Of a DNA stretch of 64,000 nt, positions 1 through 64,000 are shown one piece after another. Made by a program: the position numbers and the translations under genes. Each line of letters begins with the position of its first letter. The first letter of the stretch is position 1. This stretch comes from Sulfitobacter sp. OXR-159 (GTDB taxonomy: Bacteria > Pseudomonadota > Alphaproteobacteria > Rhodobacterales > Rhodobacteraceae): the NCBI RefSeq assembly GCF_034377145.1, contig NZ_CP139710.1, forward strand, positions 111,245 through 175,244. The letters are read 5' to 3'. Below the pieces are notes generated by a model. The model ran no database searches and was not told where the DNA came from. It was given only the letters and a program-made list of their open reading frames with translations.

Positions 1-361
1 CAGCGCCTAATCATGAGCTGGTGACGATTTTGGGGGGGCGATAATCAAATCGTGCATTTTCTCAAAAAAAGTTTCACCGCGCCCAAAAGGGTGAGGCCAA
101 CGCAAAGCCATAGCGGTAGAAGGCCATCCCTCGACGCCACCCAATTGGGGCGCAGCATCAAGATCGAGCGGCCGGTTTCAGAACTTTGATGAGCCTATAG
201 CTGGCGCACCGCGACGCGCCAAAAAGTGCAGGCATAATGTGTCTTTGCGGGGCTGCGCATAAGCCTGCTTTCCTGCGCTGCTTTGCCCCGAGCCGTTGCG
301 ATCCGGGTAAAGGCCGTGCAACTACCGCGCATAGCCTGAACGACCTTCTACGAGAGAAAAA
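1..361. other. Upstream region without a recognisable gene
   Basis: No convincing gene is seen on either strand. The last bases carry a purine-rich stretch (GAGAGAAAAA) just before the ATG of the oxidoreductase, which can serve as its ribosome binding site. The promoter of that gene probably lies here, but I see no clear -35/-10 pair. Confidence 0.4.
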
Positions 362-1720
362 ATGCAAATCACTGAGCCGTCCCGCCAAATTGATGTCCTA
401 CATACCACGGATGTGCTCGTTGTTGGCGCAGGCCCGGGGGGCTTGGCCGCAGCTCTGGCTGCTGCACGTGCAGGTGTTGATGTTACACTAGTCGAACGTT
501 TCGGTTGCTTTGGGGGCAATATCACGACCGTGGGCGTGGAAGGCTTTGCTTGGTATCGCCATGAAAAGACCGTTGAAGCAAACGGTATTGGGCGCGAGTT
601 TGAAGAACGTGCCAAGGCGATGGGGGCCGCTGTCCCCGAAGCCCAGTCCCTTAGCTATGAGCTCGACAGCGAAGGGTTCAAAGTCGTTGCGGATCAATTG
701 GTCGAAGAAGCTGGCATCGTGCCGATGCTACATCGTCTGTTCGTCGCGCCCGTTATGGAAGGCGACCGTATCATCGGCATTATCACCGAATCCAAAGCCG
801 GTCGGGAAGCTATCCTTGGTAAAGTGGTCATTGACGCCACAGGGGATGCCGACATCGCCCACCGCGCCGGAGCGCCCGTCACCCACCCCCCTCGGGAAGA
901 GTTGCAGGCTGCAAGCGTCATGTTCCACGTCGCGGGCGTGGACAAGAAAAAGTTCATGGAAGAGGTGCATGCCAACCCGCAGACCTATTCCGATTGGTCC
1001 ACTGGCGAATGGACAGTCGAAACCGACGGCAAAGAAGACGAGATGTTTTCGCCTTTCCTCAAAAAACCGTTTGAAGCGGCGCGCAAAGCCGGGGTCATTC
1101 CCGCGGATCTGACCACCATCGCAGGCACTTGGGGCGCGGTGCATGACAGCGGTGAGATGACCTATATGAACCTGGTCCATCTAGACAATTGCGATGGGAC
1201 CGACCCCAAAGACCTTACTCACTTCGAAATCGAGGGCCGCCGCCAAGCGATGATGGCCATTGAAGCCTTGCGCAGGTTTGCGCCTGGATGCGAGGGCGTC
1301 CGCCTGCGCAACTTCGGTATGACGCTAGGAGTGCGGGACACGCGCAAAATCGATGCGATCTATAACATGACAGAAACGGATGTGCGCCACGAAGCACGCT
1401 TTGAGGACAGCATCGGTATTTATCCGGAATTTATCGACGGCTATGGGGTCCTCATCCTGCCGACGACAGGGCGTTACATGCACATTCCCTATCGATCATT
1501 GCTGCCCAAAAAAATCAAAGGATTGTTGGTCGCGGGGCGTGCGACCGGGGGGGACCGTATCGCCCACGCCGCAACGCGCAACATGGCGTGCTGCGCTGTC
1601 GCAGGGCAAGGTGCCGGGATTGCCGCAGCTCAAGCAGTCAAATCGCGATCGGAACTAGAGAATGTCGATCTGGCTGCCATTCACAAGGAGTTGGATCGGC
1701 AGGGCGTACGTCGGGTATGA
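362..1720 (+). CDS. FAD-dependent oxidoreductase (FAD_oxidored-like)
   Basis: A 452-aa flavoprotein. Near the N terminus (residues about 17-45) is the dinucleotide-binding fold VLVVGAGPGGLAAALAAARAG followed by the acidic end of the second strand (VTLVERFG), the FAD-binding GxGxxG motif. A second typical block is VVIDATGDADIAHRAGAP at about residue 158, seen in the FAD-dependent oxidoreductase family with a GDAD signature. Near the C terminus the GLLVAGRATGGDRIAHAATRNMACC stretch resembles the second FAD contact and ends with a helix rich in Ala. No signal peptide or membrane segment is visible, so it should be cytoplasmic. The substrate cannot be told from sequence. It stands alone, is followed by a strong hairpin, and nothing nearby points to a pathway. 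Start chosen at the ATG directly after a purine-rich ribosome binding site. Confidence 0.85.
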   Translation: MQITEPSRQIDVLHTTDVLVVGAGPGGLAAALAAARAGVDVTLVERFGCFGGNITTVGVEGFAWYRHEKTVEANGIGREFEERAKAMGAAVPEAQSLSYELDSEGFKVVADQLVEEAGIVPMLHRLFVAPVMEGDRIIGIITESKAGREAILGKVVIDATGDADIAHRAGAPVTHPPREELQAASVMFHVAGVDKKKFMEEVHANPQTYSDWSTGEWTVETDGKEDEMFSPFLKKPFEAARKAGVIPADLTTIAGTWGAVHDSGEMTYMNLVHLDNCDGTDPKDLTHFEIEGRRQAMMAIEALRRFAPGCEGVRLRNFGMTLGVRDTRKIDAIYNMTETDVRHEARFEDSIGIYPEFIDGYGVLILPTTGRYMHIPYRSLLPKKIKGLLVAGRATGGDRIAHAATRNMACCAVAGQGAGIAAAQAVKSRSELENVDLAAIHKELDRQGVRRV

Positions 1721-1754
1721 CGCGGCGCAGCTGTTAAGTCACAACTGCGCCGCG
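1721..1754. terminator. Hairpin terminator after the oxidoreductase gene
   Basis: Two 14-base arms (CGCGGCGCAGCTGT and ACAACTGCGCCGCG) pair at 13 of 14 positions around a 6-base loop, directly behind the stop codon. It is followed by a short CCTTTA stretch. It sits between convergent genes and may serve both. Confidence 0.7.
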
Positions 1755-1771
1755 CCTTTAAAGCCGGAGCA

Positions 1772-2290
1772 TTACGCTACTGCAGGATGAAAGCCTGAAC
1801 CCCGGCCATGCCGACTAAGCTCCTTTAAAGCCGCGCAAAGAACAAACACCATTCCGACGGCTTCCAGCAGCTCCTCGACGTGATAGAACGTCGCATAGAA
1901 GCCATAGGGCCCATACGACGACAGGATTGCACCACTTACCATCTCAAGACCAAATGCGCCGCCAAAAAACATCGCGATCCCCAAAGCGAAACTACGGCGA
2001 GCAGGCGCAGAGGCACTTCGAATTATCAGCGCGAAAATTGCAAGCAGCCCTGCCGCCACAATCATACCGGGGATAACCCAAGCAAAGTGCAAAAAACCGC
2101 TGCCGCCGCCCATAGTGAGTCCAAACCCCTCCAGCCGCTCGTGGATACTGATCATATCGTCCAAAGAAAGCAGTAGGATAGCCGTCGCGGTCAGACCCCA
2201 AACCCTTCGCCGCCTATTCGGCGGTGAAATCGGATCTGTGCGTATCGACTCCACATTCACCCAGCCATCACGCAAGCCCATTCTCGTCAT
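1772..2290 (-). CDS. Multi-pass membrane protein of unknown function
   Basis: A 172-aa protein from the ATG chosen here; an upstream in-frame extension is possible but looks non-coding. About four hydrophobic segments are visible: LTATAILLLSLDDMISIHE, a FLHFAWVIPGMIVAAGLLAIFAL segment, a segment around FALGIAMFFGGAFGLEMVSG, and the HVEELLEAVGMVFVLCAAL segment. Charged or polar residues inside the membrane segments (DD..HE near the start of the first, HVEE before the last) may bind metal or protons. I know similar motifs from unnamed integral membrane proteins in Rhodobacterales, which usually have more segments before the first one here, so this copy may have lost its N terminus. Function unknown. 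It converges on the oxidoreductase gene. Confidence 0.5.
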   Translation of the reverse strand: MTRMGLRDGWVNVESIRTDPISPPNRRRRVWGLTATAILLLSLDDMISIHERLEGFGLTMGGGSGFLHFAWVIPGMIVAAGLLAIFALIIRSASAPARRSFALGIAMFFGGAFGLEMVSGAILSSYGPYGFYATFYHVEELLEAVGMVFVLCAALKELSRHGRGSGFHPAVA

Positions 2291-2427
2291 GAGAAGACAC
2301 GGAGCGCGCAGCCCCCTTTGGCTATGGGCACAAGTCCTACAATGATTGTTCGACCTCAAGCTGGGGATCGTTAAGGCCCGGATAATATGAGCTGTGGCCG
2401 TCTGAGCATACGCGGTTCGGGCTCATG

Positions 2428-2958
2428 TCAGATCTGCAGCTCAGTCTCCAACGTTTTAAGAATGGCAAGCTTTTCATGCGAACTGTGGCAAGGCATGCAG
2501 GCTACGGTCAACGCTCGTTGAAAAAGAGGCTCGAAACGGCTGGAGGGGGCGCCCACAATATTAAGGTCCCCAAGCGCGGCCTTTGCAATTTTCCTGATGG
2601 CCGCCTCAGAGAGTGCGACATGGTTTTGCTTCGTGTCGCTCGCCCAGATCGTCTCCCGCTCGATCCCCAAGAGCGCCCAATGTGTTAAACCCCGCTCAAG
2701 GAAGAGCGACGTGGTGATAACCTGCAGACCAACTTTCCCATAAGAGTTTCCTGGCCCGCCCGGCCTATGTTGAACCTGCGTCCCCAGCAGGGATTTTTTC
2801 GTGGCCCCCCGCTCGATGAAGGTCTGCTCAACGTCTTGCGCGAGCGCCTCAACGGCGCGTGCCGTGGTAATCGTATGGGCTCTCGCCCGCCCGTTGACCT
2901 GTTTCAACGCCTCCTCGATGCGCAGCGCATTTTCGGGTTTGATGACGATTTTCCTCAT
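2428..2958 (-). CDS. Hypothetical protein, 176 aa
   Basis: Unrecognised soluble protein. The start is set at the ATG coding for MRKIVIKPENALRIEEALKQ because AAAGG lies a few bases upstream and the reading frame before it looks unlike protein. The N-terminal half is basic and helical; the middle (GGPGNSYGKVGLQVITTSLFLERG) and the segment THWALLGIERETIWASDTKQ look like a compact alpha/beta domain. No catalytic motif, signal peptide or membrane segment is seen. It lies between a membrane-protein gene and a Fic gene on the same strand, with large gaps on both sides, so it is probably transcribed alone. A plasmid or phage accessory protein is a guess only. Confidence 0.5.
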   Translation of the reverse strand: MRKIVIKPENALRIEEALKQVNGRARAHTITTARAVEALAQDVEQTFIERGATKKSLLGTQVQHRPGGPGNSYGKVGLQVITTSLFLERGLTHWALLGIERETIWASDTKQNHVALSEAAIRKIAKAALGDLNIVGAPSSRFEPLFQRALTVACMPCHSSHEKLAILKTLETELQI

Positions 2959-3215
2959 GACTTCGGTAGCCTTTCTCTTGGACCTCTTTGAAGTTCGAAA
3001 AAGGCCGGTCTTGGCCTTTCCAATGAGGAATTGGGATGATCCCGAAGGAGACAGAAGAAATCTCGTCGTCTTTGAGAAATTATTGTCCCGGGTCGCCCTG
3101 CCTCTCACCCGCCAGCGTCAGCTTCTGTCGGCAAGGCGATGAACTGGAGCCCCGCGGTGCTCGTCTGATACTTGCTTGAAGTGGCCGTCTGGAACTCCTC
3201 CTGTGAGAAGCCTCT

Positions 3216-4310
3216 TTACGTCGCCACCAGTGAATAGCTGGTGCTACGCCCACCTGCCTCATCTTTCTCCAAGGCTCCCAAGTCGATCAGATCAAGAATG
3301 TCGCGATAGGCTGTGTCTTGTGAGCACTTTTCGATCTTCGCATATTTCGACGTGGTGAGTTTTCCTTCGAACCCATCCAAAAGGCGATTGACCATGTCCC
3401 GCTGCCGGTCGTTCATGTTCGACGCTCCATATTCCTCCCAGAACCGCGCCTTCCGGAACACGGTTTCCAGGATGATCTGGGCACCATCAAACGCGCGATC
3501 GAGGCAAGCCAGGAACCAAACGAGCCACGCCGTCACATCAAGCTCTCCTTTCTGTGTTGTCTCGAGCATATCGTAATAGGCGCTGCGCTCTTGTCGAATT
3601 TGCGTCGACATACTGTAGAACCGCTGTGAACTGCCTTCGGATCGCGCCAACGCCATATCCGCGATCGCGCGAGCGATGCGGCCGTTGCCATCATCGAAAG
3701 GATGGATAGTGACGAACCAAAGATGGGCAATTGCGGCATGGATGACTGGGTCGGTGTCGGGTGTTTGATTGAACCAAGTCAGGAAGCGCTGCATCTCAGG
3801 GTCTAGTCTTTGGGCGTCTGGCGCCTCAAAATGCACGCGTTCGCGGCCATAGGGTCCTGACACAACCTCCATCGGACCGTTGCGCCAATTTCCCACCCTG
3901 ATACGGGTCATTCCGCTTCGCCCGGTCGGAAAGAGAGCCGCATGCCAGCCGAACAGACGCTCCGCGTCCAGTGGCTGGTCATACGCTTGGGTCGCGTCCA
4001 GCATCATCTCAACGACACCATCAAGATGGCGATCGGTTGGGATCAGTCCGCCGATTTCGAGCCCGAGCCGCTTCGCGATGGACGAGCGGACCTGATCCTT
4101 GTCGAGCGTTTCCCCCTCGATCTCGCTGCTTTTAACGACATCACTGGTCAGTGTTCTGAGCATCGCCTCGTTACGAAGATCGAAGCCAAGACCCTCCATG
4201 CGCCCCAAAAGCTTACCTTGGCGGTGACGGACCGCAACAAGTTGTGACGACAGCTTGGCCTTATCCCAGATAAACTGCGGCCAGTCATGAAGTTCGTGGA
4301 TGTAAGTCAT
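3216..4310 (-). CDS. Fic family protein (AMPylating enzyme, self-inhibited class)
   Basis: A 364-aa Fic protein. The catalytic motif HPFDDGNGRIAR at residues 203-214 matches HxFx(D/E)GNGRxxR completely, including the catalytic His and the phosphate-binding Gly-Asn-Gly. The inhibitory helix motif (S/T)xxxE(G/N) is present in the N-terminal part as SSEIEG (S61, E65, G66), so this is a class II protein that blocks its own active site. The C-terminal part (KLTTSKYAKIEKCSQDTAYRDI) reads as a winged-helix DNA-binding domain, as is usual for this architecture. Fic enzymes transfer AMP from ATP to hydroxyl groups of target proteins; the target here is unknown. The 117 bp upstream contain GCGGAG/CTCCGC arms and further copies of GCGGAGA, which could be an autoregulatory operator (inference). 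The gene is separate from the recombinase genes upstream. Confidence 0.88.
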   Translation of the reverse strand: MTYIHELHDWPQFIWDKAKLSSQLVAVRHRQGKLLGRMEGLGFDLRNEAMLRTLTSDVVKSSEIEGETLDKDQVRSSIAKRLGLEIGGLIPTDRHLDGVVEMMLDATQAYDQPLDAERLFGWHAALFPTGRSGMTRIRVGNWRNGPMEVVSGPYGRERVHFEAPDAQRLDPEMQRFLTWFNQTPDTDPVIHAAIAHLWFVTIHPFDDGNGRIARAIADMALARSEGSSQRFYSMSTQIRQERSAYYDMLETTQKGELDVTAWLVWFLACLDRAFDGAQIILETVFRKARFWEEYGASNMNDRQRDMVNRLLDGFEGKLTTSKYAKIEKCSQDTAYRDILDLIDLGALEKDEAGGRSTSYSLVAT

Positions 4311-4427
4311 ATTTTACGCATTCTTTGCGGAGATTATACGACGCAAACTCCGCAGGACAATCACAAACACCGCAGCAAACGCGGAGAATAACGGCGACGA
4401 CCTCCGCCTACGAAGCGTTGCCGGACT

Positions 4428-6131
4428 TTACGCGTCGAACACCTCCGCCAATAGCCCGTCAATCATACTTTGGCCCTTGGCCCGCTGCGCCTTTTCAAAT
4501 TGCGCCGCCTGGTAGGCGAGTTGGGATCGCGCATCGCGCTGAGCCGTAAGAGCCAGCGCCATTTCCACCCCTTCTGGCCCCAATTGTCCAAGCTCTGTAT
4601 GTATCCGAGTACGCGCAATATGCGCCCCGGTCCCCATATGCCTGCGCCAAGCGCTGGAAGGATAACCGCCTGCAAGTCCTTTGCCAGATACGTCACGCAG
4701 CACCGTGACCTGATCCGTCTGCGAAAGCGCGCGGAGATGCGCCAGATGATCCACCTTCATTCCGCGCAAAAGCATAGCATTCAGAAAGGGCTCCAGCCGT
4801 TTATGTAATCTGCCGCGTAGGGGCTCATCTTCTTTCGTTGTCGTGATATCGATGCGGTAACAGTCCCCATCATACCATATATCCTCCCCCCAGATGAGCT
4901 GACCGTCTCCCAGTCGCAGAGGGATCAGCGTCCAAAAGGCAATACAGAACGCCTCGTTGAGAAGGCGTATCTTGGTATGACGCCGCTTGGCCTCAGTGCT
5001 CTGCTCCAAAAGTTCATGGGCCAGCTGCCAGGTTTCCTTCAAATCAGGCAGTTGTTCATAACGGCCAAACTTTAGGGGCACGACGGACTGTAAGTCAGAG
5101 CGCAGAGCGTTCTCATGCGCACGGATCGCCTCCAGCGTCAGCCTGTCAATTCCAAGAGCATCTCCAAACTGACGCAGCCGCATGACAGCGGTATGCCGTG
5201 TAGCGGGCCGATCCCCTTGAGACGTATAGGCGGGGGCCTGGCGCGCTTTGGCATGCGCCGTGCGCGCTGCCTCCATGCGCCGGACCCCTTCGATGGTAAT
5301 AGCGACTGTAGCACCTGCATCGATCTGCACTTTTGCATATTCACGCAAGATATCTTCGGTGCTGTCGATCACGGATGCGGCCGGTACTGCTTCATGCAGC
5401 GCCACAAACCCCGTGCGCCACGCCTTCAATTTGGCCCGCCAAGCTGGCGGCAGGGCGTCATAAGCGACGCGCCGTTGCGCTGCAGGGCGCGGCACCGACC
5501 CCGCCTTGGCAACCTGCGCAGGCTCTTTGCGAACGATCGCCTCAGGCAGGATTACATGTGCGGCAGGGCTGCCCGGCATCAAAACATCGATGGCGGCTTT
5601 GAGAGAGCGCAAGCGGCGGCTCGATGTCACATCTGCCCCAAAAGCGAGGTAGTCATCGACCGTGGGTGCCGTGATCCCACGCGCGGCTGTGAACGAAAGA
5701 AACCTGGCGAAAACGCGCAGGTCCTCAAGCGCTACTGCCTTGAACCCTTTTAGGTTGCAGTAAGGAGCCATCAAAGGGTCCGCCCCAAGCGCCTGCCTGT
5801 CTCGACGGTCACAGCTACGGCCGGTGCCTTTCTTTGCACGGATCGCGTCACGTATTGTGCAAAGAACTGGGGTCTCTGGCGGGACCAAACGATCAAACGC
5901 GGTACGCAGGTTCTCCAATTGCCGCGGTGAGGCATCTTCTTCTGCAAACGCAAGGAAATCCGAAACCGTCGGCACAGCGATCGCGCGTGCTTGCGCAAAC
6001 CTAAAGAACTTATCCAAGGTGCGCAGCTCACGTAAGCCAATCTCATCAAGCCTGGGGGCTGCGCGGTAGGGACCAAAATGTGCCGCAGATAGAATCTCTG
6101 CACGGCTGCGGGTATCGTAAGTCTTAGTCAT
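4428..6131 (-). CDS. Divergent tyrosine recombinase-like protein, second gene of a tandem pair
   Basis: A 567-aa protein. The C-terminal third has the look of a tyrosine recombinase catalytic domain: FWTLIPLRLGDGQLIWGED resembles the first arginine block, ITTTKEDEPLRGRL the beta-hairpin lysine region, and the WRRHMGTGAHIARTRIHTELG segment the second arginine block. The final LGPEGVEMALALTAQRDARSQLAYQ contains a Tyr where the nucleophile would be. The HxxR block is not canonical (RIHTELG in place of HxLRHT), so activity is uncertain. The N-terminal part carries two similar helical repeats, each with a segment like LRTLDKFFRFAQARAIAVPTVSDFLAF and LRVFARFLSFTAARGITAPTVDDYLAF, an internal duplication of a core-binding-like domain. 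Its start overlaps the end of the upstream recombinase gene by 8 bp, so the two are translated together and probably act as a pair. Confidence 0.6.
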   Translation of the reverse strand: MTKTYDTRSRAEILSAAHFGPYRAAPRLDEIGLRELRTLDKFFRFAQARAIAVPTVSDFLAFAEEDASPRQLENLRTAFDRLVPPETPVLCTIRDAIRAKKGTGRSCDRRDRQALGADPLMAPYCNLKGFKAVALEDLRVFARFLSFTAARGITAPTVDDYLAFGADVTSSRRLRSLKAAIDVLMPGSPAAHVILPEAIVRKEPAQVAKAGSVPRPAAQRRVAYDALPPAWRAKLKAWRTGFVALHEAVPAASVIDSTEDILREYAKVQIDAGATVAITIEGVRRMEAARTAHAKARQAPAYTSQGDRPATRHTAVMRLRQFGDALGIDRLTLEAIRAHENALRSDLQSVVPLKFGRYEQLPDLKETWQLAHELLEQSTEAKRRHTKIRLLNEAFCIAFWTLIPLRLGDGQLIWGEDIWYDGDCYRIDITTTKEDEPLRGRLHKRLEPFLNAMLLRGMKVDHLAHLRALSQTDQVTVLRDVSGKGLAGGYPSSAWRRHMGTGAHIARTRIHTELGQLGPEGVEMALALTAQRDARSQLAYQAAQFEKAQRAKGQSMIDGLLAEVFDA

Positions 6132-7962
6132 CCATCAATCCGATCATCATGTCTTGGCCCCGCTCAACGAGCTTGAGCGCATTCAGCCAGCCGTAGAACT
6201 GGCGCAAAGTGGCCGCGGTATCGTCGATACGCTTGGCAATCACTTCGATCTCGTTGGGATAGCGATCGAGCAAAAGCGACGTTTGACCATGGCGCATTTG
6301 GTGCGGGGTCATGGGCAAGCCAACAACCGCACGCATGACTTGCGAGAAGTGCGCGGCAAAGAAGTCCGCGTTGAGAGAGCGCCCGGGCGTGCGTACCGCA
6401 GGAAAAAGAAAGGGGCTTGTGTCTGCATGCGCAAAAAGCGGGCGGATTACCTCAAGATACCAGCAAATCGTGTCATATGCGCCGTATTTGTTGCGCGCGA
6501 TCGGGAACTCGATCACGGCATTGTTCTTCGTCACCGCCGCAGGCAAGAAGACCTTGAAGGGCTTTTTACCCTTCTTGGGGATGCGGAACTGCGCGTCTTC
6601 ACCGACGCATGTCAGCGCCATGACATTGCGGCGCCGCAACGGGGCCCCTCCGATTTCAATAGCTGCAAAACATGCGCAAACCCCGAGCATGCGAACTTGG
6701 GAGATCTCAAGCGCTGTGAGTTTGCGACCCTCGGCCTTAGCCTGCGCCAAGATCTTTTCAGCCGCCTCGCGCAGCGTCAGAAAGGACGTGAGAAACCGGC
6801 GCCGCAGGTGCTTCTTTTCCACAAGCCGTTCACAGAATTTGCGGTTGACCTTGGTCATGGATTTTTCGGCCGTGCGGCCTGCACGCGCGGTTTTGTTGTT
6901 CGCGAGAACCTGACGCATACCGCTGCAATCTAGCCCGAGATGCGCGCGCAGCTGGTTGAGGGCTTTGAGATATTTGCGGGCGCTGCGCGGCTCGAGGTGC
7001 CCCTTTGACTTCGGTTCATGCTGGCGGCGAAACAGCTCACCCGCGATGCCATAGAGCGTTTCATCACAAGCCAGGATGGCTTTGAGATCGCCTTCTTCAC
7101 GGCTGATCATGCCGATATCCAATCCCGCCCGTAAAGCTGTGCGAAGAGCAGACTTCATCACATGCGCATGCGGCTCATGCCGATCGGTGAACTCCTTTGC
7201 GACCGGATCCCAGGAATTATTCGTGACACTCTCGATCCAGGAGATGAACTGGACTTCCCATTCTTGCGGGATCTCTTGGTGCGCTGGCGCCCGGCGCTCA
7301 GGCAGAAAGTTGATGGGGCCCGCGGGCAAAAGGGGCAGAAGTTCAGAAAAGGCGCGGAGCTCGTCAAGGCGCTTGAGAGACCGAGCATGAGAGTCTCTCA
7401 CATTGCCGCTGAAATCCCGGTCAATCTGCTGGGCCCGCTCTAAAGTCATATCCCGTGGTTGCCAGCCGTAAGACCGCGCAACGAGCGCAAAGCTTTTCAG
7501 CATCTGGAGCTTCATCGGATGCCAATCCGATATACCTACCCGCCCCTGTACGCGCGGCTCAATGGCCGCAAGCAATACTGTCCAGTCATCCTCCATTGCC
7601 CGCAAGCGGGCTTTCTCGGCGTGAACACCGCAAAACGACTTGAGCGCAGCCAAGAGCCGGCCCCGGAACGTCTTGTAAGCGCGCTCTGTTGGCCAATGAT
7701 CGAGGTCAAAACCCTTCAAAGGGAACCTCTGCGCAATAGCAGCAAGGTCTGCGTCAATCGCAGTCAACGGCCGGTTCAGTATCGATGCGGCCTTATCAAT
7801 CGCGCCCAAGTAGCTTGTTTGGGTGCTGGCAGTAAGATCGGTTCTTGCGGCCGTATAAGCGCGAAACTGTGCAAAGCTGGACACCTCCGAGGGGATGGTG
7901 GAGGCCGCAATGCTTGCCACAGGGGACAAGACGGCAGGGGGTCTGCGAGAGAGATCAAGCAT
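6124..7962 (-). CDS. Large tyrosine recombinase-like integrase, first gene of a tandem pair
   Basis: A 612-aa protein of the tyrosine recombinase/phage integrase fold. In the C-terminal part, GGAPLRRRNVMALTC supplies the first catalytic arginine, KNNAVIEFPI the strand before the second block, MTPHQMRHGQTSLLLD the HxxRH block, and TLRQFYGWLNALK the likely tyrosine nucleophile. The long N-terminal region is helical, with a SAM-like core-binding part (FAQFRAYTAARTDLTASTQTSY). It is much longer than XerC/XerD (about 300 aa) and closer in size to the recombinases of transposons that use two or three different recombinase subunits, such as Tn554 TnpB. It overlaps the next gene by 8 bp. A perfect 15-bp inverted repeat lies about 80 bp upstream of its start and could be a recombination site or operator. 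Confidence 0.72.
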   Translation of the reverse strand: MLDLSRRPPAVLSPVASIAASTIPSEVSSFAQFRAYTAARTDLTASTQTSYLGAIDKAASILNRPLTAIDADLAAIAQRFPLKGFDLDHWPTERAYKTFRGRLLAALKSFCGVHAEKARLRAMEDDWTVLLAAIEPRVQGRVGISDWHPMKLQMLKSFALVARSYGWQPRDMTLERAQQIDRDFSGNVRDSHARSLKRLDELRAFSELLPLLPAGPINFLPERRAPAHQEIPQEWEVQFISWIESVTNNSWDPVAKEFTDRHEPHAHVMKSALRTALRAGLDIGMISREEGDLKAILACDETLYGIAGELFRRQHEPKSKGHLEPRSARKYLKALNQLRAHLGLDCSGMRQVLANNKTARAGRTAEKSMTKVNRKFCERLVEKKHLRRRFLTSFLTLREAAEKILAQAKAEGRKLTALEISQVRMLGVCACFAAIEIGGAPLRRRNVMALTCVGEDAQFRIPKKGKKPFKVFLPAAVTKNNAVIEFPIARNKYGAYDTICWYLEVIRPLFAHADTSPFLFPAVRTPGRSLNADFFAAHFSQVMRAVVGLPMTPHQMRHGQTSLLLDRYPNEIEVIAKRIDDTAATLRQFYGWLNALKLVERGQDMMIGLMDD

Positions 7963-8042
7963 GAGATATCCTTTCAGGGAAGAGGTTGATCATGGAAAAT
8001 GAGGAAACCGCTAAGATGCTGGTTTTTCCGGTTAAATGCGCA

Positions 8043-8101
8043 GCGGACATAAACACCTTCGCGGTTGCCGCCGGTGAAACCGGGGGGGTGTTTATGTCCG
8101 C
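8043..8101. repeat. Perfect 15-bp inverted repeat upstream of the recombinase pair
   Basis: The arms GCGGACATAAACACC and GGTGTTTATGTCCGC are perfect complements, separated by 29 GC-rich bases. Placed about 80 bp before the start of the recombinase operon, it may be a recombination site, an operator or a hairpin in the leader. The arm contains CGGACATAA, which is also part of the box found at the tniA genes and DUF1403 promoters of this window. Confidence 0.6.
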
Positions 8102-8610
8102 ACCACTTGCATGAGGTCTTTGCCGCTTAATGGAGATTGCGATGTCCCGGGGGCCAACGAGCAAGCCGTAGCGCCCCGCGGGACGGGGACCGGCGGTGCC
8201 GTCGACCCACCCATTCGGCGTCCTCAGCAGGCCATTTTTGAAAGCGCCCTCACCCGTTGAGCAAGGCGAGACAAATGGCCATGTACTGGGCGGGGTTTCA
8301 ATTTTGCGGGCCAAGAAGGGCCACCCACAAAACATGCGACGGTAACGATACCGCCTTAGCGCAAGGTCAAACGCTCCGCGGGCCGTCCAACGGGGTGCCC
8401 AGATTACCGGGGATCGCGCAGAGCAGCCCTCTCCGATCCTGTTCTTTTCCAAGACAAGAAATGCGGCGAAGACCTTGCGGGCAAAGAGGGCGTTGAGCGT
8501 CATCTTCGGGAATTACGCCCCGGAGGGGTTGGTCCCAAACTCCGAGGTTAGGCAACGCCCCCCGCCCACAGTGGGGCGACGGCAGACAGCGGGCCCGCAC
8601 ACCGAAGGAC
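8102..8610. other. Intergenic region without a recognised gene
   Basis: Nothing protein-like that I recognise is present on either strand. The frames that stay open here are rich in Arg and Pro and look like shadows of GC-rich non-coding DNA. It separates the inverted repeat from the IS1380-type element. Confidence 0.4.
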
Positions 8611-8615
8611 TTCAT

Positions 8616-10286
8616 CCCACATTTCCCAAGTAAGGCGCTGATTTCGCTGTCCTGACCATTATATTTCCTATATAAAACATGGTGTTGAAGGCTGCGAGGG
8701 GCGCGTTTCATGGATCACCCAGAGGGTGCGGGCTTGCAACGGGCAGATCGGGTGGATTTCGACCCTCGCGTGCGGCTGGAATTTCGCGGCACGCAGCTCA
8801 GTTCCGACGGCGGCCTTCTGGTGATGCGCGAGCTTGATGACGCGCTCGGGTTGTCCGATTTGGCGTCAGCGGCGCTGCGCGATACTCGCTCTGGCAAGAA
8901 CACGGTCCATCGGCTCGACGGCCTGTTCCGGCAATCAGTCTTTGGGCGGCTGGCCGGATACGAGGATGTCAACGACGCCAACCGTCTCGCCTGCGATCCG
9001 GTCATGCGCCAAGTTGTCGGCGGCAGAGCGGTCGATGCACAAGCGGCCTCGGCATCGCAGATGGGACGGTTCGAGACCGAGACGCTGGCTCTGGCCGGGA
9101 ACCGTGCCGCGCTGGCCGACCTGAACGGGCAATGGATCGACCGGTTCCATGACCGTAACGGGCTGAAGTACATCGTTCTGGACATGGACAGCTCGGTCAG
9201 CCCGACCCATGGCGACCAGGAAGGGTCCGCCTGGAATGGCCATTTCGACTGTAGCTGCTATCACCCCAACTTTCTGTTCAACCAGTTCGGGATGCTGGAA
9301 CGCTGCGCCCTGCGCCATGGCAACGTCCACAGCGCCGATGGCTGGCGTGATGTTCTCGACCCCGTCATTGCGCGCTACGCGGAGCGCGACCTTGGTGGCA
9401 GGTTCTTCCGGGCCGATGCTGCCTACGCGATCCCGGCGATCTATGAGCGATTGGAAGAAGCGCGGTTCTTCTACGCCATCCGGCTGCCCGCAAACGCGGT
9501 CCTCAAGGACAAGATCGCGCATCGGCTAACGCGCCCTGTCGGGCGGCCGTCACTGACCAAGGTCAAGCGGTTCTTCGAGGAATTCGAGTATCAGGCGGCG
9601 TCCTGGGACAAGGAACGCCGGGTGATCGCCAAGATCGAATGGCATCCGGGCGAACTGTTCCCGCGTGTCGGCTTCATCGTCACCAACCTGCCGATGGAGC
9701 CGGACTGGGTGGTGCGGTTCTACAACCAGCGCGGCACCGCCGAGCAGCACATCAAAGAGGGCAAATACGCCTTTCGCTGGACGCGGCTGTCGTGCCGGAA
9801 GTTCCGCGACAATGAGGTGCGGCTGCAACTGCACGCCCTGGCGTACAACCTGGCCACCTTCTTGCGCTGCATCGAGCTGCCCGAAGCCATGGCCGACTGG
9901 TCGTTGACCAGCCTGCAACTGAAGCTGATCAAGATCGGGGCACGTGTGGTCCGTCACGCCCGCACCATCACCTTCCAGCTGGCCGAGGTCGCTGTCACCG
10001 GCACGATGGTACGCGCCATCCTCGCCGCTATCCGCCGATTGCGAGCGCCACCGCTATGCGCATGATCGCGATCCACGCTCAAACTGAACGAAAGCGGCTG
10101 GACAGATCTGTCCGCTGCGCTGAAAAACGCCGCCCCTGGGCAAGGAAACAGCGGCTTCGCGGTCTGATCCGTCCAGATCCAGCAGTCTGCGCGACCGCAG
10201 GTGCCGCTTGCGGCAGAAAATCCTTGTCTAGCGATCGGATACAGGCGATCTTCACCTCAAACGACACGCCACCTGGGGAATGCAGG
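8616..10286 (+). mobile_element. IS1380-family insertion sequence, complete, with target duplication
   Basis: The left end reads CCCACATTTCCCAAGT; the right end, read inward, is CCTGCATTCCCCAGGT, matching at 12 of 16 positions. Both ends are flanked directly by TTCAT (8611-8615 and 10287-10291), a 5-bp target site duplication. The resulting 1671-bp length fits the IS1380 family, and the single long gene inside encodes its transposase. Direct flanking repeats argue for a simple, fairly recent insertion with no later rearrangement. Confidence 0.8.
8710..10065 (+). CDS. IS1380 family transposase
   Basis: A 451-aa DDE transposase of the IS1380 group. The N-terminal DFDPRVRLEFRGTQLSSDGGLLVMRELDD block is typical of the family, as is TVHRLDGLFRQSVFGRLAGYEDVNDANRL. 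The catalytic acidic residues are likely the Asp in YIVLDMDSSV, the Asp in RFFRADAAYA, and the Glu in NQRGTAEQHIKEGKYA, which also shows the Y-x2-R-G-x2-E-x6-K type signature of this clan. Length is normal and the gene is intact, so the element should be able to move. Start at the ATG that gives the family N terminus. Confidence 0.93.
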   Translation: MDHPEGAGLQRADRVDFDPRVRLEFRGTQLSSDGGLLVMRELDDALGLSDLASAALRDTRSGKNTVHRLDGLFRQSVFGRLAGYEDVNDANRLACDPVMRQVVGGRAVDAQAASASQMGRFETETLALAGNRAALADLNGQWIDRFHDRNGLKYIVLDMDSSVSPTHGDQEGSAWNGHFDCSCYHPNFLFNQFGMLERCALRHGNVHSADGWRDVLDPVIARYAERDLGGRFFRADAAYAIPAIYERLEEARFFYAIRLPANAVLKDKIAHRLTRPVGRPSLTKVKRFFEEFEYQAASWDKERRVIAKIEWHPGELFPRVGFIVTNLPMEPDWVVRFYNQRGTAEQHIKEGKYAFRWTRLSCRKFRDNEVRLQLHALAYNLATFLRCIELPEAMADWSLTSLQLKLIKIGARVVRHARTITFQLAEVAVTGTMVRAILAAIRRLRAPPLCA

Positions 10287-10523
10287 TTCATTTGCATGGC
10301 CCCTGCGAACCTTGACGCAAGGTCACTCAAAAAAGATCCCTATTTGTCTTAATCGCGTTTCCGCGCCGAATTCGACGTTCCCAAATTACTTATACGGGCC
10401 GCGCAGGACATCACCTCACGGTCATCGCCAAAGAGCACGACCGGAGCGCAAGACAAAACCGCGTCTTCATCTGCTTACACACCTCCCAACACCAAAGATT
10501 GGGATTAAAAAGAAAGAGTTAAA

Positions 10524-10928
10524 ATGTTGAAGTTCAGCACGACTATGATTGAGACCGCACCTTCCCCTTGGAAGTGTTATAAGGATCTTGTCCTCGAAGC
10601 ACTCCAAGCAAAAGGGATGTGGCCCTCAAGCTACCGCTCCCCCGAATTCCCCGAGCATATGTCTATTCATACGCTCGAACGGTTCACCCTTGAGAACGAA
10701 GGCAACGGGTGGTCATTCTTCCTGACATTCAAAACCACAGAACCGCTGATGCCAAATACGATGGCCCTGCCGCCCGAACTGCGCCTTGATGACCCAATGA
10801 CCGCTTTTCTGCTCGGGGCTCAAGTCATCTGTGAGCTTGCCACCGGGTCGGGCGAATTACCCTTCACCGCCGTCGGAAACATAATCTTCTTTGCAACGGT
10901 AGGCCCGGAGAACGCCGTGCTGGCATAG
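10524..10928 (+). CDS. Hypothetical protein, 134 aa
   Basis: Unrecognised small protein. It starts at an ATG preceded by AAAGAAAGAG, an acceptable ribosome binding site. The sequence reads like a folded alpha/beta protein (WSFFLTFKTTEPL, then LDDPMTAFLLGAQVICELATGSGELPF, ending ITVGNIIFF-like strands), with no signal peptide or membrane segment and no known catalytic motif. The about 230 bp before it, beyond the IS element, hold no gene. A hairpin follows 70 bp downstream. It is a plasmid accessory gene of unknown role. Confidence 0.5.
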   Translation: MLKFSTTMIETAPSPWKCYKDLVLEALQAKGMWPSSYRSPEFPEHMSIHTLERFTLENEGNGWSFFLTFKTTEPLMPNTMALPPELRLDDPMTAFLLGAQVICELATGSGELPFTAVGNIIFFATVGPENAVLA

Positions 10929-10998
10929 ACCACCGTCAATCCTGACGTCAGCGACAAGATCAGATCTCAGACCTTAAATCGCTCCTCTGCAAAAGGCG

Positions 10999-11018
10999 CC
11001 CGGGCCATACGGTCCGGG
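10999..11018. terminator. Possible hairpin between convergent genes
   Basis: CCCGGGCC and GGTCCGGG pair at 7 of 8 positions around a 4-base loop, between two convergent genes. There is no strong T run, so termination is only suggested by position. Confidence 0.3.
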
Positions 11019-11081
11019 TGTCTTGTGTAGAAGGGCTGCGCAACTTCCTTCTGCGAATACCCCCAAAGCAGCCGATACACG

Positions 11082-11543
11082 TCACTCAGCCGGGGTAAGC
11101 CCGCCAAAGACCGGCGATTGCCGTGCGTAGATCGGAAAATCTCGGTGGCAGTGCCAAGCTAGAACCTCGGCTCTACGCCAGCGTTGGCTTCGGGTGTTTG
11201 CCCCCCCGTTCGATAGATCAATTGCCTTTGGAAAGGGCGGCATACCGATGGGCACCTGCCCCTTCGACCAGCGATAAAGGGTCGAAGGATCAACGCCCAA
11301 TAGTTCAGCTGTCGCGCGGGCATCCAGCAACGCTTTCCGAAGCTCTGCCGCACGCTCTGGCGTTTGTACTTCTGCAAACCCAAAGGCTTTCCACACAACA
11401 GACCACCGCGTTGTGCCGCCAACCAAACGGATCCCGAGCGCCTTCAAAACGCGTGATAACGCCCTGTAGTCGCCATTCTCCACTGGCTTCAGGCCAAAAA
11501 ACTTGACCAGGTCATCTTTCGAAAGAGGCTTATCTTGCTTCAT
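11082..11543 (-). CDS. Helix-turn-helix protein, excisionase/AlpA-like C-terminal part
   Basis: A 153-aa likely DNA-binding protein. The segment ATAELLGVDPSTLYRWSKGQVP (about residues 75-96) is a helix-turn-helix of the kind seen in transposon and phage regulators: recognition helix with TLYRW, then the wing PFPKAIDL and the final RWRRAEVLAWHC that is typical of AlpA/MerR-like excisionases. The N-terminal half (KDDLVKFFGLKPVENGDYRALSRVLKALG) may be a second small helical domain. No enzymatic residues are seen. The gene stands alone between two hypothetical genes; a role in plasmid gene control or in excision is an inference from fold only. Confidence 0.6.
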   Translation of the reverse strand: MKQDKPLSKDDLVKFFGLKPVENGDYRALSRVLKALGIRLVGGTTRWSVVWKAFGFAEVQTPERAAELRKALLDARATAELLGVDPSTLYRWSKGQVPIGMPPFPKAIDLSNGGANTRSQRWRRAEVLAWHCHRDFPIYARQSPVFGGLTPAE

Positions 11544-11929
11544 GCCAAGGACATAGACCCCAGCAAACCCGTTCCAAAAACAAGACCGCCTTTAGGCCGA
11601 GAATATTCTCAAAGCTCTATGCGAGATCATCAGAAACACCCGAAAGCGCGCGAAACGGAGTACTACGAGCCGCTCGAAGTATCCCAGATGAAAATCTCAT
11701 TCGCCTCCTAGGGGGCAACTTTTGGGCCCGACAGCTCTGCAAAAATCCAAAAGAAGGACCTCTGCCCTTGCTTCTGTTTTTGCGCAGCAGGTGTCGCTGC
11801 TTCCCATTCTCGAGGGGCGGCCGAAGCTTTAGATCGCTCCGCCCATCTCCCTTCGAGATCGCCTCTCCCCCTTCTTCCCCGGCAAAACCTGCGGAAAAAG
11901 GGGCGGGACTTCGGCATCATAGCAGGGGC
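11544..11929. other. Intergenic region
   Basis: No gene recognised. Frames on both strands are short and of low protein likeness. It contains the promoter side of the helix-turn-helix gene and the end of the next minus-strand gene. Confidence 0.35.
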
Positions 11930-12541
11930 TTAGGCACCGAGAGGACAGGCCTCAAGATCTACAACGAACCTGACACCACTAAGTCCGTCGCGGGCCCTCG
12001 CAAAGCCGTTGAGGCCCAGTTCGATATCCTGCTTGAGTTGCGCAGGAGTTCTTCCGTTTGTTTCCTGATGTAGGATCAGCTTCATCTTCGAAGAAACGTC
12101 GCGCGCGCCCTGTACCGTAAGACCATCGTAAATCAGCGTGAAGTCGCGGAAGACAAGAGTATTCAGCTGCCTGCTGGAGAAATCCCAGTGGCAAAACAAC
12201 ATGGAAATAAAACCGATATCCACGCTACGCTCGACAGCACGTTCGACCTGAACGCAGTTTCCGGCACTACGGGTCGGAAAGTTCATGACACGCGCATCAC
12301 AGACGCCCCCTTCAAGAAAAAAGAAGGCCTGAACTTCCGAGGCAGGATATCCGGATGCGCCAGCAAGCACGTGCCCGATGTCGAGCCCCAAAAGGTCACC
12401 TTCGTCCGCCTCTAACGGACTCCCAAGATACGCGTCTACAAGCAGGCGCCACTTTTCCACGACATGTTGCGGAAACGAAGACGGCTTTAGGGTGAGGGGG
12501 ATGACGTCACGCGCTTGGGTGAGAGGTACTTCTTTAGACAT
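11930..12541 (-). CDS. Hypothetical protein, 203 aa, strong ribosome binding site
   Basis: Unrecognised soluble protein beginning MSKEVPLTQARDVIPLTL. The start is decided by AAGGAG seven bases before this ATG; the upstream extension in the same frame is Cys-rich and looks non-coding. The body has a regular mix of strands and helices (LLGLDIGHVLAGASGYPASEVQAFFFLEGG; FCHWDFSSRQLNTLVFRDFTLIYDGL), consistent with a folded domain. No motif for catalysis or nucleic-acid binding stands out, nor a signal peptide. It is the nearest protein-coding gene on one side of the 21-bp repeat array, about 365 bp away, so a link to that site is possible but unproven. Confidence 0.55.
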   Translation of the reverse strand: MSKEVPLTQARDVIPLTLKPSSFPQHVVEKWRLLVDAYLGSPLEADEGDLLGLDIGHVLAGASGYPASEVQAFFFLEGGVCDARVMNFPTRSAGNCVQVERAVERSVDIGFISMLFCHWDFSSRQLNTLVFRDFTLIYDGLTVQGARDVSSKMKLILHQETNGRTPAQLKQDIELGLNGFARARDGLSGVRFVVDLEACPLGA

Positions 12542-12906
12542 TTTGTTCTCCTTAAATGGGCGGGGTTGAAAGTGCCCATGACAGGGACATCGGATTGAAG
12601 CTTTGACGGCGGTAATCTGGAGAGACAGAAAAATGAAATTTCTGCAAAAATTTTCCGCCGGCCCCAACACACGTCTGACAGCGAAGGCTGTCACACCCGC
12701 CTTGTCAAAAAGACCTGCATGCACTGAGAATATGCGCATCCACCCGCAACAATCAGCAGCGGTTTTGAAACAGGCGCGGCATTGCACGGTCAAAATCCTG
12801 GCATAATCGTCCCGGGGTTCTGAGCAGGCTTCATAGACCTGCACGCTGGAAGTCAGAAAAACTCGCTGAGGGAGACCCCTGCCTCATCTTGTTTTCCGCC
12901 CAAAAG

Positions 12907-13011
12907 ATCGCCCGGGAAATTGCGTCATGTTCCGGGGAAATTGCGTCGAAACCCGGGGTTTTTGCGTCAAACCACCGGGAAATTGCGTCATAACCCGGGG
13001 TTTTTGCGTCA
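12907..13011. repeat. Five 21-bp direct repeats (iteron-like array)
   Basis: TTGCGTC occurs five times at an exact 21-bp spacing (TGCGTC at 12921, 12942, 12963, 12984 and 13005), each copy preceded by a CCGGG(G)AAA or CCGGGGTTT block. The copies come in two versions (AAATTGCGTC and TTTTTGCGTC). The spacing of two helix turns puts all copies on one face of the DNA. An A+T-rich stretch with TTATAAACA follows. This is the layout of iterons at a plasmid origin or of a cooperative operator or partition site. Confidence 0.75.
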
Positions 13012-13118
13012 CAAACACCGCAACACATTGGTTATAAACAAAAATAGACGCTGCTTTGAATCAAGAGAATTAGGAAACATATGAAAGAGCCCGTGCCGGG
13101 CAGTTTTGGGGTGTTTTT

Positions 13119-13137
13119 AAGGGGGCTTCGCCCTTTT
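13119..13137. terminator. Short hairpin with T runs, terminator-like
   Basis: AAGGGGGC, loop TTC, GCCCTTTT, with five Ts before and four at the end, so it could work in both directions. It lies downstream of the 21-bp repeats. A 34-codon frame starting at the ATG at 13081 runs through it and is probably not a gene. Confidence 0.45.
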
Positions 13138-13248
13138 GGCGCAGGATATTCTTCAGCGTTTTGGTACGGCATCAGCGGTGCCTAATTCTTCTCAAGAGCT
13201 TCGGAAGAAGGGCCCCCGCCCTGCTTGAGCTGTGAACAGGAGGCACAG

Positions 13249-13647
13249 ATGCCAGAGGATATGATAGCGACAATCGCTGCGGAGCGCGGCTACGCCAATG
13301 CTGAGTTCGAGGCTGCGATTGAAGCGTATCGGCGCAGAGAGAGGCTCTCGCACCCTGCAGGACGGCTTGACACAGCAGGAGCGTTTCATCTCGAAGAGCA
13401 TTGTGACTGCTGCGCCAGTCTCCAGCGCAGCAGTGCCAAACGTCCCTACGTAGAGATGCATCATGGACGGTCGCTCACACATGTCGCACAGCTCTACGAC
13501 GTTCCCGTTCTGCACGTACGGCGGCTCGTAAAAGCCTTCGAGAGGGCCCAGAGGTTGCCCCTGAACTCACGGCACGCCGAGGGGCAGCTCAAAGTCCTGC
13601 TGACCAGCATTCTGCAGCCCGTTCATCGGGGCGCCAGACCCCAATAA
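13249..13647 (+). CDS. Hypothetical protein, 132 aa
   Basis: Start set at the ATG with AGGAGG five bases before it, one of the best ribosome binding sites of the region; a slightly longer frame from an upstream TTG is less likely. The protein begins MPEDMIATIAAERGYANAEF and is mostly helical. The second half (SLTHVAQLYDVPVLHVRRLVKAFERAQR) reads like a helix-turn-helix with VAQLYDVPVLHVRRLV as the core, so DNA binding is plausible. A CDCC cluster (EEHCDCCASL) in the middle could bind metal. It lies 240 bp beyond the 21-bp repeat array and points away from it, which makes it a candidate for a protein acting on those repeats (inference). Confidence 0.5.
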   Translation: MPEDMIATIAAERGYANAEFEAAIEAYRRRERLSHPAGRLDTAGAFHLEEHCDCCASLQRSSAKRPYVEMHHGRSLTHVAQLYDVPVLHVRRLVKAFERAQRLPLNSRHAEGQLKVLLTSILQPVHRGARPQ

Positions 13648-13656
13648 GCCAGGGGC

Positions 13657-14139
13657 TCAGAAGCACTCGGCCAGTTCTTCGAGACTGAGATCGGCATCCA
13701 AGGGCCCCGAATGCCCGATCACGGCGGCCGTCACAATCCAAATGCCCAGCCAGGTCGCGGTCCGTGACCGCATGCCAGCGGCCTCGGCAGCTTCGAGCAC
13801 ATGCAGCATCTGAGCGCTCATTCGCACAACTTGGCAAGAAGGTGCTTTGGGCGCTGTCGCTTCCTGCGGCAACAGCTTCTCCCAATCGTCCTCGCAGCGG
13901 TTCCGCTTAAGCACATTCAACGCGCCCGGCCAAGCGCGCTGGAACTCTGCTGACAGAGCAATGCCTCGCGCCCGGGCAAATGCGCTCAACCCCGTGGCGA
14001 GAGCATCGAGCAAGTCGTTGGAGTTGTAGAGACCCGCACGGTGGAACTGCCGGGCAAGTTGTTCCGCAGCTTTTGGGGCCACGCTTTCAAACAGCTGCAG
14101 GCCGGAAATCTGAAAGGGAAAATTGTTCGTATATGTCAT
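13657..14139 (-). CDS. Hypothetical protein, 160 aa
   Basis: Unrecognised, mostly helical protein starting MTYTNNFPFQISGLQLFESV. Helices AAEQLARQFHRAGLYNSNDLLDALATGLSAFARARG and MLHVLEAAEAAGMRSRTATWLGIWIVTAAVIG are clear; the last has a moderately hydrophobic stretch (TWLGIWIVTAAVIGH) that could be one membrane-associated segment, though charged ends are short. It is convergent with the preceding plus-strand gene, with only 9 bp between the stop codons. No function can be assigned. Confidence 0.5.
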   Translation of the reverse strand: MTYTNNFPFQISGLQLFESVAPKAAEQLARQFHRAGLYNSNDLLDALATGLSAFARARGIALSAEFQRAWPGALNVLKRNRCEDDWEKLLPQEATAPKAPSCQVVRMSAQMLHVLEAAEAAGMRSRTATWLGIWIVTAAVIGHSGPLDADLSLEELAECF

Positions 14140-14201
14140 CTGAGGGGCTTTCTTGAAGGATTGAATGGCACCCAGCCCGACCCTCCCCTCTTTTGCAAAA
14201 G

Positions 14202-14250
14202 AGGCCTGTCGTTCTGCGCGTCCAAACAGAACGCGCAGGACGACAGGCCT
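14202..14250. repeat. Long hairpin, 20-bp arms with one mismatch
   Basis: The arms AGGCCTGTCGTTCTGCGCGT and ACGCGCAGGACGACAGGCCT pair at 19 of 20 positions around the 9-base loop CCAAACAGA. This is far longer than an ordinary terminator stem, and only a weak T run follows. It lies in the 400-bp gap between two divergent hypothetical genes, which otherwise holds no recognisable gene, only GC-rich leader sequence. Confidence 0.6.
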
Positions 14251-14544
14251 TTGAGCATCACCCTTTTATCCATTTGAGGTTATGGCGGCGCGCGGGCCCG
14301 GTTCACCGTCTGCGCACAATCAAGCCGCCCTTTACGCCACGTAATGCAACCGCGCGCCGAAAATCGTTCCGATCTCCATTTTGAGGCCCGAAAGCCCACA
14401 CCCCGCCGAATGAAAGGAGTTCGCGATCACCATTCGAAAAAACCGTAAAAAATCTCACTTGGCGTTACCGCGCCCCTGAAATCGATCTCACATCATGAAT
14501 ACAGCACCAACGCTGTTAAACAAAAACATAAAGGAAAGCAGACC

Positions 14545-15276
14545 ATGACTTCTTCAAAATCCACTTCACCCCAAAACGCAACCCAGCCGCTCACGTTCGA
14601 AACCGACGCTGAAAAGGTCACCTCTACCTGCAACCCTGACCAAGTAGATTGTTCGGCGAACCCGTTCCAAGTAGAGACCGTCAACTATATCGGCGGGCTC
14701 TCCTTTGAGCCTCATATCGTTCCTCATGAGAATGCGCAGGTAGGCGATATTATTGGAGTGTATTTCTCTGTAACTGCTAGCGAAGACCAGTTCCCAAGCC
14801 ACGACTATGGCGACCCAGTCTTCTATGTGCAGGGCGACAACGAGATAAAAGCTGTGTTCTCCGAAGACCTACCCAAAGAAAAATTGCCTTCCGCCGCACG
14901 GATTATTTCTGATTTCTATTTATCGCAGGGTCATGACGACACTGCACATCGGAGGTCGATGTTCCCCTGCCCAGAAAGCTACCAATACTATGTGGTGTAT
15001 TTTGCCGATGCCATTCTGATGACTGAAGCGACTTGGCTGCATGGAGATATCCTCGATTTCTACGACGAGGGGGAACTGGAACAAGTAAACCCCGTTCTGA
15101 TCGCGATGCAGGAAGTCAAAGACAACGCTGCAAGCCTCGCCTGCGTAGAAAAAACGAGAACTTATTTGAAACTGTTCAAGCAGCTGCTACCCGAAAATGT
15201 GCGGGAGCTTGCAGATTGGAACATTCGAATGCCTGACCCGGCAGACTTTCTGTCCTCTTGGGCGAACCGGAAATAG
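14545..15276 (+). CDS. Hypothetical protein, 243 aa, acidic, lower GC than neighbours
   Basis: Unrecognised soluble protein with AAAGGAAAG upstream of its ATG. The N terminus is Ser/Thr/Asn-rich and likely disordered (SKSTSPQNATQPLTFETDAEK), including CNPDQVDCSANPF, a pair of cysteines. The rest has a plausible fold: YIGGLSFEPHIVPHENAQVGDIIGVYFSV, a central VVYFADAILMTEATWLHGDILDFYDEGELEQV helix-rich part, and a C-terminal helical tail. The composition is acidic and the codon use less GC-rich than its neighbours, which suggests a different origin. No catalytic motif is seen. A 9-bp hairpin follows the stop codon. Confidence 0.55.
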   Translation: MTSSKSTSPQNATQPLTFETDAEKVTSTCNPDQVDCSANPFQVETVNYIGGLSFEPHIVPHENAQVGDIIGVYFSVTASEDQFPSHDYGDPVFYVQGDNEIKAVFSEDLPKEKLPSAARIISDFYLSQGHDDTAHRRSMFPCPESYQYYVVYFADAILMTEATWLHGDILDFYDEGELEQVNPVLIAMQEVKDNAASLACVEKTRTYLKLFKQLLPENVRELADWNIRMPDPADFLSSWANRK

Positions 15277-15296
15277 GAAGAGCATTGGCTTCCTCA

Positions 15297-15333
15297 GGAG
15301 CGCGCTGCAGGGAAAATACTCTTCGCGCGCTCC
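15297..15333. terminator. Hairpin downstream of the acidic hypothetical gene
   Basis: GGAGCGCGC and GCGCGCTCC are perfect 9-bp arms around a 19-base loop, 20 bp behind the stop codon, followed by GAAAATAACTTTCTT. It is a plausible, not classical, terminator. Confidence 0.4.
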
Positions 15334-15488
15334 GAAAATAACTTTCTTGAGGGCTGTTACACTAATTAATACTGGCCATATGGGTAACAGTTCCTAGGCG
15401 GGTCTACCTGACGATGACGTCAAACAGCCCATCGATAAATGCGTTCTATCCTGTAACCCCTGGTTCTTTATTATGGCTCTGACCGCGT

Positions 15489-15755
15489 TTGATTGCTCAT
15501 ATTGTAGGTCAGCGTAGGTTCTTGCGCGGCGGCGAATACGCCGACTGGATCGAGTTTCTGGGTAGGCACAAAACGTTGGTGGAGAGCGGTCTCGCCGACA
15601 GTCTCAACGCGACGGTGCGGCGCAAAAACAGCTGGCTCAAGAACTACCACAACGCAGTCATCGGCGAGAACATAGCAAACCTGGAACCGGGCGCGATGAC
15701 CGAGGATGGGGACCCTTGGGAAGCTCTGTTCAGAGGGCTCAGGATCGAAGTCTGA
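15489..15755 (+). pseudogene. Possible gene remnant, 88 codons, unrecognised
   Basis: The frame reads protein-like at its end (LNATVRRKNSWLKNYHNAVI, then IANLEPGAMTEDGDPWEALF), as if it were the 3' part of a larger gene, and opens with a TTG that has no ribosome binding site. No family was recognised. The complementary strand is also open but looks like a shadow. It lies alone between a hypothetical gene and scpB. Confidence 0.25.
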
Positions 15756-15850
15756 GTTCTCTCGACAAGTCACGACTGAGAGCGTCACAAAATGTCCACG
15801 ACATGCCTCATCGTTTGGCCAATACGGGGATCGCCAGCCCGCCACCATTC

Positions 15851-16447
15851 CTATGACCCGCCATCCAGACCTGCGTCCTCCAACTGCTCCCGTTCTGGCA
15901 GATCCGCGAGAGTCTCCAGATCAAATGCGACAAGGAACTGCTCGGTCGTCACAAATGTGTAGGGCGCTCCGCGACGCGGCGATCGTGGCCCCGTCCCGAT
16001 CAGGCTGCGCGCATGCAACCGACCGATCAGGTCGCGACTGATCTCCTTGCCGAAGATGTCCTTGAGTCCGTCGCGCGTGATCGGCTGGTGATAGGCGATG
16101 GCGGCCAAGACCGCGACGTCGAACTCGCTCAGGTCTATCAGCTGATCTCCCACATCCGCCGCCGACCGGATCGCGGGCGCATAGGCCGCCCGCGTCCGAA
16201 ACATCCAGCCGCCGGCGACTTGGGCGATCTCAAACGCCCGCCCTTCCAGATCGGCGGCAAGGTCCTTGATCAGCAGGTCAACCGAGGCTCCCTGCCCCAC
16301 CACGCGGGCGAGGCCTTCGCGCGGCACAGGCGCGGCCGAGGCAAAGAGTACCGCCTCGATCCGGCGCATCCATTCCCTCCAACGCAGCTCAGGCGGTAGG
16401 TCGGACAACTCGCGGTCCAGGTCAGGTTCCGGGCGATCCTTCGCCAT
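15851..16447 (-). CDS. scpB: ScpB-like protein (SMC-ScpA-ScpB condensin subunit family), left copy
   Basis: A 198-aa protein of the ScpB family. ScpB normally binds ScpA and SMC as a pair of winged-helix domains in chromosome condensation. Both domains are recognisable: the first from RIEAVLFASAAPVPREGLARVVG to GGWMFRTRA, the second from VAVLAAIAYHQPITRDGLKDIFGKEISRDLIGRLHARSLI to APYTFVTTEQFLVAFDL. The family signature AYHQPITR..I..I.G is present. No SMC or ScpA gene is nearby, so on this plasmid it probably works with the DUF1403 protein encoded 2 bp upstream in the same operon. A second, roughly two-thirds identical copy lies at the other end of the transposon block, also behind DUF1403. 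Confidence 0.88.
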   Translation of the reverse strand: MAKDRPEPDLDRELSDLPPELRWREWMRRIEAVLFASAAPVPREGLARVVGQGASVDLLIKDLAADLEGRAFEIAQVAGGWMFRTRAAYAPAIRSAADVGDQLIDLSEFDVAVLAAIAYHQPITRDGLKDIFGKEISRDLIGRLHARSLIGTGPRSPRRGAPYTFVTTEQFLVAFDLETLADLPEREQLEDAGLDGGS

Positions 16448-16449
16448 CC

Positions 16450-17334
16450 CTACACCCCATAAAGCCTAAAACCATCGCGCCCGGTCAGCTCGCGCACCGC
16501 GCCAAGCGCGACCAGCCGATCGCAAAGCCGCCGCGCGGCGCGGTCCGGCAAAGGCAAGGCCGAAGGCGCCACCGCATCGCGGGTCAGGAACATCTCGACC
16601 GCGTTCCCCGCGCCCTTTGCCCGCAGCTTGGGTGCGACCGCCTTCAAATGCGCCGCCCGGCGCGCGAGGTCGGAAGCTTGCCGCACGGCCTCGACTGCCG
16701 ATGAGATAAGCGCGCGATGACAGGCGAGGCACAGATCCTCTCCCCGCTTCCGCAGGTCGGCGCGCTTCAGGCCTGCGGCCAGCAGCGGCACGAGATGATC
16801 CCAGCCAAGCGCATGAGCGAGGGCTGCGTCAGCGAGGATCAACGCCGCCACGTCAGCGCGCGTCGCGTCCGTCAACACTGCCTCCAGCACCATCGCGGCA
16901 CGGGCTACCGGCGCGCCCTGCCCCGCGTCGAGCCACGTGGCGATCTGGCCCGGCTCGAAGGTCGGCAAGGCTCGACCCAGAACCTTGATCGACATTGGCC
17001 GCTCCCCCCCGCGCCGCCAGGCAAGGTAAGCCTCACCCGCCGGCCCGGGCAGGTCGCCCGGACGCAAAAGATGTACCGCGTCGCGCAACTCGGCCGCCCG
17101 CTCCGGTCTGTCAGAAAACGCGACACAAGCCTCTGCCGCACGCAGCGCGAGCCGGTCCCGCAACAAGGCATGGGGGAGGTCAACTCGGCTCAACACAAGA
17201 TGCAGGTGGTTTAGCGCCGCGCCTGACGAAAACGCAACATCTTCAAGGGTTTCAGAACGCACGGAGGTGACCCAGGCGGGCATCCGGGGTAGTGTATCGA
17301 GGTCGCTGCTGTGATCCGGTCGGGCAAATGTCAT
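16450..17334 (-). CDS. DUF1403 family protein, left copy
   Basis: A 294-aa helical protein of the family DUF1403, known only from alphaproteobacteria and without an assigned function. The start at the ATG giving MTFARPDHSSDLDTLPRMP matches the right-hand copy (MTFANARPLADLDMLMRIP). Typical blocks are PAWVTSVRSETLEDVAFSSGAALNHLH at the N terminus and DRAARRLCDRLVALGAVRELTGRDGFRLYG at the C terminus; the last reads like a winged helix. It forms an operon with scpB (2-bp gap) and points in the same direction as the tniA-tniB-tniQ genes of the transposon that ends 147 bp upstream. An inverted repeat 78 bp before its ATG is a likely operator shared with the transposase operons. Confidence 0.85.
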   Translation of the reverse strand: MTFARPDHSSDLDTLPRMPAWVTSVRSETLEDVAFSSGAALNHLHLVLSRVDLPHALLRDRLALRAAEACVAFSDRPERAAELRDAVHLLRPGDLPGPAGEAYLAWRRGGERPMSIKVLGRALPTFEPGQIATWLDAGQGAPVARAAMVLEAVLTDATRADVAALILADAALAHALGWDHLVPLLAAGLKRADLRKRGEDLCLACHRALISSAVEAVRQASDLARRAAHLKAVAPKLRAKGAGNAVEMFLTRDAVAPSALPLPDRAARRLCDRLVALGAVRELTGRDGFRLYGV

Positions 17335-17411
17335 GCCCAAAGCCTACACTTGCGCGGCGCTTTATTCCAGATAATAGCAAACCAAGCGCCCCGCCTTGCG
17401 GTTCTGTGATA

Positions 17412-17438
17412 TGTCCAATAAGTTTACATTATCGGACC
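17412..17438. promoter_or_regulatory. 27-bp inverted repeat in front of the left DUF1403 gene
   Basis: TGTCCAATAA, a 7-base spacer and TTATCGGACC form an inverted repeat with one mismatch at the end and one C/T difference inside. The same element, with the same distance to the start codon (78 bp), precedes the right DUF1403 gene. One half matches the ATGTCCGATAAT box at the tniA genes of elements A and B. Probable operator (inference). Confidence 0.65.
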
Positions 17439-17461
17439 CATAAAGATATGCTGCAGCACAG

Positions 17462-17480
17462 TCTTAAATTGAGTGGATCT
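17462..17480. repeat. 19-bp direct repeat, left copy, next to element A1
   Basis: The sequence TCTTAAATTGAGTGGATCT ends exactly at the TGTCGA end of element A1 and recurs directly behind the end of element B at 28719-28737. It therefore marks the original junction into which A and B inserted; GATCT and TCTTA at its two ends fit the 5-bp target sites of the two elements. Confidence 0.7.
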
Positions 17481-17537
17481 TGTCGAATAGCTGGAATTCA
17501 TGAGATTCAAGCACTTCCCTGAAAACTGAGTCGGGGT

Positions 17538-18557
17538 TCATGAGATTCTGTACCGGTATTTATGAGACTGGATGGGGCGGTATTTGTGAGACTGGCGCTG
17601 TCTCGCGGCTTTTTCTGCAGACTGGCGTGCGGTCTCCTCGCGCTCAGCGCGCCAGAACCGGGCCGCGATGCTTCGTCTTAACGAGAGAGGCCATGACCTA
17701 ACTGCCTGCCGGACCCGTCCCTGCCCCTCCGCATCGCTCACAAGCATGACTGAGATCACCCATTGGACCGGATCCTCAATGATCCGCCCGACGCCGACCG
17801 TCAGCGCGAAACACTGCAACAGCGAGCCCTGCGCCAGGGCGTGGAAACCGGGGCGCACTGCCTTGGCAAGCACTGGCGCCACCTGATCGTATTCGGGGAC
17901 AATGACCGTCAGCGCCTGCCGGAGGATCGGCGTGGTCAGAAAATCATGATAGTCCCGCCGGTCTCTCAGAGTCATTCGTGGCTGCTCGTCGACGTTCGGA
18001 GGCGAGGCGCGGCGATGCCGCGCCGTCAGAATCTGAAGCACTTCGAGCGCTTCCAGGTCTTGCTGCCCCGCACCGCGCGCCCAGGCATCGAGGTAAGTGG
18101 CCCCGGCCTCGGCATGCCCTTCAAGTTTCTTGAAGCAATCCGTACCGAAGCGGTCGGACAGGGTCTCGCCGGTGGCGTCCCGAAATTCCACGCCATGCAC
18201 CGGGCAGCGGAATCGCCACGGCAGCGCTGTGGGTTTGCGTTGCGGTTCTTCGGGACAGTGCGGGCAGTAATACCGGTTCTTCCGCGCGATCATCATGCGC
18301 GCCGCAGCCCCCAACTCCAGGAAAGTCATGGCCTGCACCGCCTCGAGCGCGAGACCGGTGCGGGCCGCAATCAGGGCCCCCTGCCCTTCCGAAAGACGCC
18401 ATTCCAGGTCGAACACGTCGTGCCCCTTTAGACCAAGTGCGGCGACGAATTCCGAAACCGTCATGGCGTAGAACGGGGCCATGCGCGCGGCCCAGGAAGA
18501 CAGCCGTTCGTCCGCCTCGGGGAGGTAGACAACCGGCAGGCGCCCGCGCGCCGTCAC
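17538..18557 (-). CDS. tniQ: TniQ family protein, element A copy 1
   Basis: A 339-aa TniQ/TnsD-type protein, the subunit that guides target choice in Tn7-like and Tn5053-like transposons. The N-terminal ERLSSWAARMAPFYAMTVSEFV block and the zinc-binding region YYCPHCPEE...FRCPVHGVEF (CxxC followed by CxxH) are typical. It starts at a GTG that overlaps the tniB stop codon (GTGA), so the two are translationally coupled. The C terminus is odd: residues RQSHKYRPIQSHKYRYRIS are encoded by the repeated transposase-binding sites at the element's end, so the gene runs into the terminal repeats. The protein differs from copies 2 and 3 at scattered positions. Confidence 0.85.
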   Translation of the reverse strand: MTARGRLPVVYLPEADERLSSWAARMAPFYAMTVSEFVAALGLKGHDVFDLEWRLSEGQGALIAARTGLALEAVQAMTFLELGAAARMMIARKNRYYCPHCPEEPQRKPTALPWRFRCPVHGVEFRDATGETLSDRFGTDCFKKLEGHAEAGATYLDAWARGAGQQDLEALEVLQILTARHRRASPPNVDEQPRMTLRDRRDYHDFLTTPILRQALTVIVPEYDQVAPVLAKAVRPGFHALAQGSLLQCFALTVGVGRIIEDPVQWVISVMLVSDAEGQGRVRQAVRSWPLSLRRSIAARFWRAEREETARQSAEKAARQRQSHKYRPIQSHKYRYRIS

Positions 18558-19432
18558 ACCGGCTCTCCCAGGACCGCCTGCAACCGGTCGCCGCCCAGAA
18601 TGTCACGCGAGAGGATGCGTTCCTCGCCGCTTTCGATGGCGGCGATCGCCAGCTGCGACAAGATCGAAAAGATGCCCGAGGTGATGCCGCCGGTCACCTT
18701 GATCATCCGCGTCAGCGCCTTCTCGTCGATCTGGCTTTGGCGCCGAAGCGGCAGCGTGCGCGCGAGCGTGCTCATCAGCCCATTCAGATCCTCGCCCTCC
18801 CGCCAGGGCGGCAGGGCAAAGGCCTCGAAGCGACGCACCAGCTGATCATCGGTGCGCAGCGCGTTGCGAGCCTGCGCTGTACCGACACAGACCAGCGGGA
18901 TGCGCAGCTCGTTGCCCAGAAAGCGCAGCATGTTCAGGAATCGCGCCTGTTCGCGGATCGTCCCCGCCTGCAGGCTGTGGATCTCGTCGATGACCAGCAT
19001 TCCTGGGCGCAATTCGGCGAGCAGTCGCAAGGCCAGACTTTCAAGTACAGACAGTGTCGCCCGCGGCGGCTCCGGGGCACCAATCGCCGCCAGGATCCGG
19101 CGGTAGAAGCGCGATTCATCTGGCCCAGACACCATCTGCACGGCGACGACCGGCATATGCAGCCGTCCGCTGGTCTCGTCGAAGCTCGATGCGTGATCGC
19201 GGGTGAACTTCTCGATGATCATCGTCTTGCCCATGCCGCTGTCGCCGACAATGAGCAGGTTCGGCATGCGGGCGCGCTCGGGAAACGACATCAGCGTTTC
19301 CAGCTTCTCCAAGGCAGCCTCGGCCCTGGGATAGGAAATCCAGCGGTCGGCGCGAATCCGGTGAATGCGCTCCTCGGCGCTGAGCGCGGCGATCTTGCAC
19401 GCTCCCGGATAGAGATGCGGGAACTCAGTCAT
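18554..19432 (-). CDS. tniB: TniB/TnsC-type AAA ATPase, element A copy 1
   Basis: A 292-aa AAA+ ATPase that regulates the transposase and marks the target DNA. Walker A is GDSGMGKT at residues 63-70, Walker B is MLVIDEIHSLQ at about 142-152, followed by the sensor region IPLVCVGTAQARNALRTDDQLVRRFE with an arginine finger candidate. The start at MTEFPHLYPGA lies inside the end of tniA (8-bp overlap) and matches the other copies; the longer upstream reading is the out-of-frame tail of tniA. The 3' end overlaps tniQ by 4 bp. Confidence 0.9.
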   Translation of the reverse strand: MTEFPHLYPGACKIAALSAEERIHRIRADRWISYPRAEAALEKLETLMSFPERARMPNLLIVGDSGMGKTMIIEKFTRDHASSFDETSGRLHMPVVAVQMVSGPDESRFYRRILAAIGAPEPPRATLSVLESLALRLLAELRPGMLVIDEIHSLQAGTIREQARFLNMLRFLGNELRIPLVCVGTAQARNALRTDDQLVRRFEAFALPPWREGEDLNGLMSTLARTLPLRRQSQIDEKALTRMIKVTGGITSGIFSILSQLAIAAIESGEERILSRDILGGDRLQAVLGEPV

Positions 19433-21071
19433 CGTCGTACCACTCCTCGACCTTGAAGCCGGGGTGGCTGAGGAACGGGCTCCCCTTCCCTTCCGGCGCA
19501 GGCAGGGCATCTCGCGCGGCGGCATCCGGTGTCACATCGATCATCGGCAAAGGGGCCAGATGCGCCCGCCGCGCCTGGTGGCGCCGTATGGCCTTAGTCT
19601 GCCGCTCGGCGCTGTCGACGAGGTCGCGCTGCACCTCGATCGTCCTGAAAATCAGCTCCTCATCTACCGACCGGCGCCCGGCCTCGCGCAAAGCGCGTCG
19701 CGCCGCGCGGTGCTCCCAGAGCGTGATCGCAGGCCGTGTCAGATCCGCCGGTCGGGCTTCGATGATCCCGTTCTCTGTCAGCACGAAGATGCGCGAAAGA
19801 TCGCGCGGATCGTATTTGAGCGTGAACTTGCGGCTTTCCCGGCCCATCAGCCAGCGCAACTCGTCCGCCCAGTAGCGGATGTGGAAGAGGTGCAGGCCGT
19901 CGCGCTGCAAAACTCGCTGCTCGGAGGGCAGGAAATCGACCAGGAACTGCCTGAGATCGGCCGGGATTTGGATCCGGACCTCGTTCGTCCGCGCCGCCCA
20001 AGCCGCTGCAGGTGTCGTTTCCAGCGCGCTGTGGACCCGCGCATGGTAGGAGCCAGTGATCTCGAGAGCGAGCCAGGTTTCCAGCTCTCTGAGCGTCATC
20101 ACCGCCTCGGCTTCCGCGTCGAGATCACCGCGCTCGAAAATATTCGAGAAATGCGAGCCCGGCAGCAGGTGAATCGCGCCCATCATCGTGCCGATCAGGC
20201 GCTCTATATGGCCGCCATAGCGCGGCGTGCCGGGCGGACGGTACTGCAGGTCGATCTGGTATTCGGAACAGGCAAGCTGAAAAGCCCGGGCATGGAACTC
20301 CGCGCCATTGTCCACGTAAATCGCGTTCGGGATGCCCCGCGTTGGCCAGTCTGTGTTGATCCCACGCGCTGCCAGCCAGTGCGATTTCTCCATCACCGCA
20401 TGGGTCAGACACATTGCGGCGGCCAGCAGCGATGGCGGCTCCAGCGACAGATGAAACCCCAAAACCATGCGGGTGTTCACATCGATTGCCACAGTCAGCG
20501 TCGGACGACCGAGCGGGCGACGCGTCACCGGGTCGACCACTGTCACGTCGGCCTTGGTGTGGTCGATCTGGACGATATCGAGAGGGCTGTCTGCAGTAAG
20601 GCCTCCCGGCGTGGCCAGATGGCGTCGCTCGGCCTTGTCCTTGCCTTCACGCCGGGCCATCAGCTTTGCCTGATCGTGCCCCTCCAGCCAGCGACCCAAA
20701 CGCCGGATCGAAGGAGGGGCCAACCCCTGCGCTCGGCAGTCGGCTGCAACCTCGCGCCAGAACCGGGTCTTGGTCGGTTTGCGGCGGGTGGCATAGAAGC
20801 CTTTGAAATGGTGGGTCACGATCGCTTCCACCGCCGGGTCCAGGGGCTGCATGCCCGGTTTGGGCCCTCGGGTATCCCGTAGCAGTGCACTGGTCCGCCC
20901 GTCTTCGCGGAACTGCTTCACCATACGAAAGAGCGTGGATCGGCCGACATTCAACTGACGCATGGCCCAGTCGACATTGCCCTGAGTGAGCTGGGCCGGC
21001 AGTTCCCCGATCACTCGGGCGCGGTACTCGGCCTCTTCCCAATCCTTGTCAACTGGAAAATTATCGGACAT
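19425..21071 (-). CDS. tniA: TniA/TnsB-type DDE transposase, element A copy 1
   Basis: A 548-aa transposase of the Mu/TnsB/TniA group with an rve-type catalytic core. Order of domains: N-terminal helix-turn-helix (WAMRQLNVGRSTLFRMVKQFREDG, 35-58), a second DNA-binding part (KPTKTRFWREVAADC), then the DDE core with D170 in DIVQIDHTKAD, D254 in IYVDNGAEF and E290 in YGGHIERLIG, and a C-terminal beta-barrel (RQFLVDFLPSEQRVLQRDGLHLFHIRYW). It cuts the 3' ends and joins them to target DNA. The start ATG lies inside the shared box ATGTCCGATAAT, so a protein bound there would block translation start and transcription (inference). Confidence 0.93.
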   Translation of the reverse strand: MSDNFPVDKDWEEAEYRARVIGELPAQLTQGNVDWAMRQLNVGRSTLFRMVKQFREDGRTSALLRDTRGPKPGMQPLDPAVEAIVTHHFKGFYATRRKPTKTRFWREVAADCRAQGLAPPSIRRLGRWLEGHDQAKLMARREGKDKAERRHLATPGGLTADSPLDIVQIDHTKADVTVVDPVTRRPLGRPTLTVAIDVNTRMVLGFHLSLEPPSLLAAAMCLTHAVMEKSHWLAARGINTDWPTRGIPNAIYVDNGAEFHARAFQLACSEYQIDLQYRPPGTPRYGGHIERLIGTMMGAIHLLPGSHFSNIFERGDLDAEAEAVMTLRELETWLALEITGSYHARVHSALETTPAAAWAARTNEVRIQIPADLRQFLVDFLPSEQRVLQRDGLHLFHIRYWADELRWLMGRESRKFTLKYDPRDLSRIFVLTENGIIEARPADLTRPAITLWEHRAARRALREAGRRSVDEELIFRTIEVQRDLVDSAERQTKAIRRHQARRAHLAPLPMIDVTPDAAARDALPAPEGKGSPFLSHPGFKVEEWYDDD

Positions 21072-21073
21072 AA
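21059..21073 (-). promoter_or_regulatory. Shared box ATGTCCGATAAT at the tniA start, element A copy 1
   Basis: On the minus strand the tniA start codon is the first triplet of the 12-bp box, preceded by TT. The half-palindromic shape TTAT-N5-ATAA suits a dimeric regulator. The same box occurs at tniA of copies 2 and 3, upstream of tniA in both B elements and in both DUF1403 promoter repeats. Confidence 0.55.
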
Positions 21074-21287
21074 CTTACTCAGTGCATGGATGCCGGATAG
21101 TCCCACCAATGGTGACTCAAATCGGCGTCCAGTCTCACATACCCTGAATCGGTTTCAGAAATGCGACACAGGCAAGCTATTGAAAACAAATGGAACGCAG
21201 TCTCAGAAATTCCGGCAGACCGACAATGTTTGTCGGATGACCGGAATTGATGAGATTCAAGCACTTCCCTGAAAAACGAGTCGGGGT

Positions 21288-22307
21288 TCATGAGATTCTG
21301 TACCGGTATTTATGAGACTGGATGAGTCGATATTTGCGAGACTGGCGCTGTCTCGCGGCTTTTTCGTCAGACTGGCGTACTCTCTCGTCGCGCTGAGCGC
21401 GCCAGAACCGGGCCGAGATGCTTCGCCTCAACGAGAGAGGCCATGGGCTAATCGCCTGCCGGACCCGTCCCTGCCCCTCCGCATCGCTCACGAGCATGAC
21501 TGAGATCGCCCAATTGACCGGATCCTCAATGATCCGCCCGATGCCGACCGTCAGCGCGAAACACTGCAAGAGCGAGCCCTGCGCCAGGGCGTGGAGACCG
21601 GGTCGCACCGGCTTGGCAAGCACTGGCGCCACCTGATCGTATTCGGGAACAACGACCGTCAGCGCCTGTCGGAGGATCGGCGTGGTCAAAAAATCATGAT
21701 AGTCCCGCCGGTCTTCCAGAGACATTCGTGGCTGCTCGCCGACGTTCGGCGGCGAGGCGCGGCGATGCCGTGCCGTCAGAACCTGGAGCACGTCGGGCGC
21801 TTCGAGATCACCCTGCTCCGCGCCGCGCGCCCAGGCATCGAGATGCGCGGCACCGGCCTCGGCATGCCCTTCAAGTTTCTTGAAGCAATCCGTACCGAAG
21901 CGGTCGGACAGGGTCTCGCCGGTGGCGTCCCGAAATTCCACGCCATGCACCGGGCAGCGGAATCGCCACGGCAGCGCTGTGGGTTTGCGTTGCGGTTCTT
22001 CGGGACAGTGCGGGCAGTAATACCGGTTCTTCCGCGCGATCATCATGCGCGCCGCAGCCCCCAACTCCAGGAAAGTCATGGCCTGCACCGCCTCGAGCGC
22101 GAGACCGGTGCGGGCCGCAATCAGGGCCCCCTGCCCTTCCGAAAGACGCCATTCCAGGTCGAACACGTCGTGCCCCTTTAGACCAAGTGCGGCGACAAAC
22201 TCGGCAACCGTCATGGCGTAGAACGGGGCCATGCGCGCGATCCAGGAGGACAGCCGCTCGTCGGTCTCTGGGGAGTATACGACCGGCAGGCGCCCGCCCC
22301 CCGTCAC
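21288..22307 (-). CDS. tniQ: TniQ family protein, element A copy 2
   Basis: A 339-aa target-choice subunit like that of copy 1. The start is the GTG (giving VTGGGRLPVVYSPETDERL) that overlaps the tniB stop codon; a longer upstream reading is the tniB gene in another frame. Zinc-finger cysteines (CPHCPEEP, CPVHG) are intact. The C-terminal RQSRKYRLIQSHKYRYRIS is again encoded by terminal repeat units. It differs from copy 1 mainly in the linker around residue 185 and near the C terminus. Confidence 0.84.
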   Translation of the reverse strand: MTGGGRLPVVYSPETDERLSSWIARMAPFYAMTVAEFVAALGLKGHDVFDLEWRLSEGQGALIAARTGLALEAVQAMTFLELGAAARMMIARKNRYYCPHCPEEPQRKPTALPWRFRCPVHGVEFRDATGETLSDRFGTDCFKKLEGHAEAGAAHLDAWARGAEQGDLEAPDVLQVLTARHRRASPPNVGEQPRMSLEDRRDYHDFLTTPILRQALTVVVPEYDQVAPVLAKPVRPGLHALAQGSLLQCFALTVGIGRIIEDPVNWAISVMLVSDAEGQGRVRQAISPWPLSLRRSISARFWRAQRDERVRQSDEKAARQRQSRKYRLIQSHKYRYRIS

Positions 22308-23182
22308 ACCGGCTCTCCCAGGACAGCCTGTAACCGGTCGCCGCCCAGGATATCGCGCGAGAGGATACGTTCTTCGCCGCTTTCGATGGCGGCGATCGCC
22401 AATTGTGACAAGATCCAAAAGATGCCCGAGGTGATGCCGCCGGTCACCTTGATCATCCGCGTCAGCGCCTTCTCGTCGATCTGGCTTTGGCGCCGAAGCG
22501 GCAGCGTGCGCGCGAGCGTGCTCATCAGCCCATTCAGATCCTCGCCCTCCCGCCAGGGCGGCAGGGCAAAGGCCTCGAAGCGACGCACCAGCTGATCATC
22601 GGTGCGCAGCGCGTTGCGAGCCTGCGCTGTACCGACACAGACCAGCGGGATGCGCAGCTCGTTGCCCAGAAAGCGCAGCATGTTCAGGAAACGCGCCTGT
22701 TCGCGGATCGTCCCCGCCTGCAGACTGTGAATCTCGTCGATCACCAGCATATGAGGGCGCAACTCGGTGAGCAGGCGCAGTGCCAGGCTTTCAAGGACAG
22801 CAAGCGTTGCGCGGGGAGGTTCCGGGGCACCAATTGCAGCCAGAATTCGGCGGTAGAAGCGCGATTCATCAGGCCCAGACACCATCTGCACGGCGACGAC
22901 CGGCATATGCAGCCGTCCGCTGGTCTCGTCGAAGCACGATGCGTGATCGCGGGTGAACTTCTCGATGATCATCGTCTTGCCCATGCCGCTGTCGCCGACA
23001 ATGAGCAGGTTCGGCATGCGGGCGCGCTCGGGAAAGGACATCAGCGTTTCCAGCTTCTCCAAGGCAGCCTCGGCCCTGGGATAGGAAATCCAGCGGTCGG
23101 CGCGAATCCGGTGAATGCGCTCCTCGAAGCTGAGCGCGGCGATCTCGCCAGCCCCCGGATAGAGATGCGGGAACTCAATCAT
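22304..23182 (-). CDS. tniB: TniB/TnsC-type AAA ATPase, element A copy 2
   Basis: A 292-aa ATPase with intact Walker A (GDSGMGKT) and Walker B (MLVIDEIHSLQ). It overlaps tniA by 8 bp and tniQ by 4 bp as in the other copies. A handful of substitutions distinguish it from copy 1 (for instance the segment AGEIAALSFEERIHR in place of CKIAALSAEERIHR); it is identical to copy 3. It should couple ATP binding to target recognition through TniQ. Confidence 0.9.
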   Translation of the reverse strand: MIEFPHLYPGAGEIAALSFEERIHRIRADRWISYPRAEAALEKLETLMSFPERARMPNLLIVGDSGMGKTMIIEKFTRDHASCFDETSGRLHMPVVAVQMVSGPDESRFYRRILAAIGAPEPPRATLAVLESLALRLLTELRPHMLVIDEIHSLQAGTIREQARFLNMLRFLGNELRIPLVCVGTAQARNALRTDDQLVRRFEAFALPPWREGEDLNGLMSTLARTLPLRRQSQIDEKALTRMIKVTGGITSGIFWILSQLAIAAIESGEERILSRDILGGDRLQAVLGEPV

Positions 23183-24821
23183 CCTCGTACCACTCCTCGA
23201 CCTTGAAGCCAGGATGACTGAGGAACGGGCTCCCCTCCCCTTCCGGCGCAGGCAGAGCTTCTGGCGCGGCGATATCCGGTGTCACATCGATCATCGGCAG
23301 AGGGGCGAGATGCGACCGTCGAGCCTGATGGCGCCGTATCGCCTTTGTCTGCCGCTCGGCGCTGTCGACGAGGTCGCGCTGCGCCTCGATCGTCCTGAAA
23401 ATAAGCTCCTCATCTACCGACCGGCGCCCGGCCTCGCGCAAGGCGCGCCGCGCCGCGCAGTGCTCCCAGAGCGTGACCGCAGGCCGTGTCAGATCCGCCG
23501 GTCGGGCTTCGATGATCCCGCCCTCTGTCAGCACGAAGATGCGCGAAAGATCACGCGGGTCGTATTTAAGCGTGAACTTGCGGCTTTCCCGGCCCATCAG
23601 CCAGCGCAACTCGTCCGCCCAGTAGCGGATGTGGAAGAGATGCAGGCCGTCACGCTGCAGGACACGTTGCTCCGAGGGCAGGAAATCGACGAGGAACTGC
23701 CTCAGATCGGCGGGCATGCGGAGTTGGGCCTCTTCCACCCGCGTGGCCCAGACCACTGCAGGTGTGGTTTCCAGCGCGCTATGGACCCGCGCATGGTAGG
23801 AGCCGGTAATTTCCAAGGCGAGCCAGGTTTCCAGTTCATCGAGCGTCATCACCGCCTCGGCTTCAGCGTCGAGGTCGCCGCGATCGAAAATGTTCGAAAA
23901 ATGCGACCCCGGCAGCAGGTGAACCGCGCCCATCACGGTGCCGATCAGCCGCTCGATATGCCCGCCATAGCGCGGCGTACCGGGCGGGCGGTACTGCAGG
24001 TCGATCTGGTATTCGGAACAGGCAAGCTGAAAAGCCCGGGCATGGAACTCCGCGCCATTGTCCACGTAAATCGCGTTCGGGATGCCCCGCGTTGGCCAAT
24101 CCGTGCTGATTCCACGCGCTGTGAGCCAATGCGATTTGTCCATAACCACATGGGTCAAACACAGTGCGACGGCCAGTAGCGATGGCGGCTCCAGCGACAG
24201 GTAAAACCCGAGAACCATGCGGGTATTCACGTCGATCGCGACCGTCAGCGTCGGCCGGCCGAGTGGGCGTCGCGTCACCGGATCTACCACTGTCACGTCA
24301 GCCTTGGTGTGGTCGATCTGGACGATATCCAGCAGATCGCTGGCGACCAGCATCCCAGGCGTGGCCAGATAGCGGCGCTCAGCCTTGTCCTTCCCCTCCC
24401 GCCTGGCCATGAGTTTTGCCTGATCCTTCCGATCCAGCCAGCGGCCAAGGCGTCTGATTGAAGGAGGTGCCAGCCCTTTCGCCTTGCAGTCGGCTGCAAC
24501 CTCGCGCCAGAATCGGGTCTTGGTCGGTTTGCGGCGGGTGGCATAGAACGCCTTGAAATGATGGGTCACGATCTCTTCCACCGCCGGGTTCAGCGGCCGC
24601 ATGCCAGGTTTGGGCCCCCGAGTGTCCGGCAGAAGTGCGCTGGTCCGCCCGTCCTCGCGGAACTGCTTCACCAGACGAAAGAGCGTCGATCGGCTCACAT
24701 TCAACTGGCGCATGGCCCAGTCGACATTGCCTTGAGTGAGCTGGGCCGGCAGCTCAGCGAGCACCCGGGCGCGGTACCCAGCCTCTTCCCAATCCTTGTC
24801 AGTCGAAAAATTATCGGACAT
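23175..24821 (-). CDS. tniA: TniA/TnsB-type DDE transposase, element A copy 2
   Basis: A 548-aa transposase, same domain order and catalytic residues as copy 1 (D in IVQIDHTKAD, D in YVDNGAEF, E in GGHIERLIG), so presumably active. Scattered substitutions compared with copy 1 lie mostly in the N-terminal DNA-binding part and the C-terminal barrel; it is identical to copy 3. Its start codon lies within the ATGTCCGATAAT box at 24809-24823. Confidence 0.93.
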   Translation of the reverse strand: MSDNFSTDKDWEEAGYRARVLAELPAQLTQGNVDWAMRQLNVSRSTLFRLVKQFREDGRTSALLPDTRGPKPGMRPLNPAVEEIVTHHFKAFYATRRKPTKTRFWREVAADCKAKGLAPPSIRRLGRWLDRKDQAKLMARREGKDKAERRYLATPGMLVASDLLDIVQIDHTKADVTVVDPVTRRPLGRPTLTVAIDVNTRMVLGFYLSLEPPSLLAVALCLTHVVMDKSHWLTARGISTDWPTRGIPNAIYVDNGAEFHARAFQLACSEYQIDLQYRPPGTPRYGGHIERLIGTVMGAVHLLPGSHFSNIFDRGDLDAEAEAVMTLDELETWLALEITGSYHARVHSALETTPAVVWATRVEEAQLRMPADLRQFLVDFLPSEQRVLQRDGLHLFHIRYWADELRWLMGRESRKFTLKYDPRDLSRIFVLTEGGIIEARPADLTRPAVTLWEHCAARRALREAGRRSVDEELIFRTIEAQRDLVDSAERQTKAIRRHQARRSHLAPLPMIDVTPDIAAPEALPAPEGEGSPFLSHPGFKVEEWYEDD

Positions 24822-24852
24822 AAGTTACTCAATGCATGGATGCTGGATAGTC

Positions 24853-26025
24853 TCACCAATAGTGACTCAAACCGGCGTCCAGTCTCACATACCCTGAATC
24901 GGTTTCAGAAATGCGACACAGGCAAGCTATTGAAGACAAATGGAACGCAGTCTCAGAAATTCCGGCAGACCGACAGATTCGGCCAAAATCCTCCCTCTCG
25001 TCGAGGAAATTTCCATTTAACCGGTGGACAGGCCTCTTGCTCAATCTGTGGACTCGTTCCGCTCCAGCTTCAACTGCGCGCTTTCCTTTGCCGTTCCGTG
25101 GATCTCGCCCATCCGTGAGCCACGGCAATGGGGCGGCACGCCGGAACAGGACGAGGGCGGCCTCCGGCACGACTGCGCCGGGCACCAGATCTGCTCCAAA
25201 GAGATCATGCAAGATCACCAGCGTCAGAGCCCGCCAGCGCACTGATAGGTGCTGAAGAGGCGCAAGCCGACCGACGGCCGCGCGGGCTTCGTAAGGGCAG
25301 TTCCAGCCCGGTTCATCGTACCAGAGCACAAGGACAGGCCGGGCTGCCCCGTCACGATCAAGCGGTGCCCAGAGGGTGCGAATTGCATGCTCGAGTCGAT
25401 CAAGGCAGCCGGGGCCACCTATGACGATTCCGCTGATCTGGCGTTGGATCTCGAGAACGTTTGCAGCAAAATCTGCCTTCAAAGGGTCCTCTGTCTCCCC
25501 TCCCCCACTGGTCAGAACGGCATCGCACTTATGACAGAAGGGCCGCAGCAGACCATTCAGCATGCGAAAAGAAAGCCTCAGGCCGCTGCGACACGCAGGG
25601 CAGCGATCCAGAAGCATGGTCCGGTGTTCCGGGCAAACCACCTGCTCCGCCAATCGCCAATTCACCCGAAGATAGGCATCGCGACCGGCAGCGACATCCG
25701 CATCGAAACAGGCAAGGCAGACCGGGACTGTCTCGGTCAGAAGCCAGCCCTGCGGCCGACCAGAATATCGGGAAGCCAGTGACCTGCGACGAAGCCGTTC
25801 CGGATCGATCCTGCAGGCCTTCGCCCATAACCTGAGCAGCCCCATGTCCGGCACCACATCGTCAATCTGCCGTGCGCCTGGGTACCTACCCGCCTGCCCC
25901 GCCAGGAACACCATCAGCTCAAAGGGCTCCGCCCCGTAGCGCGCGGCAACCCGCGCCGTCCAAGACGTGAGCAATTCGTCACGGAATGGACGCGGTGCGA
26001 CGGGCAATCTGGCCGGCACCATCAT
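24853..26025 (-). CDS. tniQ: TniQ family protein of element B, C terminus replaced by element A sequence (left copy)
   Basis: A 390-aa reading frame. Residues 1 to about 350 are a TniQ protein (RLPVAPRPFRDELLTSWTARVAARYG at the start; zinc ligands in CLACFDAD, CPEHRTMLLDRCPACRSG and FCHKCDAVL). From about residue 351 (CRSAGISETAFHLSSIACL) the frame runs through the end of element A, so about 40 residues are foreign. The native C terminus is lost. It starts overlapping the tniB stop codon. Whether the chimera still works is unknown; the exact same fusion exists in the right arm. Confidence 0.78.
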   Translation of the reverse strand: MMVPARLPVAPRPFRDELLTSWTARVAARYGAEPFELMVFLAGQAGRYPGARQIDDVVPDMGLLRLWAKACRIDPERLRRRSLASRYSGRPQGWLLTETVPVCLACFDADVAAGRDAYLRVNWRLAEQVVCPEHRTMLLDRCPACRSGLRLSFRMLNGLLRPFCHKCDAVLTSGGGETEDPLKADFAANVLEIQRQISGIVIGGPGCLDRLEHAIRTLWAPLDRDGAARPVLVLWYDEPGWNCPYEARAAVGRLAPLQHLSVRWRALTLVILHDLFGADLVPGAVVPEAALVLFRRAAPLPWLTDGRDPRNGKGKRAVEAGAERVHRLSKRPVHRLNGNFLDEREDFGRICRSAGISETAFHLSSIACLCRISETDSGYVRLDAGLSHYW

Positions 26026-26960
26026 GCCCCGACCCGTTGTTGCACGGGCTTTCCCCGCCGCCGAGCGGTCTGGGTCATCGAGACCAGCGGCAGCACCAGA
26101 TTGTCGCCAAAACTATCCGCGTCGAGGCGCTCCTTGCCCGACCGGACCGCATCTTCTGCCGCCGTCTCGATCAGGCGGAAGATGCGCGCCGTCACACCGG
26201 AGGTCAGCTTGTGAATCCGTTCTCTGGCCTCCCCACTGATCAGAGCGGAGGCCTCGCGCAAAGGCAGGATGCGTTCGAAACTTTTCAAGAGCCCGGCGAA
26301 GGCGGTATCGTTCTGCCAGGGCTTGAGATGGAACGCCTCGAAGCGCTCGGCCAGTTGTGCATCGGTCAGCAACGCCTGGCGCGCGAGGTCAGTCCCTGCA
26401 CAAACCAGCGGGATCCGTAAATCATTGGCCAGAAACCTTATGGCGTTGAGAAATATGCGCTGCTGGCGGAACGTACCAGCGAGCATACCGTTCACCTCGT
26501 CGAGGATGATCATCTTCGCCCCCACGGTCCGTAGCAGCGATCGGCAGATATCCTTCTCGCGGGCGAGCGTACCGCCTGCCATCGCCGGTGCCCCCATGGC
26601 CGCCAGAAGTTCGCGGTACAGATCGCGCTCAATGGGTTCAGAAGGTACCTGCGCGACGACCACCGGACGCTGGTCAACTCCGGTGATCTGGCTGAACTTC
26701 GGCGGGTGGTCGCGTTCAAACTTGCGGACGATCTTGGTCTTGCCCATGCCGGTATCGCCATAGATCAGCAAGCAGGGCATCCGGTCACGCGGCGGATAGG
26801 TCAGCAGGTTCTCCAGACGTGCCAGAGCAACCCCGGACTGATCGAAACCGATCCAGCGGTCGGCCCGGATCCAGGCGATGCGCTCATCATCAGGCAGCGC
26901 CGCGAACCGGCGGTAGGCCGGATCAAGATGTGCAACTGCGCAGCCTTCGGTCACGACCAT
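26022..26960 (-). CDS. tniB: TniB/TnsC-type AAA ATPase of element B (left copy)
   Basis: A 312-aa AAA+ protein, clearly related to but distinct from the element A ATPase. Walker A GDTGMGKT at 68-75, Walker B MIILDEVNGML, then IPLVCAGTDLARQALLTDAQLAERFE. The N terminus overlaps the end of tniA by 10 bp and the C terminus overlaps tniQ by 4 bp, so all three are made from one message. It is intact. Confidence 0.9.
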   Translation of the reverse strand: MVVTEGCAVAHLDPAYRRFAALPDDERIAWIRADRWIGFDQSGVALARLENLLTYPPRDRMPCLLIYGDTGMGKTKIVRKFERDHPPKFSQITGVDQRPVVVAQVPSEPIERDLYRELLAAMGAPAMAGGTLAREKDICRSLLRTVGAKMIILDEVNGMLAGTFRQQRIFLNAIRFLANDLRIPLVCAGTDLARQALLTDAQLAERFEAFHLKPWQNDTAFAGLLKSFERILPLREASALISGEARERIHKLTSGVTARIFRLIETAAEDAVRSGKERLDADSFGDNLVLPLVSMTQTARRRGKPVQQRVGA

Positions 26961-28603
26961 TCCTCAACTTCGAACCCCGGGTGGTCCCTGAGCACATTCT
27001 CACTTTCCTCTGGTTCCGGGACGGCATCCTCAGCCTCGTAGGCCCCTGCCCCATCAAGCGCTCGGTCTCGTCGCTCGAGAAACCGCCTGGCTTCCCGGGT
27101 TCTACTGCTGGCCGCATCAACCAGGGCGCGCTGTTCCTCGATCACTGCGAATATGAGATCTTCGTCCTCGAGCGCGCGCCCGCGCTCGCGCAAAATCGCC
27201 TGCGCACGGCGATGCTCCGCAAGGGTGATCGACGGATGGCGCAGATCTGCAAACCGCACGGGATATCGTTGGCCCTCAGGGCTCCGGACAAAGACCGTGG
27301 AGAGGTCACGAGGATCGTAGAACACGCGCAATTGCCGGCCCTGCCGACCCGCCCAGAGGCTCAGGACATCGTCCCAATACCGCAGGCCGAAAAGATGGAT
27401 GCCATCGCGGCGCACCATGCGTTCCGTGCTCGGCAGAAAGTCGATTCGGAACCCCTCCGGGTCATATGGACGACGCACTGGTGCCTCGCGTCGCCCACAG
27501 GCCTCGTTCCAGGCCGCAACTGGCGGAATCCCGAGCGCACGGTGCCGTTCAGCATGATAACGGGTGATTTCCAGCGCCAACCAGCGCTCCAGCTCGTCGA
27601 GCGTCATCGCCGACTTGCCCACGGAATCGTAGTCACCACGGTCCTTGATGCTGCTGAAGGTCGATCCCGGCAGCAGGTGGACCGCCCCCATCATTGTGCC
27701 GATCAGCCGCTCGATGTGACCGCCGTAATGTGGTGCCCCAATCGGACGGTACTGTAGTGAAATCCCGTGCTCTTCCGCACCCCGCTTCATCGCCTTCGAG
27801 CGGAATTCCTTGGCATTGTCGACGTGAATGGTCTCCGGCAATCCTTCTGCTGGCCAGTCCGCGTCGATCCCCAAGCTTTCCAGCCAGTTGAATTTGGGCT
27901 GCACCAGGTGCTGAATGGCCAGTGCCACCGACAAGGCCGATGGCGGCTCCAGTGTCAGATAGAATCCCGCCACCATGCGGCTTGCGACGTCGATGGCGAG
28001 CGTCAGCCAGGGCCGTTGCAAGGGTTTCCGATGAACCCGGTCCACAACGATGACATCCACCAGCGTGTGGTCGATCTGAACCACCTCATAAGCCCGTTCG
28101 ACCTGATAGCTGCCCGGCACTGGGTGATGGCGCTGGCGAGAAGCCTTAGCGCCCTCACGCACCGCCGTGAGTTCCGCCGGATCGATCGCCGCCACACGGT
28201 CCCGGAGCGTGGTCCAGCACGGGGGACGTAGCCCTCTCTTACTGCACCGCCTGCGCACCTCCTTTTGGAGGGCGTTGATGCTTGGCTTCTGGAGAGACTT
28301 GTAGAAATCCTCGATCGCGCCCGAAATCACCCTTTCGATCTCGTCATGCAGCCGGCGGCTACCCGTCGGTGTCCCGACCTGAGCTGCCAGCAAGGAACTG
28401 GCAACCGGGCGCGTCTTGTACGCTGAGATCAACTCGTACAGGCGGGAGCGCTTTAGACCAAGATCGCGGCAGGCCTTGAGAAACTCGGCACGGTTTGGTG
28501 ACGCCTTGCTTGCAAGGCGACGGATCACAGCTTCCCGCGCGACCGCCTGTTCCCACGCAGCATCGTCGACGGCGTTGATGTCTGATCGATCCACCATGGC
28601 CAA
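26951..28603 (-). CDS. tniA: TniA/TnsB-type DDE transposase of element B (left copy)
   Basis: A 550-aa transposase, distantly related to that of element A. Catalytic residues: D178 in VVQIDHTLVD, D262 in IHVDNAKEF, E298 in YGGHIERLIG. The N terminus has a helix-turn-helix (FLKACRDLGLKRSRLYELISAYK). The C-terminal barrel (FRIDFLPSTERMVRRDGIHLFGLRYW) aligns with that of A. It starts after a 115-bp terminal region carrying the binding repeats and the shared box. Intact and identical to the right copy. Confidence 0.93.
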   Translation of the reverse strand: MAMVDRSDINAVDDAAWEQAVAREAVIRRLASKASPNRAEFLKACRDLGLKRSRLYELISAYKTRPVASSLLAAQVGTPTGSRRLHDEIERVISGAIEDFYKSLQKPSINALQKEVRRRCSKRGLRPPCWTTLRDRVAAIDPAELTAVREGAKASRQRHHPVPGSYQVERAYEVVQIDHTLVDVIVVDRVHRKPLQRPWLTLAIDVASRMVAGFYLTLEPPSALSVALAIQHLVQPKFNWLESLGIDADWPAEGLPETIHVDNAKEFRSKAMKRGAEEHGISLQYRPIGAPHYGGHIERLIGTMMGAVHLLPGSTFSSIKDRGDYDSVGKSAMTLDELERWLALEITRYHAERHRALGIPPVAAWNEACGRREAPVRRPYDPEGFRIDFLPSTERMVRRDGIHLFGLRYWDDVLSLWAGRQGRQLRVFYDPRDLSTVFVRSPEGQRYPVRFADLRHPSITLAEHRRAQAILRERGRALEDEDLIFAVIEEQRALVDAASSRTREARRFLERRDRALDGAGAYEAEDAVPEPEESENVLRDHPGFEVEEWS

Positions 28604-28621
28604 ACCCAGAAAATAGGTGTC

Positions 28622-28637
28622 TTATGTCCGATAATGA
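28622..28637. promoter_or_regulatory. Shared box ATGTCCGATAAT upstream of tniA, element B left copy
   Basis: TTATGTCCGATAATG lies about 20 bp before the tniA ATG, in reverse orientation compared with element A, overlapping the third GTTTCATT unit of the transposon end. It may link transposase binding and promoter control, or be the site of a regulator shared with element A and DUF1403. Confidence 0.55.
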
Positions 28638-28718
28638 AACTATAATCCGGGAATGAAACAGAAACATGAACACAATGATATCAATAAGTTAGTGTCCACC
28701 AATGAAACAAGAACGACA

Positions 28719-28737
28719 TCTTAAATTGAGTGGATCT
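28719..28737. repeat. 19-bp direct repeat, right copy, next to element B
   Basis: TCTTAAATTGAGTGGATCT, identical to the copy at 17462. It continues into TTGGAAAATC, which is probably the original sequence next to the left DUF1403 promoter before A and B inserted. Confidence 0.7.
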
Positions 28738-29600
28738 TTGGAAAATCATGGGCGTAGAACGCGATAAATTGACCTCAGCACGCTCTGATAAGTTTCATGG
28801 GCATCGTCAAGTTATCGGCGTTTCTGGCATCGAAAGCGAGGGCGCTAGATCTTAGGTCGTCATCAACTCACGCGTGATGTCGCCCCAAATTCAGTGGGCC
28901 TCTGCTCTGGTTTGACGATAGGCAGCGGCTGAATGTGTATGGCGGCGCGGACGGAAGATGGTTTGATCCTGATTATGGATGGATAAGAACCGTTGTGCTT
29001 GGCGGGTTGATTTGAACCTACCCATGACCTTTTCTCGTCGTCGGGTGGGACGGTGCGACCCTTCGGATCTGTTGTTGATGCCCTTATGGCTGCGATGCTC
29101 TATTCCCGGGGCAGGCTCCTTCAGGGCGGCCCGTAGCTTTTGAGTTTATCGGTGACGATCACCCGCGCCTCACCAAATGCCTTGAATAATTTACGGAAGA
29201 ACCGAATGACGGCCCGTTTATTGCGCCAGGATTGCACGAGGATGTCCAGCACATTGCCTTTGCTGTCGACGGCGCAGCCCCAGCCGATACTTCTTACCAT
29301 TTATCGGAAGGACGACTTCGGCCAGGTGCCATTTGTCCGCCACCTTAGGTCGACCTCCGCGGATAGCGTTGGCGTATTATAACCCGCACTTCGCAACCCT
29401 AGTGCGGAAAGTCTCGTAGCTGACCACAACACCGCGTGCGGCTAACAGATCCTCAACATCACGCAAACTCATGGGAAATCGATGATAGGTCCAGGCGGCG
29501 TATGCGATAATTTCAGGTTGAAAACGGTGGCCTGAAAAGGCACCAGATTGCTTGGGTTTGGTCATGCGCACGCGTACCGGCATTTGAGATGTCCCCACCG
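28738..29600 (-). pseudogene. Degenerate IS6-family transposase
   Basis: On the minus strand the N-terminal part of an IS6/IS26-type transposase is readable (FQPEIIAYAAWTYHRFPMSLRDVEDLLAARGVVVSYETFR, split here by its own frame end), closely like the intact IS6 gene at the right end of the window. The remaining part down to about 28910 still resembles the family at DNA level but is broken by frame changes and stops. No intact ends were found. The first about 170 bases (to 28909) contain no recognisable gene. The remnant lies between element B and the replicase gene, and is an old insertion. Confidence 0.65.
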
Positions 29601-29619
29601 CGCCACATCACGCCGCGCC

Positions 29620-30315
29620 CTAGACATCTGCGATCAGAACAATGCGCCTGCCAAGCCCGACTTCGGCCTGAACCGCCTCTGCGATGACGGTGCTGAAATG
29701 GGTCTCAAGATAGCGCACAACAAACCCGCTGCGGGCGGCCAGCGTGTACCGCCCGCCCTCGTCCGACACAAAACGCAGGGGCGCGAACCAATTGCGATGC
29801 TTGTCAGGATAAAGCGCGCGCAGCCGCTCTGACACCGCCGACCACGACGTACCATCGTTCACGGGCGGGACATCTTGCACCGTCTTGGCAAAATCGACCT
29901 TCACCACCGAAGAACTTTGGGCCGGGTCCATGCTCTCCATCCGTTCGGCATAATCCGTGCCGACGGCGGCCCAGGTCGCGCGCGATATTTCAAACACCCG
30001 CAGAATGTTCAGCCGATAGGCCCCGACCCTGCCCCGTACCCCCTTGCGCACACAGATCAACAGCCGGTCATCCACCCAGCGTTTGATCTCGCGTTTTACG
30101 GTACGTTCCGTCACATGCCACATCCGCGCCATTTCTGGCTGGCCAACGCAGAAATGGTCCAGTTTCCAATTGTACCGTGCCGTGATCAGGGTACAAAGTC
30201 GTGTCATCGAAATTTGTTGGGCTGGGGCGCCATGCAGCCCCGAAACGCTTAGTGCTGTCAGCACATCATATTTCATAGACCCTGCACCGGGTCCGGTCAG
30301 CCGCTTTGGTTCCAT
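29620..30315 (-). CDS. DnaA-like plasmid replication initiator
   Basis: A 231-aa replicase of the DnaA-like type found on Rhodobacterales plasmids. The N-terminal half has a winged helix (CVGQPEMARMWHVTERTVKREIKRWVDDRLLICVRKG) for origin binding. The C-terminal part (WSAVSERLRALYPDKHRNWFAPLRF to SGFVVRYLETHFSTVIAEAV) is similar to domain I of DnaA, used to contact the DnaB helicase. There is no AAA ATPase domain, which distinguishes it from chromosomal DnaA (about 450 aa). It is transcribed away from parA and parB, with a 359-bp gap that is a good candidate for the origin. It defines the replicon type of the plasmid. Confidence 0.82.
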   Translation of the reverse strand: MEPKRLTGPGAGSMKYDVLTALSVSGLHGAPAQQISMTRLCTLITARYNWKLDHFCVGQPEMARMWHVTERTVKREIKRWVDDRLLICVRKGVRGRVGAYRLNILRVFEISRATWAAVGTDYAERMESMDPAQSSSVVKVDFAKTVQDVPPVNDGTSWSAVSERLRALYPDKHRNWFAPLRFVSDEGGRYTLAARSGFVVRYLETHFSTVIAEAVQAEVGLGRRIVLIADV

Positions 30316-30674
30316 GATAATCTCACTGTCTCACCTCACAACGCCGACCACCATTGGGTCGATTCTCATTGAGGTTTATAACTGCATGAAATCCCGATTT
30401 CTGTCAATGTTCCCCGAAATACAAGAATTTCAAACATAATATATGAATCAGGTATATAAGGTATAGGGTGACGCCACTATGTCACCTTATCGACGCTTTC
30501 GTGTCACCAAAACTGGTTGGAAACTTCTCTATCTGTCACCAAATATAGTTGAATTGTCCTGCGATCCAGATGGCGTGACCGATTTACAGGATCTCAAAAG
30601 CCCAAAGTTTGCTTTTGCCAATTTGGTCATATCCCGTTATTGAAGAAAAATACGAAAATAGCAAGAGCAGCATC
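30316..30674. promoter_or_regulatory. Origin-like divergent intergenic region with GTCACC repeats
   Basis: Between replicase and parA lie GGTGAC (30467) and three direct GTCACC copies (30481, 30503, 30535), spaced 22 and 32 bp, so all on one helix face; the first pair forms an inverted repeat with an 8-bp spacer. A nearly pure A/T stretch (ATAATATATGAATCAGGTAT and on) lies just to the left and could melt or hold promoters. These are plausible sites for the replicase or for ParA/ParB autoregulation (inference). Confidence 0.6.
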
Positions 30675-31979
30675 ATGAGAGACCATTCAGACCTTCAGGA
30701 CATGAACGCGCGCAGTCTCGCACAACAGGCATCTGTGCGGCGCGCAACATTCGATCCTGGCGTCGTCAAGGCACTGCGCCCCTTCTCGATCTGGGAAATC
30801 AGCCAGTTCATGTTCGACATCCCCCCCGATACCCTGCGCAAGAAACTGGCCGATGACCCCACCTTGCCCCAGGGCGAAACCCAGGATGATGGCCGCCAGC
30901 GCTGGTTCTCGCTTAAGGAAATCAACGAACTGCGCCGCCGCCTGCGGTTCCGGGGTAAAACACTGCTGCCCCGCCGCCCCGATGGCCGCGCCATCCGCGT
31001 TGCCGTGTCCAACTTCAAGGGCGGCGTGGGCAAGACCGTCGTGGCGCAGCACCTGGCAAATGCTGCCGCGCTTGATGGCTATCGCGTGCTGTGCATTGAC
31101 TTTGATCCGCAGGCCACGCTCACCCACTCCATGGGCCTGGTCGAGGTGAAGGAAGGCAACACCGTCTGGGGCGTCATGTGCCGCGATCTGTGCCACGAGG
31201 CGGACCGGATCATGAACAGCTATGACCTGCCCGAAGAATGCCCTTACCCCGCCTCCGATGAACTGCCCGAAGATGTGCAAAGCATCGGCGCGCAGCGGAC
31301 GCAGGATTTCATCCAGCCCACCTGCTGGCCCACCATCGACATCATCCCCAGCTGCGCTAACGCGGCCTTTGTCGAATTTGCCAGCGCGCAATACCGGGCC
31401 TTGCACAAGGCATGGTCGTTCTTTGGATGTGTGGCGCGGTATCTCGATGAACTGCCCGACGATCAATATGACGTCATCATTTTCGACTGCCCGCCCGCCA
31501 TCGGCTACCAGTCTCTAAACGCAGCGTTTGCAGCTGATATTCTCTATATCCCCTCTGGTCCCGGTTACTGGGAATACGATTCCACCACCAGCTATCTGGG
31601 CCAGTTGGGCGACGCGATGGAGGATATCTCGGACGGGTTTGGTAAGCTGGCAGCGGACGCAGGTATAACGCTTCCTAAACGGTTTATGGACATCCGTATC
31701 CTTATGACCCGCTTTGAAACCAACAACCCTTTGCATACCGCGATGATGGATGCTTTTCGCAATGTCTTTGGCGCTGACGTTTGCCAGAACCCGATTGAAA
31801 TGACCCGGGCGGTCGAACAATCGGGGCGGTTTCAGATGTCGGTTTACGAACAGGACTACCGCCAGATGACCCGCGAAACCTGGAAGCGCGCGCGGCAAAG
31901 TTTTGACCGATCTTATGAGGAATTCAGGGAAACCATGCTGAACGCCTGGGACCGCGCCATAGAAACAGGAGAGATGTGA
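30675..31979 (+). CDS. parA: ParA-family partition ATPase
   Basis: A 434-aa plasmid partition ATPase. Residues about 35-95 form a MerR-like helix-turn-helix (FSIWEISQFMFDIPPDTLRKKL, then RWFSLKEINELRRRLR) used for autoregulation in large plasmid ParA proteins. The deviant Walker A motif FKGGVGKT (114-121) with the first lysine lying before GG identifies the ParA/MinD family; Walker A' is YDVIIFDCPPAIG. The start chosen is the ATG giving MRDHSDLQDMN; a TTG 66 bp upstream is possible but has no support. One base separates it from parB, so both form an operon. It moves plasmid copies apart together with ParB. Confidence 0.92.
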   Translation: MRDHSDLQDMNARSLAQQASVRRATFDPGVVKALRPFSIWEISQFMFDIPPDTLRKKLADDPTLPQGETQDDGRQRWFSLKEINELRRRLRFRGKTLLPRRPDGRAIRVAVSNFKGGVGKTVVAQHLANAAALDGYRVLCIDFDPQATLTHSMGLVEVKEGNTVWGVMCRDLCHEADRIMNSYDLPEECPYPASDELPEDVQSIGAQRTQDFIQPTCWPTIDIIPSCANAAFVEFASAQYRALHKAWSFFGCVARYLDELPDDQYDVIIFDCPPAIGYQSLNAAFAADILYIPSGPGYWEYDSTTSYLGQLGDAMEDISDGFGKLAADAGITLPKRFMDIRILMTRFETNNPLHTAMMDAFRNVFGADVCQNPIEMTRAVEQSGRFQMSVYEQDYRQMTRETWKRARQSFDRSYEEFRETMLNAWDRAIETGEM

Positions 31980-31980
31980 C

Positions 31981-33048
31981 ATGGCCAAGAGCAACAAATT
32001 CGGCTTTGCCCCGGTGGAGCCCGACGCCCCGAGACGCCGCGAACGGTCGGTCGGGCCGATGGGTGCCGCGGTGCGCGAAGCCGCGGAAAGCCTGACAGAT
32101 GCCACCGACGCCAAAATCGAAAAGCGCCGCCAGAATGCCAAAGACGCCGAAGCGTTCCGCGCCGCACAGGACGAAGGCCGCGTATTGGTCGCGCTGGAAT
32201 TGTCGCAGATCTCGGCCGACGATTTACCTCGTGACCGGATGGATCTGGAAGCCGTGGCATCCTCGGACGAGATGGAGGAACTCAAGGCTTCGATCCGCGA
32301 GCGGGGCCAGAAGGAACCCATCGAAGTCTATCCGGGGCCGGACGGGAGTTACCAGCTAAAGAAAGGGTGGCGTCGTTTTACCGCGCTGTCGCAACTGATG
32401 GCGGAAACCGGCGATGCGCGTTTTGGCACGATCACCGCGCGGATCGAACGCGGCGATGATGGGCGGTTGGCGCGCTATATTGACATGGTCGAAGAAAACG
32501 TCGTTCGCGAAGATCTGACCTTTGCCGAGATGGCACAGGTTGTCATCACCGCCGCGCAAGATGGCGGGGTGGGGGAGCCGGACCCCGATGCTCTGGTGGC
32601 GCGGCTGTACGGTTCGCTGCACAAGATGAAAAAATCCTACATCCGCAGCTTTGTTTTTCTGCTGTTGCAACTGGGCGATGTGCTGCCTTTCCCCAAGGCA
32701 ATTTCACGCAACTTAGGTGTTGATGTGGCGCGGGCGTTCAAGACCCAGGACGCGGCCGAGGCGCTGCGCGCCAAGCTGCAGGGATGCCAAACCCCTGAGG
32801 AACAGAACAAGGTGCTGGCCGGATTTGTGGAGGCCACCAAGGGAACGCCGCAGACCCAAAAGAAAAAGCTGGAGCCGCGTGAGAAGTTTGAGTTTCACGT
32901 CGGCTCCCTCAAGGTGACGGCGCGGCGGGGTGAATGCCGAATCGTCAGCAAGGATGATTTCGCCGCCATTCCCAAGCCTTTGCTGGAACGCGCGATCAAA
33001 GCCTTTGAGGATGAGCTGCGCAGCGGTTCAAGTGTAAGACCGCTATAA
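31981..33048 (+). CDS. parB: ParB-family partition protein
   Basis: A 355-aa centromere-binding protein of the RepB/ParB group. The N-terminal ParB nuclease-like domain is visible as EMEELKASIRERGQKEPIEVYPGPDGSYQLKKGWRRFTAL (about 90-135), with the GWRR form of the usual GERRxxA motif. A helix-turn-helix candidate lies after LTFAEMAQVVITAAQDGG. The C-terminal part is charged and likely dimerises. It follows parA by one base. A perfect 18-bp palindrome directly behind the stop codon may be its binding site. Confidence 0.9.
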   Translation: MAKSNKFGFAPVEPDAPRRRERSVGPMGAAVREAAESLTDATDAKIEKRRQNAKDAEAFRAAQDEGRVLVALELSQISADDLPRDRMDLEAVASSDEMEELKASIRERGQKEPIEVYPGPDGSYQLKKGWRRFTALSQLMAETGDARFGTITARIERGDDGRLARYIDMVEENVVREDLTFAEMAQVVITAAQDGGVGEPDPDALVARLYGSLHKMKKSYIRSFVFLLLQLGDVLPFPKAISRNLGVDVARAFKTQDAAEALRAKLQGCQTPEEQNKVLAGFVEATKGTPQTQKKKLEPREKFEFHVGSLKVTARRGECRIVSKDDFAAIPKPLLERAIKAFEDELRSGSSVRPL

Positions 33049-33055
33049 AGATAGG

Positions 33056-33073
33056 GGTAACCCATGGGTTACC
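33056..33073. promoter_or_regulatory. Perfect 18-bp palindrome after parB (centromere or terminator)
   Basis: GGTAACCCATGGGTTACC is a perfect palindrome 8 bp behind the parB stop codon, followed by TCGTTTTTTG. The T run supports a terminator; the perfect symmetry and place support a partition site for ParB. No second copy was noticed in the window. Confidence 0.5.
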
Positions 33074-33228
33074 TCGTTTTTTGTCTATTAAAATCAAATA
33101 GTTGATTATTTAGTGGGGTGCGGCGAGGGCGCTTGTATCCCGCAGGGGCGGGAGAATTTGAAAGGAATGACCCAAATTTGACGCCCCTGCCCGGTTTCAC
33201 CCATGTTCTCACCTGCAATTGACCGATG

Positions 33229-33237
33229 TTATCCACG
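33229..33237 (+). promoter_or_regulatory. DnaA-box-like sequence
   Basis: TTATCCACG differs from the consensus DnaA box TTATCCACA by its last base. It lies in the about 240-bp gap between parB and the recombinase remnant, which holds no gene. A single box is weak evidence. Confidence 0.3.
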
Positions 33238-33309
33238 GCGATGCCCCACATCAGCGTATTCTGTGACGATGCCGGGGCGCCGTTAGGCCCACATCATTTC
33301 CATCGGAGG

Positions 33310-33700
33310 CTATGCCTGTGCGGCGCGCAGGGACTGGCCCGAGAATAAGGCGAGGCGTTGCTTTTTCGGCAGGTCGCTGCGCAGTCCGGCGGCCAGCACC
33401 GTCTGTTTGATCAGTTGCGCCACGTGTTTGTCTGACTGTTGCGCATCCAGCACGCGGTTGTTGTCGCGGATGGTGCGGCGGAACAGCGGACTTGCGTTTA
33501 TCTTGGCATAGTACACTTAGCGTTCGACGGCATGTACCGAGCAATTTTGATCAGCGCGCGCGGGAGGGTTTTGATCTCGCGCAGGCCGGACTAGGCGCGC
33601 AAGAACAGAACCATGCCGTTTTCATTCAGGATGACCCAGCCGCCCGCAGCGATCTCCCTCGCCTTGTTGCTTCACTTTCGGCGTTGAAATCCGAAGACTG
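33310..33700 (-). pseudogene. Remnant of a second tyrosine recombinase
   Basis: The minus strand reads SDKHVAQLIKQTVLAAGLRSDLPKKQRLALFSGQSLRA, which matches the catalytic region of the intact neighbour (NDKHVARLIKRTVLDAG...FSGHSLRAG). Upstream, another frame has AAGWVILNENGMVLFL, matching GGWIEIFDEGALLTL. The catalytic HxxR is QxxR, and the end with the tyrosine is missing. It is therefore the decayed C-terminal half of a duplicate gene. Confidence 0.65.
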
Positions 33701-33710
33701 CTGATCCTCG

Positions 33711-34808
33711 TCACAGCCCGGCTGCCTTCGTCAGGTTCACTCGGAACCGGTCGCGCCGGCGTTGATAACGGCGGGTCATTTCGGCCGAAGCGTGCCCGAG
33801 CTGCTTCTGGACATAACGTTCATCAACTTCTGCCGAACTGGCGAGGCCGGCACGCAGCGAATGACCAGAAAACAGTGCGAGCCGTTCCTTCTCAGGCAAG
33901 TCCGACCGAATTCCGGCGTCCAGGACTGTGCGCTTGATCAGGCGTGCGACATGTTTGTCGTTAAGCCGGGTCTCAGATGCGCGTTTGCCATCGCGCGAGG
34001 TGCTTACAAAGATCGGGCCGAAGTCGATCTTGGCGAAGCGCAGCCATTGCTCGAGCGCATGGACAGGGCAGGATTGATCCTTAGAGCCACGGCCGATCTC
34101 GACCTCGCGCCAGCCGGTCTTGGCATTGAGAGTGAGTAGGGCACCCTCGTCGAAGATCTCGATCCAACCGCCCGAGTCCGGCGTGTCGTCCTTGTGGACG
34201 TCCAAGCTGACAATTTCCGACCGGCGCAGACCGCCTGCATAGCCGAGGAGCAGGATGGCCCGGTCTCGCAGACCGCGGAGGTCGAAAGGAAGGGTGTCCA
34301 CCATCGCGAGGATATCCTCGGCGAGGATTGCTTCCTTCTGCACCGGGGGGCGTGCATGCTTGCGTTTGATGCCGGCCAGCACTGTGGCTATATGCCGGTT
34401 CTTGCGGTCGAGATTGAAGCCGCGTTGCTTGTAGTTCCAACTAAGGCCAGAAAGACGGCGCTCGATGGTCGAGACCGAGAGGGCAGGGGCCTTTCCCGTG
34501 GGTGCCGCCAAGTTGGCGAAGTAGATCCCGATCATCTCGGGTGAAGGCGGCAAAGGATCCGTTCCCTTCAGTCTGCACCAGCGGGCAAAGTTCGCCCAGT
34601 CTTTCGCGTAGGCCTTCAGGGTGTTCTCAGAGGCCGCTTGCTTTGCATAGCCGCGTGCGGTTTCTACCAGTTGATCGAGAGTGCCTGAGCCAGCCACATG
34701 CGAGGGCAGGGTGATGCCTTTACTGTTCTCTTGATCTCGTGCGCCACCCTGAGCATCTTTGGATGTACGAGGACGTGCTGAGCTCAACTTCTCGTCCTTT
34801 TTGGCCAT
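33711..34808 (-). CDS. Tyrosine recombinase (integrase), intact
   Basis: A 365-aa site-specific recombinase. The N-terminal core-binding domain runs from SGTLDQLVETARGYAKQAASENTLKAYAKDW; the catalytic domain has R in GYAGGLRRSEIVSL, K in TLNAKTGW, HxxR in FSGHSLRAG, a second H in KQLGHASAEM and the tyrosine in MTRRYQRRRD. All six active-site positions are present. The start is the ATG 30 bp before the end of element B'. It resembles recombinases found next to replicons, which resolve multimers or insert integrating elements; its site is not known. It borders a decayed copy of itself. Confidence 0.88.
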   Translation of the reverse strand: MAKKDEKLSSARPRTSKDAQGGARDQENSKGITLPSHVAGSGTLDQLVETARGYAKQAASENTLKAYAKDWANFARWCRLKGTDPLPPSPEMIGIYFANLAAPTGKAPALSVSTIERRLSGLSWNYKQRGFNLDRKNRHIATVLAGIKRKHARPPVQKEAILAEDILAMVDTLPFDLRGLRDRAILLLGYAGGLRRSEIVSLDVHKDDTPDSGGWIEIFDEGALLTLNAKTGWREVEIGRGSKDQSCPVHALEQWLRFAKIDFGPIFVSTSRDGKRASETRLNDKHVARLIKRTVLDAGIRSDLPEKERLALFSGHSLRAGLASSAEVDERYVQKQLGHASAEMTRRYQRRRDRFRVNLTKAAGL

Positions 34809-34920
34809 GTTTCCCCCGAAAACTCATTAGTATTGAGATGTCGTTCTTGTTTCATTGGTGGACACTAACTTATTGATATCATTGTGTTCATGTTTCTGTT
34901 TCATTCCCGGATTATAGTTT

Positions 34921-34936
34921 CATTATCGGACATAAG
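34921..34936. promoter_or_regulatory. Shared box upstream of tniA, element B right copy
   Basis: CATTATCGGACATAAG, the reverse complement form of ATGTCCGATAAT, about 20 bp before the tniA start; mirror image of the left copy. Confidence 0.55.
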
Positions 34937-34953
34937 ACACCTATTTTCTGGGT

Positions 34954-36606
34954 TTGGCCATGGTGGATCGATCAGACATCAACGCCGTCGACGATGCTGC
35001 GTGGGAACAGGCGGTCGCGCGGGAAGCTGTGATCCGTCGCCTTGCAAGCAAGGCGTCACCAAACCGTGCCGAGTTTCTCAAGGCCTGCCGCGATCTTGGT
35101 CTAAAGCGCTCCCGCCTGTACGAGTTGATCTCAGCGTACAAGACGCGCCCGGTTGCCAGTTCCTTGCTGGCAGCTCAGGTCGGGACACCGACGGGTAGCC
35201 GCCGGCTGCATGACGAGATCGAAAGGGTGATTTCGGGCGCGATCGAGGATTTCTACAAGTCTCTCCAGAAGCCAAGCATCAACGCCCTCCAAAAGGAGGT
35301 GCGCAGGCGGTGCAGTAAGAGAGGGCTACGTCCCCCGTGCTGGACCACGCTCCGGGACCGTGTGGCGGCGATCGATCCGGCGGAACTCACGGCGGTGCGT
35401 GAGGGCGCTAAGGCTTCTCGCCAGCGCCATCACCCAGTGCCGGGCAGCTATCAGGTCGAACGGGCTTATGAGGTGGTTCAGATCGACCACACGCTGGTGG
35501 ATGTCATCGTTGTGGACCGGGTTCATCGGAAACCCTTGCAACGGCCCTGGCTGACGCTCGCCATCGACGTCGCAAGCCGCATGGTGGCGGGATTCTATCT
35601 GACACTGGAGCCGCCATCGGCCTTGTCGGTGGCACTGGCCATTCAGCACCTGGTGCAGCCCAAATTCAACTGGCTGGAAAGCTTGGGGATCGACGCGGAC
35701 TGGCCAGCAGAAGGATTGCCGGAGACCATTCACGTCGACAATGCCAAGGAATTCCGCTCGAAGGCGATGAAGCGGGGTGCGGAAGAGCACGGGATTTCAC
35801 TACAGTACCGTCCGATTGGGGCACCACATTACGGCGGTCACATCGAGCGGCTGATCGGCACAATGATGGGGGCGGTCCACCTGCTGCCGGGATCGACCTT
35901 CAGCAGCATCAAGGACCGTGGTGACTACGATTCCGTGGGCAAGTCGGCGATGACGCTCGACGAGCTGGAGCGCTGGTTGGCGCTGGAAATCACCCGTTAT
36001 CATGCTGAACGGCACCGTGCGCTCGGGATTCCGCCAGTTGCGGCCTGGAACGAGGCCTGTGGGCGACGCGAGGCACCAGTGCGTCGTCCATATGACCCGG
36101 AGGGGTTCCGAATCGACTTTCTGCCGAGCACGGAACGCATGGTGCGCCGCGATGGCATCCATCTTTTCGGCCTGCGGTATTGGGACGATGTCCTGAGCCT
36201 CTGGGCGGGTCGGCAGGGCCGGCAATTGCGCGTGTTCTACGATCCTCGTGACCTCTCCACGGTCTTTGTCCGGAGCCCTGAGGGCCAACGATATCCCGTG
36301 CGGTTTGCAGATCTGCGCCATCCGTCGATCACCCTTGCGGAGCATCGCCGTGCGCAGGCGATTTTGCGCGAGCGCGGGCGCGCGCTCGAGGACGAAGATC
36401 TCATATTCGCAGTGATCGAGGAACAGCGCGCCCTGGTTGATGCGGCCAGCAGTAGAACCCGGGAAGCCAGGCGGTTTCTCGAGCGACGAGACCGAGCGCT
36501 TGATGGGGCAGGGGCCTACGAGGCTGAGGATGCCGTCCCGGAACCAGAGGAAAGTGAGAATGTGCTCAGGGACCACCCGGGGTTCGAAGTTGAGGAATGG
36601 TCGTGA
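34954..36606 (+). CDS. tniA: TniA/TnsB-type DDE transposase of element B (right copy)
   Basis: Identical in sequence to the left copy: 550 aa, D178, D262 and E298 intact, helix-turn-helix at the N terminus and beta-barrel at the C terminus. It is read outward from the replicon core, as is its mirror copy. Having two intact genes doubles the dose of this transposase on the plasmid. Confidence 0.93.
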   Translation: MAMVDRSDINAVDDAAWEQAVAREAVIRRLASKASPNRAEFLKACRDLGLKRSRLYELISAYKTRPVASSLLAAQVGTPTGSRRLHDEIERVISGAIEDFYKSLQKPSINALQKEVRRRCSKRGLRPPCWTTLRDRVAAIDPAELTAVREGAKASRQRHHPVPGSYQVERAYEVVQIDHTLVDVIVVDRVHRKPLQRPWLTLAIDVASRMVAGFYLTLEPPSALSVALAIQHLVQPKFNWLESLGIDADWPAEGLPETIHVDNAKEFRSKAMKRGAEEHGISLQYRPIGAPHYGGHIERLIGTMMGAVHLLPGSTFSSIKDRGDYDSVGKSAMTLDELERWLALEITRYHAERHRALGIPPVAAWNEACGRREAPVRRPYDPEGFRIDFLPSTERMVRRDGIHLFGLRYWDDVLSLWAGRQGRQLRVFYDPRDLSTVFVRSPEGQRYPVRFADLRHPSITLAEHRRAQAILRERGRALEDEDLIFAVIEEQRALVDAASSRTREARRFLERRDRALDGAGAYEAEDAVPEPEESENVLRDHPGFEVEEWS

Positions 36607-37535
36607 CCGAAGGCTGCGCAGTTGCACATCTTGATCCGGCCTACCGCCGGTTCGCGGCGCTGCCTGATGATGAGCGCATCGCCTGGATCCGGGCCGACCG
36701 CTGGATCGGTTTCGATCAGTCCGGGGTTGCTCTGGCACGTCTGGAGAACCTGCTGACCTATCCGCCGCGTGACCGGATGCCCTGCTTGCTGATCTATGGC
36801 GATACCGGCATGGGCAAGACCAAGATCGTCCGCAAGTTTGAACGCGACCACCCGCCGAAGTTCAGCCAGATCACCGGAGTTGACCAGCGTCCGGTGGTCG
36901 TCGCGCAGGTACCTTCTGAACCCATTGAGCGCGATCTGTACCGCGAACTTCTGGCGGCCATGGGGGCACCGGCGATGGCAGGCGGTACGCTCGCCCGCGA
37001 GAAGGATATCTGCCGATCGCTGCTACGGACCGTGGGGGCGAAGATGATCATCCTCGACGAGGTGAACGGTATGCTCGCTGGTACGTTCCGCCAGCAGCGC
37101 ATATTTCTCAACGCCATAAGGTTTCTGGCCAATGATTTACGGATCCCGCTGGTTTGTGCAGGGACTGACCTCGCGCGCCAGGCGTTGCTGACCGATGCAC
37201 AACTGGCCGAGCGCTTCGAGGCGTTCCATCTCAAGCCCTGGCAGAACGATACCGCCTTCGCCGGGCTCTTGAAAAGTTTCGAACGCATCCTGCCTTTGCG
37301 CGAGGCCTCCGCTCTGATCAGTGGGGAGGCCAGAGAACGGATTCACAAGCTGACCTCCGGTGTGACGGCGCGCATCTTCCGCCTGATCGAGACGGCGGCA
37401 GAAGATGCGGTCCGGTCGGGCAAGGAGCGCCTCGACGCGGATAGTTTTGGCGACAATCTGGTGCTGCCGCTGGTCTCGATGACCCAGACCGCTCGGCGGC
37501 GGGGAAAGCCCGTGCAACAACGGGTCGGGGCATGA
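36597..37535 (+). CDS. tniB: TniB/TnsC-type AAA ATPase of element B (right copy)
   Basis: Identical to the left copy: 312 aa with Walker A GDTGMGKT and Walker B MIILDEVNGML. It overlaps tniA by 10 bp and tniQ by 4 bp. Confidence 0.9.
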   Translation: MVVTEGCAVAHLDPAYRRFAALPDDERIAWIRADRWIGFDQSGVALARLENLLTYPPRDRMPCLLIYGDTGMGKTKIVRKFERDHPPKFSQITGVDQRPVVVAQVPSEPIERDLYRELLAAMGAPAMAGGTLAREKDICRSLLRTVGAKMIILDEVNGMLAGTFRQQRIFLNAIRFLANDLRIPLVCAGTDLARQALLTDAQLAERFEAFHLKPWQNDTAFAGLLKSFERILPLREASALISGEARERIHKLTSGVTARIFRLIETAAEDAVRSGKERLDADSFGDNLVLPLVSMTQTARRRGKPVQQRVGA

Positions 37536-38704
37536 TGGTGCCGGCCAGATTGCCCGTCGCACCGCGTCCATTCCGTGACGAATTGCTCACGTCTTGGACG
37601 GCGCGGGTTGCCGCGCGCTACGGGGCGGAGCCCTTTGAGCTGATGGTGTTCCTGGCGGGGCAGGCGGGTAGGTACCCAGGCGCACGGCAGATTGACGATG
37701 TGGTGCCGGACATGGGGCTGCTCAGGTTATGGGCGAAGGCCTGCAGGATCGATCCGGAACGGCTTCGTCGCAGGTCACTGGCTTCCCGATATTCTGGTCG
37801 GCCGCAGGGCTGGCTTCTGACCGAGACAGTCCCGGTCTGCCTTGCCTGTTTCGATGCGGATGTCGCTGCCGGTCGCGATGCCTATCTTCGGGTGAATTGG
37901 CGATTGGCGGAGCAGGTGGTTTGCCCGGAACACCGGACCATGCTTCTGGATCGCTGCCCTGCGTGTCGCAGCGGCCTGAGGCTTTCTTTTCGCATGCTGA
38001 ATGGTCTGCTGCGGCCCTTCTGTCATAAGTGCGATGCCGTTCTGACCAGTGGGGGAGGGGAGACAGAGGACCCTTTGAAGGCAGATTTTGCTGCAAACGT
38101 TCTCGAGATCCAACGCCAGATCAGCGGAATCGTCATAGGTGGCCCCGGCTGCCTTGATCGACTCGAGCATGCAATTCGCACCCTCTGGGCACCGCTTGAT
38201 CGTGACGGGGCAGCCCGGCCTGTCCTTGTGCTCTGGTACGATGAACCGGGCTGGAACTGCCCTTACGAAGCCCGCGCGGCCGTCGGTCGGCTTGCGCCTC
38301 TTCAGCACCTATCAGTGCGCTGGCGGGCTCTGACGCTGGTGATCTTGCATGATCTCTTTGGAGCAGATCTGGTGCCCGGCGCAGTCGTGCCGGAGGCCGC
38401 CCTCGTCCTGTTCCGGCGTGCCGCCCCATTGCCGTGGCTCACGGATGGGCGAGATCCACGGAACGGCAAAGGAAAGCGCGCAGTTGAAGCTGGAGCGGAA
38501 CGAGTCCACAGATTGAGCAAGAGGCCTGTCCACCGGTTAAATGGAAATTTCCTCGACGAGAGGGAGGATTTTGGCCGAATCTGTCGGTCTGCCGGAATTT
38601 CTGAGACTGCGTTCCATTTGTCTTCAATAGCTTGCCTGTGTCGCATTTCTGAAACCGATTCAGGGTATGTGAGACTGGACGCCGGTTTGAGTCACTATTG
38701 GTGA
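37532..38704 (+). CDS. tniQ: TniQ family protein of element B with foreign C terminus (right copy)
   Basis: Identical to the left copy. The native protein stops at about residue 350, at the TGTCGG end of element A3; the last 40 residues are encoded by the end of A3. The zinc-binding cysteines are before the break, so partial function is possible. Confidence 0.78.
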   Translation: MMVPARLPVAPRPFRDELLTSWTARVAARYGAEPFELMVFLAGQAGRYPGARQIDDVVPDMGLLRLWAKACRIDPERLRRRSLASRYSGRPQGWLLTETVPVCLACFDADVAAGRDAYLRVNWRLAEQVVCPEHRTMLLDRCPACRSGLRLSFRMLNGLLRPFCHKCDAVLTSGGGETEDPLKADFAANVLEIQRQISGIVIGGPGCLDRLEHAIRTLWAPLDRDGAARPVLVLWYDEPGWNCPYEARAAVGRLAPLQHLSVRWRALTLVILHDLFGADLVPGAVVPEAALVLFRRAAPLPWLTDGRDPRNGKGKRAVEAGAERVHRLSKRPVHRLNGNFLDEREDFGRICRSAGISETAFHLSSIACLCRISETDSGYVRLDAGLSHYW

Positions 38705-38735
38705 GACTATCCAGCATCCATGCATTGAGTAACTT

Positions 38736-40382
38736 ATGTCCGATAATTTTTCGACTGACAAGGATTGGGAAGAGGCTGGGTACCGCGCCCGGGTGCTCGC
38801 TGAGCTGCCGGCCCAGCTCACTCAAGGCAATGTCGACTGGGCCATGCGCCAGTTGAATGTGAGCCGATCGACGCTCTTTCGTCTGGTGAAGCAGTTCCGC
38901 GAGGACGGGCGGACCAGCGCACTTCTGCCGGACACTCGGGGGCCCAAACCTGGCATGCGGCCGCTGAACCCGGCGGTGGAAGAGATCGTGACCCATCATT
39001 TCAAGGCGTTCTATGCCACCCGCCGCAAACCGACCAAGACCCGATTCTGGCGCGAGGTTGCAGCCGACTGCAAGGCGAAAGGGCTGGCACCTCCTTCAAT
39101 CAGACGCCTTGGCCGCTGGCTGGATCGGAAGGATCAGGCAAAACTCATGGCCAGGCGGGAGGGGAAGGACAAGGCTGAGCGCCGCTATCTGGCCACGCCT
39201 GGGATGCTGGTCGCCAGCGATCTGCTGGATATCGTCCAGATCGACCACACCAAGGCTGACGTGACAGTGGTAGATCCGGTGACGCGACGCCCACTCGGCC
39301 GGCCGACGCTGACGGTCGCGATCGACGTGAATACCCGCATGGTTCTCGGGTTTTACCTGTCGCTGGAGCCGCCATCGCTACTGGCCGTCGCACTGTGTTT
39401 GACCCATGTGGTTATGGACAAATCGCATTGGCTCACAGCGCGTGGAATCAGCACGGATTGGCCAACGCGGGGCATCCCGAACGCGATTTACGTGGACAAT
39501 GGCGCGGAGTTCCATGCCCGGGCTTTTCAGCTTGCCTGTTCCGAATACCAGATCGACCTGCAGTACCGCCCGCCCGGTACGCCGCGCTATGGCGGGCATA
39601 TCGAGCGGCTGATCGGCACCGTGATGGGCGCGGTTCACCTGCTGCCGGGGTCGCATTTTTCGAACATTTTCGATCGCGGCGACCTCGACGCTGAAGCCGA
39701 GGCGGTGATGACGCTCGATGAACTGGAAACCTGGCTCGCCTTGGAAATTACCGGCTCCTACCATGCGCGGGTCCATAGCGCGCTGGAAACCACACCTGCA
39801 GTGGTCTGGGCCACGCGGGTGGAAGAGGCCCAACTCCGCATGCCCGCCGATCTGAGGCAGTTCCTCGTCGATTTCCTGCCCTCGGAGCAACGTGTCCTGC
39901 AGCGTGACGGCCTGCATCTCTTCCACATCCGCTACTGGGCGGACGAGTTGCGCTGGCTGATGGGCCGGGAAAGCCGCAAGTTCACGCTTAAATACGACCC
40001 GCGTGATCTTTCGCGCATCTTCGTGCTGACAGAGGGCGGGATCATCGAAGCCCGACCGGCGGATCTGACACGGCCTGCGGTCACGCTCTGGGAGCACTGC
40101 GCGGCGCGGCGCGCCTTGCGCGAGGCCGGGCGCCGGTCGGTAGATGAGGAGCTTATTTTCAGGACGATCGAGGCGCAGCGCGACCTCGTCGACAGCGCCG
40201 AGCGGCAGACAAAGGCGATACGGCGCCATCAGGCTCGACGGTCGCATCTCGCCCCTCTGCCGATGATCGATGTGACACCGGATATCGCCGCGCCAGAAGC
40301 TCTGCCTGCGCCGGAAGGGGAGGGGAGCCCGTTCCTCAGTCATCCTGGCTTCAAGGTCGAGGAGTGGTACGAGGATGATTGA
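38736..40382 (+). CDS. tniA: TniA/TnsB-type DDE transposase, element A copy 3
   Basis: Identical to copy 2 (548 aa, full DDE set). The start codon is part of the ATGTCCGATAAT box, here read on the plus strand directly after AACTT. It is followed by tniB with an 8-bp overlap. Confidence 0.93.
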   Translation: MSDNFSTDKDWEEAGYRARVLAELPAQLTQGNVDWAMRQLNVSRSTLFRLVKQFREDGRTSALLPDTRGPKPGMRPLNPAVEEIVTHHFKAFYATRRKPTKTRFWREVAADCKAKGLAPPSIRRLGRWLDRKDQAKLMARREGKDKAERRYLATPGMLVASDLLDIVQIDHTKADVTVVDPVTRRPLGRPTLTVAIDVNTRMVLGFYLSLEPPSLLAVALCLTHVVMDKSHWLTARGISTDWPTRGIPNAIYVDNGAEFHARAFQLACSEYQIDLQYRPPGTPRYGGHIERLIGTVMGAVHLLPGSHFSNIFDRGDLDAEAEAVMTLDELETWLALEITGSYHARVHSALETTPAVVWATRVEEAQLRMPADLRQFLVDFLPSEQRVLQRDGLHLFHIRYWADELRWLMGRESRKFTLKYDPRDLSRIFVLTEGGIIEARPADLTRPAVTLWEHCAARRALREAGRRSVDEELIFRTIEAQRDLVDSAERQTKAIRRHQARRSHLAPLPMIDVTPDIAAPEALPAPEGEGSPFLSHPGFKVEEWYEDD

Positions 40383-41253
40383 GTTCCCGCATCTCTATCC
40401 GGGGGCTGGCGAGATCGCCGCGCTCAGCTTCGAGGAGCGCATTCACCGGATTCGCGCCGACCGCTGGATTTCCTATCCCAGGGCCGAGGCTGCCTTGGAG
40501 AAGCTGGAAACGCTGATGTCCTTTCCCGAGCGCGCCCGCATGCCGAACCTGCTCATTGTCGGCGACAGCGGCATGGGCAAGACGATGATCATCGAGAAGT
40601 TCACCCGCGATCACGCATCGTGCTTCGACGAGACCAGCGGACGGCTGCATATGCCGGTCGTCGCCGTGCAGATGGTGTCTGGGCCTGATGAATCGCGCTT
40701 CTACCGCCGAATTCTGGCTGCAATTGGTGCCCCGGAACCTCCCCGCGCAACGCTTGCTGTCCTTGAAAGCCTGGCACTGCGCCTGCTCACCGAGTTGCGC
40801 CCTCATATGCTGGTGATCGACGAGATTCACAGTCTGCAGGCGGGGACGATCCGCGAACAGGCGCGTTTCCTGAACATGCTGCGCTTTCTGGGCAACGAGC
40901 TGCGCATCCCGCTGGTCTGTGTCGGTACAGCGCAGGCTCGCAACGCGCTGCGCACCGATGATCAGCTGGTGCGTCGCTTCGAGGCCTTTGCCCTGCCGCC
41001 CTGGCGGGAGGGCGAGGATCTGAATGGGCTGATGAGCACGCTCGCGCGCACGCTGCCGCTTCGGCGCCAAAGCCAGATCGACGAGAAGGCGCTGACGCGG
41101 ATGATCAAGGTGACCGGCGGCATCACCTCGGGCATCTTTTGGATCTTGTCACAATTGGCGATCGCCGCCATCGAAAGCGGCGAAGAACGTATCCTCTCGC
41201 GCGATATCCTGGGCGGCGACCGGTTACAGGCTGTCCTGGGAGAGCCGGTGTGA
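40375..41253 (+). CDS. tniB: TniB/TnsC-type AAA ATPase, element A copy 3
   Basis: Identical to copy 2: 292 aa, Walker A GDSGMGKT at 63-70, Walker B MLVIDEIHSLQ. Overlaps both neighbours as in the other copies. Confidence 0.9.
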   Translation: MIEFPHLYPGAGEIAALSFEERIHRIRADRWISYPRAEAALEKLETLMSFPERARMPNLLIVGDSGMGKTMIIEKFTRDHASCFDETSGRLHMPVVAVQMVSGPDESRFYRRILAAIGAPEPPRATLAVLESLALRLLTELRPHMLVIDEIHSLQAGTIREQARFLNMLRFLGNELRIPLVCVGTAQARNALRTDDQLVRRFEAFALPPWREGEDLNGLMSTLARTLPLRRQSQIDEKALTRMIKVTGGITSGIFWILSQLAIAAIESGEERILSRDILGGDRLQAVLGEPV

Positions 41254-42269
41254 CGGGGGGCGGGCGCCTGCCGGTCGTATACTCCCCAGAGACCGACGAG
41301 CGGCTGTCCTCCTGGATCGCGCGCATGGCCCCGTTCTACGCCATGACGGTTGCCGAGTTTGTCGCCGCACTTGGTCTAAAGGGGCACGACGTGTTCGACC
41401 TGGAATGGCGTCTTTCGGAAGGGCAGGGGGCCCTGATTGCGGCCCGCACCGGTCTCGCGCTCGAGGCGGTGCAGGCCATGACTTTCCTGGAGTTGGGGGC
41501 TGCGGCGCGCATGATGATCGCGCGGAAGAACCGGTATTACTGCCCGCACTGTCCCGAAGAACCGCAACGCAAACCCACAGCGCTGCCGTGGCGATTCCGC
41601 TGCCCGGTGCATGGCGTGGAATTTCGGGACGCCACCGGCGAGACCCTGTCCGACCGCTTCGGTACGGATTGCTTCAAGAAACTTGAAGGGCATGCCGAGG
41701 CCGGTGCCGCGCATCTCGATGCCTGGGCGCGCGGCGCGGAGCAGGGTGATCTCGAAGCGCCCGACGTGCTCCAGGTTCTGACGGCACGGCATCGCCGCGC
41801 CTCGCCGCCGAACGTCGGCGAGCAGCCACGAATGTCTCTGGAAGACCGGCGGGACTATCATGATTTTTTGACCACGCCGATCCTCCGACAGGCGCTGACG
41901 GTCGTTGTTCCCGAATACGATCAGGTGGCGCCAGTGCTTGCCAAGCCGGTGCGACCCGGTCTCCACGCCCTGGCGCAGGGCTCGCTCTTGCAGTGTTTCG
42001 CGCTGACGGTCGGCATCGGGCGGATCATTGAGGATCCGGTCAATTGGGCGATCTCAGTCATGCTCGTGAGCGATGCGGAGGGGCAGGGACGGGTCCGGCA
42101 GGCGATTAGCCCATGGCCTCTCTCGTTGAGGCGAAGCATCTCGGCCCGGTTCTGGCGCGCTCAGCGCGACGAGAGAGTACGCCAGTCTGACGAAAAAGCC
42201 GCGAGACAGCGCCAGTCTCGCAAATATCGACTCATCCAGTCTCATAAATACCGGTACAGAATCTCATGA
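41250..42269 (+). CDS. tniQ: TniQ family protein, element A copy 3
   Basis: Identical to copy 2: 339 aa from the GTG overlapping the tniB stop. The zinc finger is intact; the C terminus with two QSHKYR-like units is encoded by the terminal repeats. The next gene in the same direction is the DUF1403 fragment, 196 bp on. Confidence 0.84.
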   Translation: MTGGGRLPVVYSPETDERLSSWIARMAPFYAMTVAEFVAALGLKGHDVFDLEWRLSEGQGALIAARTGLALEAVQAMTFLELGAAARMMIARKNRYYCPHCPEEPQRKPTALPWRFRCPVHGVEFRDATGETLSDRFGTDCFKKLEGHAEAGAAHLDAWARGAEQGDLEAPDVLQVLTARHRRASPPNVGEQPRMSLEDRRDYHDFLTTPILRQALTVVVPEYDQVAPVLAKPVRPGLHALAQGSLLQCFALTVGIGRIIEDPVNWAISVMLVSDAEGQGRVRQAISPWPLSLRRSISARFWRAQRDERVRQSDEKAARQRQSRKYRLIQSHKYRYRIS

Positions 42270-42360
42270 ACCCCGACTCGTTTTTCAGGGAAGTGCTTGA
42301 ATCTCATCAATTCCGGTCATCCGACAACGACATTGAACTGTTTGGCAACATATCTACATA

Positions 42361-42387
42361 TGTCCGATAATGTAAACTTATTGGACA
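42361..42387. promoter_or_regulatory. 27-bp inverted repeat in front of the right DUF1403 gene
   Basis: TGTCCGATAA, spacer TGTAAAC, TTATTGGACA: arms complementary except for one position. It is preceded by ATA, giving the full box ATGTCCGATAA(T) shared with the tniA starts. It lies 78 bp before the DUF1403 ATG, as in the left copy, while the flanking sequence has diverged, which argues for selection on this site. Confidence 0.68.
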
Positions 42388-42464
42388 TAATGGAGAACGA
42401 CAAGATGGGGCGCTTAGGGCGCTATTTTGTGGCCAAAAGCGCCGCAACGCGGTAGGAATTACGC

Positions 42465-42600
42465 ATGACATTTGCCAATGCCCGACCTCTCGCAGACCTC
42501 GACATGCTAATGCGAATTCCCGACTGGGTCACCTCTAAGCATGGTGAAACCTCTGAAGATGTGGCGTTTTTGTCAGGTGCCGCATTGTCACATCTGCACG
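42465..42600 (+). pseudogene. DUF1403, N-terminal fragment (right copy, split gene)
   Basis: Codons for MTFANARPLADLDMLMRIP and DWVTSKHGETSEDVAFLSG, then AALSHLH, align with the N terminus of the left DUF1403 protein. After about residue 45 the match stops and nuoM-type sequence begins in another frame. The C-terminal end of the same family appears 6.7 kb downstream in front of scpB, so the gene was split by an insertion or replacement that removed the middle. Confidence 0.8.
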
Positions 42601-43951
42601 GGTATCGTATTCATGCTCACGCTTGTGATCTGGTCGCGCGGCACTATTGCGGGCGGTTTCGCCCAGATTGAGGAACTCGCGTGGATACCGGCCATTGGTG
42701 CCGCTTATCGGTTGGGACTGGACGGGTTGAGCCTGCCGTTGGTGTTGCTCACGTCGTTGCTGTTCTTTTTGTCAGCGATCTACTCGGCGCGGATCAGCGA
42801 TCGTGCGCCAAGCTATGTTGTGTTGATGCTTATGCTCGAAACGGCCGCACTTGGCACGTTTATGGCGCTTGACGGACTGCTGTTTTATGTTTTTTTCGAG
42901 GTCTCGCTGGTAGGCAATGTATTTCATGATCGCCGGATGGGGATATGAAGACCGACAGCGCGCCGCGCTGATGTTCTTTATCTATACGTTGCTGGGGTCG
43001 TTGCCGCTGTTGCTCGCGATTATCGGGTTGTATCTGAGCAGTGGCACCTTCGACATGCGCGTCTGGATCGACATGCCACCTCTGACAGGCATTGCGGCGA
43101 TGCTTGCGCTGATTGCGATGCTGTTTACCTTCGCAGTCAAGATACCGGCCTTTCCGGTGCACACTTGGCTACCTGCCGCACATGTTCAGGCACCCACGGC
43201 GGGCAGCGTGATCCTGGCCGGTGTGATGCTGAAATTCGGCACTTACGGACTGGTACGCTTTGCTTTGCAAATGACGCCTGAGGCATTTGCGCAAGCCGGT
43301 CAGGTAATCCTAGCGGTGGGGGTGGTCAGCGCGCTGTACGGGGCCTTCGCCGCACTGGCACAGTCTGATCTGAAAAAAATGATTGCCTACACGTCGATTA
43401 ACCACATGGGCTATGTCGTGATGGGTGTGGCGGTGGCCGCGCTTACCGTTGATTTGCGTATCCGCACAATTGCATTGGACGGTGCGACTTTGCAGATGGT
43501 CAGCCACGGTCTGGTGACAGGCGCGTTGTTCTTTTTGCTGGGCATGTTGCAGGACCGCGCCCACAGCCGCGATATGAGTGAATTTGGTGGTCTGCTGGGC
43601 CGTGTGCCGTGGTTGGGCTGGTCGTTCATCCTGATGGCGTTCGCTTCACTTGGTTTGCCGGGGTTGGCGCATTTCCCTGCAGAGTTTCAGGTGTTTCTGG
43701 CGACCCTGAATACCGCTCCATGGGCGATCATAGCTATCCTTGCCATCGTGGTAACCGCAGGCCTGTATCTGCGCGCCATCGCCGCCGTGTTCCTTGGCTC
43801 CGAGAACGAGAAATGGCTGGAAATGCGCGATCTAGACCGCAGGGAGAAGCTGGTGATTGTGCCTCTTTTGATTCTGACGGTGCTGGTCGGTGTGGCCCCC
43901 GGCTGGTTGATCGATATGATCCACACAACTATGGCAAGCCTGAGCTTCTGA
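42600..43951 (+). pseudogene. nuoM: NADH-quinone oxidoreductase subunit M, truncated and frameshifted
   Basis: A proton-pumping membrane subunit of complex I. The remaining sequence begins in the second transmembrane helix region (TGIVFMLTLVIWSRG), directly at the DUF1403 break, so about 50-60 N-terminal residues and the start are missing. At about 42919 one extra base shifts the frame: FYVFFEVSLVG continues in the next frame as MYFMIAGWGYEDRQRAALMFF. After this the sequence is intact, with the typical FAVKIPAFPVHTWLPAAHVQAP and SDLKKMIAYTSINHMG blocks holding the conserved Lys residues. No functional protein is expected, though translation could restart at the ATG at 42917. Confidence 0.85.
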
Positions 43952-45315
43952 TGGGGCGCGAACTTTCTTTTCTGATCCCTGAGCTTTTGCTGGCATCTGT
44001 GGCCATGTTGATGATCGTGGCCGAGATGGCGCGCGCGGCGCGGCTGGTTCTGGTCCTCGGGCTGGCGGGGCTGACGGCGGCAACGCTGCTGACATTGCCG
44101 GTCCTGCACGCCGACACAACCGTGTTCAGCGGCACTTACCGGATCGACCTGATTTCGGGCTGGGCCAAGCTGATCCTGCTGCCTGGCACAGCGTTGGCGC
44201 TGTTGATGGCGCGCGCCGAAATCGCCGGACAGGAGCGCGAGGGCAGCGTCTATGCGCTGATCTGCCTTGTTACTCTTGGGGCGCTGACGCTGTCCGGTGG
44301 CGGCGACACAATGCTGCTTGTATTGGGTGTGGTACTGACGGGCTTAGGCTCTTTTGCGCTGGTGGCTTTCCCGCGCGATGATGCGGCGACAGAGGCCGCG
44401 ATGAAATATCTTGTTTTCGGGGCTGTCACCGGATCCGTGATGATCTACGGGCTGAGCTTTTGGTTCGGGGGCGTGGGATCGACGCTGTTCTCGGACCTCG
44501 CGGCGCTGGAGGACAAGCCGCTGATCGCCATTGCGGGCCTGGTCGCAGTGATCATCGGCCTCGGCTACAAAGCTGGGCTTGTGCCGTTTCACTTCTGGGC
44601 ACCTGACGCCTATGACGGGGCGCCGGTTTCCATTGCCGCCTACCTGTCGGTTATCACCAAGCTCGCGGCAATCTTTGCCTTTGCGCAGGTGCTGCGCGAC
44701 ATGCCCGTCGGCAGCGCTTGGCCACTGGTGATCGCAATGATCGCAGCGATCACAATGACCTATGGCTATCTGACAGCGTTGGTACAGACCAATCTGGTGC
44801 GGCTGATCGCTTATTCTTCGATCGCCCAATCTGGGTATTTCTTGCTCGGCATTGTGGCACTCGGCGCCAGCCCACTTGCGGTCCCGGGGATTATCATCAT
44901 GGGTGCCGCATATGTCGCAATGAACCTGGGTGCTTTTGCCATTGTGATGATAGCTGGACGCACCCTTGTCGACATGCGCGGTTTTGGCCGCAATCGACCA
45001 ATTATGGGGCTGTCGATGGTGATATTCCTTCTGTCGCTCACCGGCATCCCGCCGCTGTTTGGATTTGTCGGCAAAGTCTATCTGTTCACCTCTGCAGTTG
45101 AGGCAGGGTTCCTTTGGCTTGCGGTGATCGGCATCCTGAATTCCGTGCTGGCGCTTGGTGTTTATCTGCGCATCGTGGTGCCGATGTATCAGACCGCAAG
45201 CTCAAAAACCGGCATGGACACCCCGTCACCACACGCCCTGCTTGTTGTCGTGGCGACGGTCACTGTCCTGATTACCCTGTCTATGGGGGCATTTGCGGGG
45301 CTGTTGCCCAGTTGA
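43951..45315 (+). CDS. nuoN: NADH-quinone oxidoreductase subunit N
   Basis: A 454-aa antiporter-like subunit of respiratory complex I with about 14 membrane helices. Family marks are YLVFGAVTGSVMIYGLSFWFG, the lysine-bearing GYKAGLVPFHFWAPDAYDGAP segment and TNLVRLIAYSSIAQSGY. The start ATG shares a base with the nuoM stop (TGATG), the normal nuoM-nuoN junction. The gene itself is full length, but its partner genes are missing and nuoM is broken, so it is probably a carried-over chromosomal fragment rather than a working part of a plasmid complex I. Confidence 0.93.
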   Translation: MGRELSFLIPELLLASVAMLMIVAEMARAARLVLVLGLAGLTAATLLTLPVLHADTTVFSGTYRIDLISGWAKLILLPGTALALLMARAEIAGQEREGSVYALICLVTLGALTLSGGGDTMLLVLGVVLTGLGSFALVAFPRDDAATEAAMKYLVFGAVTGSVMIYGLSFWFGGVGSTLFSDLAALEDKPLIAIAGLVAVIIGLGYKAGLVPFHFWAPDAYDGAPVSIAAYLSVITKLAAIFAFAQVLRDMPVGSAWPLVIAMIAAITMTYGYLTALVQTNLVRLIAYSSIAQSGYFLLGIVALGASPLAVPGIIIMGAAYVAMNLGAFAIVMIAGRTLVDMRGFGRNRPIMGLSMVIFLLSLTGIPPLFGFVGKVYLFTSAVEAGFLWLAVIGILNSVLALGVYLRIVVPMYQTASSKTGMDTPSPHALLVVVATVTVLITLSMGAFAGLLPS

Positions 45316-45379
45316 TCGCAAACCTTCAATGTGGTTCATGCATAACCGACATGGATCATCAAATTTTGACAGCGCAACG

Positions 45380-45419
45380 CAAAGCGCCGCGTCCAGCAAA
45401 AGCCGGATACGGCGCTTTG
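45380..45419. terminator. Bidirectional terminator between nuoN and the porin gene
   Basis: CAAAGCGCCGCGTCC and GGATACGGCGCTTTG pair at 13 of 15 positions around a 10-base loop, between the two convergent genes. Confidence 0.75.
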
Positions 45420-45434
45420 TCCGTCTTGGAAAAC

Positions 45435-46079
45435 TTAGCGCAGGCTGAATTCGGTGGTCAGCGATACAATCAACAATCCGTCACTGATACTGGTGTCATG
45501 CCATGACGCGTCAATGCCAAAGTTATCGGAGATCGCATAGCTGCCACCGACACTCCAGTAGTCGTGTCCCCCATTGCTGATCGTGCCGTAGTTGGCTGAA
45601 GCACCAAATTTGTCATCGAATGCGTAGTCGATCGAGACGCTTGAATTAACGTAATCCGCAACGGGGTCATGCGCAAACCGAAGGCCGACATCCAGCGGAT
45701 CCAGTACGGAGTACCCCAATGACAGGATGACCTCTCCGCAGCAGTCATTGCTCGGGTTGCGATAATAGTATCGGGTATATCCCAGATCGTAGTTGAACTT
45801 GCCGACTTCATTGCGATAGCCCAGATAGAGGTCCACCTCAACAGAACTGCCAACAATTGATCTGGCAGTGTTTGACGCCCAGACGCCTGCATAAAAACCT
45901 TCGTACTCGGCCTCCGCCCAAGGCTGGAACGCCGCGCCGGTAGTCTGTTCAATGCCGTTGAAAACATATCGGCTGGTGAGGGTTGCGCCTGCGGACAGAC
46001 TTAATTCCTGAGCCATTGTCACGCCGGGTAAGCCCAGACCGATGACGACGGCGGAAGTCGCAAAAATAGATCGCATCAT
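45435..46079 (-). CDS. TorF-like putative porin (Gcw_chp family)
   Basis: A 214-aa outer-membrane protein. It starts with a signal peptide (MMRSIFATSAVVIGLGLPG, cleavage after TMA-Q). The mature part is made of alternating amphipathic strands with aromatic ends (SAGATLTSRYVFNGIEQT, VEVDLYLGYRN, YDLGYTRYYYRN) and ends in a strand finishing with the F/R type C terminus (TTEFSLR). The start SRYVFxGxxQ is a mark of the TorF/Gcw_chp family. The family forms small beta-barrels of unknown substrate. Convergent with nuoN across a terminator. Confidence 0.82.
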   Translation of the reverse strand: MMRSIFATSAVVIGLGLPGVTMAQELSLSAGATLTSRYVFNGIEQTTGAAFQPWAEAEYEGFYAGVWASNTARSIVGSSVEVDLYLGYRNEVGKFNYDLGYTRYYYRNPSNDCCGEVILSLGYSVLDPLDVGLRFAHDPVADYVNSSVSIDYAFDDKFGASANYGTISNGGHDYWSVGGSYAISDNFGIDASWHDTSISDGLLIVSLTTEFSLR

Positions 46080-46299
46080 TTTTCCTTACTGGAAGATTTT
46101 CCTGCTGCACTGTAACGACGAAAATCCGCCCGCCGGAAGCAGGGCGCCCGCATTTTTGTAACACCTGATTCAATTTTGAACACCGTTACGGGTCGTTGCC
46201 CAAAATTGACGCGAAAAAAAACGGGCAACGATTATTCCACTGTAACGAAGTGGCGCTTATGGCGTCTGATATATGTACCCTTAGTGTCAGGAGGCCCAA

Positions 46300-46464
46300 A
46301 TAGACCAGACAACAACCAAAACCGAACCATCTGAAGTTGAAACCGCCAAAGGCGGAGGATGCTGCGGTGGAAACAAGGCCAGCCAGGTTGCAGATGCCCC
46401 AGCGGCATCACAGGCATCCGTCAAAACACCTGCTGCAAAATCCGGTGGCTGCTGTTGTAGCTAG
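46300..46464 (+). CDS. Small Cys-rich protein, start codon ATA or start lost
   Basis: An open frame of 54 codons with a Cys-rich pattern: GGGCCGGNK in the middle and GGCCCS at the very end, otherwise rich in Ala, Thr, Lys and Glu. Such short proteins with CC motifs are probably metal binding. AGGAGG lies six to eight bases before the ATA codon, where a start codon is expected; no ATG, GTG or TTG is in frame after the upstream stop. Either ATA is used as a rare start or the start was lost by one base change. A strong terminator follows, then the permease gene, so it is its own short transcript. Confidence 0.5.
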   Translation: MDQTTTKTEPSEVETAKGGGCCGGNKASQVADAPAASQASVKTPAAKSGGCCCS

Positions 46465-46510
46465 ACCATCTCGGCGCCAGCATCAGGTAACGATGTCCGA
46501 AAAAACCAAA

Positions 46511-46577
46511 GCCGGTCCGTGCGCGGCAGATGTGCATCGTGATGCATATGTCGTGCACGGACCGGCATGATTTTTTT
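46511..46577 (+). terminator. Strong rho-independent terminator
   Basis: GCCGGTCCGTGC and GCACGGACCGGC are perfect 12-bp arms; the 32 bases between them contain a further small hairpin (ATGTGCAT/ATGCATAT). A run of seven T follows. It ends the Cys-rich gene transcript. Confidence 0.85.
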
Positions 46578-46791
46578 GGTAGCTCTTGCTCTGGATCGCC
46601 CCAAATCCCTGAGACACAGTCCAGCTCAGACCTTCACTTCCCAGCTCACTTATCTATACTGTAAACAACGAGATATGCTTGGTGCGGACGCCCAATCCTT
46701 TGTTGAGCGACAAGCGCGATTACCGGATCGCGCCGCCGGATCGTCCGCCCATTGCAAAACCCGCAACAAATCGAAAATGAAGGCGTTCTAA

Positions 46792-48117
46792 ATGGATCAT
46801 CAACACGGCGGCGACACTGAAAATAAAGGCTCCATCAGCCTAAGCGGCGGGGTGGCGATGGGCACCGGCGTGATGATCGGAGCCGGTATTTTCGCGCTGA
46901 CAGGTCAGATCGCGCAGCTGGCCGGACCGCTCTTTCCATTGGCGTTTGTCGTGGGCGGGATCATCACAAGTTTCAGTGCATACAGCTACGTAAAGATGTC
47001 GAATGCGTTTCCGTCTTCGGGTGGCATCGCGATGATCCTGCAAAAGGCATACGGACCGGGTGCAATTGCCGCAGCGGCGGCGCTGTTGATGGCGCTGTCA
47101 ATGGTGATCTCCGAAAGCCTCGTTGCGCGAACCTTTGCGACTTATGTCTTGCGACCCTTCGACATAACTGGTGGTCCGCTGGTGCCGATCCTTGCCGTTG
47201 GGGTGATCCTTTTTGCCTTTCTCGTCAATATCGCCGGTAGCCGATCGGTTGGACTGCTCTCGCTGATTATGGCGGTGCTCAAGATTGGCGGTATCGCGTT
47301 GTTCGGCATAGCAGCACTTTGGGCAAGCGGGTTTCAATTCGCCGCGGCGAGCACGGCGTCTGGCGGATTTGATATCACCGGCTTTATAGCATCCGTGGCC
47401 CTTGCCATTCTGGCGTTCAAGGGGTTCACCACGATCACCAACAGCGGCGGCGAGATCATCAATCCGCACCGCAATGTTGGCCGCACGATCATTATCTCGA
47501 TCACGATCTGTGTTGTTGTCTATCTGATTGTGGCCTTTGCGGTCGGATCAAGCCTGACGATAGACCAGATTATCGCGGCCAAAGACTATTCATTGGCTGA
47601 GGCCGCCGCACCCGCACTTGGCAACGCGGGGTTCTATTTTACCGTCGTGCTGGCGGCTGTTGCGACGGCGTCTGGTGTTCTTGCCAGTGTCTTTGCGGTG
47701 TCGCGGATGCTGGCCATGCTCACCGATATGAACATGATCCCGCACCGGCATTTCGGGATGTCGGGACCTATCCGCAGTCACACGCTGGTCTATACGGTGG
47801 TGATCGCCTCTATCCTTGCGGTGTTTTTTGATCTGACCCGGATCGCGTCATTGGGGGCTTTCTTTTATCTGATCATGGACATGATCGTCCATTGGGGCGT
47901 CTTGCGCTTCATGCGAAAAGAGGTTGAAGCGAAAGCATTTGTCATCGTCTTGGCCTTGTTGTTTGACGCTGTGGTGCTGGTGGCCTTTACAGCTATGAAG
48001 CTGCAATCCGATCCGCTCATTGTTGTGTACGCTGTGATTGCGATCACATCAGTCTTTGTGTTCCAACGGATTTATCTGTCGCGCTGGACTGCACCACGAC
48101 CCAGCGAAGACCACTGA
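46792..48117 (+). CDS. APC-family amino acid permease
   Basis: A 441-aa membrane protein with about 12 helices. The N-terminal GTGVMIGAGIFALTGQIAQLAG is the substrate-binding motif of the amino acid/polyamine/organocation family (helix 1 GxG). FKGFTTITNSGGEIINPHRNVGRTIIISI is the characteristic helix 6 to 7 region with the conserved E and R. A short His-rich N terminus (MDHQHGGD) is unusual. The substrate is not predictable. The about 220 bp upstream hold no better gene, only a weak open frame. It ends 69 bp inside the oppositely directed K+ channel gene. Confidence 0.85.
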   Translation: MDHQHGGDTENKGSISLSGGVAMGTGVMIGAGIFALTGQIAQLAGPLFPLAFVVGGIITSFSAYSYVKMSNAFPSSGGIAMILQKAYGPGAIAAAAALLMALSMVISESLVARTFATYVLRPFDITGGPLVPILAVGVILFAFLVNIAGSRSVGLLSLIMAVLKIGGIALFGIAALWASGFQFAAASTASGGFDITGFIASVALAILAFKGFTTITNSGGEIINPHRNVGRTIIISITICVVVYLIVAFAVGSSLTIDQIIAAKDYSLAEAAAPALGNAGFYFTVVLAAVATASGVLASVFAVSRMLAMLTDMNMIPHRHFGMSGPIRSHTLVYTVVIASILAVFFDLTRIASLGAFFYLIMDMIVHWGVLRFMRKEVEAKAFVIVLALLFDAVVLVAFTAMKLQSDPLIVVYAVIAITSVFVFQRIYLSRWTAPRPSEDH

Positions 48118-48645
48118 AACACTTCTCGAAAGTGCTATAGCCCTCCTGAAAAAGGCGCGTCCGGCTAGCAGGTGTCGGGTATGCCCTTTTTCATTTTTTC
48201 GGTTTGTCAGGCTCGGCGCAGGGGGGCCAATCCCAAAGCCGTTCATCATCGCGAAAAGATATGCACCTGACCACGCGATCAGCAACAGTCCGGTCAAGGC
48301 CTCGACGCCCGTCAGAAGACGCAGGTGATCTGTCGGGAAAATATCGCCAAGACCAAGGGACGTATAGCTGACGACGGAAAAATAAAAATAATCCAGAACG
48401 GTATCAACGCTCTCACCGGAAAAGCCGCCGATGCTCAAAAGCTGGTGACCGACGCCAAACATGCCTGCAAAGACAACTATTCCGGCGAAATGCGCGAAAA
48501 ACAGGATCAGTACGGCCATCATGACACGATTGAACGGCTCCAAAGGTATCTTTGCCATGCCAACCGATACCCACCGCATGACCGCAAGATGTATCCAACT
48601 ACTCGAAACGATGGCGATAACTGCAAGAATTAGTGAAAAAAGCAA
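48049..48645 (-). CDS. Two-helix potassium channel (Ion_trans_2-like)
   Basis: A 198-aa protein. The selectivity filter region reads SYTSLGLGDIFPTDHLRLL, a TSLGLGD variant of TVGYGD, followed by the pore-lining helix LTGVEALTGLLLIAWSGAYLF; helices LLFSLILAVIAIVSSSW and MMAVLILFFAHFAGIVVF precede it. The start proposed is a TTG with AGGAG nine bases upstream; the open frame continues further upstream but is Arg-rich and unlike protein. The C-terminal about 25 residues overlap the permease gene on the other strand and may be an extension due to a lost stop codon. It would pass K+ through the inner membrane as a tetramer. Confidence 0.72.
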   Translation of the reverse strand: MLFSLILAVIAIVSSSWIHLAVMRWVSVGMAKIPLEPFNRVMMAVLILFFAHFAGIVVFAGMFGVGHQLLSIGGFSGESVDTVLDYFYFSVVSYTSLGLGDIFPTDHLRLLTGVEALTGLLLIAWSGAYLFAMMNGFGIGPPAPSLTNRKNEKGHTRHLLAGRAFFRRAIALSRSVSVVFAGSWCSPARQINPLEHKD

Positions 48646-49315
48646 AGAGACGCTCCTGATTGGATGAACTTGCCAGTATCCAAAAGTAGCCGTATCAGGT
48701 CGGCTTCTTGCGCGCGCTGATCGCGGTGCCAAAGCTCTGAAGTCCGCCGTCACCACGAACAATCCCGCGCGGTTGCGCCGGGTGGATTTGACCTTGCATC
48801 TCTTGGCAGCGCTGGAGATCGGGAATCTGGGGTCGCTCACATCTGGGAACGGGCGCGAAAGGTTGATGGCACTTGCCGCGGTTGGTGTCGGCGTGACCCG
48901 TCCCATTGTGGGCGCTACCCTCATTCTGAGAGGAAACTATTGGGCGGTTCGGGGGTTACGCCGCGCCTTTCCGCAGCATGGTCGGGTGATTGAACGGATG
49001 CGTGCTCTGTCGAATGACCTCGACCAGCGGCTTCCGGGACGGCGGGAAACAGAACATCTGCCGGAACAGGAAGAACATAGAACGAGCAAGTCGAGAGCGT
49101 CAGAAAGCGCTCTACGAGCAGCCCGGCAGGCCATCTCCGAGCTTGGATCTGGGGCAGATCGTCAAGCGCTTCTGGCGCGGGCCGATGCAATTTGGAGGTG
49201 CTCAGATGCGGTCAAATCCTGAAGCACCGGGCCTGTGGATATACTGCAATTAAGGGTACAAAAATGCCCAAAATGACCCTGAATCCGCAGATTCTGATTA
49301 ATTAGGGTACAGTGA
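48646..49315. other. No confidently recognised gene
   Basis: One plus-strand frame (from about 48773) stays open for 149 codons with segments such as RVDLTLHLLAALEIGNLGSLT and RETEHLPEQEEHRTSKSRASE, but there is no ribosome binding site and no family was recognised. The right end contains two AGGGTACA copies 50 bp apart shortly before DUF1403 resumes. This is the distal side of the inserted 6.7 kb. Confidence 0.35.
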
Positions 49316-49459
49316 CAGTTGTCACCACTTGTTCGCGGCACGTCGATCTCCATGACAGATCGTGCCGCGCGGCGGTTCTGCGACCGGCTGGTCGAGCTGG
49401 GCGTGGCGCGAGAACTGACCGGGCGGCCTACTTTCCGGCTCTATGGGATCGCGCCATGA
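49316..49459 (+). pseudogene. DUF1403, C-terminal fragment (right copy, split gene)
   Basis: After a stop at 49313 the frame reads to MTDRAARRFCDRLVELG, then VARELTGRPTFRLYGIAP, matching the last 30 residues of the left DUF1403 protein (DRAARRLCDRLVALG...). The stop TGA overlaps the scpB start (ATGA), the expected operon junction. The middle of the gene is missing, together with about 220 codons. Confidence 0.82.
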
Positions 49460-50070
49460 CGACGGCAACGAGGAAACGGCAACCGGCGGATGAAAGCGGC
49501 GCCGTTTTTGACCGCGAGCTCGAGGACCTGCCGCAGGAGTTGCGCTGGCGCGAATGGATGGGCCGGGTCGAAGCGGTGCTCTTCGCCAGTGCCTCACCGG
49601 TAAGTCGCGAAGATCTGGCCCGCGTGGTGGGGCAGGGGGCCTCCGTGGAGATGCTGATCGAGGACATCCAGGCCGAGCTGACGGGTCGTCCTTACGAACT
49701 GGCCCAAGTGGCTGGCGGTTGGATGTTCCGCACGCGACCGCAGTTTGCCGATGCGATCAAGACCACCGCCGACCTTGGTGACCAGTCCCTCGCCTTTACC
49801 GAGATGGAGATGGGGGTGCTCTGCGCCATTGCCTATCACCAGCCGATCGACCGCGCCGGGCTGGCCGACATCTTCGGCAAGGAGGTCAGTCGCGATCTTC
49901 TGGCCCGGCTGCGGTACAAGGACTTGATCGCCAGCGGGCCCCGGTCGCCGCGGCCCGGGGCGCCGCATACCTTCGTGACGACGGAGACGTTTCTGGTGAC
50001 GTTCGATCTGCAGAGCCTGCGGGATCTGCCGGAATTGGAAATTGTCGAGCCGTCCAATCTTGCTGATTAG
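49456..50070 (+). CDS. scpB: ScpB-like protein, right copy
   Basis: A 204-aa ScpB-family protein, full length. The two winged helices are visible (RVEAVLFASASPVSREDLARVVG to GGWMFRTRP; MGVLCAIAYHQPIDRAGLADIFGKEVSRDLLARL to APHTFVTTETFLVTFDL). By eye about two thirds of positions agree with the left copy, so the two pairs separated long before the transposon arms were duplicated. Its partner DUF1403 is broken and its promoter is now 7 kb away, so expression is uncertain. The 3' end overlaps the helicase gene on the other strand by 4 bp. Confidence 0.87.
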   Translation: MTTATRKRQPADESGAVFDRELEDLPQELRWREWMGRVEAVLFASASPVSREDLARVVGQGASVEMLIEDIQAELTGRPYELAQVAGGWMFRTRPQFADAIKTTADLGDQSLAFTEMEMGVLCAIAYHQPIDRAGLADIFGKEVSRDLLARLRYKDLIASGPRSPRPGAPHTFVTTETFLVTFDLQSLRDLPELEIVEPSNLAD

Positions 50071-53000
50071 ATGAGGTCGTCCAGATCTCTATTGTTTAGT
50101 TCGCTATCAGAAGCGGACTCCACGCGTGCTTCCAATGCCTCTTGAGATTCACTAACCGCAGCCGGTTTGAGATAGGGTACGATTTCTGCGAAATGTCGAT
50201 GGACTTCACGCCGCGACCATTTGGCTGACCACATAAGTGACCCAAACGCGGCCATCTCAGCATTTGAAAATCCCCGCCTTACGCAACGATTGGCAAACAC
50301 CATCGCTGTACACGGTTCTGTCTTTTCCGCCGAATGCACGTTGACATGACCCTGAAGGATTTGAAGCGGCGCCCCCATGAGATGGGCGAGATCAGGAACA
50401 AGTCTAATCACGAACTTTCGAGCACTCGTAGAGCGCTTCTTGTCGCGTGTTTTGTCAGAAAGCCGCTTTTGAATTTTCTTGAGCGGCGCACCGTTCATCC
50501 AGTCCTTCAAGGCCGCGCGAAGCTTCGGAAGTGAGTAGGATGCACGCGATTGATCATCCTTTAGCTTCTTGATTTCCGTTCCGAAGAGATACTCCAGGGT
50601 CTCCAACTTGACCAAGCGAACCAGGTACTCCGGTTTAACCATCAGCCACTCGAACACCCAATCGCACAAGCTTTCGACGGTTTTGAAGTTTCTAAAACCG
50701 TGCTTGCTGAGAGCCTTTGACATGTCGTCCAGAATATCCTCCGGCAGCCCCAACATGGATGCGGTGTTGCGCAAAGACAATTGCTCAACGGCTAGGTCTC
50801 CATCATCGCTCTTCAGAAGTGAAAGTGCTGCGGCAGTTCTGCTTTCAACCCAGTCTTCGTCCGCATCTTGACGTTTACGATAAGCCGCGAAGCTCCTCGC
50901 GAGGCCAAGTCGTATGTCAACTTTTCCATCGTCGCCATGATCAGTTTCTGCCAAGCGCGCGACGACGTAACGCTCCAAGTCACCGATTTCAGTTGCGCTA
51001 TTGTGGATACGGTCCATTAGGGCCGTAAATGGATCGTCCAGCACCAAACACTGATCGGTTTGGCCAAATATGTCTCGCAGCCTACTCCATCTTGACCCGA
51101 TCTTGTTCTCAGCATCGTCCAGGCCGACGACCTGTCCGGGGATGACTAGAACGATACCGGTTGCGCTTTCGCCTGCCCGGCCGGCACGACCGGCTGCGTT
51201 TAGCAGGTCCTCTGGGCCCAGGAGGTCTTTTCGACCGGAAGAGGCGTCGAATTGGCTGTCTTCTGCTATGATGACCAAATCGGCAGGCAAGTTCATACCT
51301 TGACCGAGCGTCGGGGTCGCTGCGAGCACGGCCAACGCCCCCTTTCGCTTATACAGCGCCTCCACTAGCTGGCGTTCCTCAGGAAGCAATTGTCCATGGT
51401 GCGTCGCAGCCTGGGATGCCAATTTTCCGCCCACAAGAGTCAAGTACAGCTGATCAGCACCACCCATTTCATCGACGGAAATCTCATACAGACGCTGCTC
51501 AGTTTCAGTCAGTTCGACACTACATTCATCAAGCGCTGCCCCGGCCTTTTCTGATATAGAAAAGGCATTCGGTATGGATTGAGAAAAGACGAGAGTTCGT
51601 AGCCCTGCTCCAGCGGCTGCAGCAGCGACTGAAGATGCAACGACACCGGAGTTGGGCGTCACTTTCCAGAACTTGTTTGTCGAAAGCTGAAGTGTTTCGT
51701 TCAAGAGTGGTACAAGAGCATAGTCGCGGCGAACCTGTGACGCCCATGTCTGCTTCACGCTGAAGAACGCGTTTGGTTTTGCCGTCAGCTTGCGCTTTAC
51801 CGCAGCAGGAACCCCCGCAGTGGAGCTTTTTGCGCGAGCATTCCGCAAGAGTTTTCGCAGGTCAGCAAGTCTCTTTTCATCGTAAACGACGCATCCCCTT
51901 AGTTGCCGGGTTGGTTTCCATGCATTGTCGAGAGCAAGAGAGTTTCTACCTGTCAGCTCCGCCAGCCAACCGCTCAGTTCATATGTGTTCTTCATCATAG
52001 CCGACATCAGGACGATATCGGCGTCCGGTACAACGCGGGTAAACCCCAAGATGCATAGCATCGCGTCGATTGCTCTCCGGTCTCCGTCAGTGCTCGGATG
52101 CATCAGATGACATTCATCGAAGATCAAAAGACCGACGTCATCAAACCGCTCTGGTTCCATATGACTGGTAAGGAGACAGGCTTCTGGAGTCATCACCATG
52201 ACGTCCGGCAACTCGTCGCTATCCCCAGAAAACCCGAATTCGTCCATACGTTCACCGCGAACGGTTGCCCGCGGAAATGCACCGCGCAGGTCCCGTGCTG
52301 TCTGATCAACGAGAGCGTGCGTAGGAGCTAGGAATACCGCCTTGCGCCCGGATAACAAAGTTGCATGAATTTTGAGTTGTGCGGTCGTCGACTTCCCGGC
52401 TCCAGTGGGGAACCCTATCGCAGCAGATGTGCCAATCTTGAGGTACCCTTGGGCGACGGCGTCCTTGTGATTACGCCACAGATACGGGCGCGTCTCGGCA
52501 ACCGTTTTCATGGCCTCGGTCCAACGATCCTCAGGTACGCCATCCGGAGGCGGTAGGTTAACGACGGCGCTTTCCATCAGGGCGGAGCCTGCAGCGATCA
52601 AGAGACTGGCCAAATGGAACGGTCCGGGAAAGACAGCGATTGCACCTTCGGGGAATGTATCCTCCAGATCTGATGCGCCGGCGGCGAGCGACTTTACTTC
52701 AGAGAAGACTGCAATTGGATCGACCATCCCCCTCACTCGACGCCCTTGCAGCACGAAGGCCAAGGCTCGCACACCTCGCAAGAGTCGATAGTAGAGCGCT
52801 GCATTGGCTCGCTCGCCACCGGTACCCGAGACGAGTCGGTCTTGGGGCGGTCGCTTTCGATTCCGAATACGACCAACTTGTCCTTTTGCGAGCATGATCA
52901 AGTGAAGAATCAGTTCCGACTGCAGCCAATCGCCGCTCGGGATGCGGATAGAGTCTGCCACCTCAGCAGCATCAGCCGATGCCCCGGCTACCAAGAACAG

Positions 53001-53366
53001 GAGCATTGCCGAAACATCCGGACTGATCGTATTCGGCGATACAAATGAAACTGGCTGGTCCGAGTCCCGTAGAGCGATCGCTTGATGAACCAACTGATAA
53101 GCCGTTGCGGCAACAAAGCCTGCCGCTGCCCGGTTTTCTCTATCGGGATTAATGGCTACCAATGCTTCATTGGTCTGCGCCAACCGGCGTGCAAATCGAA
53201 TTGTGCCCTCGAGAAGCTCTTCCCCATTTTCACTCTCGCGAAGCAGTACCCTTGCCGATACGATCTCGGCGAAAGCACGTGCAAGTCGGTCAGGCAAACC
53301 TTCGCGGTCCAGGTCGGGCAAGTCTGGGGTGGACCTGATGAGTTCGGACGTTGCGGGATCATACAT
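50067..53366 (-). CDS. Superfamily 2 helicase, HamB-like (Hachiman-type defence)
   Basis: A 1099-aa DEAD/DEAH-type helicase of the Ski2/Hel308 kind. Motif I AIGFPTGAGKSTTAQ lies at about residue 320, motif II IFDECHLMHP at about 418, motif III VLMSAMMKN shortly after, and motif VI NAAGRAGRAGES at about 725. A long N-terminal helical region and a C-terminal region of about 350 residues without known motifs flank the core. The start is set at the ATG overlapping the stop of the upstream nuclease-like gene, giving MYDPATSEL. A nuclease-like small protein followed by a large helicase in overlapping genes is the organisation of Hachiman (HamA, HamB). Assignment to that system is by architecture and motif, not by search. 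Confidence 0.78.
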   Translation of the reverse strand: MYDPATSELIRSTPDLPDLDREGLPDRLARAFAEIVSARVLLRESENGEELLEGTIRFARRLAQTNEALVAINPDRENRAAAGFVAATAYQLVHQAIALRDSDQPVSFVSPNTISPDVSAMLLFLVAGASADAAEVADSIRIPSGDWLQSELILHLIMLAKGQVGRIRNRKRPPQDRLVSGTGGERANAALYYRLLRGVRALAFVLQGRRVRGMVDPIAVFSEVKSLAAGASDLEDTFPEGAIAVFPGPFHLASLLIAAGSALMESAVVNLPPPDGVPEDRWTEAMKTVAETRPYLWRNHKDAVAQGYLKIGTSAAIGFPTGAGKSTTAQLKIHATLLSGRKAVFLAPTHALVDQTARDLRGAFPRATVRGERMDEFGFSGDSDELPDVMVMTPEACLLTSHMEPERFDDVGLLIFDECHLMHPSTDGDRRAIDAMLCILGFTRVVPDADIVLMSAMMKNTYELSGWLAELTGRNSLALDNAWKPTRQLRGCVVYDEKRLADLRKLLRNARAKSSTAGVPAAVKRKLTAKPNAFFSVKQTWASQVRRDYALVPLLNETLQLSTNKFWKVTPNSGVVASSVAAAAAGAGLRTLVFSQSIPNAFSISEKAGAALDECSVELTETEQRLYEISVDEMGGADQLYLTLVGGKLASQAATHHGQLLPEERQLVEALYKRKGALAVLAATPTLGQGMNLPADLVIIAEDSQFDASSGRKDLLGPEDLLNAAGRAGRAGESATGIVLVIPGQVVGLDDAENKIGSRWSRLRDIFGQTDQCLVLDDPFTALMDRIHNSATEIGDLERYVVARLAETDHGDDGKVDIRLGLARSFAAYRKRQDADEDWVESRTAAALSLLKSDDGDLAVEQLSLRNTASMLGLPEDILDDMSKALSKHGFRNFKTVESLCDWVFEWLMVKPEYLVRLVKLETLEYLFGTEIKKLKDDQSRASYSLPKLRAALKDWMNGAPLKKIQKRLSDKTRDKKRSTSARKFVIRLVPDLAHLMGAPLQILQGHVNVHSAEKTEPCTAMVFANRCVRRGFSNAEMAAFGSLMWSAKWSRREVHRHFAEIVPYLKPAAVSESQEALEARVESASDSELNNRDLDDLI

Positions 53367-54147
53367 TGGCTGCCGCCTCGGCACTGTCGATCTTGACGAG
53401 CGCTTTCTCCGCTACACAATCTATCCAGTCGCGAACGTCTTCCAAAACTAAGGTTTCGGCGCGCCGGCGTGCTACGTCACCCAGTACAGACTTCTCATAC
53501 CCTTTGAACAAGCCCTTGCGTCCCTTTGCCGATGCATATTTGCCACCAACGGTCACCGCCACGCGGTATGCCCGTTTTTCATTCCATAGAATATCGGCAA
53601 CAGTCCCGTCGGGGTCTGGGTCTCTGGATACCTCAAGTAGCGAAGTTACCGACGCAATGAGTTCGTTGTCTCGTCCGCCTGTTTCAAACTGCTCAAACTC
53701 CGGCCAGACCTTTGATTTAACTTGGTTCCGAGGGTTCTTGGTCGCCTTCTCTTCGCAGATGACAACATGGGCAATGCCGTCGCTGTCGAACTCAATAATG
53801 AGGCCATCCAACCCTTTGTCCGCTTTAATCATCTGTGGAGCCCGTATGAGAGCCTCATCGTCGAAACGGTGAGCGGCGATCCACGCAATGACCTGAAAAA
53901 CCCAACCATCCCGATGGTAGGTCTTGTCGCCAGTGCCGACGGTCAAAAGCTTTCGCGCACCTTCGAAACCGCCTTTGGGATAGCGCGCGGGCAAATCGCC
54001 TGTGGCGCGCAATATGCGCTCCACTGTTCGCGACTGACCTATTGCGACGCGGGCCAGGAGCTCAGCAAGCTGGTCCTCGTCCTCAATCGTCCAAGTGGAG
54101 CCCGACCAACAATCTTTCTGCCGTATTGGGGTTAGGGTTACTGGCAT
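53359..54147 (-). CDS. PD-(D/E)XK-type nuclease candidate, HamA-like
   Basis: A 262-aa protein. The stretch KADKGLDGLIIEFDSDGIAHVVICEEKATKNPRNQ (broken here into family features) has Asp in GLDGL, followed after a hairpin by CEEKAT, the D...(D/E)xK pattern of restriction-type nucleases; a helix RDGWVFQVIAWIAAH precedes it. This arrangement resembles DUF1837/HamA proteins, where GFD...GESK is seen. The glutamate in the preceding helix of typical HamA proteins is not evident, so it may be a different family. The stop overlaps the helicase start (ATGTATGA), so the two proteins are made together. It likely cuts DNA when activated by the helicase (inference). Confidence 0.6.
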   Translation of the reverse strand: MPVTLTPIRQKDCWSGSTWTIEDEDQLAELLARVAIGQSRTVERILRATGDLPARYPKGGFEGARKLLTVGTGDKTYHRDGWVFQVIAWIAAHRFDDEALIRAPQMIKADKGLDGLIIEFDSDGIAHVVICEEKATKNPRNQVKSKVWPEFEQFETGGRDNELIASVTSLLEVSRDPDPDGTVADILWNEKRAYRVAVTVGGKYASAKGRKGLFKGYEKSVLGDVARRRAETLVLEDVRDWIDCVAEKALVKIDSAEAAANV

Positions 54148-54305
54148 GAGCTAGACGCGCAACTCAGCGATGTCGATCAGGCTTGGCGTCTTAACGGTAG
54201 CTGCAGAATGAGTGTTTCTCATCGTCGGACTCGCTCAAATGTAGAACTTGAATGGCTGGCGTTCGGCGTCATTGGCGCTTCCCATGACCAGAACATATTT
54301 ATTTG

Positions 54306-55826
54306 TCATTGCGCTGCCCTTGTCTCGGCCAGAAAAGCTGCAAACGGTCGAATATCTTCCCTCACGCTCGCTGTCTCTAAAGCGGCCATGTAAGCCGCGC
54401 GCTGTTCGAGCTTGATGACTGTCCATGGTTGCCCGGCAGCGGCCATCATGACGTTCATCAGAAAGCGCGCTATTCGACCGTTCCCGTCCAGGAACGGATG
54501 GATAAATACGAAGATGAAATGTCCAAGGACGATCCGAACAGTCGGGTCATCTTCCGCCTTGAGTAGGTCGAAGAAGACCGGCATGCAGTCTCGAACTGCC
54601 TCAGGACTCATTGGGACATGCTGGGATTGCCGAATGTACACAGGGGACGATCGGTAGCCTGCAAGTTGAGAGGCCTTCAGGATGCCCGCTGTGACAGACG
54701 GTGCGAATAGGTTGCGATACCAATCACTCAGATCGCGCTCAACAACCTCACCCGCGTCAGCACCTTCCAGAACTGCCCGAATGCTTTCCTTCACTCTCTG
54801 AAATGCTTCCCAATATCCACGCGCTGCAAGGGCGTCTTTCAGCGCTCGGTCTTGCTCATCTGTTTCTGGGTTCCAGGTCCCCGAACGCACTTTGTCAATC
54901 AGTTCCGGCGAGACACGATAGCCCTCAATGGAGAGCGAATGATACGCATCCGTGACATAGATTTCGTCGATCTGCTTGAGATAGGCGTCGATGTCATTGG
55001 TGATGGGTTGGGCCTTTGGAAAGAGATCAATAACATCGTCGCGCATGCTCTCCCACTTCAAGCGGATGCGATGCACGTGGGGCGAGGTGATCCGCCCGGC
55101 GTTTGGCACAAGAATCGACTGCTCAAAGGGGTTGATCTCGCGAACGTCATGCGAAGCGGCTTTCATCGCCGCAAGGATTTCGTCTGCGACCTTTTCGGAC
55201 CCGATGCTTCTAAAAGCACCAGCAAGCCTGCCGGCCGCTCGCGTGTGCCCCCCGTCCAACAGCTTGCCAAGCAGCCGTGAGGCATCTGGCATCATAGCAA
55301 GCACAGTGCGCGCTTCTGTCGGATGGTTTTGGAAGAAGACCTCGGGAACGAGGATTAGGGCATCCTCGACGGAGAATAGGCGTAAATTGTCGACGATTTC
55401 GAGCGCCTCATCTGACGCGATCGTTGCGCGCGTCTCAAAAAGCGACGTGTTGTGGGGCAGATCGGTCTTAGAGTTTCCGCCCTTGACCGCTCTTACCAAT
55501 AGCTGAGCAGGAACTGTCGTGTTTCCAGCATGTATGATGAGGGACTGTTCAGGAGACAGAGACCAGTCAGTGCCAAACCGATCTGACAGGTATTGTGCGC
55601 AGAATCCCCAAAACGATGTGTACCATGCTGTGCTCTCACCGGCGTTTTCATCGGGGCGTGATGGGATGTACCAGCCCTTCATGACTTCCTTCAGGAAGCC
55701 TGCCTTCAGCAGCCGTTCGCGGTGAGTGCGTGACATGTCTTTGGAGCGAATGGCAATCGAACCACCAGACTGTAGTGTCTCGAGCTCTTCCAAGGAGCTT
55801 GCAAGCTTCTCTGCGGCACTCGGCAT
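54306..55826 (-). CDS. AbiEi-like winged helix fused to a Fic domain
   Basis: A 506-aa protein with two parts. Residues about 10-70 read as the N-terminal winged helix of AbiEi-type antitoxins (LASSLEELETLQSGGSIAIRSKDM then RERLLKAGFLKEVMKGWYI). The C-terminal half is a Fic domain with HPFLDGNGRIAR at about 445-456, complete, and an inhibitory S-x3-E-G motif (SLSIEG) at about 300, so it is self-inhibited. A DNA-binding regulator and an AMPylating enzyme in one chain suggest a self-regulating toxin. Four 24-bp repeats directly upstream are its likely operator. It is first in the run of defence genes, 158 bp before the nuclease-like gene; a 24-codon frame overlaps its stop but is probably not a gene. 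Confidence 0.82.
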   Translation of the reverse strand: MPSAAEKLASSLEELETLQSGGSIAIRSKDMSRTHRERLLKAGFLKEVMKGWYIPSRPDENAGESTAWYTSFWGFCAQYLSDRFGTDWSLSPEQSLIIHAGNTTVPAQLLVRAVKGGNSKTDLPHNTSLFETRATIASDEALEIVDNLRLFSVEDALILVPEVFFQNHPTEARTVLAMMPDASRLLGKLLDGGHTRAAGRLAGAFRSIGSEKVADEILAAMKAASHDVREINPFEQSILVPNAGRITSPHVHRIRLKWESMRDDVIDLFPKAQPITNDIDAYLKQIDEIYVTDAYHSLSIEGYRVSPELIDKVRSGTWNPETDEQDRALKDALAARGYWEAFQRVKESIRAVLEGADAGEVVERDLSDWYRNLFAPSVTAGILKASQLAGYRSSPVYIRQSQHVPMSPEAVRDCMPVFFDLLKAEDDPTVRIVLGHFIFVFIHPFLDGNGRIARFLMNVMMAAAGQPWTVIKLEQRAAYMAALETASVREDIRPFAAFLAETRAAQ

Positions 55827-55846
55827 AATTATTCGGCTCCGTTCGA

Positions 55847-55942
55847 GATTTAGGTTTTAGCGTCGTACATGATTTAGGTGTATGTGTCGAACGATCTTTA
55901 GGGTTTTGTGATGCGCAAATCTTAGGTTTTAGTGTTATTGGC
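55847..55942. promoter_or_regulatory. Four 24-bp direct repeats upstream of the AbiEi-Fic gene
   Basis: TTTAGG occurs at 55849, 55873 and 55897 and as CTTAGG at 55921, an exact 24-bp period, with related following bases (GTTTTAGCGT, TGTATGTGT, GTTTTGTG, TTTTAGTGT). The array begins about 20 bp before the start codon. It is a likely operator for the encoded winged-helix domain. Confidence 0.7.
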
Positions 55943-56783
55943 CCCTCCTGCCCTTTGGTCAGGACCGCGCCCTACTCGGTCGGCTGCGCGCAGCCGCCCT
56001 CCCCGAGCTGAAACGCCGCCTCTCCCTGCGACGTGCCGCTGGCCGCGCCGTCTCCTCCGGAGCCAGCCCGACCAGCCGTCGCACGGTCGTGGTAACGCTT
56101 CATCTCGGCCATTCGGTAACGGTCGCTGGGGCGGGCGTGTGACATCAGTGATCACGTACCTCGCGTCTCGGCCGCTGTTGGTCCTCGCTTTGCCGGACAC
56201 GCAGCTCCGCGCCGCGATCATGGGTCGCAAACGATGTCCGACGACCGCCGGATTGCATTGACCGAAGCTGGCAGAAGGCCGGTGATGGTCGTGCTGTGCA
56301 AACCCAAGCTATCGGGTTGCCGTAGAGGGTCAGTTCGAAATCCCGGTGATCCGAACAGGTTGTCGAAGCTTCGACGTTCTCCATGCTGCGCTTCAAGACA
56401 ACACACATCGGGTTGCCACGGAAACCAGCCGTCGTGGCACGTGAGGCAGGGACAGCAAAGCTCTGACTGGTCGGGATTCGGATCGGGGCAAGAGGACAGA
56501 GAAGACATCGCCCGCCCTGCAGCGCCTCCCTCGGCCGTTCCCCTACCTTCCTTCGCCGCCACCGCTCTTCTCCTTTTGTCTGAGTTGCATGACATGCTGG
56601 TCGCAGCTGTCGCCCCGTCCACAAAGGTTGTCGCCGATCTTTTTCCCTTGCCCCTGCGGGCCATTCCTCGCGGAGCAAAAAGACCGGCGCCTGCCCCTCT
56701 CCGCTGCGCTCCGCCTGCGGTGTGGCCGGGCCTTGGCCAGCTGCAAGGTGACCATCATTGCAACGCAAACAAGGAGAAGAGCA
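55943..56783. other. GC-rich region without a confident gene
   Basis: Several long frames overlap on both strands but none resembles a known protein, and they lack ribosome binding sites. The right end is the leader of the DUF736 gene with AAGGAG before its ATG. It may contain decayed plasmid accessory genes. Confidence 0.4.
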
Positions 56784-57122
56784 ATGACCACGAACTGCAT
56801 CAAATTCACCAGCGCCGACATCGAAACCGCCAAGGGGGTCGGCTCCATCTCGACCCTGACCTTCGACCTCGACATCACGGTCGAACCCGTCGCAAGCGCG
56901 AACCCGATGGCCCCCACGCACCGCGTCCTCGGCCGCTCCCCGCGCGGCAAGCTGGTCGAGTGCGGCGGCATCTGGAAGAAACAGAACAAGGAGACCGGCG
57001 CCGACTACTACACGCTGACCATTCGCGACCACGGCTTCAACGCCAACCTCGGCAAGGCCGCGAACCAGGACGATCTGTCCCTGCAGGCCGTCATCCCCTG
57101 GGGGCCAAAGGACGCCGCCTAA
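56784..57122 (+). CDS. DUF736 family protein
   Basis: A 112-aa protein of the DUF736 family, small beta-rich proteins common on alphaproteobacterial plasmids and integrative elements near transfer genes. Family features: ISTLTFDLDITVEPVASAN, THRVLGRSPRGKLVECGGIWKK, DYYTLTIRDHGFNANLG and SLQAVIPWGP. Function unknown. Start decided by AAGGAGAAGAGCA directly before the ATG. It is followed by a clear terminator, so it is a single-gene unit. No transfer genes are nearby in this window. Confidence 0.82.
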   Translation: MTTNCIKFTSADIETAKGVGSISTLTFDLDITVEPVASANPMAPTHRVLGRSPRGKLVECGGIWKKQNKETGADYYTLTIRDHGFNANLGKAANQDDLSLQAVIPWGPKDAA

Positions 57123-57130
57123 GCCAACAG

Positions 57131-57159
57131 CCAGACCGCTCCGGCGGTCTGGCTTTTTC
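57131..57159 (+). terminator. Rho-independent terminator after DUF736
   Basis: GCCAGACCG and CGGTCTGGC form a perfect 9-bp stem around CTCCGG, followed by five T, 8 bp behind the stop codon. Confidence 0.9.
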
Positions 57160-57756
57160 TCGTTTCAAGAAACGACAATGGTTCGGGTCCGAAACCCGTG
57201 TCTGAAGGTTGCGGCATATTCCGGACGACGTCGCCGTGGCGGGTAGGAAGCTGGATAGGTCGCAGATGCGGCTTTGATCTTTCTGTTCAGTGACAACGTG
57301 CATCGCGCGAACCCGAGTCGGAACCGAATGTCCGCAGGAAGAACTGGCGGCCCGCTGGGCGAGACAAGCGCTCCCCTTCCGCCGGTCGAGCAATCCGCGC
57401 CTGGGTCGTCTTGGCGAAGCTGCCAGGGGCGGCGAACTCACCCTGTGCCGCGTGGGTGTAGCCGCAGATCAACGTCATGTGTCCGGGGGACGAAGTATCA
57501 CGTCAGGGCCACCGCCGCGCGCCTTTCCGTCGACCTGTTGGCCTTTCAGATCGCTAGCCCGGGGTCGAGCGGTCGGCAACGCCGGGGGGCAGGTTTCTGG
57601 GCGGCTGACGCCTTGAGCGCTGCGGGGCATCGCCCACAACAAACCTGCCCCTGTCGTGCTCCATTTCATTCCGCCCCGTGCCGGGTGCAGCCCGCTCTCA
57701 TGCCCCCGGTCTTTTCCACGATCCGTCCAACGACGATCAACGGAAAGGATCATATC
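57160..57756. other. Intergenic region, leader of a truncated gene
   Basis: No gene recognised. Frames are open on both strands because of high GC. The right end carries GGAAAGGA before the ATG of a gene cut by the IS6 element. Confidence 0.4.
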
Positions 57757-57852
57757 ATGACACTCGAACAATCCATCGACCTCGCCGAAATGCAAGCCGA
57801 CATGGCCTTCGAGGCCTACCTCGCCGCCTTTGATGAAGACGCCCATCCAGAG
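57757..57852 (+). pseudogene. Gene start truncated by IS6 element
   Basis: Thirty-two codons with a good ribosome binding site read MTLEQSIDLAEMQADMAF, then EAYLAAFDEDAHPE, an acidic helical protein start. The frame enters the left end of the IS6 element, which cuts off the rest. The remaining part is not found on the other side of the element. Confidence 0.5.
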
Positions 57853-58662
57853 GGCATTGCCAAGTTGGGTGATCGTGGGCGCAAGGGGGCGTGGCGTGAG
57901 CGCTTATGCGGTCATCTGGAGCGCATAGTCGTTCCACAGGCTGAAGGCGTCAGCCCGTGCGTGGCGGTATGAAGATGCGGTGAGACGATAGCGACGGGGA
58001 CGGAAGAGGGTGTTTATCTGATCATGGGCCGCGAGGAATCTCTGCACCTGTTGTTGGGACTTGAAGCGCCCCATGATTTTCTCTCGCCGTCGCGTTGGTC
58101 TATGTGAGCCCTCGATCCGGTTGTTCAAGCCCTTGTGTGCCCGATGATCGGCGTCGGGAGCGAGCTTCCGGATCGGCGCAAAATAGCTGCGCAGTTTGTC
58201 GGTGATCACCACACGGGGCTGGCCGAACTGCGCGATGAGCCTTGCCAGAAAGCGCTTTGCCGCCCTGGCATTTCTGCGGGTTTGCACGAGGATGTCGAGC
58301 GTGTCGCCATTGGCATCCACGGCCCGCCACAGCCAGTGCTTCTTGCCACGGATCGGGATAACCACCTCGTCCAGATGCCAGTTGTCTGAAGGCGCTGGCC
58401 GGTCTCGTAGGATGCGGGTCGAGAAATGCCCGCCAAAGCGGTTGACCCAAAGCCTGATGCTCTCGCGGCTCACGATCACGCCGCGCTCGGCCAAAAGGTC
58501 CTCGACGTCCGCCGTGCTCAAAGCAAAACGGTGCCAGGCCCAGACGGCATAGGCAATGATCTCCCGGGGAAAGCGAAAGCCCTTCAGGCGCGGCATGGAT
58601 GACGGCATTTTCATCCGAGATCCTGTAGCAGGGGCTCCACGACACAACAACTTGGCAATGCC
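57853..58662 (-). mobile_element. IS6-family insertion sequence, 810 bp
   Basis: Perfect 15-bp inverted ends GGCATTGCCAAGTTG, with one transposase gene, the size and layout of IS6/IS26-type elements. The 8-bp flanks (ATCCAGAG and GGTGATGT) differ, and the two neighbours are unrelated gene fragments, so the element marks a deletion or cointegrate junction rather than a simple insertion. Confidence 0.88.
57904..58614 (-). CDS. IS6 family transposase
   Basis: A 236-aa DDE transposase. Acidic residues: D82 in NWHLDEVVIPIRG, D139 in RVVITDKLRSY, and the Glu in the NNRIEGSHRPTRRRE region. The N-terminal REIIAYAVWAWHRFALSTADVEDLLAERG is the zinc-finger-less helix-turn-helix typical of the family. 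The start is the ATG giving MKMPSSMPRLKGF. It is intact and should be active. The degenerate copy near the replicase gene belongs to the same family but is not the same element. Confidence 0.92.
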   Translation of the reverse strand: MKMPSSMPRLKGFRFPREIIAYAVWAWHRFALSTADVEDLLAERGVIVSRESIRLWVNRFGGHFSTRILRDRPAPSDNWHLDEVVIPIRGKKHWLWRAVDANGDTLDILVQTRRNARAAKRFLARLIAQFGQPRVVITDKLRSYFAPIRKLAPDADHRAHKGLNNRIEGSHRPTRRREKIMGRFKSQQQVQRFLAAHDQINTLFRPRRYRLTASSYRHARADAFSLWNDYALQMTA

Positions 58663-58798
58663 GGTGATGTGATCGAGCGGCGACTAATGTTACTGTATGG
58701 CCCTTGCGCGCTAACTCCCGGGCGAAATAGTGATGCCGTCCGCCCATACCGGTGCCTGTGGTTGAACCGTAATGGTTGATTATCACTATTCGGGTCAT
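58663..58798 (-). pseudogene. 5' fragment of a WbuB-like glycosyltransferase gene
   Basis: The minus strand starts MTRIVIINHYGSTTGTGMGG and continues RHHYFARELARKGHTVTLVAA, the N-terminal Rossmann part of family 4 glycosyltransferases of the WbuB kind (R.Y..A.E....GH.V.IV). After 45 codons the frame runs into the IS6 end and the gene is lost. It shows that polysaccharide genes once lay here. Confidence 0.6.
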
Positions 58799-59374
58799 AT
58801 TGAGCACCTTGCTGTCTTTAAACTAGGAAAAGTTGCAGCGTTCGCAGCGCTGTGGAGTTCTACGGCTTGGTATGAGTTCCGTCCCAAACACTTGCATTTA
58901 GCGGATATTCCGAATGAACTGGCTTACAAGGGCGAAGCTTGGAAAGGCTGTAGCCTCAGAGCGCACAGCGAGAGTTTTTGCAATCCGCTGCATTAATAAA
59001 TCTCAGAAAAACACAAGCATGTCTGATTGGCACACGATCTCGCTTTCTGACGCTGCACGCAGGTTATTTCAGGGATGTATTGCTGCAGCGAGTAAAGTCC
59101 TCCGAACCAGGTCCGCGATAGCCTCTATCAACGTCTGATCGCTATCTCCAGATGAGTTGTTGATCAATTCTTGGATGAGCCTGTCTTTCGCCGATCATCT
59201 CTGGAAACCGGGCATAGCAAGCGAAAGATGATCTACATCAAGCGCGTTCGCGAACCTTCGGGCAACTGCGTAGGCGCCCCTTCGCCCTTCCCGAACCAAA
59301 GCAAATCACATCAGCAACCACCCACCCTACCGACGGTCAGCACACCCTAACCCCATATGTAACCATATGTATTC
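58799..59374. other. Intergenic region
   Basis: No gene recognised on either strand; only short frames without ribosome binding sites. It has lower GC than its surroundings and includes the promoter side of the lost glycosyltransferase gene. Confidence 0.4.
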
Positions 59375-59404
59375 TTGATCCTTTGCAGGCGTTCCGGCTA
59401 TAAA
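59375..59404 (+). promoter_or_regulatory. Sigma-70-like promoter of the copper operon
   Basis: TTGATC, 18 bases, TATAAA. Immediately downstream the sequence ACCTCCAGTTCCACGGAGG has inverted CCTCC/GGAGG arms, which might bind a copper regulator or be a leader hairpin. The copA start is 238 bp further on. Confidence 0.45.
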
Positions 59405-59434
59405 ACCTCCAGTTCCACGGAGGGCACGTGAATC

Positions 59435-59593
59435 ATGGATCCGACAAATTCAGAACTCGAAACAGGCCCCGCGCTGACCCTCGCAAGTTGCAAGGCAGAA
59501 CCGCGCGTAAACGCCCCCCGGCACGTGCCGTGTTCGAAGCGAACTGTGCCGAGCCGGGTGCGACTGACCTCCAAAACGCCGTCGAACCCTTGA
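59435..59593 (+). CDS. Possible small leader protein before copA
   Basis: A 52-codon frame (MDPTNSELETGPALTLASCK...) starts 10 bases behind GGAGGG in the copA leader. A second overlapping frame from a GTG at 59428 runs into the copA start. Both are possible; neither resembles a known protein. Either could couple translation to copA or be non-coding leader. Confidence 0.25.
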   Translation: MDPTNSELETGPALTLASCKAEPRVNAPRHVPCSKRTVPSRVRLTSKTPSNP

Positions 59594-59641
59594 GCACGCG
59601 CGCTGCGGCACCTTTCAGACAGACTAATACAAGGAAAACGA

Positions 59642-61615
59642 ATGCAATTCTTCAATAGAAAGCAGCTGGCCCTCTGGGATACGGCGCTCAGTACCTCTGA
59701 AGAGCTGGCGAAGGGGTTGTCGCGGCGTCAGTTCGGCTTGGCTGCGGCTGCGGCTTTTGCGATGCCCAAAGCGTTGAGCGCGCATGGCTCCACGCAGGTG
59801 ACCTCTCAGGGAACCTACAATATCACAGTCGACCCGGTGCGCATCAACACGGGCGATTTTCAGAAGATGGGCGTGGGCTACAACCGCAGCCAGATTCCGA
59901 CGATCCTGCGCTTCAAGGAAGGTGAGGAGGTTACGATAAACGTGACCAACAACCTCAGCGAAAGCACCTCGATCCACTGGCATGGACTTATCGTGCCCTT
60001 CCGTCAGGACGGCGTTCCGGGGATCAGCTTCAACGGCATCGCCCCCGGTCAGACCTTTACCTATCGCTTCCCGATCCAGCAGGCCGGGACCTATTGGTTC
60101 CACAGCCATTCAGGCCTTCAGGAGCCGGATGGCGCCTACGGTGCGATCGTGATCGAGCCGCGCGGCAGGGAACGCATACCAGCGCACCGCGACTATGTCG
60201 TTCAGCTGGCCGACAAACATCCCCATCCGGGCAACCGCATCTTGCGGAACCTCAAGATGCAGTCCGACTACTACAACCGTTCGCAGCGCACTTTTCAGGA
60301 CCTGATCCGGGACGCCCGCATGGACGGTCTCAAGGCGACGCTGAAAGAGCGCCGCATGTGGGGGCGCATGCGCATGCTGCCGAGCGACGTCGAAGACGTG
60401 CAGGGATTTACCTCGCTGATCAACGGTCGCAGCACGTCGCAAAACTGGACCGGTTTGTTCCGGCCCGGTGAGAAGGTCCGCCTTCGGATCATCAACTCCT
60501 CCGCGATGACCTACTTCGACATGCGGATACCGGGACTGAAAATGGTCGTCGTGCAGGCTGACGGCAACGATGTGGAGCCTGTCGCCGTGGATGAACTGCG
60601 GGTCGCGGTTGCCGAGACCTATGATGTCATCGTCCAGCCTACGCAGAACAAGGTCTATAGCATTATTGCGGAATCCATGGGCCGCAACGGGCTTGTTCGG
60701 GGCACCCTGTCACCCAGAGAGGGCTATGCCGGTGCCGTGCCCCGTCTCAGACCCAAGCCCTTGCTCACCATGGCCGACATGAGCGGCATGATGGGCGGTA
60801 TGGGTATGGATATGGGCGACCACGTCATGCAGAACATGACCGGAATGAACCACACCGACATGACAGGCATGGACCATTCAAACATGCAATCCAGCCAGCA
60901 GCCCCCGATGCCTGCGATGACCCCGTCAGAGGAAAAGCCGAAGAAAAAGACTTCGATGGCTGGGATGGACCATACGCAGATGCAAAAGCCTGCGATGGAC
61001 GGCATGGACCACACGCAGATGCAGCAGAAGAAAAAGGCACCGATGTCAGGCATGAACCATGCCCAGATGCAGAAGCCCGCAATGGACGGTATGAGCGGCA
61101 TGGACAGTATGAGCGGAATGGCAATGTCTGATGGCGGCGATCCGTTCTATGTCCCGGGCAGCGGACTGACGCCTGTCGCGTACAACGGCGGCAAGTTCCT
61201 GTCCTACGCAGACCTGCGCGCCGCCAGCCCTCGTTACCGTCACCGCGCACCCTCACGCACCATCGTGTTGCGGCTGACCGGTAACATGGAGCGCTACATC
61301 TGGTCGATCAACGACGTGAAATACGACGATGCCGCCCCGATCACGCTCCGATACGGCGAGCGGGTGCGCATGCGGTTCATCAACGAAACGATGATGTCGC
61401 ATCCGATGCACCTGCACGGGATGTGGTCGATCATCGATGCCGGTCACGGTCCGCGCAATCCCATCAAGCACACCGTGAACATCAATCCCGCCGCCACGAC
61501 GGACATCGAAGTCGAGGCCGACGCCCCCGGTCAATGGGCGTTCCACTGTCACCTCAGCTACCACGCGCGGGCGGGAATGTTCCGCAAGGTCGTGGTCAAG
61601 GGACGCGCGGCTTGA
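59642..61615 (+). CDS. copA: Multicopper oxidase CopA (periplasmic copper resistance)
   Basis: A 657-aa copper oxidase of the CopA/PcoA family. The N terminus has a Tat signal (SRRQFGLAAAAAFA, cleavage after ALSAHG region), so the folded enzyme is exported to the periplasm. Copper ligands: HWH at 112-114, HSH at 154-156, HPMHLHG and HCHLSYHARAGM near the C terminus, covering the type 1 and the trinuclear sites. Residues about 377-495 are a Met/His-rich insertion with repeats such as GMDHTQMQKPAMDGMDHTQM, thought to collect Cu(I). It likely oxidises Cu(I) to the less toxic Cu(II). It is the first gene of the operon with copB 26 bp behind it; AAGGA precedes the start. Confidence 0.95.
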   Translation: MQFFNRKQLALWDTALSTSEELAKGLSRRQFGLAAAAAFAMPKALSAHGSTQVTSQGTYNITVDPVRINTGDFQKMGVGYNRSQIPTILRFKEGEEVTINVTNNLSESTSIHWHGLIVPFRQDGVPGISFNGIAPGQTFTYRFPIQQAGTYWFHSHSGLQEPDGAYGAIVIEPRGRERIPAHRDYVVQLADKHPHPGNRILRNLKMQSDYYNRSQRTFQDLIRDARMDGLKATLKERRMWGRMRMLPSDVEDVQGFTSLINGRSTSQNWTGLFRPGEKVRLRIINSSAMTYFDMRIPGLKMVVVQADGNDVEPVAVDELRVAVAETYDVIVQPTQNKVYSIIAESMGRNGLVRGTLSPREGYAGAVPRLRPKPLLTMADMSGMMGGMGMDMGDHVMQNMTGMNHTDMTGMDHSNMQSSQQPPMPAMTPSEEKPKKKTSMAGMDHTQMQKPAMDGMDHTQMQQKKKAPMSGMNHAQMQKPAMDGMSGMDSMSGMAMSDGGDPFYVPGSGLTPVAYNGGKFLSYADLRAASPRYRHRAPSRTIVLRLTGNMERYIWSINDVKYDDAAPITLRYGERVRMRFINETMMSHPMHLHGMWSIIDAGHGPRNPIKHTVNINPAATTDIEVEADAPGQWAFHCHLSYHARAGMFRKVVVKGRAA

Positions 61616-61641
61616 GCCGGGAAATACAAAGGACGAACGTA

Positions 61642-62361
61642 ATGAAATACAGTCAACTCGCCGGACTGGCCGGCCTCATCCTTCCTTGGGCCTCGCTCGT
61701 GCAGGCTCAGCCCGTCAAACAGACCGAACAGCTGATCTGGGGCGTGCAGGCGGAACAGTTGGAAATTCGCGCACTGGATGACGAAGAGGTCCTTGTCTGG
61801 GATTTCGACGCCCTCATCGGCACGGATGAGCTCAAGCTGGTGTGGCGCAGCGAAGCTGAATACGGTCTTTCGTCCGATGAGTTCGAAAGCCTCGAAAACC
61901 AGCTACGTCTCCGGTTTCCAATCTCGACCTTCTTTAGCGGCGTGGTCGGAGCCTATGCCAGCACACCCGAGGGCGTTCCGGAACGCTACGCGGCTGTCGT
62001 GGGGGTAAAAGGGCTCGCGCCGCAGTGGTTCGAGATCGACGCCGATCTCTACCTCTCCGACTATTCGTTCTTCAGTTTCGAGGCGGAATACGAACTGCTC
62101 CTTACCAACCGTCTGATCCTGACCCCGAACATCGAGATCGATATGCCGCTGAAGGATGACATCGCCCGGGGGCGGGGTGCGGGTGGCGCAGTCATGGAGA
62201 TCGGTGCGCGGCTGAGTTACGACCTCATCGACCGTGCGGTCTCACCCTATATCGGCGTCAACTACGAGACCTCGTTCGGCGACACGCGGGACATCACCCG
62301 CGCGGCCGGTGGGGATACAGATGAGTTCTCGGTCGTGATGGGTACACGCCTTCAATTCTGA
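61642..62361 (+). CDS. copB: Copper resistance outer-membrane protein CopB
   Basis: A 239-aa outer-membrane protein. Signal peptide MKYSQLAGLAGLILPWASLVQA, then the family sequence: YGLSSDEFESLENQLRLRFPIS resembles the LxxYSRAI/LxxR region of CopB, and SPYIGVNYETSFGDTRD near the end is the highly conserved P.IG...... motif; the last residues GTRLQF give a terminal Phe for barrel insertion. The usual Met/His-rich N-terminal segment of CopB proteins is missing. Start decided by AGGACGAACGTA before ATG. Works with CopA in copper tolerance. Confidence 0.9.
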   Translation: MKYSQLAGLAGLILPWASLVQAQPVKQTEQLIWGVQAEQLEIRALDDEEVLVWDFDALIGTDELKLVWRSEAEYGLSSDEFESLENQLRLRFPISTFFSGVVGAYASTPEGVPERYAAVVGVKGLAPQWFEIDADLYLSDYSFFSFEAEYELLLTNRLILTPNIEIDMPLKDDIARGRGAGGAVMEIGARLSYDLIDRAVSPYIGVNYETSFGDTRDITRAAGGDTDEFSVVMGTRLQF

Positions 62362-62445
62362 GATTTGTTCCTGCGGGAGCAATCCGGAGGGCTGATGAGT
62401 CCTCCGGCCAATACCTGAACCCAAAAGCAACCAAGGACTAAACAG

Positions 62446-62943
62446 ATGAAACATCTACTGCTGACAATCGCACTGGCTTCCTCCTTTGCGGCACCGGGGT
62501 TTGCCGGCGAAGCGGCTCACGGAAACAAGTCCGGCGACACCCATGGAGAAATGAAGATCGGCATGCCCGGCGATGCCGCTGCGGTGGACCGCACGGTCGA
62601 GATCGACATGGTCGAAACAGACGACGGCGAAATGCTGTTCAAGGGCGGCGATCTGGATTTCAAAGAAGGCGAGACCGTCCGTTTCGTCGTCCGCAACGAG
62701 GGCGAGTTGGACCATGAGTTCATTCTCGACTCGCAAAAGAAGAACGCCGCGCACAAGAACGAAATGGCGGATATGAGCGGTATGAATATGGGTCATAATG
62801 AGCCCAACCGCATCCGGCTCGCGCCCGGCGAAGATGCCGAAATCATCTGGACATTTGCAAATAACGGCACGTTCGAAGCTGCTTGCCTGATCCCCGGTCA
62901 TTACGAATCCGGCATGTTCCGCGAAGTCTCCGTTACTCACTAA
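62446..62943 (+). CDS. Periplasmic cupredoxin-like copper protein
   Basis: A 165-aa protein with signal peptide (MKHLLLTIALASSFAAPGFA). The mature part is a plastocyanin-like fold: GETVRFVVRNEGELDHEFIL supplies the first His ligand, and the loop ACLIPGHYESGM supplies Cys, His and Met of a type 1 copper site. Between them lies a Met/His/Asn-rich stretch (MADMSGMNMGHNEP). It likely stores or passes copper to CopA. Same operon direction as copB, 84 bp gap. A strong terminator follows. Confidence 0.87.
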   Translation: MKHLLLTIALASSFAAPGFAGEAAHGNKSGDTHGEMKIGMPGDAAAVDRTVEIDMVETDDGEMLFKGGDLDFKEGETVRFVVRNEGELDHEFILDSQKKNAAHKNEMADMSGMNMGHNEPNRIRLAPGEDAEIIWTFANNGTFEAACLIPGHYESGMFREVSVTH

Positions 62944-62990
62944 ACGGTCAGTGCGGATCGCGAGCACCGCCTTGCGATAACGTTAATACC

Positions 62991-63019
62991 AGAACGGGCG
63001 TACACCGCGCCCGTTCTTT
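62991..63019 (+). terminator. Rho-independent terminator after the first cupredoxin
   Basis: AGAACGGGCG and CGCCCGTTCT are a perfect 10-bp stem with a 7-base loop, followed by TTC and a C-rich stretch. It separates the cop genes from the following cupredoxin gene. The T run is short. Confidence 0.7.
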
Positions 63020-63170
63020 CCCCCGTTGGGCGCCCGTCTGCGACGATGGTGTACCGCGCCAGCGGCGGTAGTACCCAGATCCGACGTTTGCTGAACCCTT
63101 GGGCTCACGGCTTCAATCGATCGAATAAACCCGGTTCTAGAATTTCCCCTACTGCGGAGGCGTTGAGCAC

Positions 63171-63704
63171 ATGAAGACATCGTTCAAAACTTGCACCCTC
63201 GCGGCAGCGCTCATCTTGTCCGCCCTCTCCGCGCATGCGTCCGATGGCAAAAGCCAGCAACCCCATCTGAGGGCCTACGACCTTCCGGACCATGACCCGA
63301 TCGGAGAACCCCCCGGCGATGCCACGCCCGACAGGACGGTCGACATCACGGTCAGGGAGACCGGAAGCGGTTACATGCTCTTTGATCCGGATGCGCTTCA
63401 CATCGAGAACGGAGCGGTTGTCCGCTTTCGGGTCACGAACTCCGGCAAACTCGATCACACTTTCTTTCTCGGCTCCTTCGATGAAGTCACCGAAAACCGG
63501 CAATGGATGCAGGAGCATCCGGACATGACCCATGACGCCGCCAACTTCATATCGATACCCAGCGGTGAAACCGGGGAACTGATCTGGAAGTTTTCAGACG
63601 TGACCAATCTGGAATTTGCCTGTCTGGTCCCCGGCCACAGAGATGCCGGGATGTGGGGGGTCATCATCGTGCATGATCACCTCGCCTCACCCGCCGGATA
63701 TTGA
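63171..63704 (+). CDS. Second periplasmic cupredoxin-like protein
   Basis: A 177-aa protein with signal peptide (MKTSFKTCTLAAALILSALSAHA) and a cupredoxin fold related to the preceding one: GAVVRFRVTNSGKLDHTFFLG holds the first His, ACLVPGHRDAGM the Cys, His and Met ligands. The middle loop lacks the Met-rich stretch and has WMQEHPDMTHD instead. The two genes arose by duplication. It starts after CGGAGGCG and lies upstream of a membrane-protein gene in the same direction. Confidence 0.85.
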   Translation: MKTSFKTCTLAAALILSALSAHASDGKSQQPHLRAYDLPDHDPIGEPPGDATPDRTVDITVRETGSGYMLFDPDALHIENGAVVRFRVTNSGKLDHTFFLGSFDEVTENRQWMQEHPDMTHDAANFISIPSGETGELIWKFSDVTNLEFACLVPGHRDAGMWGVIIVHDHLASPAGY

Positions 63705-63714
63705 GCGCGCTCCA

Positions 63715-64000
63715 ATGTCGCTGATGGACAGGTATCACGTCCTCGTACATGACGTCTCCGCCCTCTTCGGATACGATTACAATGATACGACGCCGGACTG
63801 GGTTCATCCGTTCATTCACCTCATTCTGGTCCTGGCGCCGGGATTGCTGATCGGCGTCGCCCTCTATCTCGTCCTGCGCGGTATCCTGCGGCTCTGGAGC
63901 CGCCCGGCAAAACCGGTCGCGCGCATGAACCACGTGAGGGGGCTTGATGCCGGGTTGTTCAGCTCGGTCCTGCGCTACACCAGACGGCAGCAGGCGCAGA
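63715..64000 (+). CDS. Membrane protein, N-terminal part (window ends), perhaps an ABC exporter
   Basis: The gene starts 8 bp behind the cupredoxin gene and runs off the window. The 95 visible residues have one clear membrane helix (FIHLILVLAPGLLIGVALYLVL) after a short cytoplasmic or periplasmic start, then a linker ending in SSVLRYTRRQQAQ. This last part looks like the beginning of the membrane domain of an ABC transporter of the exporter type. That is a guess; the part that would prove it is outside the window. Confidence 0.5.
   Translation, partial: MSLMDRYHVLVHDVSALFGYDYNDTTPDWVHPFIHLILVLAPGLLIGVALYLVLRGILRLWSRPAKPVARMNHVRGLDAGLFSSVLRYTRRQQAQ

Follow-up and report, generated by a model that had tools for sequence, protein, structure and literature searches.

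Does a DUF1403-scpB gene pair that stands directly behind the tniQ gene of a transposon belong to that transposon, or does it mark the place where the transposon lands? The question is raised by a 64,000-nt stretch of Sulfitobacter sp. OXR-159 (NZ_CP139710.1, positions 111,245-175,244; from here on, the window), in which such pairs lie on both outer sides of a block of tniA-tniB-tniQ elements. We favour a reading in which the pair is part of a plasmid recombination module made up of a tyrosine recombinase gene (int), an inverted repeat, DUF1403 and scpB, in which two kinds of transposon, A and B, land at the repeat, and in which the Int of the target plasmid would resolve the resulting cointegrates. 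The probability that we give to this reading is roughly 0.78.

Transposons and repeats in the window

The features on which the argument draws are the following, with coordinates counted in the window.

15851-16447, minus strand: scpB, left copy (PF04079, E 7.5e-34)
16450-17334, minus strand: DUF1403, left copy, intact (PF07183, E 7.8e-100)
17413-17437, minus strand: left candidate crossover site, GTCCGATAA-TGTAAAC-TTATTGGAC as read on the minus strand (repeat pattern; apparent exchange point in related plasmids)
17481-21225, minus strand: transposon A1, right end 43 bp from the left site; tniA 19425-21071, tniB 18554-19525, tniQ 17538-18557
21231-24975, minus strand: transposon A2, tandem to A1
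24976-28718, minus strand: transposon B, right end cut by A2; tniA 26951-28603, tniB 26022-26960, tniQ 24853-26025 running into A2
29620-30315, minus strand: plasmid replicase with DnaA N-terminal domain (PF11638, E 1.2e-7)
30609-33048, plus strand: partition genes, ParA (30609-31979) and ParB-like (31981-33048)
33711-34808, minus strand: int, Cre-like tyrosine recombinase (PF00589, E 1.8e-15), divergent partner of the right site
34839-38581, plus strand: transposon B'; tniA 34954-36606, tniB 36597-37535, tniQ 37532-38704 running into A3
38582-42326, plus strand: transposon A3, which interrupts the right end of B' and stops 35 bp short of the right site; tniA 38736-40382, tniB 40375-41253, tniQ 41139-42269
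42327-42332: last 6 bp of the B' right end, a remnant 29 bp from the right site
42362-42386, plus strand: right candidate crossover site, spacer TGTAAAC as in the left site, orientation opposite
42465-42600 (end approximate), plus strand: DUF1403 5' fragment, fused to nuoM
49319-49459, plus strand: DUF1403 3' fragment
49456-50070, plus strand: scpB, right copy

Altogether the window holds three copies of element A and two of element B, and the genes recognised in each were tniA, tniB and tniQ (A1 matched the rve/Mu C-terminal, TniB and TniQ domains, and the TniQ domain was found in B). The B-A unit at 34774-42335 and its inverted copy at 21224-28782 are 99.6% identical, and between them lie the DnaA-type replicase, ParA, the ParB-like gene, whose ParB_N match is slightly below the curated cut-off, and int. 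Since the two crossover sites are inverted around this 25-kb block of replicon plus transposons, recombination between them would invert the block.

The arrangement reported for the left side by the first-pass annotation, with DUF1403-scpB directly behind tniQ of A and in the same direction, is confirmed by the PF07183 and PF04079 matches listed above. The right pair does follow tniQ of A, but its DUF1403 is split: only the first ~45 codons are in place, and the last ~46, together with scpB, sit beyond 6.7 kb of other genes on the far side of the 5' fragment joined to nuoM. From the A end to the DUF1403 ATG we counted about 146 bp (left) and 138 bp (right), within one base of the 147 and 139 bp given before, and the two scpB copies are diverged as described (69% DNA identity). 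The adjacency of A and DUF1403-scpB is true of A1 and A3 but not of A2, the tandem copy, which has no DUF1403-scpB of its own. A second element, B, is present in two copies. Int had been overlooked, and so had the 25-bp inverted repeat, which lies upstream of the DUF1403 start on either side.

Some further details of the window were recorded. A 68-codon int-related fragment (33313-33516) lies directly downstream of int on the same strand. The DUF1403-nuoM junction (42465-42948) recurs in plasmid unnamed5 of Sulfitobacter SK025 (L265, 7654-7800), the left flank of which, up to the repeat, differs from the right side of the window, and positions 42327-42361, i.e. the B-end remnant plus its 29-bp flank, recur behind A in plasmid unnamed5 of Sulfitobacter LC.270.F.C4 (L280). 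A 15-nt half of the repeat is present at the tniA start of A (38733-38747) and, inverted, upstream of tniA of B (34922-34936), which may reflect shared regulation or chance. Two Fic-type genes with a motif intact by eye (3216-4310 and 54306-55826) are also carried, and Fic genes were seen behind scpB in related plasmids as well.

A plasmid module built around an inverted repeat

Profile searches found PF07183 in 84 of 394 Rhodobacteraceae genomes and in 4 of 385 genomes drawn from the class Alphaproteobacteria, and DUF1403 was present in 673 of 72,556 PLSDB plasmid records, mostly of roseobacters and rhizobia. We fetched 100 DUF1403 loci with matches over about 130 bits, leaving out weaker fragments. 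ScpB was behind DUF1403 in 98 of them (the exceptions being L127 and L137), at a distance of about 540 bp instead of directly behind in L087 and in broken frames in L073, L097 and L126. DUF1403 and a partial ScpB domain share one 596-aa frame in L101, which is possibly a natural fusion of the two. Upstream and in the opposite direction, int was found in 70 of the 100 loci, and in 57 it was within about 250 bp of the DUF1403 frame; rep/par genes, in gene clusters named by eye and within the available flanking DNA, stood beside 58 of the 70.

Between int and DUF1403 lies the repeat GTCCGATAA-N7-TTATTGGAC, which was found with six or fewer mismatches in 81 of the 100 loci and together with int in 64. 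The other 36, some of which are cut by contig ends, are without int, the repeat or both, and part of them may have another role. Counting the left site of the window, there were 82 sites representing 57 distinct 29-mers, all with a 7-bp spacer that is asymmetric and conserved, and in 75 of the 82 the repeat starts at offset -94 from the DUF1403 frame. With at most two mismatches allowed, the pattern occurs twice in the window and in none of 100 shuffles, and a search of the host genome disclosed no further occurrence elsewhere.

Four plasmids from outside the roseobacter group were inspected. A Ti plasmid and an Afipia plasmid carry the order repABC-int-site-DUF1403-scpB with the same repeat, and an R. 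leguminosarum plasmid (L262) has compensated changes in both repeat arms. In a Mesorhizobium plasmid DUF1403-scpB is behind repC, int is not annotated, and a search for a repeat of this kind found none. Taken together, int, its 25-bp inverted repeat and the DUF1403-scpB pair make up a plasmid module, which is widespread and usually located beside replication genes.

Variants of this layout were also seen. In L081, L087, L104 and L125 int is displaced by about 500-600 bp from the repeat, beside which L087 and L125 still carry the beginning of an int-like frame. A serine-type recombinase gene is behind int in 14 loci (L040, L041, L059, L060, L083, L084, L093, L094, L103, L112, L116, L122, L131 and L139), so that those plasmids carry two recombination systems. 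In D. shibae plasmids this gene is annotated as 'recombinase family protein'.

Tyrosine recombinases have the catalytic set R, K, HxxR, H/W and Y, and the layout of their sites is that found here beside the Cre-like gene, with inverted arms of ~11 bp separated by 7 bp. The closest PDB match of Int (33711-34808) was Cre (2hof, E 1.2e-5), and residues R195, K230, H316-x-x-R319, H339 and Y348, which we take to be the catalytic ones, are conserved in 22 aligned rows, with L138 departing at the tyrosine. The crossover site, with its inverted arms around a 7-bp spacer, matches the 6-8 bp expected for such enzymes. Recombination by Int at the repeat is a candidate activity to which the natural chimeras described below point.

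For DUF1403, a single-chain model predicted a Fic-like fold plus a winged helix. The Fic motif HPFxxGNGR was present in 0 of 82 DUF1403 sequences and a search for a sequence-profile link between DUF1403 and Fic found none, so the relation to Fic is one of predicted structure; a PDB sequence search with DUF1403 gave no useful match. The ScpB domain is present in the partner protein, and no smc or scpA product is listed in the annotated plasmid stretches, the gene tables of which are incomplete. DUF1403 and ScpB are probably accessory architectural proteins of the module.

Natural exchange was scanned over 200 bp on each side of the repeat in all 2926 pairs of 77 loci, and a pair was called chimeric when one side was at least 95% alike and the other at most 80%. 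Nine pairs were chimeric at the repeat and a single one, L118/L119 (two contigs of one genome), was alike on both sides. At 14 control positions within int or DUF1403-scpB (-1000 to -200 and +200 to +1400) there were no chimeric pairs and 6-10 pairs alike on both sides, and at -1200, -100 and +100 the chimeric pairs numbered 2, 1 and 4, the four at +100 being among the nine of the repeat. The chimeric pairs are partly non-independent (L045/L047/L048 and L046/L053/L056/L059). In four right-shared pairs with differing spacers the shared part begins at the right arm, and the left-shared pair L045/L048 is already unlike at the last base of the spacer. Chimeric pairs at the repeat together with none at the 14 controls point to the repeat as a natural crossover site. 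In D. shibae, pDSHI01 and pDSHI03 have identical accessions for DUF1403, ScpB and the genes downstream and differ in int and rep; for these sister plasmids, the part of PMC5513947 consulted describes a plasmid duplication and the recruitment of a new RepABC module.

Landing distance and flanks of the transposons

The right ends of B were located in 21 cases at 28-33 bp from the repeat, 17 of them at exactly 29 bp; three of the 21 (L065, L280 and the right side of the window) are remnants behind an A, and those of SK025 and W027 are at 32-33 bp, not 29. The right ends of A were found in 14 cases at 35-57 bp, 11 of them at 43-48 bp, and the ends at 35 and 57 bp show some play in the landing distance. 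In all the A and B right ends counted, the tniQ end is directed toward the repeat, on the side away from DUF1403. This constancy of distance and orientation lends strong support to the suggestion that insertion is preferred in the promoter region of DUF1403, in the way that Tn5053 prefers res sites, and a fixed landing of A and B beside the repeat is what the positions of these ends indicate. Moreover, a further A can insert into the right end of an existing A or B if that end lies at roughly the usual distance from the repeat, so that the distance to the repeat, and not the local sequence, seems decisive.

These counts come from two samples. The tniA search covered 394 genomes with at most three candidates scored per genome, so that its counts are lower bounds and the B copies of the window's own genome are not listed. 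A-type tniA (at least 85% identity) was found in at least 9 places in the 394 genomes, and all nine listed are at the module: five have the repeat at the expected place (A1 and A3 of the window, L044, L065 and L142), in L074 and L134 the repeat is slightly altered, A2 of the window is tandem to A1, and L143 ends at a contig end, with contig L133 of the same genome opening on an A end that lies 43 bp away from a repeat. Left out of the landing counts were A2 of the window (tandem) and L144 (contig end), which have no adjoining repeat, and weak motif matches with 3-6 mismatches, which look like reversed left ends or chance. From PLSDB we took the best 11 matches of B (nine with query coverage of 80% or more, and two from SK012 that are partial) and five of the six A matches of at least 80%, H204 being left out. 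All 16 sit at a repeat, and behind it no intact DUF1403 is annotated in six (L265, L267, L271, L276, L278 and L280) in the PLSDB gene table, which is incomplete. H207 was also fetched and no A right end was found in it. With the search pattern used, the other tni lineages (L145-L178) had no repeat beside them; copies of further lineages were in or near the module at other places in L092, L127 and L146, and those of L127 and L146 cut into DUF1403 itself.

In the fetched plasmids A measures 3739-3745 bp and B 3755-3775 bp, and no recombinase gene is annotated within either, the genes being tniA, tniB and tniQ or pieces of them, plus hypothetical proteins in the place of tniQ. A plain insertion is expected to have the same 5 bp on both sides. 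Of 13 B copies, 3 showed such duplications in cis; of 5 A copies, none did. Nearly or fully identical B copies were compared in three same-strain pairs, namely Salipiger profundus pTPRO7/pTPRO5 (3765/3765), Pseudohalocynthiibacter pRR4-35_2/_4 (3773/3773) and Sulfitobacter SK012 unnamed3/unnamed1 (3774 matches over 3775, with a one-base length difference). The first plasmid of each pair has a cis duplication (ACCCA, TCGTC and CTGAC, respectively), and the second has a left flank of its own (TTTAA, GCTCA and CCTCG) together with the 29-bp right flank and the repeat of the first. On the right, identity runs on for 0, 3 and 4 bp past the repeat, on the left it ends within 0-1 bp of B, and the 300 bp beyond the repeat are merely 57-66% alike. 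Since the left and right flanks are both on the int side, exchange at the repeat alone cannot separate them, and recombination inside B would have restored the cis duplications. We read the mixed flanks as a footprint of cointegrate resolution at the site that belongs to the target plasmid itself.

Three plasmids of Pseudosulfitobacter DSM 107133 carry an identical A (3745/3745), two of them with a common 47-bp right flank and repeat. The first 5 bp of this shared flank, GTGAA, equal the left-flank 5 bp of the third plasmid, as would be expected of a duplication shared across plasmids. The same-strain footprints come from four strains only, and a third Pseudohalocynthiibacter plasmid (L270) has a different B, with unmatched flanks.

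In a further lineage, C, tniQ faces the end of scpB with the stop codons at most about 30 bp apart, an arrangement found in twelve loci (L046, L053, L055, L056, L059, L060, L065, L072, L096, L103, L118 and L119). In L059, L060, L118 and L119, and in four named plasmids, both TGTCGC ends are in view, each about 100 bp outside the outermost gene, int on one side and tniA on the other; they enclose int, the repeat, DUF1403 and scpB in 6.5-6.6 kb, and at least 80% of the element is present in 51 plasmid records. L059 has kept the flanking duplication. The tniA-side flank is recurrent in 7 of 8 copies and the int-side flank is variable, a pattern expected if halves had been exchanged at the internal repeat. 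The view that DUF1403-ScpB helps the transposon fits this lineage, in which the module is inside, but does not extend to the pair as a general transposon part. In L118 and L119, which are C elements of one genome, one duplication is split, CCGGC being left of one and right of the other. The tniA-side end is repeatedly beside or in one gene (L282 522-1520, L285 510-1520), which suggests a second preferred target; this gene gave a weak PF11972 HTH match in one of the two copies tested.

Weighing of explanations and relation to known systems

According to the reading that we favour, Int would exchange strands within the 7-bp spacer of the repeat, and this exchange would resolve plasmid multimers and also swap replication regions between co-resident plasmids. 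A and B would recognise the crossover site, or the proteins assembled there, and their replicative insertion would take place on the int side of the repeat at a constant distance from it, the junctions of the cointegrate being target-left/B/donor-right and donor-left/B/target-right. With no resolvase gene in A or B, the Int of the target plasmid would resolve the cointegrate at the repeat, whereby the stretch between transposon end and repeat would pass from donor to target; recombination between the two repeats of the cointegrate would leave exactly the second plasmid of a pair. Lineage C would have taken the whole module into itself. The module, the exchange at the repeat, the fixed landing and the footprints are shown by the sequences compared; from these we infer that the exchange is the work of Int, that the site is read by TniQ and that DUF1403 and ScpB have roles beside them. 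An earlier guess that DUF1403-ScpB serves cointegrate resolution is right in so far as resolution appears to occur at the module, but the likely actor is int with its site, and DUF1403-ScpB would be at most helpers. Tentatively, and at somewhat less than even odds, the labour of the cycle may be shared, the DDE transposase making one lasting junction and the target's Int the other, with TniQ reading the complex and the degenerate Fic-fold protein and ScpB being structural.

The first-pass annotation had proposed that DUF1403-scpB is a genuine part of A, i.e. that a five-gene transposon uses the pair in target choice, bridging or resolution. Speaking for it are the constant order and comparable spacing after tniQ in both A and B, and also lineage C with int-DUF1403-scpB between its ends. 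However, tniA genes or fragments are near only 20 of the 100 DUF1403-scpB loci and, in the count proposed at the time, tniA was upstream in the same direction in 8 (17 of the 100 having less than 3 kb of upstream DNA), figures on which the pair was rejected as a general part of transposons. Moreover, each of A and B is closed by end repeats of its own before the site, and different DUF1403 alleles adjoin copies of A, or of B, that are identical. A five-gene transposon is thus very unlikely. The mismatched flanks could also stem from homologous recombination between resident transposon copies plus exchange at the repeat, with ordinary transposition. Within one strain, copies of A or of B can be identical and would then offer RecA a place for a crossover; exchange at the repeat has independent support, and a crossover between two B copies followed by repeat exchange would leave the same flanks. 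Yet all three B pairs share the right flank and none the left, and in each of them one plasmid has perfect cis duplications, which replicative transposition with resolution at the repeat predicts in one step; we consider this second explanation unlikely.

A different doubt concerns the repeat, which might be a mere operator or partition site for int and DUF1403 at which RecA events happened to end. Promoter-like hexamers overlap it on the int side (by eye), and half-sites are present in A, where tniA starts, and in B, upstream of its tniA. Against this stand the lack of chimeric pairs at the 14 other positions in int or DUF1403-scpB, the asymmetric and conserved spacer, and the layout next to a Cre-like gene, with 7 bp between inverted arms of ~11 bp. 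The partition-site version was discarded, the repeat being different from the family's 14-nt RepABC partition palindromes as given in the part of PMC5613091 consulted. We regard an operator with chance chimeras as very unlikely.

The resolvases of the res sites targeted by Tn5053 and Tn402 are of the serine type, whereas the target recombinase of A and B is a PF00589, Cre-like protein. By sequence match, the int module resembles Cre/lox of plasmid P1, a known recombination system with an 8-bp lox spacer, in having a plasmid-borne recombinase of the same family and an inverted-repeat site, but it has a 7-bp spacer, extra conserved partners and is used by transposons. As described in the excerpts of PMC7765201 used here, Tn5053/Tn402 are like A and B in their tniABQ genes and in inserting at a site-specific recombination site in one preferred orientation; they transpose replicatively into plasmid recombination sites with 5-bp duplications and with the involvement of the target-site resolvase. 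These excerpts have them carrying tniR and res and targeting the res sites of resolvases, whereas A and B have no resolvase gene and, unlike transposons with a tniR of their own, have flanks that indicate resolution at the target's site. Set against that description, A and B are a tyrosine-recombinase variant of the Tn5053/Tn402 res-site hunters.

The consulted passages of PMC8649781 attribute tyrosine resolvases to clade 2 and 3 Tn7-like transposons, which lineage C resembles in combining tniABQ with a tyrosine recombinase of its own, and state that resolution in trans could serve elements that have no resolvase; in its account of Tn7-like resolvases, these passages contain no DUF1403-ScpB, module homing or flank footprints of trans resolution. 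The TnpS/TnpT/rst system of Tn4651-type Tn3 elements, as outlined in part of PMC7157771, is like the module in its divergent tyrosine recombinase and helper with a crossover repeat between them. By comparison, the helper here is DUF1403 plus ScpB, the module is mostly without a transposase, and the likeness to TnpT is one of layout. In TnsF/Tn6022 and Tsy (PMC10293859, selected passages) a tyrosine-recombinase-type protein guides a tniQ transposon, which is reminiscent of A, B and C, and recombinases acting in trans as target selectors, to be captured later, are proposed there. TnsF is described in those passages as an inactivated, transposon-encoded recombinase, whereas Int keeps the catalytic residues and belongs to the target (A and B) or to the element (C).

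Each on its own, the hunting for res sites, the use of tyrosine resolvases by Tn7-like elements and the divergent layout of recombinase and helper were already known. As far as the open-licence literature searched shows, int-site-DUF1403-ScpB as a plasmid crossover system is new and, within the same literature, so are the homing of resolvase-less tniABQ elements and the footprints of resolution at the target's site. That literature does not name DUF1403 and gave no match for tniQ with Roseobacter plasmids or for ScpB with a plasmid tyrosine recombinase in Rhizobium.

The footprints would provide flank-level evidence for the trans resolution of Tn7-like cointegrates, a step only proposed in the passages of PMC8649781 consulted, and A, B and C a natural case for the idea, put forward in those of PMC10293859, that tyrosine recombinases act as target selectors of tniQ transposons and are captured later. 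Exchange at the repeat would offer a mechanism for replicon swapping, e.g. for the differing replication regions of the D. shibae sister plasmids. If the cycle of shared labour is true, the mobile unit would reach from the left end of the transposon to the crossover site of the plasmid, and ScpB without an SMC partner would be a condensin subunit reused for site-specific recombination.
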